Origin: Chryseobacterium gleum
GTDB taxonomy: Bacteria; Bacteroidota; Bacteroidia; Flavobacteriales_D; Crocinitomicaceae
Length of the DNA stretch: 40,650 nt
Direction of reading: 5' to 3'
NCBI GenBank assembly: GCA_945902775.1
Contig: CAMDMY010000021.1
Span: 1 to 40,650, forward strand
A model generated the notes under the pieces. It did no database searches, had not been told where the DNA came from, and saw only the letters and a program-made list of their open reading frames with translations. Each line of letters starts with the position of its first letter. The first letter of the stretch is position 1. The translations under genes and the position numbers were made by a program. Shown piece by piece: positions 1 to 40,650 of this stretch.

Positions 1-731
1 AATTCAAATCCTTCAAATCCTTTTTTCAAATCCATTTTAAATGGTGTGACCTGAAATTTACCAGTACCTGATGGAAATAATAATTGTTTATTTGCTTCAA
101 AACAAAAATATTCCATTCCTCTAATATTTTTGATTTCAGGATCTTTCCCGACATTTATTTCATGTTTTTCAATCGCCCCCTCTAATTCAAATTGCTCATA
201 TCCTTCAAAATGTGTTGGTCTATATCTTGCATACACTTTTGCTGTCAGAACTAACGGCTCGCCTTCATAAATTTTTGTTTTCGACTTTTCTATCACTCCA
301 AATGCAGGTTTTTTCAATTGTTTCGCTGAAAAGTCACCTGGAGCTGTTGAAATTGGTTCATCGCTTTCAATTTTAACAGTTACTGTGTTTGATTTGAAAA
401 CTTTCCTATCTTTTTTAATGTAAGCAGGACCAAAAGTATAAACACCTTCTTTCTTCATTCTTCCTATATTGGATTTATAAAAAAAAGAGGTCAACTTTCC
501 TGTATTTGCATCATATTCGGTTTCACTTCCTTGCATCAAAGCGCCGCCTTGAATAAAAGCAGAAGGCAAATCAATCGTAATATTCCCACCCAAATTTGAA
601 ATCACTTTTACAGTAATCTCCTCTCCAACTTGCGCAACCTTTGGATCCACCATTAATTGAATCATCGGTTTTTGCGAATAACAAACACCGACTAATGTAA
701 TAAATATGATACCTACTATTCTATTTAACAT
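1..731 (-). CDS. batD: BatD (oxygen-tolerance protein), N-terminal part only
   Basis: This is a partial gene: 243 codons from an ATG at 731 run off the left edge with no stop. The product starts with a signal peptide (residues 1-19, MLNRIVGIIFITLVGVCYS, cleaved before QK). A beta-rich periplasmic region follows, with the opening VDPKVAQVGEEITVKV typical of BatD. BatD proteins are membrane-anchored periplasmic components of the Bacteroides aerotolerance complex. The C-terminal membrane segments would lie outside the window. It is the last gene seen in the moxR-bat operon and starts one base after the batC stop, so it is probably translated by coupling. The identification rests on operon position plus the N-terminal pattern. 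Confidence 0.85.
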   Translation of the reverse strand, partial: MLNRIVGIIFITLVGVCYSQKPMIQLMVDPKVAQVGEEITVKVISNLGGNITIDLPSAFIQGGALMQGSETEYDANTGKLTSFFYKSNIGRMKKEGVYTFGPAYIKKDRKVFKSNTVTVKIESDEPISTAPGDFSAKQLKKPAFGVIEKSKTKIYEGEPLVLTAKVYARYRPTHFEGYEQFELEGAIEKHEINVGKDPEIKNIRGMEYFCFEANKQLLFPSGTGKFQVTPFKMDLKKGFEGFE

Positions 732-732
732 C

Positions 733-1386
733 TTACCAATCTTTACCTGTTGTTGCCTGACCTTTTTCCCCTTTGTTCTTACCTACAAGTTTTCGCTTCG
801 TTTCACTTTCTTGTTTCGAAAGTTTATCTAGCATTCTATCCACCCCTTTTTGGTTTGGCGACTTATTTTGAGATTTATTTTGAGGTTCATTCTTTGATTT
901 TGGATTTCCCTTTGGTTGATTTTGAGTTTGAGGATTAGATTTTGGATTATCTTTATTTTGTTTTTGCTTTAATTTTCGAATTGCTTCTGATAAATTATAA
1001 CGCGTTTGATTATCATACGGATTATTACGTAAAGATGTTTTATATGAATCAATCGCTCCCTGATAATTTTGTTGCTTCATTCTACTATTTCCAATATTAT
1101 GAAATTTTCGAGCATTTTTTAATTTATCTAACTTACCATTCGATGGTTTTGTATATATCTTTTCAGCATCAGCGAATGATTTTGACTTATAAGCCGATTG
1201 AGCTATTTCATTTGATAAATCAATTCCTTTTGGAGCTGTTTTTTGAGCATTTTTATACAACTTCAAAGCTTTTGGGTATTCCTTTTGCTTATAGGCTTTT
1301 CGAGCATCATCCAAAGTATCTCTCCATTGTTGAGAAAAACTCAACGAATAAATTAAAACAAATAATATAGTATATAAATACTTCAT
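733..1386 (-). CDS. batC: BatC, TPR-repeat protein of the aerotolerance operon
   Basis: The 217-residue product has a signal peptide (residues 1-18, ending SLSFS before QQ) and TPR helices over about residues 25-140. The clearest repeat is near residue 94 (FHNIGNSRMKQQNYQGAIDS). The C-terminal third is a low-complexity tail rich in Lys, Asn, Gln and Pro, as is usual for BatC. BatC is a periplasmic TPR protein thought to scaffold the VWA proteins BatA and BatB. The ATG overlaps the batB stop by 4 bases (ATGA), and batD follows after one base. The long basic tail is expected to be disordered. Confidence 0.88.
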   Translation of the reverse strand: MKYLYTILFVLIYSLSFSQQWRDTLDDARKAYKQKEYPKALKLYKNAQKTAPKGIDLSNEIAQSAYKSKSFADAEKIYTKPSNGKLDKLKNARKFHNIGNSRMKQQNYQGAIDSYKTSLRNNPYDNQTRYNLSEAIRKLKQKQNKDNPKSNPQTQNQPKGNPKSKNEPQNKSQNKSPNQKGVDRMLDKLSKQESETKRKLVGKNKGEKGQATTGKDW

Positions 1387-2546
1387 TTCTTATTAACCAT
1401 TTTATTTACCCAATCAAAACGTATACTTGCTCCTATTATATAAAGTATGTGGAAAAGTAATGCGAGAAATAATGGTAATTGATATTTCGTCTCTTTCACA
1501 TTAAACTCTAAACCATCTACTTTGGTTCGTTTCATTCGGTTAATTTGTGTTAAAAGTTCCGTTAAATTTGGGAATGGGCTTGAACTCACAATCGAATATC
1601 CTTTCGCTTTTGAAGCAATTTCGTGGATGAATTTACCATTCACTTTTGAAACAATGGATTGACCATATTCATCTGTTTTATATCCTAATTCAGGACGAGT
1701 TGGATGATTAGGAACTAACCCACCAGATTCGGTTCCTAGTCCTAATACACAAAGTTGAATTTTATCTATTATGATTCTATCCAATACTTCGTTTGGATTT
1801 TCTTCGTGATTCTCTCCATCAGTCACTAAAATGATTCCTTTTGTTGCGTTTAACTTTGAAAACATCCCAACAGAAGTTGACAAAGCTTGTGCAATATTTG
1901 TCCCCTGATTCGAAATCATATTGGTCTGAATTTCATTGATAAACATTTTGGCGGCATAGTAATCATTTGTTAGTGGTAATTGAACATATGACCCTCCAGC
2001 AAAAACAACAATCCCTAATCGTTCACCGTGTAAGTTATTAACCAATTGAATCAAAGCTCTTTTCGAAATTTCTAAACGAGACATATTCCGATCAATATCT
2101 CTAGTATTCATTGAATTTGAAACATCAATAGCAACTACTAATTCGGATGTATCTGCTGAACCTTGTACTTTTTTATTTCCATAAACTGGTATTGCTAAAG
2201 CAATAATTAAAAATACAATCGCATTTCTAAAAAAGAAAAATCGTAAAAAAGTTTGAAAATTAGAAATCGGCAATAAAAAATAGTGCTGCAATTTTGGTTG
2301 AATCCCTTCTGCAATTTTATTTATCTTCAATAATTTCTTGAAAAACAAGCTTCCAATCGGTAAAAAAACTAAATTCAACCAGAAAACATTCGGATATTTA
2401 AATGCTAAATGGTCCATCGTGATTTCATTCCCTAATGTATCATAAACTGAAATTATTAATAAAAATAAACACCAGAAAATTGCCTCCCAAACAAGTAAAC
2501 TTGTTAAAATCAAACCAATTCTATATGTAAATTTAGAGTTACTCAT
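1383..2546 (-). CDS. batB: BatB, membrane-anchored VWA-domain protein
   Basis: The 387-residue protein has N-terminal hydrophobic segments (about residues 8-27 and 45-62, then 100-118), a von Willebrand factor A domain and a C-terminal membrane helix. The metal-binding MIDAS motif DVSNS is visible, with VTDGEN further along. I chose the ATG at 2546. The same frame extends to a GTG at 2573, but that adds nine residues deep inside batA, whereas the ATG gives the usual short overlap with the batA stop (2539-2546). BatB works with BatA in the inner-membrane Bat complex, linked in Bacteroides fragilis to oxygen tolerance; its biochemical activity is not settled. It overlaps batC by 4 bases. Confidence 0.88.
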   Translation of the reverse strand: MSNSKFTYRIGLILTSLLVWEAIFWCLFLLIISVYDTLGNEITMDHLAFKYPNVFWLNLVFLPIGSLFFKKLLKINKIAEGIQPKLQHYFLLPISNFQTFLRFFFFRNAIVFLIIALAIPVYGNKKVQGSADTSELVVAIDVSNSMNTRDIDRNMSRLEISKRALIQLVNNLHGERLGIVVFAGGSYVQLPLTNDYYAAKMFINEIQTNMISNQGTNIAQALSTSVGMFSKLNATKGIILVTDGENHEENPNEVLDRIIIDKIQLCVLGLGTESGGLVPNHPTRPELGYKTDEYGQSIVSKVNGKFIHEIASKAKGYSIVSSSPFPNLTELLTQINRMKRTKVDGLEFNVKETKYQLPLFLALLFHILYIIGASIRFDWVNKMVNKK

Positions 2547-3570
2547 TTGTTCTAAATAAAATAGATTTAACACTCCAAGTTAAGACTAAAAGTAACAATG
2601 CCCAATTTAAAAAACCTGATGGATTCGCCGGCGGATCTATTTGATAGTGTTTATCGAGTATTTTTCGTTTCTCTAATTGCTCGATCTCCTTATAAATAAC
2701 TTGTAAACTCTGATTATCTGTGGCTCTAAAATATTTCCCTCCAGTTTTATCAGCGATGGTTTTCAACGTTTTTTCATCGATTTCAACCGGAACATTCTCG
2801 AAACGAACACCAAAAGGAGTAATAATTGGAGAAAGCGCTTCACCATTTGTACCCATACCTATTGTATACACTCGAACATTTTTCGCTTTTGCTAATTCTG
2901 CAGCTGTTTCGGGTGATATTTCTCCAGCGCAATTACTTCCATCTGTTAATAATATAATCACTTTAGATGGAAGTGAATCATTACGTAATCTTGAAACTGC
3001 CGTTCCTAAACCTGTTCCAATTGCAGTCCCTTGTTCTAAATCTTCACCCGTAACCTTATCTATTTGATCTTTTAAAATCGTGTAATCTAATGTTGTCGGA
3101 CAAGCTGTAAATGCTTCACCTGCAAAAACGACTAAACCAATTCTATCACCTTTTCTACCTTCAACAAACTCTTTAGCAACCATTTTTGAAGCTTCTAACC
3201 TATTCGGTTCAAAATCTCTAGCAAACATGGACAATGAAACATCCATTGCAATCACAATATCAATCCCGTTTTTATAGCTTTCATTAAAATTTTCATCAGA
3301 ACTCCAATTAAAGGGTTTAGCCAAAGCAACAATCAATAGAACTAAAACAAACGCATAGACAACAATGAAAATTTTTCTTACATCTGAAATCCAAACCGAT
3401 TTTAACTGATTTTGTTCAGCGTCTGTTCTTGAAAACTTTACTTCTCCAGATTTCTTTTTTTCATTTTTCCACATTAAATAAATGAAAACAGGTACAAACA
3501 ATAACAACCACAACCAATGTGGAGCTAGAAAATCATATTCCCAAAATAATATATTCCAATTATTCAACAT
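2539..3570 (-). CDS. batA: BatA, membrane-anchored VWA-domain protein
   Basis: The 343-residue protein has two N-terminal membrane helices (about residues 17-34 and 66-85), a VWA domain and one C-terminal helix (about 320-338). This is the standard BatA layout. The MIDAS motif is intact: Asp110-x-Ser112-x-Ser114, a Thr in TTLDY and the LLTDGSN strand. The VWA domain should face the periplasm and bind a divalent metal together with a partner protein. The ATG overlaps the upstream gene by 11 bases and the end overlaps batB by 8, so the operon is translationally coupled throughout. BatA and BatB are paralogues; the earlier position and shorter N-terminus mark this one as BatA. Confidence 0.9.
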   Translation of the reverse strand: MLNNWNILFWEYDFLAPHWLWLLLFVPVFIYLMWKNEKKKSGEVKFSRTDAEQNQLKSVWISDVRKIFIVVYAFVLVLLIVALAKPFNWSSDENFNESYKNGIDIVIAMDVSLSMFARDFEPNRLEASKMVAKEFVEGRKGDRIGLVVFAGEAFTACPTTLDYTILKDQIDKVTGEDLEQGTAIGTGLGTAVSRLRNDSLPSKVIILLTDGSNCAGEISPETAAELAKAKNVRVYTIGMGTNGEALSPIITPFGVRFENVPVEIDEKTLKTIADKTGGKYFRATDNQSLQVIYKEIEQLEKRKILDKHYQIDPPANPSGFLNWALLLLVLTWSVKSILFRTNE

Positions 3571-4537
3571 CTTCTAGTTCTAATAAGGAAGTTTGTTCTA
3601 CGATTTGTTTCGCTGTAGATGAAAGTCGAATAACCGTAATTTCTTCTGGTTCAGACTTCGCAAATTTCACCATATCCGATTGATTCAAAATCTCTCCAAT
3701 TTCATCAATCGTTAAGACAGGGATTCCTTTTTGAGTCAGTAATAATTTAGACTCATACGATGTTTTCTCTATTAAACTTAAGGCATAACGTTTAGATAAA
3801 TATTCTCTTAATATAAAAGACAATTCAACATAGTGTTCTTTTAAAAGTCCTTGCTTCCACAATTGTTTTTTCTCTAAATTCTGAATTGCTAAAATGGTTT
3901 TTTCTTTTAATGAAAGTGGGCGAACAACTTCATTTAAAATCGGTTTTAATTTCTCTTTTTTACGGTTTCTTAATCGATAGAAAATAAATAAACCGATAAG
4001 AATAAGTAGAACGGTATAAAACCACCATCCATTTTTGGAATTAAATTCTTTTAATGCTTCTTTGATAGAAAACTTTTTTGGTGGAAGTTTCACAAACGAC
4101 TCTTTAATATCATAAATATCTTGACCTTTTTTAGATTTCACTAAATCAACGAAAAATGAAACAGATGGAAAATAATTAACTTTCCCGTTAATTGTATATT
4201 TCACTGTCTGAATTTGAAAAAAACCTGAATCCCAAGGAGTTACTTTATACGACCCAAACCATTCTCTCTTTCCTTTATTAATTAATATAGTATCTTCAAA
4301 CGGATCAACAATTTCAAGACTCGTTTTTTCTTTCTGATTTTTAGGATTTTGCGCCGCTAAATTTAATTTAAAAGGCTCAAAACTAATGTTTTCACCATTT
4401 TTTAAAGTAACGTGATAGGTAACGACAAATTGTTCACCTACCAAAAGTTTATTTTTATCGAGTATGGTTTGGCCCTCTTGTCCGAAAACAAAGAAACCAA
4501 TCAAACTCAAAAAAACTATGTAAATCCAATTTCTCAT
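3560..4537 (-). CDS. Unassigned membrane protein of the Bat operon (between DUF58 and batA)
   Basis: The 325-residue product has a signal peptide (about residues 1-19, ending FFVFG), a beta-rich extracytoplasmic region to about residue 165 and one membrane helix (about 170-188, WFYTVLLILIGLFIFY). A basic stretch and a helical cytoplasmic tail follow. A gene with this layout usually sits here in Bacteroidota bat operons. The N-terminal half resembles BatD-type oxygen-tolerance domains in style (GEQFVVTYHVTLKNGE), and the tail resembles DUF4381-like proteins of related MoxR-VWA operons, but I cannot assign a family firmly. It overlaps the DUF58 gene by 4 bases and batA by 11, so it is almost certainly part of the complex. 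Confidence 0.75.
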   Translation of the reverse strand: MRNWIYIVFLSLIGFFVFGQEGQTILDKNKLLVGEQFVVTYHVTLKNGENISFEPFKLNLAAQNPKNQKEKTSLEIVDPFEDTILINKGKREWFGSYKVTPWDSGFFQIQTVKYTINGKVNYFPSVSFFVDLVKSKKGQDIYDIKESFVKLPPKKFSIKEALKEFNSKNGWWFYTVLLILIGLFIFYRLRNRKKEKLKPILNEVVRPLSLKEKTILAIQNLEKKQLWKQGLLKEHYVELSFILREYLSKRYALSLIEKTSYESKLLLTQKGIPVLTIDEIGEILNQSDMVKFAKSEPEEITVIRLSSTAKQIVEQTSLLELEDVE

Positions 4538-5406
4538 TTTCCTCTTTGCTGAAATAATGCGATTAATGGTCTAATAAAATTGTCATCTGTTGAAATTGAG
4601 ACATAGTCAATTCCAGATTTTTTAAATTCACTAAATAATTTATTTTCTAAATCTTTATATCCGTTCAAATAATTCGATCTCACCTTTTCAGAATTAGTAT
4701 TCACCCAAGTTGTATTTCCTGATTCGGCATTGTATAATTGAATCAATCCCATTTTAGGGAGCTCATATTCAGCAATATCACTCAATCTTATAGCTACCAT
4801 ATCATGCTTTTTGTTACTCACTTTTAGTCCTTCCATGAAATTATTATCATCCATAAAATCACTGATCACAAACGATATACTTCGCTTCTTTTGGGTATTT
4901 CTAAAAAACTTTAAAGCTTCATTAATATTTGTCCCTTTACTTTTAGGTTTAAATTCTATTAATTCTCTTAAAATAACCAATGCGTGTTTTCGACCTTTAT
5001 CAGGTACTATATACTTTTCAACTTGATCCGAAACGAAAATTGCGCCTACTTTATCGTTATTATTTATTGCAGAAAATGCTAAAACAGAGGCTATTTCTAA
5101 AGAAAGCTCTTTTTTCGATTTCTCAACCGTTCCAAATTCTTCAGAACCAGAAATATCGATTATTAACATTACAGTTAATTCTCTTTCCTCTTCAAAAACC
5201 TTCACAAACGGACTATTAAAACGAGCAGTTACATTCCAATCAATCGTTCGCACCTCATCTCCTATCTGATAATCTCGAACTTCACTAAATGCCATACCTC
5301 TTCCTTTGAACGCCGAATGGTATTCACCAGAAAAAACTTGTTTTGTCAAGCCTTTCGTCTTGATTTCAAGTCTTTGTATTTTTTTTAGAAGTTCTTTGGT
5401 ATCCAT
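4534..5406 (-). CDS. DUF58 family protein (degenerate VWA fold)
   Basis: The 290-residue cytoplasmic protein shows the DUF58 signature near residues 36-62 (GRGMAFSEVRDYQIGDEVR, then IDWNVTARF). A VWA-like segment follows with DISGS at residues 84-88, the position of the MIDAS motif. DUF58 proteins accompany MoxR ATPases and VWA proteins and probably help the ATPase act on its client; no enzymatic reaction is known. The gene follows moxR after about 100 bases that contain a perfect palindrome, and it overlaps the next gene by 4 bases. No signal peptide or membrane helix is seen. Confidence 0.9.
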   Translation of the reverse strand: MDTKELLKKIQRLEIKTKGLTKQVFSGEYHSAFKGRGMAFSEVRDYQIGDEVRTIDWNVTARFNSPFVKVFEEERELTVMLIIDISGSEEFGTVEKSKKELSLEIASVLAFSAINNNDKVGAIFVSDQVEKYIVPDKGRKHALVILRELIEFKPKSKGTNINEALKFFRNTQKKRSISFVISDFMDDNNFMEGLKVSNKKHDMVAIRLSDIAEYELPKMGLIQLYNAESGNTTWVNTNSEKVRSNYLNGYKDLENKLFSEFKKSGIDYVSISTDDNFIRPLIALFQQRGK

Positions 5407-5423
5407 TTTTATATTTTTTGCAG

Positions 5424-5443
5424 TGGATGATCGCGATCATCCA
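5424..5443. repeat. 20-bp perfect palindrome between moxR and the DUF58 gene
   Basis: TGGATGATCG is followed directly by its reverse complement CGATCATCCA, with no loop. Related words recur just downstream: GCGACCATCCA at 5451-5461 and ATCGATCATTC at 5466-5476. The patch is clearly richer in G+C than its surroundings. It lies in the only real gap inside the moxR-bat operon. It may be an RNA hairpin that affects processing or partial termination, a dispersed repeat, or a protein-binding site. There is no T-run typical of an intrinsic terminator. Confidence 0.75.
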
Positions 5444-5505
5444 GTACTTCGCGACCATCCAACACATCGATCATTCATTATAAATTAAAAAACAATCAAT
5501 AATTA

Positions 5506-6528
5506 TTAAGGTACTTCAACTTTATTAATGATTTTTGAAATAATGTCGTTTGCTGAAATATTTTCTGCTTCTGCTTCGTATGTCAAACCGATACGATGAC
5601 GCATTACATCTGGGGCAATTGCTCGAACATCTTCCGGAATTACAAATGCTCTATTTTGCAAAAAGGCAAATGCTTTCGCTGCTAATGCCAGATTAATACT
5701 CGCTCGAGGTGAACAACCAAAATCAATTAATGATTCTAAATGTCCAAGACCATATTTTTGAGGAGTTCTTGTTGCGTAAACTATATCGACAATGTATTGC
5801 TCTATTTTTTCATCTAGATAAATATCTCGAACTAATTCTCTAGAGCGAATAATATCAGATGCTGATACTACTTTTTTCACTTTCGCTAATCCTTCTTTTC
5901 TAACATTCGAACGAATGATTAATTTTTCCTCTTCTTTTGAAGGATAATCTAATAATACCTTTAGCATAAATCGATCAACCTGAGCTTCGGGTAAAGGATA
6001 AGTTCCTTCCTGATCAATTGGGTTCATCGTTGCTAAAACCAAAAATGGATCTGGTAAATTGAACGTCTCATCACCAATAGTTATTTGACGTTCTTGCATT
6101 GCTTCCAATAAAGCACTTTGGACTTTAGCTGGGGCACGATTAATCTCATCTGCCAAAACAAGATTTGAAAAAACCGGACCTTTTCGAACTGTAAAAGATT
6201 CTGTTTTTTGACTATAAATTAAAGTCCCTGTAACATCAGCTGGTAATAAATCAGGCGTAAATTGAATTCTACTAAAATCAACATCAATCGCTTCAGACAA
6301 CGTTTTTATAGCTAATGTTTTAGCTAATCCAGGAACACCCTCAAGTAACACGTGGCCGTTCGCTAATAAAGCTATCAACAAACGATCTACCATATATTGC
6401 TGACCTACAATTACATTTGAAATTTCTTGTTTCAACTGTGACATTAAATAATTTTCATTTTTAATCTTTTCTCCTAAAATGCGTATAGCTTCAGAAGGAT
6501 TAAGAGTATTATTTATTGTATCCGACAT
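5506..6528 (-). CDS. MoxR-family AAA+ ATPase
   Basis: The 340-residue product is a standard MoxR ATPase. Walker A is GVPGLAKT (residues 64-71), Walker B is LVLADE (about 123-128) followed by NRAPAKVQSALLEAMQE, and the sensor region reads VLATMNP. MoxR proteins act as chaperone-like ATPases on the VWA proteins encoded beside them. I chose the ATG at 6528 (MSDTINN); an ATG at 6534 and a TTG at 6552 are also in frame but extend beyond the conserved start. This is the first gene of the bat operon. It is divergent from the zinc-ribbon gene at 6639, so its promoter must lie in 6529-6640. A CAACTTTG at about 6551-6558 (minus) resembles a -7 box but has no clear -33 partner. Confidence 0.92.
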   Translation of the reverse strand: MSDTINNTLNPSEAIRILGEKIKNENYLMSQLKQEISNVIVGQQYMVDRLLIALLANGHVLLEGVPGLAKTLAIKTLSEAIDVDFSRIQFTPDLLPADVTGTLIYSQKTESFTVRKGPVFSNLVLADEINRAPAKVQSALLEAMQERQITIGDETFNLPDPFLVLATMNPIDQEGTYPLPEAQVDRFMLKVLLDYPSKEEEKLIIRSNVRKEGLAKVKKVVSASDIIRSRELVRDIYLDEKIEQYIVDIVYATRTPQKYGLGHLESLIDFGCSPRASINLALAAKAFAFLQNRAFVIPEDVRAIAPDVMRHRIGLTYEAEAENISANDIISKIINKVEVP

Positions 6529-6578
6529 AATCATTGTAATTTTAACATGCAAAGTTGTTAAAGTTTCATCGGAAGCGC

Positions 6579-6609
6579 TTGTTTTTGCTGTTAAATAATG
6601 TTAACATTG
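6579..6609 (+). promoter_or_regulatory. Probable Bacteroidota-type promoter for the zinc-ribbon gene
   Basis: TTG at 6579-6581, a 20-base spacer and TAACATTG at 6602-6609 match the Bacteroidota consensus (TTTG, N19-21, TAnnTTTG) with one mismatch in the -7 box. The predicted transcript start lies about 20 bases before the ATG at 6639. Confidence 0.4.
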
Positions 6610-6638
6610 CTCCTCGAAAATGAATAAAAATTGTTAAA

Positions 6639-7001
6639 ATGGAACCACGTAAATGCCAAGAATGTGCTCAAGTATTAAGAGGTAGAAAAGATCAAAAATT
6701 TTGTTCTGATTATTGTCGTAATACTTATAATAATCGATTAAATGAAGATGCTACCAATTACGTTAGAAGAATCAATAACATTTTAAGAAAAAACCGAAGA
6801 ATACTTGCAACCTTGAATCCAAATGGTAAAATAACTATAGAGGGTATTAAATTAGGTGAAGAAGGATTTAATTTTCATTATTTTACTAATATCTATAAAA
6901 CTCAAAAAGGAGCTATTTACCATTTTTGTTACGATCAAGGTTATTTAAAAATGGAAAATGATCAATATATGTTAGTCCAAAAGCAAGATTACGTAAAATA
7001 G
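6639..7001 (+). CDS. Small zinc-ribbon protein of unknown function
   Basis: The 120-residue protein begins with a probable zinc-binding module: Cys6-x2-Cys9 and, after about a dozen residues, CSDYCRNTYNNR. This CxxC/CxxxC arrangement resembles short zinc ribbons (DUF2116-like) that often precede a basic region. The rest has a basic helical segment (YVRRINNILRKNRRILATLN) and a beta-rich end. The mixture suggests nucleic-acid or ribosome binding, but this is inference only. It is a single gene, divergent from moxR and not obviously co-transcribed with 7128. Confidence 0.7.
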   Translation: MEPRKCQECAQVLRGRKDQKFCSDYCRNTYNNRLNEDATNYVRRINNILRKNRRILATLNPNGKITIEGIKLGEEGFNFHYFTNIYKTQKGAIYHFCYDQGYLKMENDQYMLVQKQDYVK

Positions 7002-7127
7002 TTTATTTCTTAAATATTTGATTTACAGTTAAATAAATTAAATTTAATGTTTTTAATTAAACCTTTTCACAAATATTGTGTCTAATTTAAAAACAAGATT
7101 ATTATTTTTAACTGAAATTTTTATACT

Positions 7128-7991
7128 ATGAAACTTAAAACTGGATTATCGCTTTTTTTAGCAGGAGTAACTTTAAGCCTTGCAATTGTAAGTTGTAAAA
7201 AAACAACTACCACACCTTCTACTGACATTGACACTGATACCTCAGTTGCAGCAGATAATAGTTTAGCAGAGGGGATATATAACGATGTTCAAAATATTTC
7301 TGATCAAGCATCAAATGGGGATTTAAAATTTTACTCACCACTTTACAATGGTGACCTTCAAGATATTCAAACTTTTGAAAAAATTAGTTGTGCAACAATA
7401 ACACACGACTCACTTTCAACTCCAAGAACTTTAGTTATTGATTTTGGTTCAACTAATTGTTTATGTCAGGATGGAAATAATAGAAGAGGTAAAATTAATA
7501 TTTCATATATTGGAAAATACAGAGAAAGTGGTTCTGTTCATACCATTTCATTTACAGACTATTTTGTAAATGACAATCAAGTAACCGGCACAAAATCTGT
7601 TACAAACAATGGTTTAAATGCAAATGGACACACAACATTTACAATTGCAGTTGATGGACAAATTATAAAAGCAAATTCAGCAGGAACACTTACTTGGAAA
7701 TCAAATAGAACGAGAGAATGGTTAGTAGGTGAAGATACAAAAACTTGGGTTGATGATGTATATTCAATAACGGGATCTACTTCTGGATCAAATTCTAACG
7801 GTAACTCATTCACTTCGTTAATTACAACTCCATTACATAGAGCTTTAAACTGTCATTGGTTTGATGCAGGAGTTCTAGAAGTAAATCAAACAGGGAAGGT
7901 TTTAAAAACAATTAATTACGGATCTGGATCTTGTGATGCGAATGCAACTGTAACTATTTTGGGTAAAACATATCCAATTACGTTGAAATAA
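7128..7991 (+). CDS. Putative lipoprotein of a Bacteroidota-specific family
   Basis: The 287-residue product has a type II signal peptide with lipobox AIVSC (about residues 19-23) and then a Lys/Thr-rich linker, so it should be lipid-anchored in the envelope. The mature part is beta-rich with a pattern I recognise from many uncharacterised Bacteroidota lipoproteins: CLCQDGNNRRGKINISY, then SFTDYFVNDNQVTGTKSVTN, a long strand-rich middle and GSGSCDANATVTILGK near the end. Four Cys residues in the mature domain could form disulfides. No enzymatic motif is visible. The gene ends at a strong bidirectional terminator. I cannot assign a function. Confidence 0.75.
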   Translation: MKLKTGLSLFLAGVTLSLAIVSCKKTTTTPSTDIDTDTSVAADNSLAEGIYNDVQNISDQASNGDLKFYSPLYNGDLQDIQTFEKISCATITHDSLSTPRTLVIDFGSTNCLCQDGNNRRGKINISYIGKYRESGSVHTISFTDYFVNDNQVTGTKSVTNNGLNANGHTTFTIAVDGQIIKANSAGTLTWKSNRTREWLVGEDTKTWVDDVYSITGSTSGSNSNGNSFTSLITTPLHRALNCHWFDAGVLEVNQTGKVLKTINYGSGSCDANATVTILGKTYPITLK

Positions 7992-8005
7992 AATCTTTTA
8001 AAAAG

Positions 8006-8045
8006 ATACATGAAAGGCAGTCAAAAATGACTGCCTTTCATGTAT
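8006..8045. terminator. Bidirectional intrinsic terminator
   Basis: Two perfect 18-base arms (8006-8023 and 8028-8045) enclose an AAAA loop. The hairpin sits between convergent genes, the lipoprotein (ends 7991) and the acetyltransferase (ends 8051, minus), and can serve both. A-rich sequence on the left and T/A-rich sequence on the right provide weak U-tracts. Confidence 0.85.
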
Positions 8046-8050
8046 ATAAA

Positions 8051-8551
8051 TCATTCCAATATTTTCTCCATAACATAATCCTCCATCAAAAAGCCATTCC
8101 CGATTTCTATATCTTCCTCCTTGACTATTTTAAACCTTTTCTTTAAATAAAAATCAATTGCCTTATTATAACGATTCACATTTAATGACAAACTATTGAT
8201 TTTATTCAATTTGGAATACTGAAAAACATGCTCAATTAATTTATCACCTACTCCTTTTCCTTGAAATTCTGGTATTACATAAATTTTATGAATTTTAGCA
8301 TTTCCTATAATTGGATAATTTAATTCGATTCCAATAAACCCTAAATCATTTCCATTATGATTCAAAATATAAAATTTATGGCCATTTTCAATCTGGGATG
8401 ATAAAATATCGACTGAATACATCCAATCCAACATATATCTAATTTGTTCATTGGTAAGAATTTCTTTAAATGTTTCTGGCCATGTTAATTCAGCAATTAC
8501 TTTAATTCTGAAAACATCTTTTTTTGAAACTTCAATTATTTCCATTCGCAT
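8051..8551 (-). CDS. GNAT-family N-acetyltransferase
   Basis: The 166-residue protein fits a GNAT domain over nearly its whole length. The acetyl-CoA binding motif A is clear at about residues 89-104 (HKIYVIPEFQGKGVGDKLI, with QGKGVG as the pyrophosphate loop). Motif B follows in LNVNRYNKAIDFYLKKRFK. The N-terminal TWPETFKEILTNEQ resembles the small-molecule or peptide acetyltransferase subgroup. The substrate cannot be told from sequence. ATGs at 8551 and 8545 are both possible starts. It is divergent from apaG and convergent with the lipoprotein gene. Confidence 0.88.
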   Translation of the reverse strand: MRMEIIEVSKKDVFRIKVIAELTWPETFKEILTNEQIRYMLDWMYSVDILSSQIENGHKFYILNHNGNDLGFIGIELNYPIIGNAKIHKIYVIPEFQGKGVGDKLIEHVFQYSKLNKINSLSLNVNRYNKAIDFYLKKRFKIVKEEDIEIGNGFLMEDYVMEKILE

Positions 8552-8621
8552 AAATTGTTTTGATAAAATTAAAATTGCATTAGTAAATAACCTAAATTAT
8601 TATCAAATTTTTCTGTTAAAA

Positions 8622-8653
8622 TTTGATTTATATAGATAGAATTGTTATATTCG
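8622..8653 (+). promoter_or_regulatory. Promoter for apaG
   Basis: TTTG at 8622-8625, exactly 20 bases, then TATATTCG at 8646-8653 match the Bacteroidota promoter consensus with one mismatch in the -7 element. The predicted start falls near 8660, about 15 bases before the apaG ATG. Confidence 0.55.
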
Positions 8654-8675
8654 ATAAAACGTATAAAAATTGATT

Positions 8676-9062
8676 ATGAATACAATCACAACAGAAGGAG
8701 TGAAAATCACAGTAGATACCCAATTTAGGTCGGATTTATCTGAAGTGAATCAAAATCAATTCTTTTTTAATTACCACATTGAAATAACTAACAATAACGA
8801 TTATTCTGTTCAACTTTTACATAGAGATTGGTATATATTTGATTCATTAAATTATCCAAATAAAGTAAGTGGTGAAGGAGTAATAGGTGAGCAACCTATT
8901 TTAAAACCAGGTCAAACATTTACCTATGTAAGTGGTTGCGATTTAACTTCTGAAATCGGACTAATGAAAGGCTTTTATACTTTTAAAAACTTAATTAATC
9001 ACGATTTTTTTAAAGTTGAGATACCTTCTTTTCAATTAGAATATAAGGGAAAATTAAATTGA
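8676..9062 (+). CDS. apaG: ApaG domain protein (Co2+/Mg2+ efflux-associated)
   Basis: The 128-residue product matches ApaG over its full length: a fibronectin-III-like beta sandwich with FFNYHIEITNNNDYSVQLLH near residues 28-47, RDWYIFDS, and the glycine-rich GEGVIGEQPILKPGQTFTY segment typical of ApaG. The family is associated with cobalt and magnesium resistance in enterobacteria, but its exact biochemical role is unclear. I chose the ATG at 8676; a TTG at 8670 is in frame but unnecessary. A promoter lies just upstream and a strong terminator follows at 9096, so it is monocistronic. Confidence 0.9.
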   Translation: MNTITTEGVKITVDTQFRSDLSEVNQNQFFFNYHIEITNNNDYSVQLLHRDWYIFDSLNYPNKVSGEGVIGEQPILKPGQTFTYVSGCDLTSEIGLMKGFYTFKNLINHDFFKVEIPSFQLEYKGKLN

Positions 9063-9095
9063 TCTAAAAAAATAAGGAAGTTCATATTTTTAATT

Positions 9096-9138
9096 AACTG
9101 TTGTTGCATACATTTGTATGTAACAACAGTTTTTTTTT
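9096..9138 (+). terminator. Terminator after apaG, abutting the next start codon
   Basis: Arms 9096-9112 and 9115-9131 form a 17-pair stem with one G-U pair and a two-base loop; in practice the loop opens to four or more bases. It is followed by T at 9130-9138. The run of T ends directly at the ATG of the DUF4403 gene (9139). Confidence 0.8.
9109..9116 (+). promoter_or_regulatory. Candidate -7 box inside the terminator hairpin
   Basis: TACATTTG matches TAnnTTTG exactly and lies across the hairpin loop. A start site about 7 bases on would fall in the right arm and give a leader of roughly 15-20 bases before the ATG at 9139. No good TTTG element is seen about 20 bases upstream (AT-rich at 9085-9089), so this rests on the -7 box alone. 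Confidence 0.35.
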
Positions 9139-10524
9139 ATGAAATATCTTTATCTTTTCTTTTTAATATTAGTAATTACATCTTGTGCAAGTATCCAACC
9201 TGAAACACCCACTATTTCAGTCACTGAAACACCTGCATTAGTACAACCCTCATCTACTGTTGTTGTGCCTATAAAAATAAATTTAACCCCTTACTTTAAA
9301 GATACTGATAAATCAATCCCTAAAAAATTTACTGGAAAAGAAGAAAATTGTGAAGGTGTAAGTTTTGCATATTCATTCTTAAGAGATCCTATTTCATTTA
9401 AAGGAGATGGAAATGACTTACAATTTAACGTTAATGGAAAATATTCTTTGAATATAAATTATTGTCCTCAATGCACTGATTTATTTAATAATAAGGGGAA
9501 TTGTATTGTCCCTCGACTTTATGCTAGTTGTGGGAATAATGGAGAGCCAATGAGAGAAATTTCTGTTGGATACACAACTTCAATTGATTTAGCTAATGAT
9601 TTTAAATTAAAATCTTCAACCAATTTAAGAAATGTCGATATAAAAAATCAATGTGAGATTACCGTATTCAAATATGATGCATCAAAAACACTAAAAAAAG
9701 AAATTACAAAAGCGTTAGAAAATTTAGAGCGTGACATTGACAAAGAGATTGGAAAAGTAAATTTAAAACCTGAAGCAGAAAAAGCATGGAAAATAATTGC
9801 TCAACCAATTTCACTCGGTAAATTTGGTTATTTTCATACCAACCCATCAAAAATTGGATTCGACAATCTTAATTTCAAAGATAATTATGCAACTGCCGAA
9901 TTAGCATTGGTTTTAAGTCCAACTCTAACCACAACTAAATTAGATTACAAACCCATTACCTTACCTAAACTAAGTGATGTTAAACAAAGTAAAGGCTTCA
10001 ATATAACATTAGATGTAGTTGCAACTTACGATTCGTTAAGTAAAATATTAACTTCCGAATTAAAAGGTAAAGAGATAATGCTAAAAAAGAAAAAGGTAAT
10101 TTTTGAAAGTATTGATGTATTTGGAGCATCTAACAATCAATTAAATCTTAAAATTGGTTTTTCAGGTAGCAAAAAGGGAACCTTATACTTGGTTGGAACA
10201 CCTAATTTCAATGAAGAAACACAAACAATTTCATTTCCTGATATGACTTTTGACGTGAAAACTAAAAGTGCTTTATTGAAATCTGCAAAATGGTTATTCA
10301 GTGATAAAATAACAGATGCATTGAGAAAAAGTTCAACTGTTGATTTACATCCACATCTTAAAAATGTTCAGCAAATGATGGAAAAACAGTTGAATACCAA
10401 ACTTGAACAAGGTGTTATTTTAAAAGGATCGATTACTCAAATATCAATGAAAGGCATTTATCCAAACAAAGAGTCACTTATATTAAGAGTTAACACAACT
10501 GGTAATTTAGAATTAGAAATGTAA
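9139..10524 (+). CDS. DUF4403 family lipoprotein
   Basis: The 461-residue product has a type II signal peptide with lipobox VITSC (Cys at about residue 16), then a Pro/Thr-rich linker. The long mature domain matches the DUF4403 pattern: VVVPIKINLTPYFKD at its start, an internal repeat-like beta/alpha fold, AEKAWKIIAQPISLG in the middle and a C-terminal ITQISMKGIYPNKESLILRV strand pair. DUF4403 proteins are envelope lipoproteins of unknown function with a fold reminiscent of lipid-binding tubular or BPI-like proteins; that similarity is inference. The unusual point is the terminator hairpin that touches its start codon. Confidence 0.8.
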   Translation: MKYLYLFFLILVITSCASIQPETPTISVTETPALVQPSSTVVVPIKINLTPYFKDTDKSIPKKFTGKEENCEGVSFAYSFLRDPISFKGDGNDLQFNVNGKYSLNINYCPQCTDLFNNKGNCIVPRLYASCGNNGEPMREISVGYTTSIDLANDFKLKSSTNLRNVDIKNQCEITVFKYDASKTLKKEITKALENLERDIDKEIGKVNLKPEAEKAWKIIAQPISLGKFGYFHTNPSKIGFDNLNFKDNYATAELALVLSPTLTTTKLDYKPITLPKLSDVKQSKGFNITLDVVATYDSLSKILTSELKGKEIMLKKKKVIFESIDVFGASNNQLNLKIGFSGSKKGTLYLVGTPNFNEETQTISFPDMTFDVKTKSALLKSAKWLFSDKITDALRKSSTVDLHPHLKNVQQMMEKQLNTKLEQGVILKGSITQISMKGIYPNKESLILRVNTTGNLELEM

Positions 10525-10611
10525 TTTAAGGTTAAGATTGAGGCTAAGGTAGAGATTAATATGAAACTTAACGAAAACTGAACTTGTCGAAGTTGAATTT
10601 AAGGTAGAGAT
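10525..10611. repeat. Short degenerate direct repeats and a small hairpin in a convergent gap
   Basis: TAAGGTAGAGAT occurs exactly at 10545-10556 and 10600-10611. A diverged relative, TTTAAGGTTAAGATTGAG, is at 10525-10542. Between them AACTT (10581-10585) and AAGTT (10590-10594) enclose GTCG, within CTGAACTTGTCGAAGTTG. That word resembles dispersed intergenic repeats I recall from Bacteroidota. No intrinsic terminator is visible between the convergent genes here. Confidence 0.5.
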
Positions 10612-10620
10612 ATAAAAGAA

Positions 10621-11946
10621 TTATCTTTTTTGTCCTCTTGTTTTTGGCTTTTTGTATTTCTTTTTAATTTCAATTTTGTATGATCCCCCCAAGTTAACTT
10701 TCGTGTTTTTCTTTTTCTTCTCATGAAAAGCACCTAACGAATCTTTAATATTTGCTTCTGGAGAATAATTTACTCCAGGAATTTCTGGTCGTTCTTGTTC
10801 GATTAACTCATCAGAAATTACAACTTCTTGAGGGAAATCATGCATTGGAATTTTCATTTTCATCATTTCCTCAATTGGAAACTGATATTTTTGTTCGGCT
10901 AATGTTATAAAAGAAATTGCAACCCCATCTTTATCCGCTCTTCCTGTTCTACCAATTCTATGAATGTAATTTGAAGAATCATCTGGCATATCAAAATTGA
11001 TCACATGCGTCACATCTGAAATGTCCAAACCTCTTGATACTAAATCCGTTGCGATCAATCCTCTACTCACTCCATCTTGAAAATGTCTCAACGAATTAAA
11101 TCTGAAATTTTGAGATTTATTAGAGTGGATAATACCAAATTCACCTGGATATTCTAAAGAAATTAAATCATGTAATTGATCAGCTAATCGTTTACTACCC
11201 GTAAAGATCAACACTTTTGTCATGTCTTTATTATTCGCTAACAAATGAAGCAATAAATTTACTTTCGTAAAGAAATTTGGAACCGAATAACCCGATTGAA
11301 TAATTTTTTCTAATGGAGTTCCGTGAGCTGCTGCTTCAATTTTTTGAGGACTATTAAAATATTCTTCAATAATTAATTCAACATTTTCATCTAATGTTGC
11401 TGAAAAAAGTAAATTTTGACGTTTTTCGGGCATCAATTCTAAAATGTTTTTCAATTGAGTTCTGAATCCCAAATTCAACATTTCATCCATTTCGTCAATC
11501 ACCAATTTCTGAATACATTTCATTTTTAATGTACCATTCAATGACAAATCTAAAATTCTACCAGGAGTAGCGACTAAAATGTCAAGACCTTGTAATAACA
11601 TCAATTTTTGAGTATTAATGTTTGCTCCTCCATAAACTCCTCCAACACGAACACTCATGAATTCCGTTAGTTTCTCAACCTCTTCAACTACCTGAATAAC
11701 AAGCTCTCTAGTTGGAACTAAAATAACAACTCTAGGTTCAACTTGGTTAGAAAATTTTAATTGATTTAAAATCGGAAGAAGAAATGCTAACGTTTTTCCT
11801 GTACCTGTTTGTGCTAAACCAACAACATCTTTACCTGACATAATAACTGAAAATGCTTTACTTTGAATCGTTGTAGGATGTTCAAAACCTAAACTTTCGA
11901 TTGCTTTCAAAAGCTGTTTACTTAAATTCAATTCGCTAAAAGTCAT
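10621..11946 (-). CDS. DEAD-box ATP-dependent RNA helicase
   Basis: The 441-residue protein carries all the helicase motifs: Q motif PTTIQ (residues 24-28), motif I AQTGTGKT (45-52), Ia PTRELV, motif II DEMD (151-154), motif III SAT (182-184), the segment LIATDLVSRGLDI (motif V) and HRIGRTGR (motif VI). Motif II reads DEMD rather than DEAD. The tail is short and very basic (KKKKNTKVNLGGSYKIEIKK), which suits RNA binding. Likely roles are ribosome assembly or mRNA unwinding at low temperature, as for RhlE/CshA-like enzymes, but the subgroup cannot be fixed. It is divergent from the phosphatase gene at 12096. TACCTTTA at about 11971-11978 (minus) may be its -7 box. Confidence 0.93.
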   Translation of the reverse strand: MTFSELNLSKQLLKAIESLGFEHPTTIQSKAFSVIMSGKDVVGLAQTGTGKTLAFLLPILNQLKFSNQVEPRVVILVPTRELVIQVVEEVEKLTEFMSVRVGGVYGGANINTQKLMLLQGLDILVATPGRILDLSLNGTLKMKCIQKLVIDEMDEMLNLGFRTQLKNILELMPEKRQNLLFSATLDENVELIIEEYFNSPQKIEAAAHGTPLEKIIQSGYSVPNFFTKVNLLLHLLANNKDMTKVLIFTGSKRLADQLHDLISLEYPGEFGIIHSNKSQNFRFNSLRHFQDGVSRGLIATDLVSRGLDISDVTHVINFDMPDDSSNYIHRIGRTGRADKDGVAISFITLAEQKYQFPIEEMMKMKIPMHDFPQEVVISDELIEQERPEIPGVNYSPEANIKDSLGAFHEKKKKNTKVNLGGSYKIEIKKKYKKPKTRGQKR

Positions 11947-12095
11947 GATGTGTATTTGTTTATATTGTGTAAAGGTACAAAAAAGACAGCGAAATCAACA
12001 TTGAGAAGCGGATAAGTTAATTACACCAAGGAAATCAGCATGGTTTAATACCTTACTTTTACAAAGAATATTATTGAAATTATTCAAGCTAAGTA

Positions 12096-13328
12096 ATGTC
12101 AGATAAAGTCGCAAAAGATTTAGAAGTTCAATTAAAATTAAAAGATTTTAAATTAAATTCTTTGTTAGAAATTACGACTGCCATTAACTCAAATCAGGAA
12201 GTGGATCAATTGATTCGAATTTTCGAATTTATTCTAAAAGAACAATTAGGCTTTGACAAATTCATTTTGTTTAATAAACAAGAAGATTGGATTTACTTAT
12301 TAAAAACTGGTTTCAAAGGCAAAATCAAAGATATTGAGGTAGAACGAGATCTATATAGATTCAAAGATATTACAGTAATTGAATCTTCCCCTTCTTCGAT
12401 TTTAAATGAATTTGATGTTGTCGTGCCTATCATACACAAAGATAAACCGTTAGGTTTTTTACTAATCGCTGGATTAGAACATCAAAAGTTAAAAGTTGCA
12501 GAAACAATGACCAATATGAGTTTTATTCAAACTCTAACAAACATAATTGTTGTAGCCATCGAAAACAAACGAATGGCAAAAGCAACAATCAAACAAGAAC
12601 GTTTAAAAAAGGAATTAGAAGTCGCTTCTGTGATGCAAAAACTGCTATTTCCATCCGATTTACCTTCAAATATCCGAATGGATATTTCTGCAAAATACAA
12701 ACCTAGACACGAAATTGGCGGAGATTATTACGATTTCATTCCACTTGGAAATGAAGAATACATTTTGTGTATGGCAGATGTTTCCGGAAAAGGAATTAGT
12801 GCCGCATTATTAATGGCTAATTTTCAAGCTACTATTAGAACTATTTTCAGGTATCAGCGATTTGAAATGGATTTCTTGTTGGAAGAATTGAACAAAAAAG
12901 TAATGAGAACAGCAAAAGGAGAAAAATTTATCACCTTTTTTATTGCTCATTATAATGCTGACACTCGAGTTCTAAAATATGTAAATGCTGGACATAATCA
13001 CCCGTTTATTACCAATGGTAAAAAAGTGGAGATGTTAAATCAAGGATGTATAGGTCTTGGCATGATGGACGAACTTCCATTTATCAATGTAGGAGAAAAA
13101 ATACTAGCACCAAATACAACACTAGTTCTATATACTGATGGAGTTGTAGAATTACAAAATATGACTGAAAATCAATTCGGGCTGGATAAATTGGTAAAAA
13201 TGATTCATAGCTATTACCCTCTGAAAATGGAAGATTTAAATAATTTAATCTTCTCTAAATTAGATGAATGGCGAGGTCCTTTAAAATTAGTAGATGATAC
13301 GGCTATTTTTAGTTGTCGATTCTTTTAA
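12096..13328 (+). CDS. GAF-domain SpoIIE/PP2C-type protein serine/threonine phosphatase
   Basis: The 410-residue protein has a leading helix, a GAF-like sensor region (about residues 25-160), a coiled linker (160-185, KQERLKKELEVASVMQ) and a SpoIIE-type PP2C phosphatase domain. Metal-binding residues are present: IGGDYYDF (Asp210), MADVSGKG (Asp228, Gly231), VNAGHNHP and LYTDGVVE. It should dephosphorylate a Ser/Thr phosphoprotein, classically an anti-sigma-factor antagonist, in response to a signal sensed by GAF. No such partner is encoded nearby. The stop lies only 11 bases before the adenylation gene at 13340, which suggests co-transcription with the dlt-like cassette. No membrane segment is seen. 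Confidence 0.9.
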   Translation: MSDKVAKDLEVQLKLKDFKLNSLLEITTAINSNQEVDQLIRIFEFILKEQLGFDKFILFNKQEDWIYLLKTGFKGKIKDIEVERDLYRFKDITVIESSPSSILNEFDVVVPIIHKDKPLGFLLIAGLEHQKLKVAETMTNMSFIQTLTNIIVVAIENKRMAKATIKQERLKKELEVASVMQKLLFPSDLPSNIRMDISAKYKPRHEIGGDYYDFIPLGNEEYILCMADVSGKGISAALLMANFQATIRTIFRYQRFEMDFLLEELNKKVMRTAKGEKFITFFIAHYNADTRVLKYVNAGHNHPFITNGKKVEMLNQGCIGLGMMDELPFINVGEKILAPNTTLVLYTDGVVELQNMTENQFGLDKLVKMIHSYYPLKMEDLNNLIFSKLDEWRGPLKLVDDTAIFSCRFF

Positions 13329-13339
13329 AGACATATAAA

Positions 13340-14836
13340 ATGATAAGAATAACGGATCAATTTATTGAGAATTGTTTTAAATATCCCAACAATAATGCTC
13401 TTTTCATTAATGAAAAATACTTCACTTATTCAGAATTATTAAATCTTACATTTTCAATTCTTTTAGATTTAAAAAAAGAAAATAATATTGATTCTAAAAT
13501 TGCTATTTATTGTAGTGATGATATAGAAACTTATTCTTCTATTTTAGCCGTTTCGATACTTGGAGCTTGTTATGTTCCGATAAATTCAAGAAATCCAATT
13601 CAACACTCATTAGAAATAATCGAATCAGCAGGAATTAGAACCATTTTACATTCGAATAAAATCGATATTCCACAAGAATTAACAAATTATAATTTACAAG
13701 CTGTTTTTATAGAAACTAGGAATTGTTCTTTCTCAAAACAAGACCTAGTCGCTACTATTCATCAGGAGAACGCTTATTTACTTCATACATCGGGTTCCAC
13801 AGGAAAACCTAAAGGCGTTAACATTAAACATATACAAGTTGAAGCATTTTTTGATTTTTTCACAGAAGAAAATGGATTTCATTTTTCCGAAAAAGATCGA
13901 TTTATACAACCATTTGAATTGACATTTGATGTTTCTGTATTTTGTTTATTTATGCCATTAAATCTTGGTGCCTGTTGTTATGTAGTGCCCAAAAATGGAT
14001 TGAAATTTTTAGAAACCATTCGATTATTGAAAGATCATTCGATTACCGTTTCTACGTTTGTTCCTACCATATTAAACCATATTGATAAGTACCTTAATGA
14101 ATTACAACTTCCTTCATTAAAATACAGTTTTTTCATTGGCGATAAATTGAGTCACAACTTAACGTGTAAATGGAAAAAATCGATACCTAATGCAGAAATC
14201 TTTAATTTTTACGGCCCAACAGAGGCAACGATTATGTGCTCTTATTATAAATGGGAAGAATATATAAGTAAAATTGAAAGTGTAAATGATATTGTTCCTA
14301 TTGGTAAATTATTTCCAAACTTAGAATATAAAATTATCAATGAAGAGAAAATTGCACAAAGTCAAGAAATAGGTGAATTATACATCTATGGAAATCAAGT
14401 AATTACATCTTATAATAATCTAACGAATGAAGATTCATTCTTGAATATTGAAGTCGAAAAAAAATATTACAAAACAGGGGATCTTGTGCATTTAAATGAA
14501 GATGGAAATTTAATTTATCATTCCAGAGTAGATAGACAAGTTAAAATTAATGGCTATCGAATTGAAATCAATGAAATTGAAGCTTGTATTAGAAGAAAAA
14601 TAAATTACCCATTTTGCGTAACAACCTTTAAAAATAAAAATCAACTTAATGAACTTGTTTTGTTTATTGAGAATAAGGTTGAGGTTGAGGATTTGATAAA
14701 CTTTTTGAAGCAGGAATTACCTAGTTATATGATACCTCAAACAGTAATTAATATTAAAAACATTCCTTACAATTCTAACCAAAAGATTGATTTAAAAAAA
14801 TTAAACGAAATTTATCTTTTGAATCAGTCCATTTGA
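13340..14836 (+). CDS. DltA-like AMP-forming adenylation enzyme (amino acid-carrier protein ligase)
   Basis: This 498-residue ANL-superfamily enzyme shows the core motifs: A3 TSGSTGKPKG (about 151-160), A4 FELTFDVSVF with Asp197 placed to bind a substrate amino group, A5 NFYGPTEAT, A7 YKTGDLV, A8 RVDRQVKINGYRIE and A10 NQKIDLKKL containing the catalytic Lys. It should activate a carboxylic acid with ATP and load it onto the carrier protein encoded next. The residue equivalent to the D-alanine-gating Cys of Bacillus DltA appears to be Ile266 (FFIGDKL), so the substrate may not be D-alanine. I chose the ATG at 13340; the frame is open upstream into the phosphatase gene. The size matches stand-alone DltA enzymes. 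Confidence 0.87.
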   Translation: MIRITDQFIENCFKYPNNNALFINEKYFTYSELLNLTFSILLDLKKENNIDSKIAIYCSDDIETYSSILAVSILGACYVPINSRNPIQHSLEIIESAGIRTILHSNKIDIPQELTNYNLQAVFIETRNCSFSKQDLVATIHQENAYLLHTSGSTGKPKGVNIKHIQVEAFFDFFTEENGFHFSEKDRFIQPFELTFDVSVFCLFMPLNLGACCYVVPKNGLKFLETIRLLKDHSITVSTFVPTILNHIDKYLNELQLPSLKYSFFIGDKLSHNLTCKWKKSIPNAEIFNFYGPTEATIMCSYYKWEEYISKIESVNDIVPIGKLFPNLEYKIINEEKIAQSQEIGELYIYGNQVITSYNNLTNEDSFLNIEVEKKYYKTGDLVHLNEDGNLIYHSRVDRQVKINGYRIEINEIEACIRRKINYPFCVTTFKNKNQLNELVLFIENKVEVEDLINFLKQELPSYMIPQTVINIKNIPYNSNQKIDLKKLNEIYLLNQSI

Positions 14837-14862
14837 TAATATTGCTTTAATTTTACACTGAT

Positions 14863-15102
14863 ATGGATAATCATTTATTAAATAGACTTCAAGCCGTTTT
14901 TAGAACATTTTTCAAAAATGAATCTATCCACTTAACGGAGACAACGACAACTGAAGAAATTGAGAATTGGGATTCTATCACTCATTTAAATCTAATCAAT
15001 GAAATCGAGAATCAATTTGGAATTTCATTTTCATTTGAAGAAATTTTAAAAATGAAAAATGTCGGAGAGTTAATCGAAATAATTAACAGCAAAGGAATCT
15101 AA
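14863..15102 (+). CDS. Acyl carrier protein of the dlt-like cassette
   Basis: The 79-residue protein is a phosphopantetheine carrier. The attachment motif is WDSITHLNLI, with Ser38 as the modified residue. Helix II and the acidic segment IENQFGISFSFEEI fit the ACP/DltC fold. It should receive the adenylated substrate as a thioester from the ligase encoded upstream and hand it to the membrane MBOAT protein. The gap to the ligase gene is 26 bases, and its TAA shares one base with the MBOAT ATG (TAATG), a sign of translational coupling. The cassette position argues against a fatty-acid-synthesis AcpP. Confidence 0.88.
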   Translation: MDNHLLNRLQAVFRTFFKNESIHLTETTTTEEIENWDSITHLNLINEIENQFGISFSFEEILKMKNVGELIEIINSKGI

Positions 15103-16502
15103 TGGAATTAACTTCTCTGTATTATCTTGTTTTTATTACTATTACACTGATTATATTTAATCTTATTTCAAATAAAATTAAACCAACCATTTTAATCATT
15201 TCAAGTTTACTTTTTATTGGGTTATTTTCTATTGACACACTCTTTGTTTTTCTTTTCGGAACACTAAGCACTCATTTTATAACTACTAAAATGATTCGTA
15301 TTTCAAACAGTCTTGAAAAAAAGATAGTTTTTAGAATTGGCTTAATCTTCAATATATCTCTTCTATTTATTTTTAAATTCATCGAATCGAATTATCATAT
15401 TGTATCTTTCTTTGATCCAAATAAAATGATTCTTTTTGTGGGGATTTCATTTTTCAGTTTACAAAATATTGCTTATTTAATAGATAATTATTACAACAGA
15501 ATTAAACCTTCTAATCTGAGTGAATTCATACTCTTCAATTCATTTTTTCCAAAATTTATAGCTGGGCCAATAACCAAAATACAAGACTTCAAATTTGATA
15601 AAGCTATTCCAATAAATTCAGTTCAGATTCAAAATGGCATTAATAGAATAGCCTTGGGACTTCTAAAAAAAATGGTCATTGCTGATCGAATCGCACCAAT
15701 TATCGCTCATAATTTTGAAGAAACAAATCCAACTTTTGGATTAACTAACTTAGTTGTTGCTTATTTATTTACCATCCAGTTGTATTTTGATTTCTCAGGT
15801 TATTCAGATATAGCAATAGGGAGTGCTAAATTATTTGGAATTCAACTTCCTGAAAACTTTAACTTTCCACTAAACTCAAAATCAATAAGTGAATTTTGGA
15901 GAAAATGGCACATAACGCTTTCCAGTTGGTTAACTAATTATGTATTTTATCCTATTTCATTTCGATATAGAAAATTGAAATATTGGGGTATCATTACAGC
16001 TTTAACAATTACCTTTTTACTTTCTGGTATTTGGCACGGAATAGGATTAACGTTTTTAATTTACGCACTCAGTCACGCTTTATATTTAATCATTGAAACA
16101 TTTATCAAAAAACCTAAAATTCTAATTTTAAATAGATTAACCTCATTAATTTCTATTTTTTTAACCTTCAATTTAGTCAGTTTAAGTTTTGTCTTTTTTC
16201 GTTCAACCTCAATTGAACAATCCTTTCATAAACTAAAAAGCATTTTCAGTTTTTCTTTTTTTCCGAAACAATTAGTAACCGATTTTACGCAATATATTGC
16301 CATAGGTGGCGAACAAGAAAACATTTTTAATCTATATGTTACTATCATTTTGACAGCGCTATTTTTAATATTTGAAAAAAGAATCTATAATCGTTTTAAT
16401 TCAAATCAAATAAACATAGTAGGACTAATTATACTTCTTCTAATCATTTCATTTTTTGGAATATTTGATGGAAGTAAAAACTTTATTTATTCTCAATTTT
16501 GA
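15102..16502 (+). CDS. MBOAT-family O-acyltransferase (DltB/AlgI-like)
   Basis: The 466-residue protein is largely hydrophobic, with about ten membrane helices and the MBOAT core: FDFSGYSDIAIGSAKLFGI (about 229-247), ENFNFPLNSKSISEFWRKWH with His270, and SGIWHG with the invariant catalytic His312. The FWRKWHITLSSWL segment is closer to AlgI/PatA than to Gram-positive DltB, but the neighbouring ligase and carrier protein argue for a DltB-like role: taking an aminoacyl or acyl group from the carrier and moving it across the inner membrane or onto an acceptor. It shares one base with both neighbouring genes (TAATG and TGATG), so the four genes form one unit. Confidence 0.9.
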   Translation: MELTSLYYLVFITITLIIFNLISNKIKPTILIISSLLFIGLFSIDTLFVFLFGTLSTHFITTKMIRISNSLEKKIVFRIGLIFNISLLFIFKFIESNYHIVSFFDPNKMILFVGISFFSLQNIAYLIDNYYNRIKPSNLSEFILFNSFFPKFIAGPITKIQDFKFDKAIPINSVQIQNGINRIALGLLKKMVIADRIAPIIAHNFEETNPTFGLTNLVVAYLFTIQLYFDFSGYSDIAIGSAKLFGIQLPENFNFPLNSKSISEFWRKWHITLSSWLTNYVFYPISFRYRKLKYWGIITALTITFLLSGIWHGIGLTFLIYALSHALYLIIETFIKKPKILILNRLTSLISIFLTFNLVSLSFVFFRSTSIEQSFHKLKSIFSFSFFPKQLVTDFTQYIAIGGEQENIFNLYVTIILTALFLIFEKRIYNRFNSNQINIVGLIILLLIISFFGIFDGSKNFIYSQF

Positions 16503-17416
16503 TGAAATTACTGAGGAAAACATTTCTTTCTATTACTTTTATTACCTTAACATTATGGGGGTCTGAAAAATTGTATGATTTATTTCTATCAAACAACCTT
16601 TACAGTAAGCAATCTTATATATTGAAAAGGAGAATAAATGCAGATATTATAATTACAGGAAACTGCGTTCCATTAACAACTCTAAATCCATCAATAATTG
16701 AAAAAGAAACAAAAGAAAAAACATATAATCTCGCTGAATATCATTCAAATATCACAGATAACTTTTTGACTTATTACCTCTATCTTAAAAACAATAGGGT
16801 CCCAAAAAAAATATTCATCTATATTAGTCCTGAAACTTTTGACCCATTATTTAACACCTTTAACACCTATCGTTTTTCATCTCTTATGAATGAGAGAAAA
16901 GTAAAAGAAATCGTTAAAAAAAATGACCCCTCTTATTTTTTCGCATCCTACATACCCTTTTTGAAATACGGATATTATAACAATCAAACACATTTTAAAG
17001 CAATTCAGGGGGCGAAACATCTATTTACCAATAAACAGCACATTCAATTTGAAAATGGATATTTACCTCTTAATGATAAGGAAATTGAATTTAAAACAGC
17101 CTACCCTATTGGTTACCAATTTAAATGGGATAGAAAAGAAGAATTACAACTGATAGAATTTATCCGATTCGTAAAATCAAAAGGAACCAACGTAATCTTA
17201 TTTGAATCACCATTTTATTCAAAATCAATATCAGACTTCCCAAACCGAAATTTAATTATTCAAAAAATAAAAAAACTAGCTAATAAGTTACATACCGATT
17301 ATGTTCAATTTCAAGATTCAACGTTGAAAGAAACAGATTTTTTAAATAATGTTACTTTAAGAGGAGAAGCTAAAATTCAATTCAATATTGAATTTTCCCA
17401 CCAAATTGTTAAATAA
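16502..17416 (+). CDS. DltD-like membrane-anchored protein with a degenerate SGNH site
   Basis: The 304-residue protein has one N-terminal membrane anchor (about residues 5-24) and an extracytoplasmic alpha/beta domain. It sits where dltD or an AlgJ/AlgX-like SGNH protein is expected. In such proteins block I is G-D/S-S and the last block is D-x-x-H. Here block I reads ITGNCVPL (Gly53-Asn54-Cys55), and the last block reads FLNNVTLRGEA, with Asn282 and Thr285 where Asp and His are expected. The domain may be non-catalytic, may use Cys, or may belong to another family; the similarity to DltD is by layout and context, not by strong identity. I use the ATG at 16502, which shares one base with the MBOAT stop. 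A TTG at 16499 is also in frame. Confidence 0.65.
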   Translation: MKLLRKTFLSITFITLTLWGSEKLYDLFLSNNLYSKQSYILKRRINADIIITGNCVPLTTLNPSIIEKETKEKTYNLAEYHSNITDNFLTYYLYLKNNRVPKKIFIYISPETFDPLFNTFNTYRFSSLMNERKVKEIVKKNDPSYFFASYIPFLKYGYYNNQTHFKAIQGAKHLFTNKQHIQFENGYLPLNDKEIEFKTAYPIGYQFKWDRKEELQLIEFIRFVKSKGTNVILFESPFYSKSISDFPNRNLIIQKIKKLANKLHTDYVQFQDSTLKETDFLNNVTLRGEAKIQFNIEFSHQIVK

Positions 17417-17419
17417 GAA

Positions 17420-20400
17420 TTAGCGAATAATATACATTTTTCCAAAATCCTTTGTGAAATAAGTATCTGCACCTGATTCCTTATGTTTAATATCTTCGCC
17501 ATTAATTTGAGCTTTCACTCTATATAGATAAACTCCATTGGCTAATTGATCTCCAAATTCATCCGTTCCATTCCATTCAAATTCGGTAATATTTCTACCT
17601 ATGTAAATCCTTCCTAATTCAGATTCCGTTATTTCTCTCACTACTTTTCCTGAAACGGTCATAATTTGAATAATAACATTCTCAGGCACCTGACTTCCTG
17701 TTAATGTAAAAACAAAACGAGTACTTGTACTAAATGGATTTGGATAATTCATTAAATAGGATATTGTCGATTCCTTAACAATTTCGAATGATATTTTATA
17801 TTGTAAATCCCCAGATAAATTACCAGACCTATCTGATCCTTGAATCATTAACGTATATTTCCCATTCTCTTCAAATAAAGCCGGATAAATAATTTTAAAT
17901 TTTTTAGAATTTAAATCAGCTGGTATCCATTGCATTACAGATTCCCCTTTACCATTAACAAAAGGTATTTTCCTTTGAACCCCTTTAGGATCTGTTAAAT
18001 AAATACCGAATCGAGTAGTGTCAGAAATATCATCCATCAAAAGAAAGGGATTATCATCTTTTAATGTAATAAATACTTGACTTTTAGGAGAAACGATATC
18101 TCCATTTAAAATGTGACGTCCATCAAAAGTTACATCTAAAATTGGATTGATGTCATCCCTCTTAACAACAAATGGAACTTGTAATAAATTATTTATATGT
18201 TCTTGTTCAGGCTGATCGGTAATAAATAAGCTACCGTTGATATAAGGATTAACTTCCATCCATAATGAATTGTTTCCTTCAATTCCTAGGGTTGAGAATT
18301 TTATTGTATCACGAATTGTTTCACTTACACCCAAAGGTTTTCTTCTAGAAATCGGAATAAAATGTTTAATATGAAATCTATCTTCAACCCAATAATTTAC
18401 TAATAATGAATCCATTGGCAAAGTGAAAATATTTCTTACATCAATAGCAAAAGTAACTTCTTCGCCTTCGTTCAGAGTGTCTTTTATTGGATTCCAAGTA
18501 TATTGATTGGTACCATCAATTGCTGCTTCTGGAACAGGATCAAAAATAACATTCCATCGATCAATTTGTGCAGGAGTTAAATTAGTTGAATCTAAATAAT
18601 CAGCACTTAAACTTATAAAAGGATAAAGTTTAGCGTCAATCTTAGCATTTAGATTTATTATTGAATCTTTATGGGTAAATAAAGTATCAATTTGATATTG
18701 TAAAGATTTATGTATATCATACACTTTAATATGCAAATTCGTACTATCTCCAATTAAAACATCTTTTGAATCTTGCTTCCAATGAACTGTACCCCAATTT
18801 GAAGATGGGCCGATTAGCGGAGCTGCTTCATTTCCAAAATAAAATCGTTTATCCATCTTAGCTTCTAAAACAACTGTTTCTCCTGCTGTTTGAGCATATT
18901 CTTCAACAACACTATTTAAATCACCTTTTTTAAAGAAAAATGAAAATGAATAATTATTTCTACCTGGTCTTATACTATCAGATCCTAACGAGGAAAACAT
19001 AGAATATAAACTAGGAGCATACGTATCCCATGCATTAAAATTTGCTCCGAATGAAGTGTATATCAAGACATAATTACTGTCTGGTATTTTATTCATCACC
19101 ATATCTTGTAAAGCATTAAGATAAGTAGAAGACGTTTGGGGAAAACTGAAAAAACCAATAGGTCTAGATCTGCATGCTCCGTTATCATTTGAATTACCAT
19201 AATTCCTATTCAAATTTGAACCAGTTGGAACATATCTAGTACTCCATGCATCTAAAGTGATTGCGTCAAAAACTACAACATTTAAAGTCGGTGTAGGACG
19301 ATTACAAACCCCATAATCTAAAATTTGACCATTAATCTTGGTTTCATTTAAAACTCCTGGCCCAGGTAAAACAACAGATTTTAAACTATCTTGAGTGTCC
19401 AATACAAATTCTCTTTCTCTTAGTGCTCTATTATAAAATAAATTTGAAAAACTATTTTTCTTAAATTGAAAAAAGTGATCTTGTCCCCAACCCGACTTTC
19501 CTTTAATATATTGAAAAGAACGTTCACGCCAATCAGGTAAAGAAGATTCTAAAGCTACTCTCCAAAAATAAACAGTACTATCCATACATATTAGTGGTGC
19601 ATTCTGATTTGTTGATGACAATTTCCAATCATTTGGAAAAACTTCTTTTACACCGCCCAAACCAGTTACTGTTGCAACTCTCAGAAAAGGACTATTAAAA
19701 AGATCGGTTGTGTCGATTTCAAACCTATAATTAGCTAAAGGAGCAATTGGATTAATCGTAGAAGCTTTCAAAACAACACTATCACTTGGAACAATCGCAA
19801 AGTCAGTTGGAATGATAGGTAAAACACCATCTATATTAACAAAAAGAATTGTTGATACTTTATTGTTATTGATTTCATCAAATTGTTCAGGAATATCTGA
19901 AGGAATATCAACTGAAACTTCAATGTTATTTATACCTACGCCAATATTAGGTTGTAAAGGAAATTTAAAAATTATAGTATCCTTATAATTCAATTTTGGC
20001 ACTTGCAGAAGAAAAATTGAATCAACAGAAGTCAATGGGAAATCGCGTTTAATTTCAATATTAAATGTATCCGTTATTGATTTTCCTAAATTTGTAAGAA
20101 CAATATGAATTTCAATAGAATCTACTGATAAATCAAAGTTTTTAGGAGTAAACCAAACTTTATCAGTAGTTATTTCAATTTCAGGTTTATCATGCCAATT
20201 TAATTTAATTAGTGGATCACCATTTAAATTCATTTGAGTCGCTGCAGCTTCAATTAAAATGCCTGAATATCCGTTAATGTCAATATTTTCGATAGTTGAT
20301 TTAATTTGATCACTTAATGTTTTACCGTAATTCAAAGTACTGAATTGAGAGTATAAAGCAGTTGAAAATTGACCTAAAGGTTGATCAATACCTTCAGATA

Positions 20401-22576
20401 CTGATCCAATAAAAGCAATTGCCCCGCCATCTTTCACGTTAACAAAATTGGTTGTTGCAATTGATAGATTAGATAATGAAAACATATTTCCTGCATCACA
20501 AGAGTTAGAAATTACAACTGGATATTTTCCTTTATTATACCAATTATTAGGGTCATCAATGTTAATCTCAAATCCTACCTGTGAGGAATGTCCAAAGAAA
20601 TTTATAATAGAAACTCCATTTCTAATTCTATCCGTTACACCTCCTAAAACCTGAGGGTCAAAAGGAGCTGAAGTACTTTTGTAAATTTTATATACATTCC
20701 CTCCAAAATTTGCATTTTCTATAGTCATTTCCATAGAGTTTAGAAAACCCTGAATCGTTGATTGTTGATAGCTATCTCTTCCCCCTCCAAAATGAATAAT
20801 TTGTTTTTGCCAATCTTTTTCTGAACTTGAATAAATAGAAGTTTGATTTTGATTTAAATCATACTCTTTAATTTTATTTAAATAATTCTCCAACTGAGCA
20901 TTAGTTGAAACAGCTATTCTTCCAGTTGGAATTAAAGGTGAAATTTTACCATGTTTCAAATCAGCCGTAATTGCAGCATCACTTGCAGGTTGACCAAAAG
21001 TAGGTACTAAATTAGACGCATAACTTGTGGAATTTGTTCTAGAACCTGGAGTTCCAAATGGAAATCCAATATCCGCATTTACCACTCCTTTTCCAACTAA
21101 AAATAAGCCTACAGGCTTAATAGTTGACTTATTATATATAAAAAAAGAAAAGCGTCGTATACCATTAATGTGCTTATTTATTCCGCCTCCGAATTGGAGA
21201 TACAAATCATCAATATTTACTAAAATTGAATTATAATTTCCACCTGCAATAGATTTTCTGTACAAATGATATTCATTAGCTTGATTGGATAAAACAGGTG
21301 GATAAATCATTAATAATGCTGCTTCAGAATTTATTGAAGAATAATCAACAAAAGCACCTGTCGCATTTACAGCTTTTAAACTACTAACAGTTAATACGTT
21401 AGAAAAATCTTGAAGAATAACTTTTTGCGAACTACCATCAAGACTATTAGAAATAAGTGAAGAGTAGCCTCCATTAAATGAAGTTAATGAACCTTTTTTA
21501 GCAGTATTCTTATCAAATACAAATAGAATAGGGTTATTTACTATTAAATTTGAAAAATCAATTCTAATATTGGATTGAAAAGTATTGTTTTTAATAAAAA
21601 AACTGGCATTATTTGCACCATTAAATGTTGGGATTTTAGGATAAATAATTGACCAATAATTCAATGATTGATAATCTGTTAATGCACCTTGATCATCTAT
21701 AATTGACCATTTTACAGGTGTACTTCCATTGGTTAAAAGGTTTGATGAAAAAGTTGTATTGACATAAGCATAATCATAATCAACATAAATTTGATCAAAT
21801 AACACAGAGCCGCTAGAACCAATTTTCCATCTTAAATGGTGGTTTCCATTACCTGTATAATCTGCTTCAGAACTAGTCGTTGAAATCCCTTTAAATTCAC
21901 ATGGTGGAGCATCAATTCCCAAATAGGGATCTGTTGTATTAGCAGATAAATTCAAAGTAAATTCACCTGAACCATTTACTCCGTTCTGAGGTGGATAACC
22001 AAATCCTTCCCCTCCTTTATAAAAAGAACTAGATGCTAAAGAATTTCTCCATGCTCCTTCGTTGTAATATCCATTGTAAGAAAACTCTAATTTTTGAAGA
22101 ATAAAATTAGAGGGCGTGTAATTAGAAAAATCAGTTGAAAACTCCTCTATAAATCTTAAATTAGAATTAGAGGTATTCCAGGTGAAAAAATAATTTATTG
22201 TATCATTAAATAAACTATATGCTGGATTTCCAACCCAAGTTGAATCTTCATATAAAGTTGAATCTAACCACGAATCATTTTTCTCAGCATAAAATAAAAT
22301 ATAATCTCCTGGATCTATTTTTGAATCTCCACCGTCATTTATATACAGAGGCACTTCCCTTTCTCTTCCATATAATTGAATATTATTTGAAGAAAATGTT
22401 GTTATAGGGATACCCGAATTTGCAAGGGCATTATAATCAATTTTATACACCCCGGTTCTATATATTCCAAACGAATAATATTTTTGGCTGTAATTAATCC
22501 ATTCATTTCCAAATTTTTGACAATATAGAAAATTCGAATTTAGTATAAGAATAAAAAAAAGAAGTAGCTTTTTCAT
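17420..22576 (-). CDS. PorU2-like type IX secretion sortase (gingipain C25 family)
   Basis: This 1718-residue protein has a signal peptide (1-19), an N-terminal beta-rich propeptide-like region and a C25 peptidase domain. Catalytic candidates are His663 in FFGHSSQVG and Cys693 in VISNSCDAGNMF, followed by GGAIAFIGSVSEGI. Long Ig-like and adhesion-type domains come next. The C-terminus is FlgD/T9SS-like (YPNPFSTSTRFVF; NGVYLYRV). PorU removes the C-terminal signal of type IX cargo at the cell surface and attaches the cargo to a lipopolysaccharide-type anchor. This protein is much longer than classical PorU (about 1100-1300 residues) and fits the group called PorU2. It is one base from the porV2-like gene upstream, consistent with a PorU-PorV-like pair. 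It ends 3 bases from the convergent DltD-like gene. Confidence 0.85.
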   Translation of the reverse strand: MKKLLLFFILILNSNFLYCQKFGNEWINYSQKYYSFGIYRTGVYKIDYNALANSGIPITTFSSNNIQLYGREREVPLYINDGGDSKIDPGDYILFYAEKNDSWLDSTLYEDSTWVGNPAYSLFNDTINYFFTWNTSNSNLRFIEEFSTDFSNYTPSNFILQKLEFSYNGYYNEGAWRNSLASSSFYKGGEGFGYPPQNGVNGSGEFTLNLSANTTDPYLGIDAPPCEFKGISTTSSEADYTGNGNHHLRWKIGSSGSVLFDQIYVDYDYAYVNTTFSSNLLTNGSTPVKWSIIDDQGALTDYQSLNYWSIIYPKIPTFNGANNASFFIKNNTFQSNIRIDFSNLIVNNPILFVFDKNTAKKGSLTSFNGGYSSLISNSLDGSSQKVILQDFSNVLTVSSLKAVNATGAFVDYSSINSEAALLMIYPPVLSNQANEYHLYRKSIAGGNYNSILVNIDDLYLQFGGGINKHINGIRRFSFFIYNKSTIKPVGLFLVGKGVVNADIGFPFGTPGSRTNSTSYASNLVPTFGQPASDAAITADLKHGKISPLIPTGRIAVSTNAQLENYLNKIKEYDLNQNQTSIYSSSEKDWQKQIIHFGGGRDSYQQSTIQGFLNSMEMTIENANFGGNVYKIYKSTSAPFDPQVLGGVTDRIRNGVSIINFFGHSSQVGFEINIDDPNNWYNKGKYPVVISNSCDAGNMFSLSNLSIATTNFVNVKDGGAIAFIGSVSEGIDQPLGQFSTALYSQFSTLNYGKTLSDQIKSTIENIDINGYSGILIEAAATQMNLNGDPLIKLNWHDKPEIEITTDKVWFTPKNFDLSVDSIEIHIVLTNLGKSITDTFNIEIKRDFPLTSVDSIFLLQVPKLNYKDTIIFKFPLQPNIGVGINNIEVSVDIPSDIPEQFDEINNNKVSTILFVNIDGVLPIIPTDFAIVPSDSVVLKASTINPIAPLANYRFEIDTTDLFNSPFLRVATVTGLGGVKEVFPNDWKLSSTNQNAPLICMDSTVYFWRVALESSLPDWRERSFQYIKGKSGWGQDHFFQFKKNSFSNLFYNRALREREFVLDTQDSLKSVVLPGPGVLNETKINGQILDYGVCNRPTPTLNVVVFDAITLDAWSTRYVPTGSNLNRNYGNSNDNGACRSRPIGFFSFPQTSSTYLNALQDMVMNKIPDSNYVLIYTSFGANFNAWDTYAPSLYSMFSSLGSDSIRPGRNNYSFSFFFKKGDLNSVVEEYAQTAGETVVLEAKMDKRFYFGNEAAPLIGPSSNWGTVHWKQDSKDVLIGDSTNLHIKVYDIHKSLQYQIDTLFTHKDSIINLNAKIDAKLYPFISLSADYLDSTNLTPAQIDRWNVIFDPVPEAAIDGTNQYTWNPIKDTLNEGEEVTFAIDVRNIFTLPMDSLLVNYWVEDRFHIKHFIPISRRKPLGVSETIRDTIKFSTLGIEGNNSLWMEVNPYINGSLFITDQPEQEHINNLLQVPFVVKRDDINPILDVTFDGRHILNGDIVSPKSQVFITLKDDNPFLLMDDISDTTRFGIYLTDPKGVQRKIPFVNGKGESVMQWIPADLNSKKFKIIYPALFEENGKYTLMIQGSDRSGNLSGDLQYKISFEIVKESTISYLMNYPNPFSTSTRFVFTLTGSQVPENVIIQIMTVSGKVVREITESELGRIYIGRNITEFEWNGTDEFGDQLANGVYLYRVKAQINGEDIKHKESGADTYFTKDFGKMYIIR

Positions 22577-22577
22577 C

Positions 22578-23672
22578 CTATTTTGGTTTATTTAATTTTA
22601 TTCTAATCGAAATTATGTGTGAATATAGAGAAGCTGAAACACTTCCGATATTTGTAAATGCATAATCAAGATAGAAATTTTTTATGTTTAATCCAAGTCC
22701 AATATTCGGTTGAAAATTCAACTTTTTCGAATCATCATATTGTTTAACATATTGAAAATTAGAAATCCCCCCTCTAATAGCAACAAAATTTTTAAATCCA
22801 AACTCAATTCCTAGATGAGGGTCAAAAGAAAATAAACGAGATTCAATTAATGTATTTCTTCTTCCATCTGAAGTAATATCAAGATTTATTTCGCTTGCTG
22901 CATAAATACCTTTTTTTCCCAAATTAAATTTACCATATGAAGCCAAAATAAATCGAGGTAATGTAATCTCTAATCCATTTGCAGGAATTGTGTTGCCTGT
23001 CTTAACAAATACCTCTTGAGTTTTAGAGTCTAAATTAAAAACCCAAGCATTAAATGTTGAAGAAACGTCACGAGCCATCAAACCAAACTTGTAGTTCTTA
23101 TAAAAATATTGCGCACCTGCGTCAAGTCCAAAGCCCCATGATTTTGCAAAATCTCCAACCTTTCGATGAATAACTTTAAAATTACCACCTAGACTTAAGC
23201 CCTTAATCTTCATTTTTCGAGCATATGAAAATAAAAAACCATAATCCGCAGCAGTAAAAGTAGAAATCCTTGAATAATCTACATTCCCTTGTTGATCAAT
23301 CAATTGAGTCGTATTTGGTATATCATCAACAGCAAATCTAATTGCCGAAAAACCAACCGTACTAATTTTGTCAATAGCATGGGCTAAACCTAAATAATCA
23401 TATTTAGCTATACCTGCAAAATATTCTGAATGCATTAAACTAACATCTAACCATTTATTTACTTGAGTCAATCCAGCAGGATTCCAATATCCCGAATTTA
23501 CATTTGAAGTTTGAGCAACAACAGCATTCCCAAGACCTAGCGCATCAGCACCAACACCAATTGCTAAAAATTCATTTGAATATTTAGGGGCAACCTTATC
23601 TGATTGAGATAAAACACTAAAATTTATAGAAATCAACACAAAAATGAATGTTGAAAGAAAAATTAATCGCAT
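22578..23672 (-). CDS. PorV2-like outer-membrane barrel protein (PorV/PorQ family)
   Basis: The 364-residue product has a signal peptide (about 1-22, ending SVLSQS) and a FadL-like beta barrel with the PorV/PorQ opening GVGADALGLGNAVVAQTSNVNSGYWNPAGL (residues about 38-67). Alternating hydrophobic strands continue to a C-terminal strand. PorV shuttles type IX cargo to PorU and forms a complex with it; this pairing with a long PorU2 suggests a second, specialised attachment complex. It is the first gene of the pair, with a 1-base gap to the sortase gene. It is divergent from pssA across 141 AT-rich bases, with no obvious -7 box on the minus strand. Confidence 0.85.
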   Translation of the reverse strand: MRLIFLSTFIFVLISINFSVLSQSDKVAPKYSNEFLAIGVGADALGLGNAVVAQTSNVNSGYWNPAGLTQVNKWLDVSLMHSEYFAGIAKYDYLGLAHAIDKISTVGFSAIRFAVDDIPNTTQLIDQQGNVDYSRISTFTAADYGFLFSYARKMKIKGLSLGGNFKVIHRKVGDFAKSWGFGLDAGAQYFYKNYKFGLMARDVSSTFNAWVFNLDSKTQEVFVKTGNTIPANGLEITLPRFILASYGKFNLGKKGIYAASEINLDITSDGRRNTLIESRLFSFDPHLGIEFGFKNFVAIRGGISNFQYVKQYDDSKKLNFQPNIGLGLNIKNFYLDYAFTNIGSVSASLYSHIISIRIKLNKPK

Positions 23673-23776
23673 TATTTACATTATTTATTTCAACAACTAA
23701 AAACGCATATTTAGAAAAAAATTGTCCTAGTAGTAAAACTTATTTGTTAGATTGTAAATATATACCTTTCATTTGA

Positions 23777-23784
23777 TACTTTTG
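23777..23784 (+). promoter_or_regulatory. Candidate -7 box upstream of pssA
   Basis: TACTTTTG fits TAnnTTTG exactly and lies 30 bases before the pssA ATG. The best upstream partner is TTG at 23752-23754, 22 bases away, slightly longer than the usual 19-21. Confidence 0.45.
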
Positions 23785-23813
23785 TAAAATGTTTAAAAAT
23801 TTAACTCTATAAA

Positions 23814-24650
23814 ATGTTCAACATTCCCAATCTTTTTACTGCTTCTAATTTATTAACGGGATCACTTGCAATATTGTTCACTTTAATGGGAAGAATTGAT
23901 ATAGCTCCTTTCCTTATATTCACAGGTGCTATATTTGATTTTTTTGATGGCTTTTTGGCAAGAAAACTTAACCTTCAAGGAGAATTAGGAAAACAGTTAG
24001 ATTCATTAGCAGACATGGTAACTTTTGGTTTAGCACCTGGAATATTTATGATGGTTGTGATGATAATTTCATTAACAGATTTAACGCAAGATACCCTTAT
24101 TTCAAACTTCCCTTCATTTGTAAATTTTCAACTTACAAATTGGAAAAATGCTGTTTTTTATAATATTCCAAACAGCATGGATACTCCTTTAAAATACACT
24201 CCTTTTTTCGCTTTATTCATTCCATTCATGTCAATGTTTCGATTGGCGAAGTTTAATATTGACACACGTCAATCGGAATCATTTATTGGTTTAAATACAC
24301 CAACATGCACAATTTTTTTCACAACATTTCCTTTAGTTTTAATGAAAGATTTTGCTCCAACTGGATATAAAAGTGTATGGCTCAACTATATTTTTCAACC
24401 CGGTTTTTTCATTTCTATAATTGGTATTGTTTCAATATTATTAATTTCTGAAATTCCAATGTTTTCATTAAAATTCAAGCATTTTAAATGGGTTGGGAAT
24501 CAGATTCGTTTCACATTTTTAATAAGTTGTGTAATATTAATCTCACTTTTATTAGTGTGGTCTATTCCAATAATTGTATTTTTGTACGTAATATTATCGT
24601 TTATTGATAACAAATTAAATAAAAAACACAGTCATGAAATTCAAAGCTGA
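23814..24650 (+). CDS. pssA: CDP-diacylglycerol-serine O-phosphatidyltransferase
   Basis: The 278-residue integral membrane enzyme carries the complete CDP-alcohol phosphotransferase signature: Asp45-Gly46, Ala49-Arg50, Gly59, Asp63 and Asp67 (in DGFLARKLNLQGELGKQLD). It makes phosphatidylserine from CDP-diacylglycerol and L-serine, the precursor of phosphatidylethanolamine. About eight hydrophobic segments are visible. The opening MFNIPNLFTASNLLTGSLAI is typical of the PssA branch in Bacteroidota. The last 17 bases overlap the purS start, which suggests the two genes are translated from one message although their pathways are unrelated. Confidence 0.92.
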   Translation: MFNIPNLFTASNLLTGSLAILFTLMGRIDIAPFLIFTGAIFDFFDGFLARKLNLQGELGKQLDSLADMVTFGLAPGIFMMVVMIISLTDLTQDTLISNFPSFVNFQLTNWKNAVFYNIPNSMDTPLKYTPFFALFIPFMSMFRLAKFNIDTRQSESFIGLNTPTCTIFFTTFPLVLMKDFAPTGYKSVWLNYIFQPGFFISIIGIVSILLISEIPMFSLKFKHFKWVGNQIRFTFLISCVILISLLLVWSIPIIVFLYVILSFIDNKLNKKHSHEIQS

Positions 24651-24885
24651 AATTGATGTAATGCCATTAGACGCATTATTAGACCCACAAGGAAAAGCAG
24701 TATCTAACAGTATGCAAAACATCGGACTACCTGAAATAAGTGGAGTTCGAATTGGTAGACATATTCGTTTGTTTATTGAAGCATCTTCAAAATCAGAAGC
24801 AGAACAAAAAACAGAAGAAGCATGTAAAAAATTGCTTTCGAACCAAATTATGGAAAGCTATTCATATAACGTCATTGAAGCTTAA
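24634..24885 (+). CDS. purS: Phosphoribosylformylglycinamidine synthase subunit PurS
   Basis: The 83-residue protein matches PurS along its full length: KFKAEIDVMPLDALLDPQGK at the start, the central GLPEISGVRIGRHIRLFIEA strand pair and ACKKLLSNQIMESY at the end. PurS dimers bridge PurL and PurQ in the four-component FGAM synthase of purine synthesis and help channel ammonia. purL and purQ are not in this window. The ATG lies 17 bases inside the pssA gene. The other frame open over 24740-24973 is a shadow of this gene. Confidence 0.92.
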   Translation: MKFKAEIDVMPLDALLDPQGKAVSNSMQNIGLPEISGVRIGRHIRLFIEASSKSEAEQKTEEACKKLLSNQIMESYSYNVIEA

Positions 24886-24921
24886 AAACAATTCTATTTC
24901 ACATTCTATTCGAAAACGATT

Positions 24922-25899
24922 ATGTCAGAAGAAATTGAAACTACCAAAAAAAGTAATGGTGCATTTATATTAATCATATTACTGTTATTAACTAGTTTGG
25001 CTGTAATGGCTTATAAATGGTCAAGCAAAAATTCTGAACTTAATAAGTGTGCTAATGAAAATGCAACTTTAAAGGCAGACATGGAAGGAATGAATCAGAT
25101 GATGAAAGATTTTGGTTTCGATGTGAATGGTATGTCTAACGATTTGACTGAAGATTTCAGTAATATGCTAAAAACTTATGACGAATTAATCAAAAAGGAC
25201 TCTACAAAAGCGGATAGTTTAAATATTCAAAAAGAACGAATTACTGGCTTAATGAAAGATCTAGAAAACGCTAAAAGAAGCGGAAGATTAGATGCTCGTA
25301 AAATAGCTCAAATGACTCGTGAAATTGGAACATTAAGAAATATCATGAAAGGATATGTAGTTCAAATAGACTCACTTAACACATTGAATGTTAAATTAAG
25401 CACTAAATTAGATCAAACAGCATCAGAATTGAATACAACTCAATCTGAAAGAGATAATTACAAACACGAAGCGGAAGTTAATGCGGAACAAGTGAAAAAA
25501 GGTTCTAAACTTCAAGCATTCGCAATCTCTTCAACAGGATTAAGAATGAAGTTAAACAATACAACTGAAGAAACAAATAAAGCTAGAAATTGTGTGCAAA
25601 TTCGTTCAAGCTTTACAATATCTGAAAACCCGTTAACTTCAACTGGTAGTAAATCAGTTTACTTACAAGTAATTAATCCTGATGGAAAAACATTACAATC
25701 TAAATCAAGCAATACCTTATCAACAGACCAAGGATCTATTGCTTATTCTGATAAAAAAGAAATTGATTATCAAAATCAACGAATAGACATGTCAATCTTC
25801 TATGATATGCAAAATGAAGAAGCTCTAAAAGGAAATTATAAAGTTAAGATCTATTGTGACGGACAATTAATTGGAACTGATAGTTTTACTTTAAAATAA
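24922..25899 (+). CDS. Coiled-coil single-pass membrane protein of unknown function
   Basis: The 325-residue product has a short cytoplasmic N-terminus, one membrane helix (about residues 14-30, AFILIILLLLTSLAVMAY) and a long coiled coil (about 38-190) rich in Lys, Glu and Leu heptads. A beta-rich C-terminal domain follows (about 195-325: LQAFAISSTGLRMK; VYLQVINPDGKTLQSKSSN). The family is widespread in Bacteroidota and uncharacterised; some databases label it a chromosome-partitioning protein, which the sequence does not support. It sits 36 bases after purS and may be co-transcribed with it. Confidence 0.75.
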   Translation: MSEEIETTKKSNGAFILIILLLLTSLAVMAYKWSSKNSELNKCANENATLKADMEGMNQMMKDFGFDVNGMSNDLTEDFSNMLKTYDELIKKDSTKADSLNIQKERITGLMKDLENAKRSGRLDARKIAQMTREIGTLRNIMKGYVVQIDSLNTLNVKLSTKLDQTASELNTTQSERDNYKHEAEVNAEQVKKGSKLQAFAISSTGLRMKLNNTTEETNKARNCVQIRSSFTISENPLTSTGSKSVYLQVINPDGKTLQSKSSNTLSTDQGSIAYSDKKEIDYQNQRIDMSIFYDMQNEEALKGNYKVKIYCDGQLIGTDSFTLK

Positions 25900-25977
25900 A
25901 ATTAAAAGATGCTAAACCTTTCCGCTTTTTGAAAATTTTTAAATTATTTAGGTCATAAACTATAGAAATTAAATTAA

Positions 25978-26409
25978 ATGGTTAATTTATTTATTGCAAA
26001 TCTAGATTGGGAAATTACATCCGACGATTTACAAGCAACTTTTTCGGCATTTGGACCAGTAACCTATGCTCATGTTGTATACGACAATGCTACTAAAAGA
26101 TCAAAAGGTTTTGGATATATTGAAATGGAAGAAACTGATCATGGTATTAATGCAATCAATGCCTTAAATGGTATGGATATTAATGGTAGAAAATTAGATG
26201 TAAAAATTGCTTCACCAAAAAGCAATAGACCAGCAAAAAAAACTACGACAACGCCAGCAAAAAAGTTTGAGAAAAAGCCATTTGGAGATAAAAAACCATT
26301 CAAAAAATTCGATAAACCTAAATCAGATTCAGGAGAAAAGAAATTCATTAAGCCGAATCCTGTTGAAAGAGATAGTGAAGGAAAAGTAATTCGTAGAACT
26401 GAACAATAA
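25978..26409 (+). CDS. RRM-domain RNA-binding protein
   Basis: The 143-residue protein has one RNA recognition motif at about residues 2-80: RNP2 LFIANL near the start and RNP1 RSKGFGYIEM near residues 41-50, with the aromatic residues that stack on RNA. The remainder is a Lys/Pro/Phe-rich basic tail with repeated KKPF motifs. Short RRM proteins of this kind are common in Bacteroidota and cyanobacteria and are often cold-induced; their RNA targets are mostly unknown. The tail differs from glycine-rich versions. The next gene starts 6 bases after the stop, suggesting one transcript. Confidence 0.9.
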   Translation: MVNLFIANLDWEITSDDLQATFSAFGPVTYAHVVYDNATKRSKGFGYIEMEETDHGINAINALNGMDINGRKLDVKIASPKSNRPAKKTTTTPAKKFEKKPFGDKKPFKKFDKPKSDSGEKKFIKPNPVERDSEGKVIRRTEQ

Positions 26410-26415
26410 TAAATT

Positions 26416-27189
26416 ATGTCTGAAGCAATAGAACAAGGACAAGTTGAATTCACGATTAGTGAATCAGGAATTGCAACAATTGAATTTGGTCATCCATTGA
26501 GTAATTCTTTACCTGGAAATATTTTAAGAAAATTAGCCAATACAATAACAGAAGTTGATAATACGCCATCTGTTAAAGTGATAATTTTGAAATCCATCGG
26601 GTCAAAAGCGTTCTGTGCTGGAGCAAGTTTCGATGAATTAATTTCAATTAATGACTTAGAAATTGGTAAAATCTTCTTTTCTGGTTTTGCAAATGTAATA
26701 AACGCATGTAGAAAAAGTCAAAAACTTATAATTGGTCGTATTCAAGGCAAAGCAGTTGGTGGTGGTGTTGGAATTGCAGCAGCTGTTGACTACTGTTTCG
26801 CAACTAAACATGCAGAAGTAAAACTTTCAGAATTAGCTGTTGGTATCGGGCCATTTGTTGTAGGACCAGTTATTGAACGCAAAATTGGTTTATCAGCAAT
26901 GAGTCAATTGGCAATAAATGCTACTGAATGGAGATCAGCAGATTGGGCTTACAAAAAAGGATTATACAGTGACCTTTATGAAACCGAATCTGAAATGGAT
27001 AAAGCAATTGATAAATTAGCTAATTTATTAGCTAATTCAAATCCTGACGCTATGCACAAATTAAAATCAATATTCTGGGAAGAGACAGAACATTGGGACA
27101 AGCTACTTTCAGATAGAGCGGAAATAAGCGGCACACTAGTTTTATCAGACTTCACTATTAATGCGATTAATTCTTTTAAAAAGAAATAA
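26416..27189 (+). CDS. Enoyl-CoA hydratase/isomerase family protein
   Basis: The 257-residue crotonase-fold protein shows both oxyanion-hole segments: AFCAGASFDEL (about 66-76) and GKAVGGGVGIAAAVDYC (about 112-128). The following acidic segment KLSELAVGIGPFVVG contains a Glu at the first catalytic position. The second catalytic Glu of true hydratases is not obvious, so the activity could be hydratase, isomerase or methylglutaconyl-CoA hydratase-like. Together with the E1 component at 32803 it could serve branched-chain amino acid breakdown, but the two genes are 5 kb apart. It starts 6 bases after the RRM gene. Confidence 0.87.
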   Translation: MSEAIEQGQVEFTISESGIATIEFGHPLSNSLPGNILRKLANTITEVDNTPSVKVIILKSIGSKAFCAGASFDELISINDLEIGKIFFSGFANVINACRKSQKLIIGRIQGKAVGGGVGIAAAVDYCFATKHAEVKLSELAVGIGPFVVGPVIERKIGLSAMSQLAINATEWRSADWAYKKGLYSDLYETESEMDKAIDKLANLLANSNPDAMHKLKSIFWEETEHWDKLLSDRAEISGTLVLSDFTINAINSFKKK

Positions 27190-27216
27190 TTCGAATATTA
27201 TTACCTTAAAATCTAG

Positions 27217-27244
27217 TTTTATTTGAAATAAAAGAATCTTTTTT
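27217..27244 (+). terminator. Weak AT-only hairpin followed by T-run
   Basis: TTTTAT (27217-27222) and ATAAAA (27228-27233) can pair and are followed by a T-run at about 27239-27244. This sits between the crotonase gene and the ribosomal promoter. With no G-C pairs in the stem, function is uncertain. Confidence 0.3.
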
Positions 27245-27252
27245 AAAATTCG

Positions 27253-27284
27253 TTTGTTAATAAACTCTAGAAGTTATATCTTTG
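27253..27284 (+). promoter_or_regulatory. Strong Bacteroidota-type promoter of the ribosomal protein operon
   Basis: TTTG at 27253-27256, exactly 20 bases, then TATCTTTG at 27277-27284 match the consensus perfectly. The predicted start near 27291 gives a leader of about 40 bases before the rplM GTG at 27331. It should drive rplM, rpsI, rpsB and tsf. Confidence 0.85.
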
Positions 27285-27330
27285 CAACCCCAAATTGGGT
27301 ATATTGTCTTATTTAATTAATAAATTTATT

Positions 27331-27786
27331 GTGGATACATTAAGTTACAAAACCATCTCTGGAAACGTAGCAACTGCTAATAAGCAGTGGTTTGTAGTAG
27401 ATGCTGAAGGCCAAACTGTTGGTCGTTTAGCTAGTAAGGTTGCGAAATTAATCCGTGGAAAACACAAGGTTAACTTCACTCCTCACGCTGACTGCGGAGA
27501 TAACGTTATCGTTATCAATGCTGAAAAAATCTCTTTCTCTGGTACAAAACTAGTAGATAAAGAGTATGTTCGTTACACTGGATACCCTGGTGGACAAAGA
27601 TTCACTTCTGCTCAGGACATGTTGAAAAAACACCCTGAACGTTTGATTGAAAAAGCTGTAAAAGGTATGTTGCCGAAAAACAAATTAGGAAGTAAATTGT
27701 TCACTAATTTAAAAGTGTACGTAGGTCCTTCTCATGATCAGGAAGCACAAAAGCCTCAAGTATTTAATCTTGACACATTCAAATAA
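27331..27786 (+). CDS. rplM: 50S ribosomal protein L13
   Basis: The 151-residue product is L13: WFVVDAEGQTVGRLASKVAK near the start, HADCGDNVIVINAEKI, YTGYPGGQR and VKGMLPKNKLG. Flavobacterial L13 proteins start with M/V-DTLSYKT. That places the start at the GTG codon at 27331, which reads as initiator Met. A TTG at 27295 is also in frame but lies within a few bases of the predicted transcript start and adds a segment foreign to L13. L13 is an early-assembling 23S rRNA-binding protein. rpsI follows after one base. Confidence 0.95.
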   Translation: MDTLSYKTISGNVATANKQWFVVDAEGQTVGRLASKVAKLIRGKHKVNFTPHADCGDNVIVINAEKISFSGTKLVDKEYVRYTGYPGGQRFTSAQDMLKKHPERLIEKAVKGMLPKNKLGSKLFTNLKVYVGPSHDQEAQKPQVFNLDTFK

Positions 27787-27787
27787 T

Positions 27788-28174
27788 ATGGAAGTAATAA
27801 ACGCATTAGGAAGAAGAAAAACGTCAGTTGCACGTGTTTACTTATCAAAAGGAACAGGTAAAATGACTGTAAATAAAAAAGATTATAAGGTGGCATTCCC
27901 TATATCTGTACTTCAAGCAAAAATTGAACGTCCATTTCAATTAACAGATACAGTTGGTCAATATGACATCTCTGTAAATGTATTTGGTGGTGGAATCAAT
28001 GGTCAAGCAGAAGCAATCCGTTTAGGTGTTGCTCGTGCTTTAGTTAAAGTTGCTGAAGAAAATAAAACATTATTGAAAGCTGAAGGTTTAATGACACGTG
28101 ATCCAAGAATGGTTGAACGTAAAAAACCAGGACAACCGAAAGCACGTAAAAAATTCCAGTTCTCGAAACGTTAA
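27788..28174 (+). CDS. rpsI: 30S ribosomal protein S9
   Basis: The 128-residue product is a full-length S9: INALGRRKTSVARVYLSKG at the start, VNVFGGGINGQAEAIRLGVA in the middle, LMTRDPRMVERKKPGQPKAR and the conserved C-terminus KKFQFSKR. This tail reaches the P-site tRNA. The rplM-rpsI pairing is nearly universal in bacteria. I chose the ATG at 27788, two bases after the rplM stop; the frame is open further upstream into rplM but S9 homology begins here. A structured leader separates it from rpsB. Confidence 0.96.
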   Translation: MEVINALGRRKTSVARVYLSKGTGKMTVNKKDYKVAFPISVLQAKIERPFQLTDTVGQYDISVNVFGGGINGQAEAIRLGVARALVKVAEENKTLLKAEGLMTRDPRMVERKKPGQPKARKKFQFSKR

Positions 28175-28192
28175 TATTTTATTATTTTGGCG

Positions 28193-28268
28193 ATTGTTTA
28201 GTACCCAAGCCTCGGAGCACCCGCATTTCGCCCCTCCGTTGTTGACATACTAAAGGAACGTAAACAAT
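28193..28268 (+). promoter_or_regulatory. Structured leader before rpsB (candidate S2-responsive RNA)
   Basis: ATTGTTTA (28193-28200) pairs perfectly with TAAACAAT (28261-28268) as a closing stem. Inside, CGGAG (28213-28217) pairs with CTCCG (28234-28238) around a C-rich loop. A competing 7-base stem is possible: TTTAGTA (28197-28203) with TACTAAA (28248-28254). The patch 28201-28245 is far more G+C-rich than its surroundings. The position, 15 bases before the rpsB ATG, fits an autoregulatory leader of the S2-EF-Ts genes. It has no U-run, so it is unlikely to be a simple terminator. Confidence 0.6.
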
Positions 28269-28283
28269 TAAAAACACATTACA

Positions 28284-29075
28284 ATGTCAAAAATAACATT
28301 TGAAAGTTTATTAGAAGCAGGTGCTCATTTTGGTCACCAAAAAAGAAAATGGAACCCGGCAATGGCGCCGTATATCTTTGAAGAGAAAAAAGGTATCCAT
28401 ATCATTGATTTAAATAAGACAATTGCACATCTTGAACAAGCATGTGCGGCAATGAAACAAATTGCTAAGTCGGGTAAAAAAGTTCTTTTTGTTGCTACTA
28501 AAAAACAAGCAAAAAGTATTATCGCTGAAAAAGTGAAAGAATTAAACATGCCTTTCGTAACTGAACGTTGGTCAGGTGGTATGTTAACAAACTTCCAAAC
28601 TACTCGTAAGTCTATTCGTAAAATGTCAATTATTGACAAAATGAAAACTGACGGTACTTGGGAAACTTTGAACAAACGAGAGCGTTTATTCAAAACTCGT
28701 CAAAGAGAAAAATTAGAGAAAAACTTTGGTTCTATCGTTGATATGACACGTCAACCAGCTGCTATTTTTATTGTTGATATCTTGAAAGAGCATATCGCAT
28801 TAGCAGAAGCAAAAAGATTAGGAATTCCTACTTTTGCTATCGTTGATACAAACTCAAATCCACGTTTAGTAGACTTTCCTATTCCAGCGAATGATGATGC
28901 TACTAAATCTATTTCTATTATTATAGATGCAATTAGCGATTCTATTAAAGAAGGATTAGAAGATCGTAAAAACTCTAAAGACAAAGCTGATTCTGATGAG
29001 GAAGCTGCTAAGTCAAAAGTTGAAGAAGTAGCTGCTGAAGTTGCTCCTGAAGAAAAAAAATCAGAAGATAAATAA
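28284..29075 (+). CDS. rpsB: 30S ribosomal protein S2
   Basis: The 263-residue protein is S2: LLEAGAHFGHQKRKWNPAM at residues 7-25, IHIIDLNKT, VLFVATKKQAK, TERWSGGMLTNFQTTRKSI, and the C-terminal IPANDDATKSISIIIDAI. The last 30 residues are an acidic Glu/Lys/Ala tail (from about 235), typical of Bacteroidota S2. S2 binds the 30S subunit late in assembly and is frequently autoregulated; here a structured leader lies in front. tsf follows after 7 bases, the normal rpsB-tsf arrangement. Confidence 0.96.
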   Translation: MSKITFESLLEAGAHFGHQKRKWNPAMAPYIFEEKKGIHIIDLNKTIAHLEQACAAMKQIAKSGKKVLFVATKKQAKSIIAEKVKELNMPFVTERWSGGMLTNFQTTRKSIRKMSIIDKMKTDGTWETLNKRERLFKTRQREKLEKNFGSIVDMTRQPAAIFIVDILKEHIALAEAKRLGIPTFAIVDTNSNPRLVDFPIPANDDATKSISIIIDAISDSIKEGLEDRKNSKDKADSDEEAAKSKVEEVAAEVAPEEKKSEDK

Positions 29076-29082
29076 CTAAAAA

Positions 29083-29922
29083 ATGGAAGCGATGGCAATA
29101 ACAGCGTCAGAGGTAAACAAATTACGTCAACAAACTGGAGCAGGAATGATGGACTGCAAAAACGCCCTTGTAGAAGCAAACGGTGATTTTGAAGTAGCAA
29201 CAGATCTTCTTCGTAAAAAAGGACAAAAAGTAGCAGCAAAAAGAGGAGATAATGATGCCCATGAAGGTTTCATTTTAGCTCAAGCTTCTGCTGATGGTAA
29301 AACAGGTGTCATTTTAACATTAAACTGTGAAACTGATTTCGTAGCTAAAAACGCAAGTTTTGGTGAATTCGTTCAAACAATTATGAATGTTGCTTTGGAT
29401 AAATTACCTAATTCAAGTGAAGAATTAGTTGCTTTACCATTTGATGATAAATTGACAATTGAACAAAAAATTGTTGATCAAGTTGGTGTTATTGGAGAAA
29501 AATTAGTTTTATCTAATTATTCTAAAATTTCTGCAGAAAAAGTTGTTTCATACAACCACCCAGGAAACCAATTAGCTACAATCGTTGCTTTAAATAGTAA
29601 TTCTGATGCTGCTGAAGATGCAGGTAAACAAGTTGCTATGCAAGTTGCGGCTATGAATCCACTTGCTTTAAGTAAAGATGGAATCGATGCTACAACTATT
29701 GAGCGTGAATTAGAAGTTGGTAAAGAATTAGCTATCCAAGAAGGTAAACCAGCTGAAATGGCTGAGAAAATCGCTCAAGGACGTTTAAATAAATTCTTCC
29801 AAGAAAACACATTATTAAGCCAACCATTTGTTCGCGATAATAAATTGACAGTTGAACAATTTTTAAATACATCTGAAAAAGGTTTAACAGTTACTGAATT
29901 CAAACGTTTTTCTTTGAGTTAA
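29083..29922 (+). CDS. tsf: Elongation factor Ts
   Basis: The 279-residue protein is EF-Ts, the nucleotide-exchange factor for EF-Tu. The N-terminal UBA-like domain has KLRQQTGAGMMDCKNALVEA (about residues 13-32), and the core begins with the hallmark LNCETDFVAKN (about 80-90). An ATG at 29092 (MAITASEV) is the other credible start and matches many homologues better; the one given is three codons longer. A strong intrinsic terminator follows 20 bases after the stop, ending the ribosomal operon. Confidence 0.95.
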   Translation: MEAMAITASEVNKLRQQTGAGMMDCKNALVEANGDFEVATDLLRKKGQKVAAKRGDNDAHEGFILAQASADGKTGVILTLNCETDFVAKNASFGEFVQTIMNVALDKLPNSSEELVALPFDDKLTIEQKIVDQVGVIGEKLVLSNYSKISAEKVVSYNHPGNQLATIVALNSNSDAAEDAGKQVAMQVAAMNPLALSKDGIDATTIERELEVGKELAIQEGKPAEMAEKIAQGRLNKFFQENTLLSQPFVRDNKLTVEQFLNTSEKGLTVTEFKRFSLS

Positions 29923-29941
29923 GTATAAAATAATAAAAAAG

Positions 29942-29976
29942 AAGCCGTTCTGAACAATGTTTAGAACGGCTTTTTT
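29942..29976 (+). terminator. Intrinsic terminator of the rplM-tsf operon
   Basis: AAGCCGTTCT (29942-29951) pairs perfectly with AGAACGGCTT (29963-29972) around an 11-base loop, and T continues to 29976. This is a clear rho-independent terminator just after tsf. Confidence 0.92.
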
Positions 29977-30030
29977 ATGTCTATTAATGAAAAAAGATTG
30001 TAAAATCAATAATAGAAAAATATAAATTCA

Positions 30031-30079
30031 ATTAAAAATCAAAAATCAAACATTAAAATTTAAACATCAAAAATCAAAT
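30031..30079. repeat. A-rich low-complexity repeat before pyrH
   Basis: The word AAAATCAAA recurs several times, at about 30035-30050 and 30068-30078, with AACATTAAAATTTAAACATC between. It lies directly upstream of the pyrH -7 box. It may help promoter opening or simply be slippage-generated sequence. Confidence 0.45.
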
Positions 30080-30082
30080 CCC

Positions 30083-30090
30083 TATATTTG
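30083..30090 (+). promoter_or_regulatory. Promoter -7 box for pyrH-frr
   Basis: TATATTTG matches TAnnTTTG exactly. A near -33 element, TTTA, lies at 30059-30062 with the usual 20-base spacer. The start site would be about 15 bases before the pyrH ATG at 30113. Confidence 0.6.
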
Positions 30091-30112
30091 TAAAGTATCA
30101 AAAAACAAAAAA

Positions 30113-30820
30113 ATGAAATACAAAAGAATACTTCTAAAGTTGAGTGGTGAATCACTAATGGGTGATAAACAATTCGGAATTGATAATAATAGATTAAGTT
30201 CATATGCTAATGAAATTAAAGAAATTCATAATTTAGGAGTAGAAATTGCTATTGTTATTGGTGGTGGAAATATATTCAGAGGTGTTCAAGCAGAACAAGG
30301 AGGAATGGATAGAACTCATGGAGACTATATGGGAATGCTAGCGACAATGATTAATAGTATGGCTCTACAAGCAGCTTTAGAATCAGCAGGTGTAAGTACA
30401 CGACTTCAATCAGCGATAGAAATGAAAGAAATTTCAGAGCCATTTGTAAGAAGAAGAGCTGTTCGTCATTTAGAAAAAGGAAGAGTTGTGATTTTTGGTG
30501 CAGGGACTGGTAATCCTTTCTTCACAACAGATTCTGCCGCTTCTCTTAGAGCAATAGAAATTAATGCAGAAGTTATCTTAAAAGGAACAAGGGTTGATGG
30601 CATTTATACTGCTGATCCTGAAAAAGATAAAACAGCAACGAAATACGACTCTATAAGTTTTGATGATGTATACAGAAAAGGGTTAAATGTTATGGATATG
30701 ACTGCTTTTACATTATGCAAAGAAAACAACTTGCCAATTATTGTTTTTGATATGGATACTCCTGGCAATTTCAAAAAATTAATGTCAGGTGATCAAGTTG
30801 GTACAATTGTTAAAAATTAA
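30113..30820 (+). CDS. pyrH: UMP kinase
   Basis: The 235-residue enzyme phosphorylates UMP to UDP with ATP in pyrimidine nucleotide synthesis. It belongs to the amino-acid kinase fold: [10 protein letters not shown] at residues 9-18, [10 protein letters not shown] (about 49-58), [41 protein letters not shown] with TTDSAA binding UMP, and [17 protein letters not shown]. The size is standard for the hexameric bacterial enzyme. It has its own promoter after the tsf terminator, and frr follows after 22 bases, giving the classic pyrH-frr pair. Confidence 0.96.
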
Positions 30821-30842
30821 TTGATTTCAAAATATAAAGAAG

Positions 30843-31406
30843 ATGGTAGAAGAACTTCAAATGATTTATGATGAGTTCAAAAGTTCAGGTAAAAAAACTT
30901 TAGAACATTTAGAATTAGAACTTCAAAAAATTCGTGCAAGTAAAGCAACGCCTTCAATGCTCCAAAGTGTTATGGTGGACTATTATGGCACCCCTACACC
31001 AATTTCTAAAGTCGCAAATGTTGGAACAATGGATGCAAGAACATTAACTGTTCAAGCTTGGGAAAAAAATATATTAAATGATATTGCTAAAGGAATAATC
31101 AATGCGAATTTAGGATTTGCTCCACAAAATAATGGAGAAATGTTAATCATTAATGTTCCTGCTTTAACAGAAGAAAGAAGAAGAGAACTTGTTAAAAAAG
31201 GAAAAGCTGAAAGTGAAAACGGGAAAGTTGTAATCAGAAATCATAGAAAAGATTCTATAGATATGGTTAAAGACTTAAAAAGTGAAGGTTTATCTGAAGA
31301 TATGGCTAAAGATGCAGAAGCAGAAATTCAAAATATCACAAATCATTTTATAAAAAAAATAGATGATTTAGTTGATCTTAAAGAGAAGGATATAATGACA
31401 ATATAA
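30843..31406 (+). CDS. frr: Ribosome recycling factor
   Basis: The 187-residue protein acts with EF-G to split post-termination ribosomes. Family features: LELELQKIRASKATPSML (about 24-41), the VDYYGTPTPISKVANVGTMD loop at the start of domain II, NVPALTEERRRELVKKGKAESEN (about 100-122) and IDDLVDLKEKDIM at the end. The length is typical. It is the last plus-strand gene before a convergent region with a direct repeat and a long AT-rich hairpin. Confidence 0.96.
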   Translation: MVEELQMIYDEFKSSGKKTLEHLELELQKIRASKATPSMLQSVMVDYYGTPTPISKVANVGTMDARTLTVQAWEKNILNDIAKGIINANLGFAPQNNGEMLIINVPALTEERRRELVKKGKAESENGKVVIRNHRKDSIDMVKDLKSEGLSEDMAKDAEAEIQNITNHFIKKIDDLVDLKEKDIMTI

Positions 31407-31418
31407 CTTCGGTACTTT

Positions 31419-31496
31419 TTTCGAAAAGAAAAACTACTCAGTCATATTTAGAGTAAAACGTGAAAATTTCGAAAAGAAAAATTAATCAGTCATATT
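31419..31496. repeat. 30-bp direct repeat, two copies
   Basis: Copies at 31419-31448 and 31467-31496 start with the identical TTTCGAAAAGAAAAA and end with the identical CAGTCATATT. They differ at 2 of 30 positions and are offset by 48 bases. No third copy is seen in this gap. The repeat lies between frr and the hairpin at 31502. Confidence 0.8.
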
Positions 31497-31501
31497 AAAA
31501 G

Positions 31502-31546
31502 AATTGATAATTGATAATCTACCTTGTATATTATCAATTATCAATT
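31502..31546. terminator. 17-bp AT-rich inverted repeat between convergent genes
   Basis: Arms 31502-31518 and 31530-31546 are perfect complements with an 11-base loop. Each arm itself contains a doubled ATTGATA unit. The right arm reaches the stop codon of the OmpA-like gene (31545-31547, minus). It can serve as a bidirectional terminator for frr and that gene, although the stem is mostly A-T. Confidence 0.6.
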
Positions 31547-32729
31547 ATAATACCTTAATCTCTACCCTCCTATTCATTTGTTCTTCATAGGAAAATCGAG
31601 GATTAGGAAATATTGGCCTTGTATTACCATATCCTTTAGTAATCATTCTATCTTTGCTTATACCATTCATTACTAGATAATTAAAAACTCTTTTAGCTCT
31701 AGCTTCTGAAATTTTTTGACCGGCGAAACTATTTTCTTCCATTGAAAAAACATGTCCTTGAATCTCAATTTTAACTTCAGAGTTCAAGGCTAAAAAATCT
31801 TTTAATCGATTTAATCGAGGTGTCGATGATGGTAGAAAATCACTTGACCCGGGAATGAATTCAATTTGTTCAATGGTAAAACTTTTACCCTTCTTAATCG
31901 GCTCTAATAATATCATTATTTCAGCATTCGTATTCGCCATTATTGATTCAATTTTATCATTGAAAAAATACCCCTTAGCATCGCATTTAATGACCATTTT
32001 ACATGGTTTTAGTACTTGAAAATAAAAATCACTCCCTAAATACAATGCGTCTAGATTATCACATCTTGAGATAATTAAATTTGCTACAATTGGTAAACCA
32101 GTTACAGCATCTCGAACTTTGAAATTCAAAGCAGTAGAAAACTCATCATCCCTAAAATCAATTATTTTAGTCTCTCCTTTATCTTGTTCTTCTTGTATTT
32201 CTAGTGACGAAAAATTAAAATTTAATCTTAATTTTTCTTTCAATTTTATATTTGTATTAAATAATAATGCTATTTTTTGTCCTTTCTTTAGATCTAAAGA
32301 ATATAAACTTCTTTTTGTCTCACGTTTACTGATTTCAACATAATTTGAATCAGTATCACTAAATAAACGTTTGATTTCAGCTGATCCTTTATGTATTTCC
32401 TCACAAATATCCTTTCTTTCTTGTAAAAAAACTACTAATTGCAAATAACCTTTAGGTATATCAGCATCTAACGTTACTACTCCATTTGATGGTGCAATAA
32501 ATACACACCAAATCGAATTTTTTTCAGAAATGGTAGATAAAGAAGGGTATGAATGTATATCATTTTGTCTACCTGAACTTCCTAAAAATTCAACAGAAAA
32601 GTTTCCAGATTCAAATATATTAATCGCTCCCTCACAGTCTGCTATAGAAGCAGTAACTAAATCTTTTTGAGATAAAACACTCAATTGATGAAGTAAAAAA
32701 AGTATTAATATATATAGCTGTTTATTCAT
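31545..32729 (-). CDS. OmpA-domain envelope protein
   Basis: The 394-residue product has a signal peptide (about residues 1-20, ending LSVLS before QK). An N-terminal region of about 160 residues resembles a carbohydrate-binding or PPC-like sandwich, and a middle domain (about 195-275) begins FKVRDAVTGLPIVANLII, resembling a carboxypeptidase-regulatory Ig fold. The C-terminal OmpA-like peptidoglycan-binding domain (about 282-394) shows IEIQGHVFS, SEARAKRVFNYLVMNGI, GYGNTRP and NRRVEI. It should tether an outer-membrane or periplasmic assembly to peptidoglycan. Its own -7 box lies at 32741. Exact partners are unknown. Confidence 0.85.
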   Translation of the reverse strand: MNKQLYILILFLLHQLSVLSQKDLVTASIADCEGAINIFESGNFSVEFLGSSGRQNDIHSYPSLSTISEKNSIWCVFIAPSNGVVTLDADIPKGYLQLVVFLQERKDICEEIHKGSAEIKRLFSDTDSNYVEISKRETKRSLYSLDLKKGQKIALLFNTNIKLKEKLRLNFNFSSLEIQEEQDKGETKIIDFRDDEFSTALNFKVRDAVTGLPIVANLIISRCDNLDALYLGSDFYFQVLKPCKMVIKCDAKGYFFNDKIESIMANTNAEIMILLEPIKKGKSFTIEQIEFIPGSSDFLPSSTPRLNRLKDFLALNSEVKIEIQGHVFSMEENSFAGQKISEARAKRVFNYLVMNGISKDRMITKGYGNTRPIFPNPRFSYEEQMNRRVEIKVL

Positions 32730-32740
32730 AGTAGTTATAA

Positions 32741-32748
32741 CAAATATA
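32741..32748 (-). promoter_or_regulatory. Candidate -7 box for the OmpA-domain gene
   Basis: On the minus strand TATATTTG (32748 to 32741) matches TAnnTTTG and ends 11 bases before the ATG at 32729. No TTTG is found at the normal spacing, so support is partial. The start would be only a few bases from the ATG. Confidence 0.4.
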
Positions 32749-32802
32749 AAAATAAAATTATATATTATATCTAATTACAATAACTTAAAAAAACATAAAG
32801 TT

Positions 32803-34896
32803 TTAATATTCTAAAATATTTTTTAAAGCAATTAAGACTTTATTAGTATTTGTCAATAAAGCAGATTCTAAAATAGAATTTAATGGTATAGCAGGTGTAT
32901 CAAGCGAACCAACTATAGAAACGGGAGCATCCAAATAGTTAAAATTATCTCTTTGTATTCTTCCTGCCAAACCTAAAGTAAAAGATGCTTCCTCCGACTC
33001 TTCTGTCACTAAAACAACTTTACCGTGTTTTTGTGATACAGTATTAATCAAATCGAAATCCAATGGATTTAAAGTTCTAAGATCAATAATTTCAACTCTT
33101 CCTTCAAATTCTTTTGATGCTTCAAGTGTCCAATAAATACCTCTTCCATAAGTAATAACTACACATGATTCACCTTTTTCGATAGATGCTAAATTTGCTT
33201 CTTGAACAATTCTTCCTTTACCAAATGGAATAATGTAATCCTCATCTGGCTCAATTGACATAGCTCCTTCTGTTCCAGGTATTTTTGACCAATACAATCC
33301 TTTGTGCTCTAACATAACAACAGGGTTTGGGTCATAATAAGCTGCTTTCATTAACCCTTTTAAGTCAGCACCTGTAGATGGATAAGCGATTTTAATTCCT
33401 CTAATATTAGTTAAAATTGACTCCACACTTGATGAGTGATAAGGTCCCCCAGAACCATAAGCTCCAATTGGAACTCTAATTACACAACTAACAGGCCATT
33501 TACCATTTGATAAATAATAAGATCTACTAACTTCGGTAAATAATTGATTCAACCCTGGCCAAATATAATCTGCAAATTGAACCTCTACAATAGGTTTCAA
33601 TCCTACTGCTGACATTCCAACAGTACTACCAATAATAAAAGCTTCTTGTATTGCTGTATTAAATACACGTTCATTACCAAAAGTCTGAGCTAAAGTTGCA
33701 GCTTCTCTGAATACACCCCCAATACGCGCCCCAACATCTTGTCCGTACAAAAGAGCTTCTGGATGTTTTCCTAATAATTCTCTGACTGCAAAAAGAGCAC
33801 TATCAACCATTACTGTTTTTTTCTTTCCTTCTGGCTCTCGTTCACCTTTTTCCTCTGTTACAGGTGTTGGAGCAAAAATATAATCTAATACAGATTCAGG
33901 AGAAGGATCTTCAGCATTTATTGCTAGAGTATATTGTTTCTCAATCGTTTCGAAAATAGATTTTTCAATCACTTCAATTTCAGAAACTTGAACACCTGAA
34001 TTTAATAAAACCGTTTTTAATTTTGGATATGGATCATCTAAAATTGCACTATCTAAATCATCTCTATACCATTCTTTTCTAACACCAGAAGTATGATGTC
34101 CTAACAATGGTACTTTTGCATGAATTATAAATGGTCTTCTCTCTTTCCTTACAATTTCAAATACTTCTTGAACAATTTGAAATGATAAATCAAAATCTGA
34201 CCCATCAATTGTTCTTACATCAATTCCATTAAAACCCTTTGCATAAAAAGACATATCCTGGGCTCTAGTTTCTGAAGCAATTGCAGAAATATCCCACCCA
34301 TTATCTTGAACTAAATAAACAATAGGAAATTGTTTTAGAGCAGCCATTTGTAAAGCTTCAGAGACTTCTCCTTCAGTACAAGATGCGTCACCTAAAGAAC
34401 ACACAACAATCGGATTTTCTCCATTATAATCAACGGACAATCCTGTTTTTTCTTTGTATTGAATCCCCATTGCTATTCCAGTAGTAGGAATTGCTTGCAT
34501 TCCAGTAGCTGAAGATTGATGAATTATTTTTGGAAAATCCTCTCTGTTAAGTGATGGATGTGAATAATAAGTTCTGCCCCCAGAAAATGGGTCCTCTTTT
34601 TTAGCAAAAACCTGAAGCATTAATTCATATGGAGTCATTCCAATACTCAATAAAATACTATCATCTCTGTAATAAGGTGATACCCAGTCTTGCGCTTTTA
34701 ACTGCATGCCTAATGCAATTTGTATAGCTTCATGTCCGCGAGATGTAGCATGAACATATTTTGAAGTAATCTCTTTATTTGCTTCGTATTTTTCAGCCAA
34801 TGTTTTAGCTGTACACATTAACTTAAACGCCTCAATCAAATTATCTTTTGAAGTTTTAATTGAGTTTTGCGTAGTTTGTATGTTAGTGTCTTCCAT
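32803..34896 (-). CDS. Fused E1 alpha/beta of branched-chain 2-oxoacid dehydrogenase
   Basis: The 697-residue protein joins both E1 subunits. The alpha part (about 1-345) has SRGHEAIQIALG and the thiamine-diphosphate motif beginning GDASCTEGE (169-177) and ending QDNGWDIS (197-204). The beta part (about 360-697) has ALFAVRELLGKHPEALLYGQDV, VEVQFADYIWPGLNQL and VLVTEESEEASFTLGLAGRI. It decarboxylates a branched-chain 2-oxoacid and acylates the lipoyl group of E2; E2 and E3 are not in the window. Fusion of the two subunits is common in Bacteroidota. A 2-oxoisovalerate substrate is most likely, but pyruvate or acetoin-type substrates cannot be excluded. A -7 box lies at 34922. Confidence 0.9.
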   Translation of the reverse strand: MEDTNIQTTQNSIKTSKDNLIEAFKLMCTAKTLAEKYEANKEITSKYVHATSRGHEAIQIALGMQLKAQDWVSPYYRDDSILLSIGMTPYELMLQVFAKKEDPFSGGRTYYSHPSLNREDFPKIIHQSSATGMQAIPTTGIAMGIQYKEKTGLSVDYNGENPIVVCSLGDASCTEGEVSEALQMAALKQFPIVYLVQDNGWDISAIASETRAQDMSFYAKGFNGIDVRTIDGSDFDLSFQIVQEVFEIVRKERRPFIIHAKVPLLGHHTSGVRKEWYRDDLDSAILDDPYPKLKTVLLNSGVQVSEIEVIEKSIFETIEKQYTLAINAEDPSPESVLDYIFAPTPVTEEKGEREPEGKKKTVMVDSALFAVRELLGKHPEALLYGQDVGARIGGVFREAATLAQTFGNERVFNTAIQEAFIIGSTVGMSAVGLKPIVEVQFADYIWPGLNQLFTEVSRSYYLSNGKWPVSCVIRVPIGAYGSGGPYHSSSVESILTNIRGIKIAYPSTGADLKGLMKAAYYDPNPVVMLEHKGLYWSKIPGTEGAMSIEPDEDYIIPFGKGRIVQEANLASIEKGESCVVITYGRGIYWTLEASKEFEGRVEIIDLRTLNPLDFDLINTVSQKHGKVVLVTEESEEASFTLGLAGRIQRDNFNYLDAPVSIVGSLDTPAIPLNSILESALLTNTNKVLIALKNILEY

Positions 34897-34921
34897 CTTT
34901 TAGAGCTGAATTAATATTTAT

Positions 34922-34929
34922 CAAATATA
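34922..34929 (-). promoter_or_regulatory. -7 box for the E1 gene
   Basis: On the minus strand TATATTTG (34929 to 34922) is an exact TAnnTTTG match, 25 bases from the ATG at 34896. No convincing -33 TTTG is visible. Confidence 0.45.
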
Positions 34930-34963
34930 GTGAAATCAGTACGAAACTGAATTATTTGGTTTG

Positions 34964-34971
34964 TATATTTG
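34964..34971 (+). promoter_or_regulatory. -7 box for the pyrophosphohydrolase gene
   Basis: TATATTTG is an exact match, 26 bases before the ATG at 34998. It is the mirror partner of the minus-strand box 35 bases away, so the two genes share one short divergent control region. Confidence 0.5.
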
Positions 34972-34997
34972 TGAAAAAAATCAAAAGATATTAAAAA

Positions 34998-35390
34998 ATG
35001 AAAATTCAAGATACAATCAAAGCTGTTGAAAATTTCCATGATGCATTTGGAATTAGCAATAATTACAATCCAACAACAGAGCTTTCTATTAATGATATAG
35101 AACTTCGTCACCGATTAATGGAGGAAGAAAATAACGAATATTTAGAAGCTGCTAAAAAGGGTGATATAATTGAAGTTGCGGATGCACTAGGTGATCAACT
35201 TTATATTTTGTGTGGAACTATATTAAAACATGGATTACAAGATAAAATAATTGAAGTTTTCGAAGAAATACAACGTTCCAATATGAGTAAATTAGACGAA
35301 AATGGAAAGGCTATTTATAGAGAAGATGGGAAAATTATGAAATCGGAATTATATTTTAAACCAGATATCAAAAGTATTTTAAATAAATAA
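34998..35390 (+). CDS. MazG/PRA-PH-type nucleoside triphosphate pyrophosphohydrolase
   Basis: The 130-residue all-alpha protein carries the metal-binding pattern of the family: LMEEENNEYLEA (EExxE) followed by EVADALGDQLY (ExxD). A C-terminal tail reads SNMSKLDENGKAIYREDGKI, common in the phosphoribosyl-ATP pyrophosphohydrolase-like group (COG4696). Such enzymes hydrolyse NTPs, often non-canonical ones, to NMP and pyrophosphate. A role in histidine synthesis is less likely because no his genes are near. It is divergent from the E1 gene and convergent with the MscS-type gene. Confidence 0.85.
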   Translation: MKIQDTIKAVENFHDAFGISNNYNPTTELSINDIELRHRLMEEENNEYLEAAKKGDIIEVADALGDQLYILCGTILKHGLQDKIIEVFEEIQRSNMSKLDENGKAIYREDGKIMKSELYFKPDIKSILNK

Positions 35391-35407
35391 TTAGTTAACC
35401 AACCACC

Positions 35408-36523
35408 TTATTCTATTTTTTTCTCCTCCTGAAATAACCTTACTTCTCTTTGAGGGAAAGGTACTACAATTTTATATTCTCTAAATAATCGATCAATTTC
35501 TAAACGAATGTCTGATTGAAAATTATTTATTTCCCAACTTTGATCTGCCCAAAAAAGTAAATCCATTTCTAATCCATTTTCACCGAAATTTTCTAACCTT
35601 ACAATTACAGGATGTGATTTCTTAACTTTTGGATGACTCAGTGCGGCCTGTTTCAACAATCTAATAACCAACTCTGTATTAGACCCATATGCCACTTGGA
35701 TTTTAATTTTAAAACGAGACAATTCTGATCCATGCGACCAATTTTCAACGTGCTCTTGTGTTAATTTATTATTTGGAATAATTAAAACATTCCCATCTCT
35801 GGTTTCAATCTGAGTAGTTCTAACACTTATCTTTAAAATTTTGGCTACGATCGGTTCTGTTCTTCCTGAGTTACTCATTTCAACGATATCTCCTACTTTC
35901 ACATTTCCTTCAAAAAGTAAAATGATTCCTGAAAACATATCTTTGAATACATCTTGAAGCCCCAGACCGACTCCAACAAGCAAAGCTGCTGAACCTGTTA
36001 ATAAAATGGCTATTTCAATCTCTAAAGCCTTTAAAGAAATAAAAAAAGCAAATAAGTAAATGACATATTTAGCTAGTTGGTGGTACACATATTCAGAGCC
36101 TTGATTTAACTCATTGTTTTCTTTAAACTTTCTTGAAATATATAATTTAGTAACATTTACCAACATTCTTGAAGCAAAATAGATGGCAATTATTACCAAA
36201 ATGTGATAAAAGCTAAAAGTAAATTTCTTCGATTCAATAAAATTATAATTTAAGAATTCTCCAAATGTAACATGCTCATTATTAATATTAAAACTCCAAA
36301 CAGCAATATAAGTCGCCAATGCATAAACACCTTGACTTAATAAACGAAGCCACGTTATTTTTTGACCTTCCATTCGAATATTCGCCTGACTTAACAAACG
36401 TTTTAATAAACGATGAATGAACCTTCTCAACAAAGAAGCACCAATAATAATAAGTGCTAGGAAAAACAAATTCCACAAGCAAACTTTGTATGGGCCTAAT
36501 TGAAATAATGTAGCACTAAACAT
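35408..36523 (-). CDS. MscS-family mechanosensitive ion channel
   Basis: The 371-residue protein has four or five membrane helices (about 13-32, 64-80, 104-122 and the 150-180 region). The pore-lining helix is rich in small residues (LLTGSAALLVGVGLGLQDVFKDMFSG, about 173-198). A cytoplasmic beta domain follows with the MscS signature VGDIVEMSN, TRDGNVLIIPNNKL and the C-terminal alpha/beta part. It should open under membrane tension to release solutes. It starts one base after the dnaG stop, as the last gene of a four-gene minus-strand unit. Confidence 0.93.
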   Translation of the reverse strand: MFSATLFQLGPYKVCLWNLFFLALIIIGASLLRRFIHRLLKRLLSQANIRMEGQKITWLRLLSQGVYALATYIAVWSFNINNEHVTFGEFLNYNFIESKKFTFSFYHILVIIAIYFASRMLVNVTKLYISRKFKENNELNQGSEYVYHQLAKYVIYLFAFFISLKALEIEIAILLTGSAALLVGVGLGLQDVFKDMFSGIILLFEGNVKVGDIVEMSNSGRTEPIVAKILKISVRTTQIETRDGNVLIIPNNKLTQEHVENWSHGSELSRFKIKIQVAYGSNTELVIRLLKQAALSHPKVKKSHPVIVRLENFGENGLEMDLLFWADQSWEINNFQSDIRLEIDRLFREYKIVVPFPQREVRLFQEEKKIE

Positions 36524-36524
36524 A

Positions 36525-38510
36525 TTATCGTATTATTATACCTAATTTTTCTGAAAGCATTCGATCAACTTTTGACAAAGCCATTTGTTCTGATAATAAA
36601 TTTATCAAATTTTGTTCATCTGCCTCTTGATTCGATGGATTATTGTCGTATTTCACTAATTCACTCATAATTTCTTGAATTCTTTGACGAACTTTCGCTA
36701 ATTTAAAAGAATAAATCGAGCCTAAAATTGCTTGAGGTAATTTATCGAATTCTGTATTTGTCTCGATTTTATACTTTGCCAACCAGTGAGGACTAATCTC
36801 GTGTTCTTCCGATTCAATTTCACTGACAAATTTAACGATTTCCTGATCTTCATGTCGAAGGAAAAAACTCGACTTATATAAAACATTTTCAGATAACCCT
36901 TCTACCAAAATTCGATGAATTTTATTGTAAAGTGGATTACTAAATGTCAATTCATCTTTTTCTAATTCATGACAGACTAATTCAATTACAGAAACCTCCA
37001 ATTTTTGTTTAACTCCTTCTTCGTCAATATGATCTGTCTCCATAGCAAAAGGTCCATATTTAATCATTTTTCTAATTAAATCCCTTTCATTATGATCATC
37101 TGTTAATACGGTCTTTTTTTGGCCTTGAACAGTATGATCTACAATCTCTATATCAATTGGTAAATCTTTTATTTCAGGCTCTGCAATTTGTTTTGAAATA
37201 ACTCCTTTACGAAGTTTATTTAATTCATTCGTTACAATTTGCTCACTAAGATCAAATCGAATGGCTACTTCTTTCGAATATACAGATCTTGTTATTTGAT
37301 CGGGAATTAAAGCAACCGAGTGAATCATATCACGAATCAATTCCGCTTTTTTAATGGGATCGTTTAAACTATCTTTTAGTAAAATATCGGTTTTAAAAGA
37401 TATAAAATCTTGCGTATGACCTTTTATGTAACTATCTAATTCAGATGAACTTACACTTTTAGAATATGAATCTGGATCTTCCCCTTCTGGAAAAAGAACA
37501 ACTTTCACATTCAAACCTTCTTCTAAAATTAAATCAATCCCTCTAAATGATGCTTTTATACCAGGGGCATCACCATCAAACAAGATAGTAATCGTTTGAG
37601 TATACCGACGAATTAATTTAATTTGTTCTTTTGTTAGAGAAGTCCCAGAAGAAGATACAACATTCTGAATACCAGCCTGATGCATACTTATTACATCCGT
37701 ATATCCTTCACATAAAAAACAGTTATCATATTTTACAATATCTCCCTTAGCGAAATGTAATCCATATAGTATTTCACTTTTGTTGTAAATTATACTTTCT
37801 GGAGAGTTAAAATATTTTGCAATTTTTTTATCAGTAATCAATGTTCTTCCTCCAAACCCTAATGTTCTTCCCGAAACACTATGGATTGGAAACATAACTC
37901 TTCCTCTAAAAAAATCAAAATGACGATCGTCTTTCGATTTTACTAGTCCGACTTTTTCTAAATATTCTAATTTATACCCTTTTGTTAAAGCTGCTTTAGT
38001 GAAATCATCTCCTTTATTTAAGCAATATCCTAACTGGAATTTTTTTACAATATCCATTCGAAAGCCTCTCTCCTCAAAATAAGATAATCCAATCGCTTTA
38101 CCTTCTTCAGATTCATGCATAGAATTCATGAAATATTCTTTCGCAAATTCATTGATAATATGAAGACTTTCTCTTTCAGTAATAGCGGCAATCTCAGCAG
38201 CAGTTGCTGGGGCTTCTTCTGGAAGTTGAATTGAATATTTATCCGCTAACCATTTGAGTGCTTCAGGATATGAAAAATGCTCTTTTTCCATCAAGAAAGT
38301 TACAACAGAACCTCCCTTTCCAGTGGAAAAACATTTGAAAATTTGCTTCGCAGGAGAAACAACAAAAGAAGGAGATTTCTCATCAGTAAAAGGACTTAAG
38401 CCTTTTAAATTTGAGCCCGCTCTTTTTAAATTTACAAATTCCCCAATTACCTCCTCAATACGAGAAGTTTGCATTATTTCATCAATGATATGTGGGGGGA
38501 TTTTCGCCAT
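36525..38510 (-). CDS. dnaG: DNA primase DnaG
   Basis: The 661-residue primase has an N-terminal CHC2-type domain (1-100), a TOPRIM-containing polymerase core (LCEGYTDVISMHQAGIQNVV; LFDGDAPGIKAS, with the acidic metal ligands) and a C-terminal helicase-interaction region. It makes RNA primers at the replication fork. The zinc-finger ligands are mostly missing: the positions normally Cys and His in CPFH are Ser39 and Thr42, and of the later Cys pair only Cys60 remains (Thr63 replaces the other). The rest of that domain is well conserved (IDEIMQTSRIEEVIGEFVNL). Flavobacterial primases often show this loss. The gene lies 13 bases after the MORN lipoprotein stop. Confidence 0.95.
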   Translation of the reverse strand: MAKIPPHIIDEIMQTSRIEEVIGEFVNLKRAGSNLKGLSPFTDEKSPSFVVSPAKQIFKCFSTGKGGSVVTFLMEKEHFSYPEALKWLADKYSIQLPEEAPATAAEIAAITERESLHIINEFAKEYFMNSMHESEEGKAIGLSYFEERGFRMDIVKKFQLGYCLNKGDDFTKAALTKGYKLEYLEKVGLVKSKDDRHFDFFRGRVMFPIHSVSGRTLGFGGRTLITDKKIAKYFNSPESIIYNKSEILYGLHFAKGDIVKYDNCFLCEGYTDVISMHQAGIQNVVSSSGTSLTKEQIKLIRRYTQTITILFDGDAPGIKASFRGIDLILEEGLNVKVVLFPEGEDPDSYSKSVSSSELDSYIKGHTQDFISFKTDILLKDSLNDPIKKAELIRDMIHSVALIPDQITRSVYSKEVAIRFDLSEQIVTNELNKLRKGVISKQIAEPEIKDLPIDIEIVDHTVQGQKKTVLTDDHNERDLIRKMIKYGPFAMETDHIDEEGVKQKLEVSVIELVCHELEKDELTFSNPLYNKIHRILVEGLSENVLYKSSFFLRHEDQEIVKFVSEIESEEHEISPHWLAKYKIETNTEFDKLPQAILGSIYSFKLAKVRQRIQEIMSELVKYDNNPSNQEADEQNLINLLSEQMALSKVDRMLSEKLGIIIR

Positions 38511-38523
38511 TTAAATTCCAAAT

Positions 38524-38946
38524 TTAATAATTTGTAATCTTCAGTGGATTTTGAGAATAATCTTCTTCTTTAATTAGTTTTCCTTTATCATCATAAAATT
38601 TCCAAATTCCAATTTGCTCATTATGAAGATATTCTCCAACATAATTAATCACTCCATTCGGATGTTTAACTATAGCATGACCTTCTCTTACACCTTTTTC
38701 AAAAAAAGTAACAGACATTTCTTTACCAGTTGGAGAAAGTAGAACCCACTTGCCGTCGCGCACTTTATTTTGGTCTTGTGCTCCTCTCATTTTAATCTTT
38801 TTTTTACCAGGATAATATTCAGTATAAATACCATCCTTATATTCAATAAGATTTTCTACAACAGTTTCTTTTTTAGGAGTTTCTTTTTTCTCGTTCTTAC
38901 AAGAAACCGCTAATATTATCAAAATCAATACTATACTATATTTCAT
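38524..38946 (-). CDS. MORN-repeat lipoprotein
   Basis: The 140-residue product has a type II signal peptide (MKYSIVLILIILAVSCKN, with lipobox AVSC) and three or four MORN-like repeats: GIYTEYYPGKKKIKMRG, VRDGKWVLLSPTGK, GVREGHAIVKHPNGV and NEQIGIWKFYDDKGK. MORN repeats form beta-hairpin stacks that mediate protein or lipid contact; databases often call such proteins YwqK-like antitoxin homologues, but no toxin gene is beside it. I chose the ATG at 38946 because the signal peptide begins there; upstream in-frame starts only add residues before it. It lies between polyprenyl synthetase and dnaG. Confidence 0.82.
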   Translation of the reverse strand: MKYSIVLILIILAVSCKNEKKETPKKETVVENLIEYKDGIYTEYYPGKKKIKMRGAQDQNKVRDGKWVLLSPTGKEMSVTFFEKGVREGHAIVKHPNGVINYVGEYLHNEQIGIWKFYDDKGKLIKEEDYSQNPLKITNY

Positions 38947-38968
38947 TTTATTAAAAAATAAATAATGG

Positions 38969-39940
38969 TTACTTTTCACGTTGTGTTGTATATTCAACTA
39001 ATCCAATAATTGCATTTTTAGAAGCTGATTCTGGAATATTTGAAAGACAATTCAATGCCTCTTCAGTTAAATCCATCATTCGTTTATGTGCATATTCAAT
39101 ACCTCCATTTATAACAACTAATTCAACAGCTCTCTTTACAAATTTAGAATCTTCGTTTCGATTTTTAATGATGTTTATCAACTCCTTTTTTGTCTCTTTA
39201 TCACACACATTTAAAGTGTGAATTAAAGGTAATGTTATTTTACGCTCACGAATATCTAATCCTGTAGGTTTTCCAATGTTCCCAGGATTTCCGTAGTCAA
39301 AAATATCATCTTTTATTTGAAAAGCTAAACCAACTAACTCTCCAAATTTACGCATATTAGCTGCTTCGTCCTCTCTGTTAACAGATACAGCTGCCGATTC
39401 ACAAACAGTTGCAATTAATGAAGCTGTTTTTTGTCGAATAATATCGAAATATACTTCTTCCGTAATATCTAATTTTCTTGCTTTTTCAATCTGTAATAAT
39501 TCACCTTCACTCATTTCACGAACTGCTCGAGCAACTATTTCGAGTAAACGAATATTATTATTTTCAATTGATAATAATAGAACCCTTGAAAGCATAAAGT
39601 CGCCAACTAAAACAGCAATTTTGTTTTTCCATAAAGCATTTAAAGAGAAAAACCCTCTTCTTTCATTTGCATCATCAACTACATCATCATGCACTAATGA
39701 AGCAGTATGTAATAACTCAACTAAAGATGCTGCATCATATGTTTTATCATTTACATTTCCTAACATTTTAGCAGTAAGGAATAAAAACATTGGCCGCATC
39801 TGCTTGCCTTTTCTACGTATAATATAATGTGTTATTTTATCTAGTAAAGGAACTTTAGACTTCATACTTTGGCGAAAGCGAATTTCGAATTCATTCATTT
39901 CCGCTTCAATCGGATTCAAAATTTCCTTTACTGTCATCAT
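38969..39940 (-). CDS. Polyprenyl synthetase (long-chain trans-prenyl diphosphate synthase)
   Basis: The 323-residue enzyme belongs to the all-trans prenyl diphosphate synthase family. The first Asp-rich motif is HDDVVDD (Asp85-Asp90) and the second is FQIKDDIFDYG; GKQMRPMFLFLTAKML binds isopentenyl diphosphate. It extends an allylic diphosphate with isopentenyl units, probably to make the side chain of menaquinone (solanesyl or octaprenyl type). The exact chain length cannot be read from sequence. ATGs at 39940 and 39937 are adjacent. A -7 box starts only 8 bases upstream, so the message may be leaderless or nearly so. It is first in the operon with the MORN lipoprotein, dnaG and the MscS gene. 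Confidence 0.9.
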   Translation of the reverse strand: MMTVKEILNPIEAEMNEFEIRFRQSMKSKVPLLDKITHYIIRRKGKQMRPMFLFLTAKMLGNVNDKTYDAASLVELLHTASLVHDDVVDDANERRGFFSLNALWKNKIAVLVGDFMLSRVLLLSIENNNIRLLEIVARAVREMSEGELLQIEKARKLDITEEVYFDIIRQKTASLIATVCESAAVSVNREDEAANMRKFGELVGLAFQIKDDIFDYGNPGNIGKPTGLDIRERKITLPLIHTLNVCDKETKKELINIIKNRNEDSKFVKRAVELVVINGGIEYAHKRMMDLTEEALNCLSNIPESASKNAIIGLVEYTTQREK

Positions 39941-39947
39941 ACTAGTA

Positions 39948-39955
39948 CAAATATA
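39948..39955 (-). promoter_or_regulatory. -7 box of the polyprenyl synthetase-dnaG operon
   Basis: On the minus strand TATATTTG (39955 to 39948) matches TAnnTTTG exactly, with its 3' end 7 bases before the first ATG (39940). No good TTTG is seen at about 20 bases upstream. The rest of the 176-base gap (39941-40116) shows no other clear element. Confidence 0.45.
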
Positions 39956-40116
39956 AGGGTTTGATTTAGTTGACTGATTAATTTCATTCTTTTTCTTGAG
40001 TGTTTTTTTATGTCTTAGTTATGTTAAGTTCATATATCAAAGATCCCAATAAATTTTATGCTACCAATCTTTACAATACAAAAGTTTTCAATTAAGATAT
40101 ACCAAATCTAACATTT

Positions 40117-40638
40117 TCAAGGATAATATTTATTCATTAACATATAGTCAATATTCTCCGACTGTGAGTGACAACTAATGCAAGAACTTCCTTTTTTAGA
40201 AGCTGCTACTTCAACATCGCCGTTCGCATCAATATACCCCCAGACCCAACCTTTAGCATCTGCTTCTGCGCTCCCCGATTTTTTATAAAGGATTGCATAT
40301 CTAACTATACTTGTCGAATTGTTATATAATTCTTTCACGATTAAAGAGCCTTCTGGAAAAGACGACCCACTCTTTACTTTACCATTTGAGTCTAGTTTAG
40401 AAGAAGCAATAGAGTTAAACCGTGTTCTCAAAAATGGTTGAGGATGGCCGCTACCTGAACTTTTATTTAGTAATGAACTTGAATTACTAAACCATGTAAA
40501 ACCTTTGGTTTCCTTAGCCATATCGTATAACTCAGTATCAGTTAAACTCGCTACCTTCGCTTTTGCACACGAGTTAATTGTCCATATAGATAAAAGACAA
40601 AAGGAAAGAACTGTGATTTTTTTTAATTTGTTTATCAT
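40117..40638 (-). CDS. Cytochrome P460-like haem-binding lipoprotein
   Basis: The 173-residue product has a lipoprotein signal peptide (residues 1-24, lipobox TINSC, Cys24). A domain follows with features of the cytochrome P460 family: FPEGSLIVKELY, the YAILYKK and GWVWGYIDANGD strands, and a C-terminal c-type haem motif CISCH (Cys153, Cys156, His157) followed by IDYMLMN. P460 proteins carry a modified c-haem and act on hydroxylamine or NO in some bacteria; many homologues have no known reaction. Here haem attachment is well supported, but the specific function is not. It is transcribed toward the polyprenyl synthetase gene but separated from it by 176 bases. Confidence 0.78.
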   Translation of the reverse strand: MINKLKKITVLSFCLLSIWTINSCAKAKVASLTDTELYDMAKETKGFTWFSNSSSLLNKSSGSGHPQPFLRTRFNSIASSKLDSNGKVKSGSSFPEGSLIVKELYNNSTSIVRYAILYKKSGSAEADAKGWVWGYIDANGDVEVAASKKGSSCISCHSQSENIDYMLMNKYYP

Positions 40639-40650
40639 TTTAATTATTAT

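Follow-up and report, generated by a model that had tools for sequence, protein, structure and literature searches.

Is a four-gene cassette that resembles the dlt genes of Firmicutes a dlt operon when it is found in a Bacteroidota genome, or does it encode a different aminoacylation system? The window (the whole stretch of DNA that was analyzed, 40,650 nucleotides) corresponds to contig C21 of a 3.09 Mb genome in 168 contigs that is 99.6% complete with 4% contamination. The cassette and its main features are as follows:

13340..14836, + strand: stand-alone adenylation (A) enzyme, 498 amino acids (Pfam PF00501 AMP-binding, 2.7e-50)
14863..15102, + strand: carrier protein (acyl/aminoacyl), 79 amino acids (PF00550 PP-binding, 5.5e-6), kept in relatives
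14974-14976, + strand: codon of Ser38 in the carrier attachment site WDSI (DSI motif)
15102..16502, + strand: MBOAT acyltransferase, 466 amino acids, with an invariant WHG (His312) (PF03062, 2.8e-27)
16482..16499, + strand: shuttle hexapeptide FIYSQF at the MBOAT C-terminus, read from the sequence (motif FXYXXF per PMC12148441), with the Tyr463 codon at 16488-16490
16502..17416, + strand: membrane-anchored protein, 304 amino acids, with a predicted SGNH fold (DltD/PatB-like; AlphaFold and Foldseek) and Cys replacing the nucleophile Ser
16664..16666, + strand: codon of Cys55 (GNCVP), invariant in 28/28 relatives

The ATG of the MBOAT gene overlaps the carrier stop codon by one base, and the junction between the MBOAT and DltD-like genes (TGATG) is also a 1-base overlap. 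The A-C-B-D order and the overlaps at C/B and B/D given by the initial annotation agree with these coordinates, with the Pfam matches of A, C and B, and with the fold of D. Its observation that no glycosyltransferase or polymer gene lies close by holds for the immediate surroundings, and no acceptor gene adjoins the cassette. It also called the locus a complete dlt-like cassette. The four functions are indeed present, but the cassette is not itself the dlt system: a true dlt operon lies on another contig, the window shuttle is fused to the MBOAT, and Cys takes the place of Ser.

By relative scores, gene content and the presence of DltX, contig C33 (locus L031) carries a genuine dlt operon, with the gene order dltC-D-X-B-A:

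5008-5229: dltC
5226-6395: dltD
6398-6553: dltX, 51 amino acids, ending in NFIYQQF
6553-7743: dltB
7759-9237: dltA

The C33 proteins score 417-429 bits for DltA, 262.6 for DltB and 140 for DltD on NCBIfam models, versus 232-240, 200.4 and no match for the window proteins; the C33 scores are also below the curated cutoffs, so the argument is one of relative scores, gene content and DltX. Proteins of the two loci are 28-32% identical. Because this operon, complete with DltX, is located on a different contig of the same genome, the cassette in the window is a separate system. Within the genus, the DltD model matches 3 of 12 genomes, and this set differs from the cassette carriers.

The A enzyme of the window is matched better by a generic AA-adenyl model (273.6 bits) than by the NCBIfam DltA models (232-240 bits), whose curated cutoffs (560/476) also exceed the score of the genome's own DltA (417-429 bits), so that the relative scores carry the argument. 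Among PDB entries, NRPS A domains match it best. In the PDB sequence search, 4oxi, which we take to be the glycine enzyme AlmE, outscores DltA structures (274 vs 211 bits). The pocket alignment gives the code DVFTFIFIMK (GrsA numbering), compared with DVFS(F/I)SFIVK in the f32 relatives and DLYVLCTVAK in the genome's own DltA, from which the predicted window pocket is different. Equivalents of Asp235 and Lys517 are retained, which fits an enzyme that activates an alpha-amino acid. Since the pocket residues are bulky, a small side chain is suggested, and a small alpha-amino acid is the likely substrate. Naming the amino acid from the pocket code was dropped because it had no confident match. 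The carrier has the PP-binding match and the DSI motif at Ser38 that are expected of a phosphopantetheine attachment site.

The only NCBIfam match of the window MBOAT is the DltB model, at 200.4 bits, which is below the cutoff of 375. In Dlt, the acyl-shuttle hexapeptide FXYXXF is located on DltX; PatA-type systems have it at the C-terminal end of the MBOAT itself, and they are described as acyl-CoA users that have no carrier protein (PMC12148441). Relative to the genome's DltB, the window MBOAT, which ends in FIYSQF, has about 70 extra residues and two added hydrophobic segments. It thus has the PatAB/AlgI-type feature of a fused FXYXXF that follows extra helices absent from DltB, and all full-length relatives of this MBOAT share the fused motif. 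A small ORF with FXYXXF (DltX) is absent from the window cassette, and one is present in the C33 dlt operon. Unlike carrier-less PatAB/AlgI-type loci, the cassette has a carrier gene that overlaps the MBOAT gene by one base and is kept in relatives. As read from these features, the window MBOAT is a hybrid of two known layouts, with both a carrier and a fused shuttle. At position 4 of the motif, 19/21 carrier-linked MBOATs have a residue other than Phe, vs 11/57 others (Fisher p 1e-8), a count that ignores relatedness and loci with short flanks. This substitution was ruled out as a general carrier marker because it also occurs in the CoA-using PatA of Neisseria (FIYANF). The predicted MBOAT model is poor (pLDDT 57) and was left out of the evidence.

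The fourth protein has no Pfam or NCBIfam match, and a PDB sequence search with it returned nothing significant. Its AlphaFold model, built with 11 sequences (pLDDT 90.4), has an SGNH alpha/beta fold with an N-terminal helix. The best Foldseek match is DltD (7dxm, E 9.5e-7), and structural comparison gives Z scores of 15.9 to TesA, 13.1 to PatB and 12.9 to DltD 3bma. Model residue 46 is aligned with TesA residue 1, and an ungapped count puts Cys55 on Ser10 and Thr285 on His157, which we take to be TesA catalytic residues. This pairing matches the sequence alignment, in which Cys55, Asn282 and Thr285 occupy the Ser/Asp/His triad positions.

The nucleophile serine position is Cys (G-x-C) in 28/28 relatives, instead of the Ser expected of a PatAB/AlgI-type partner. 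His occurs at its triad position in three of the 28, all closely related sequences. The block I Ser and block V Asp-x-x-His of the SGNH superfamily are thus missing from this protein. Asn76 and Glu111 are also invariant across the 28 relatives, and the window protein has no Cys other than Cys55. Related genomes encode canonical MBOAT partners, which have G-S/N-S at this site and keep H-L-N/Q near the C-terminus. Judged by its residues, the Cys protein might be non-catalytic without the His/Asp pair.

The initial annotation made its reading depend on the four genes staying together. The outcome favors that reading, since the contiguous A-C-B-D block recurs in other genomes, across several Bacteroidia families, and is thus more than a chance cluster. 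Complete blocks are found in the window and in G066, G069, G009, G058 (where an ATPase-like ORF is inserted between A and C), G600, G755, G474, G542, G744, G757 and G660. In G045, the block is split between two contig edges, with A and part of C on one and B and D on the other, and its flanking genes, the phosphatase and PorU2, are those of the window. Variant layouts are carrier-less, A-less or reordered (B-D-A in G376; C-B-D or B-D in family f24), and in G408 and G409 the MBOAT, Cys protein and A genes are all present at separate loci. Because the surroundings change between lineages, the four genes travel as a unit.

The A-domain distribution within the family is patchy, since 9/150 genomes match; seven of these, including this genome, are from its own genus. 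A class survey identified 16 further genomes with a cassette-type MBOAT, defined by an HMM score of at least 365 bits (with a gap below, down to 341), and 16/16 encode the Cys protein. They belong to families f24, f32, f42, f49 and f87, and the window family is f1. A phylum-wide search for the Cys protein was positive in 1/395 and its control recovered the protein in 16/16 known carriers, which shows that the search is sensitive and that the family occurs patchily. Relatives that have the Cys protein are mostly Flavobacteriia/Flavobacteriales MAGs, with one named Fluviicola sp. In some relatives the system may handle an acyl group other than an amino acid, because several have no nearby A gene and one locus (L118) instead has a gene that resembles FkbH-type loaders.

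We consider it probable that the cassette encodes a cell-envelope aminoacylation relay, which would move an amino acid across the membrane to the envelope and is a hybrid of Dlt and PatAB-type MBOAT-SGNH systems. The gene set and its overlaps, the shuttle motif, the predicted fold, the Cys at the nucleophile position and co-conservation support this reading and, like the loss of the triad, are seen in the sequences and models. We infer every chemical step, the amino acid and the acceptor. From its family and conserved residues, the A enzyme would use ATP to adenylate a small alpha-amino acid, which would then be loaded as a thioester onto the phosphopantetheine of carrier Ser38. At the cytoplasmic face, the MBOAT would take the aminoacyl group from the carrier and transfer it to Tyr463 of its own FIYSQF, which would replace DltX; the motif is observed, and the chemistry is modeled on DltB/DltX and PatA. 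The peptide may then pass the group to Cys55 of the anchored SGNH-fold protein; this residue, placed by sequence and fold, would be aminoacylated as a thioester. More speculatively, this thioester could donate the amino acid to a periplasmic or outer-envelope acceptor. The acceptor is perhaps an amine rather than a hydroxyl, given the higher reactivity of a thioester and the loss of the Asp-His pair. A relay that aminoacylates by Dlt logic, as the initial annotation proposed, is thus the best reading, while membership in the dlt system does not survive the fused shuttle, the lack of a Ser-His-Asp triad and the order of the A enzyme scores.

Three other readings were weighed against this relay. 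D-alanylation of an envelope polymer by an ordinary dlt operon would fit the four functions, the DltB model as the sole NCBIfam match of the MBOAT, and DltA as the best equivalog-level match of the A enzyme. A better-scoring operon with DltX is present elsewhere in the genome, however (417, 263 and 140 bits for DltA, DltB and DltD vs 232, 200 and none). The fused shuttle, the missing Ser triad and the A pocket (DVFTFIFIMK vs DLYVLCTVAK) argue in the same direction. These sequence tests have already weakened the ordinary dlt reading, and we regard it as improbable. The fourth protein could instead be a pseudo-enzyme or docking subunit, with a structural or redox role for Cys55 and direct transfer by the MBOAT to a membrane lipid or other acceptor. 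Loss of the triad His and Asp is compatible with this idea, as is the location of the Cys protein gene away from the MBOAT gene in some genomes. However, the nucleophile position is held by Cys without exception, and this Cys, the only one of the window protein, has no internal disulfide partner. It is also hard to see what the retained shuttle peptide would do if no subunit received its cargo, and we judge this arrangement unlikely.

The product could also be a small diffusible or lipid-linked aminoacyl compound, a secondary metabolite rather than an envelope modification. A stand-alone A enzyme with a carrier is typical of NRPS-like pathways, to which the NRPS A domains found in the PDB search would conform. 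Further biosynthetic genes are absent from the contexts that were read, though, and an MBOAT with a C-terminal shuttle and an SGNH-fold partner is a signature of envelope acylation (PMC12148441), which makes this product very unlikely.

The cassette is convergent with genes for PorU2/PorV2 of type IX secretion (17420-23672). PorU2 scores above cutoff in 65/70 genomes tested, with or without the cassette, so its adjacency is not diagnostic. We rejected PorU2/PorV2 as a functional partner because PorU2 is nearly universal and elsewhere lies on other contigs than the cassette. A SpoIIE-type phosphatase (12096-13328) was likewise rejected as part of the system, since it accompanies only the window cassette and that of the nearest relative (G045) and is absent from the others. 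The sole recurrent neighbor outside the cassette is a subtilase, whose copies that were scanned at full length have a sorting domain for type IX secretion. It adjoins the cassette in five f32 genomes, lies close to it in two f49 genomes, and neighbors A in G408 and G409. A different protein that has a type IX sorting domain is encoded divergently from A in G069.

The type IX cargo of Porphyromonas gingivalis and Tannerella forsythia is attached to a sugar with a seryl or glycyl group, and this amino acid is ascribed to VimA (PMC7468200). A search of this genome for a VimA-like aminoacyltransferase gave only a weak 25.6-bit match, too low to be informative. A long-shot hypothesis is that the Cys SGNH transferase forms a periplasmic aminoacyl thioester and moves the amino acid to an envelope glycan amine, where it would be the residue to which PorU/PorU2 attaches surface proteins, like the seryl and glycyl sugars of Porphyromonas and Tannerella. 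Two hints of such a link are that the cassette abuts PorU2/PorV2 here and that the A gene is beside type IX cargo elsewhere.

In published work, bacterial MBOAT-SGNH acylation has been divided into carrier-fed systems with a separate shuttle (Dlt) and CoA-fed systems with a fused shuttle. The window cassette has a carrier together with a fused shuttle, and its invariant Cys in place of the last-step Ser points to a different final chemistry. Because aminoacylation alters surface charge, the target could matter for how Bacteroidota tolerate antimicrobial peptides or display surface proteins, and the presence of two aminoacylation systems within one small genome makes a clean comparison possible.

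Our literature search found no description of a carrier-fed MBOAT with a fused shuttle and a Cys-type SGNH partner, and the closest known systems each share part of this design. Dlt, which alanylates teichoic acids in Gram-positive bacteria, has, in Firmicutes and in the C33 operon, the same A enzyme, carrier, MBOAT, anchored SGNH-fold protein and aminoacyl shuttle logic. The window cassette differs from it in lacking DltX (the motif is on the MBOAT), in having Cys for Ser, no triad and a non-DltA pocket, and in its A-C-B-D order. PatA/PatB, which O-acetylates peptidoglycan, and other fused-FXYXXF MBOAT-SGNH pairs have the same C-terminal shuttle and a separate SGNH-fold partner, but they are described as CoA-fed and carrier-less with a Ser partner (PMC12148441), whereas the window has an A enzyme, a carrier and a Cys partner. 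AlmEFG, which glycylates LPS in Vibrio cholerae (PMC3783018), also pairs an A enzyme with a carrier in a Gram-negative bacterium. Its transferase, AlmG, is of the LPLAT type, unlike the MBOAT (Pfam) and SGNH-fold pair of the window. The dra locus of Bordetella pertussis, cited in PMC4448142 for the addition of D-alanine to an outer membrane component, is, by that description, a further case of Gram-negative envelope aminoacylation. VimA also concerns an amino acid on an envelope glycan in Bacteroidota, but it is a predicted N-acyltransferase in linking-sugar synthesis that works without an MBOAT or carrier (PMC7468200), and its link to the cassette is hypothetical. The cassette is a real and conserved variant that is predicted to work in a Dlt-like manner yet departs from defining features of both the Dlt and PatAB types.

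In the window, the cassette of adenylation (A), carrier, MBOAT and DltD-like genes lies between two neighboring features:

12096-13328: a SpoIIE/PP2C-type phosphatase, ending 11 bases upstream of the A gene
17420-23672, convergent with the cassette: PorU2 (640.8 bits, cutoff 450) and PorV2 (485.6 bits, cutoff 325)

Outside the window, the phosphatase-then-A-gene layout was observed only in G045, its nearest relative. On the opposite side, just three bases separate the stop codons of the cassette and of PorU2/PorV2, which form a putative alternative type IX sorting pair. The cassette has a G+C content of 26.9%, versus approximately 30% in its flanks. A subtilase with a type IX sorting domain (L134, 5382-7511) and its homologues repeatedly occur close to the cassette or to the A gene alone, including in genomes where the cassette genes are scattered.

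At the MBOAT loci L118 and L132, a gene resembling FkbH-type HAD proteins, which are carrier-protein loaders, lies upstream and replaces the A gene, and this replacement suggests that the loading modules of MBOAT loci are exchangeable. In G058, an ATPase-like ORF (L020, 8466-9605) lies between the A and carrier genes. The DltD-like Cys protein also occurs alone: in two genomes it follows the same two secreted-protein genes (L065, 8428-10951; L067, 2917-5376), with the MBOAT encoded elsewhere. A short match to the Cys protein, containing an in-frame stop (G029:C6:40031-40213), may be a decayed copy.

The window's own genome encodes nine MBOATs. Apart from the cassette's own, seven end in FIYFQF, FIYFRF or FVYFLY, and the one that lacks the motif is DltB. 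It belongs to a true dlt operon, including a 51-aa DltX, that this Bacteroidota genome carries on another contig (L031, G000:C33, 5008-9237). Where the window MBOAT has W-H-G with the conserved His, this DltB and its counterparts in two relatives (L101 and L102) have W-N-G.
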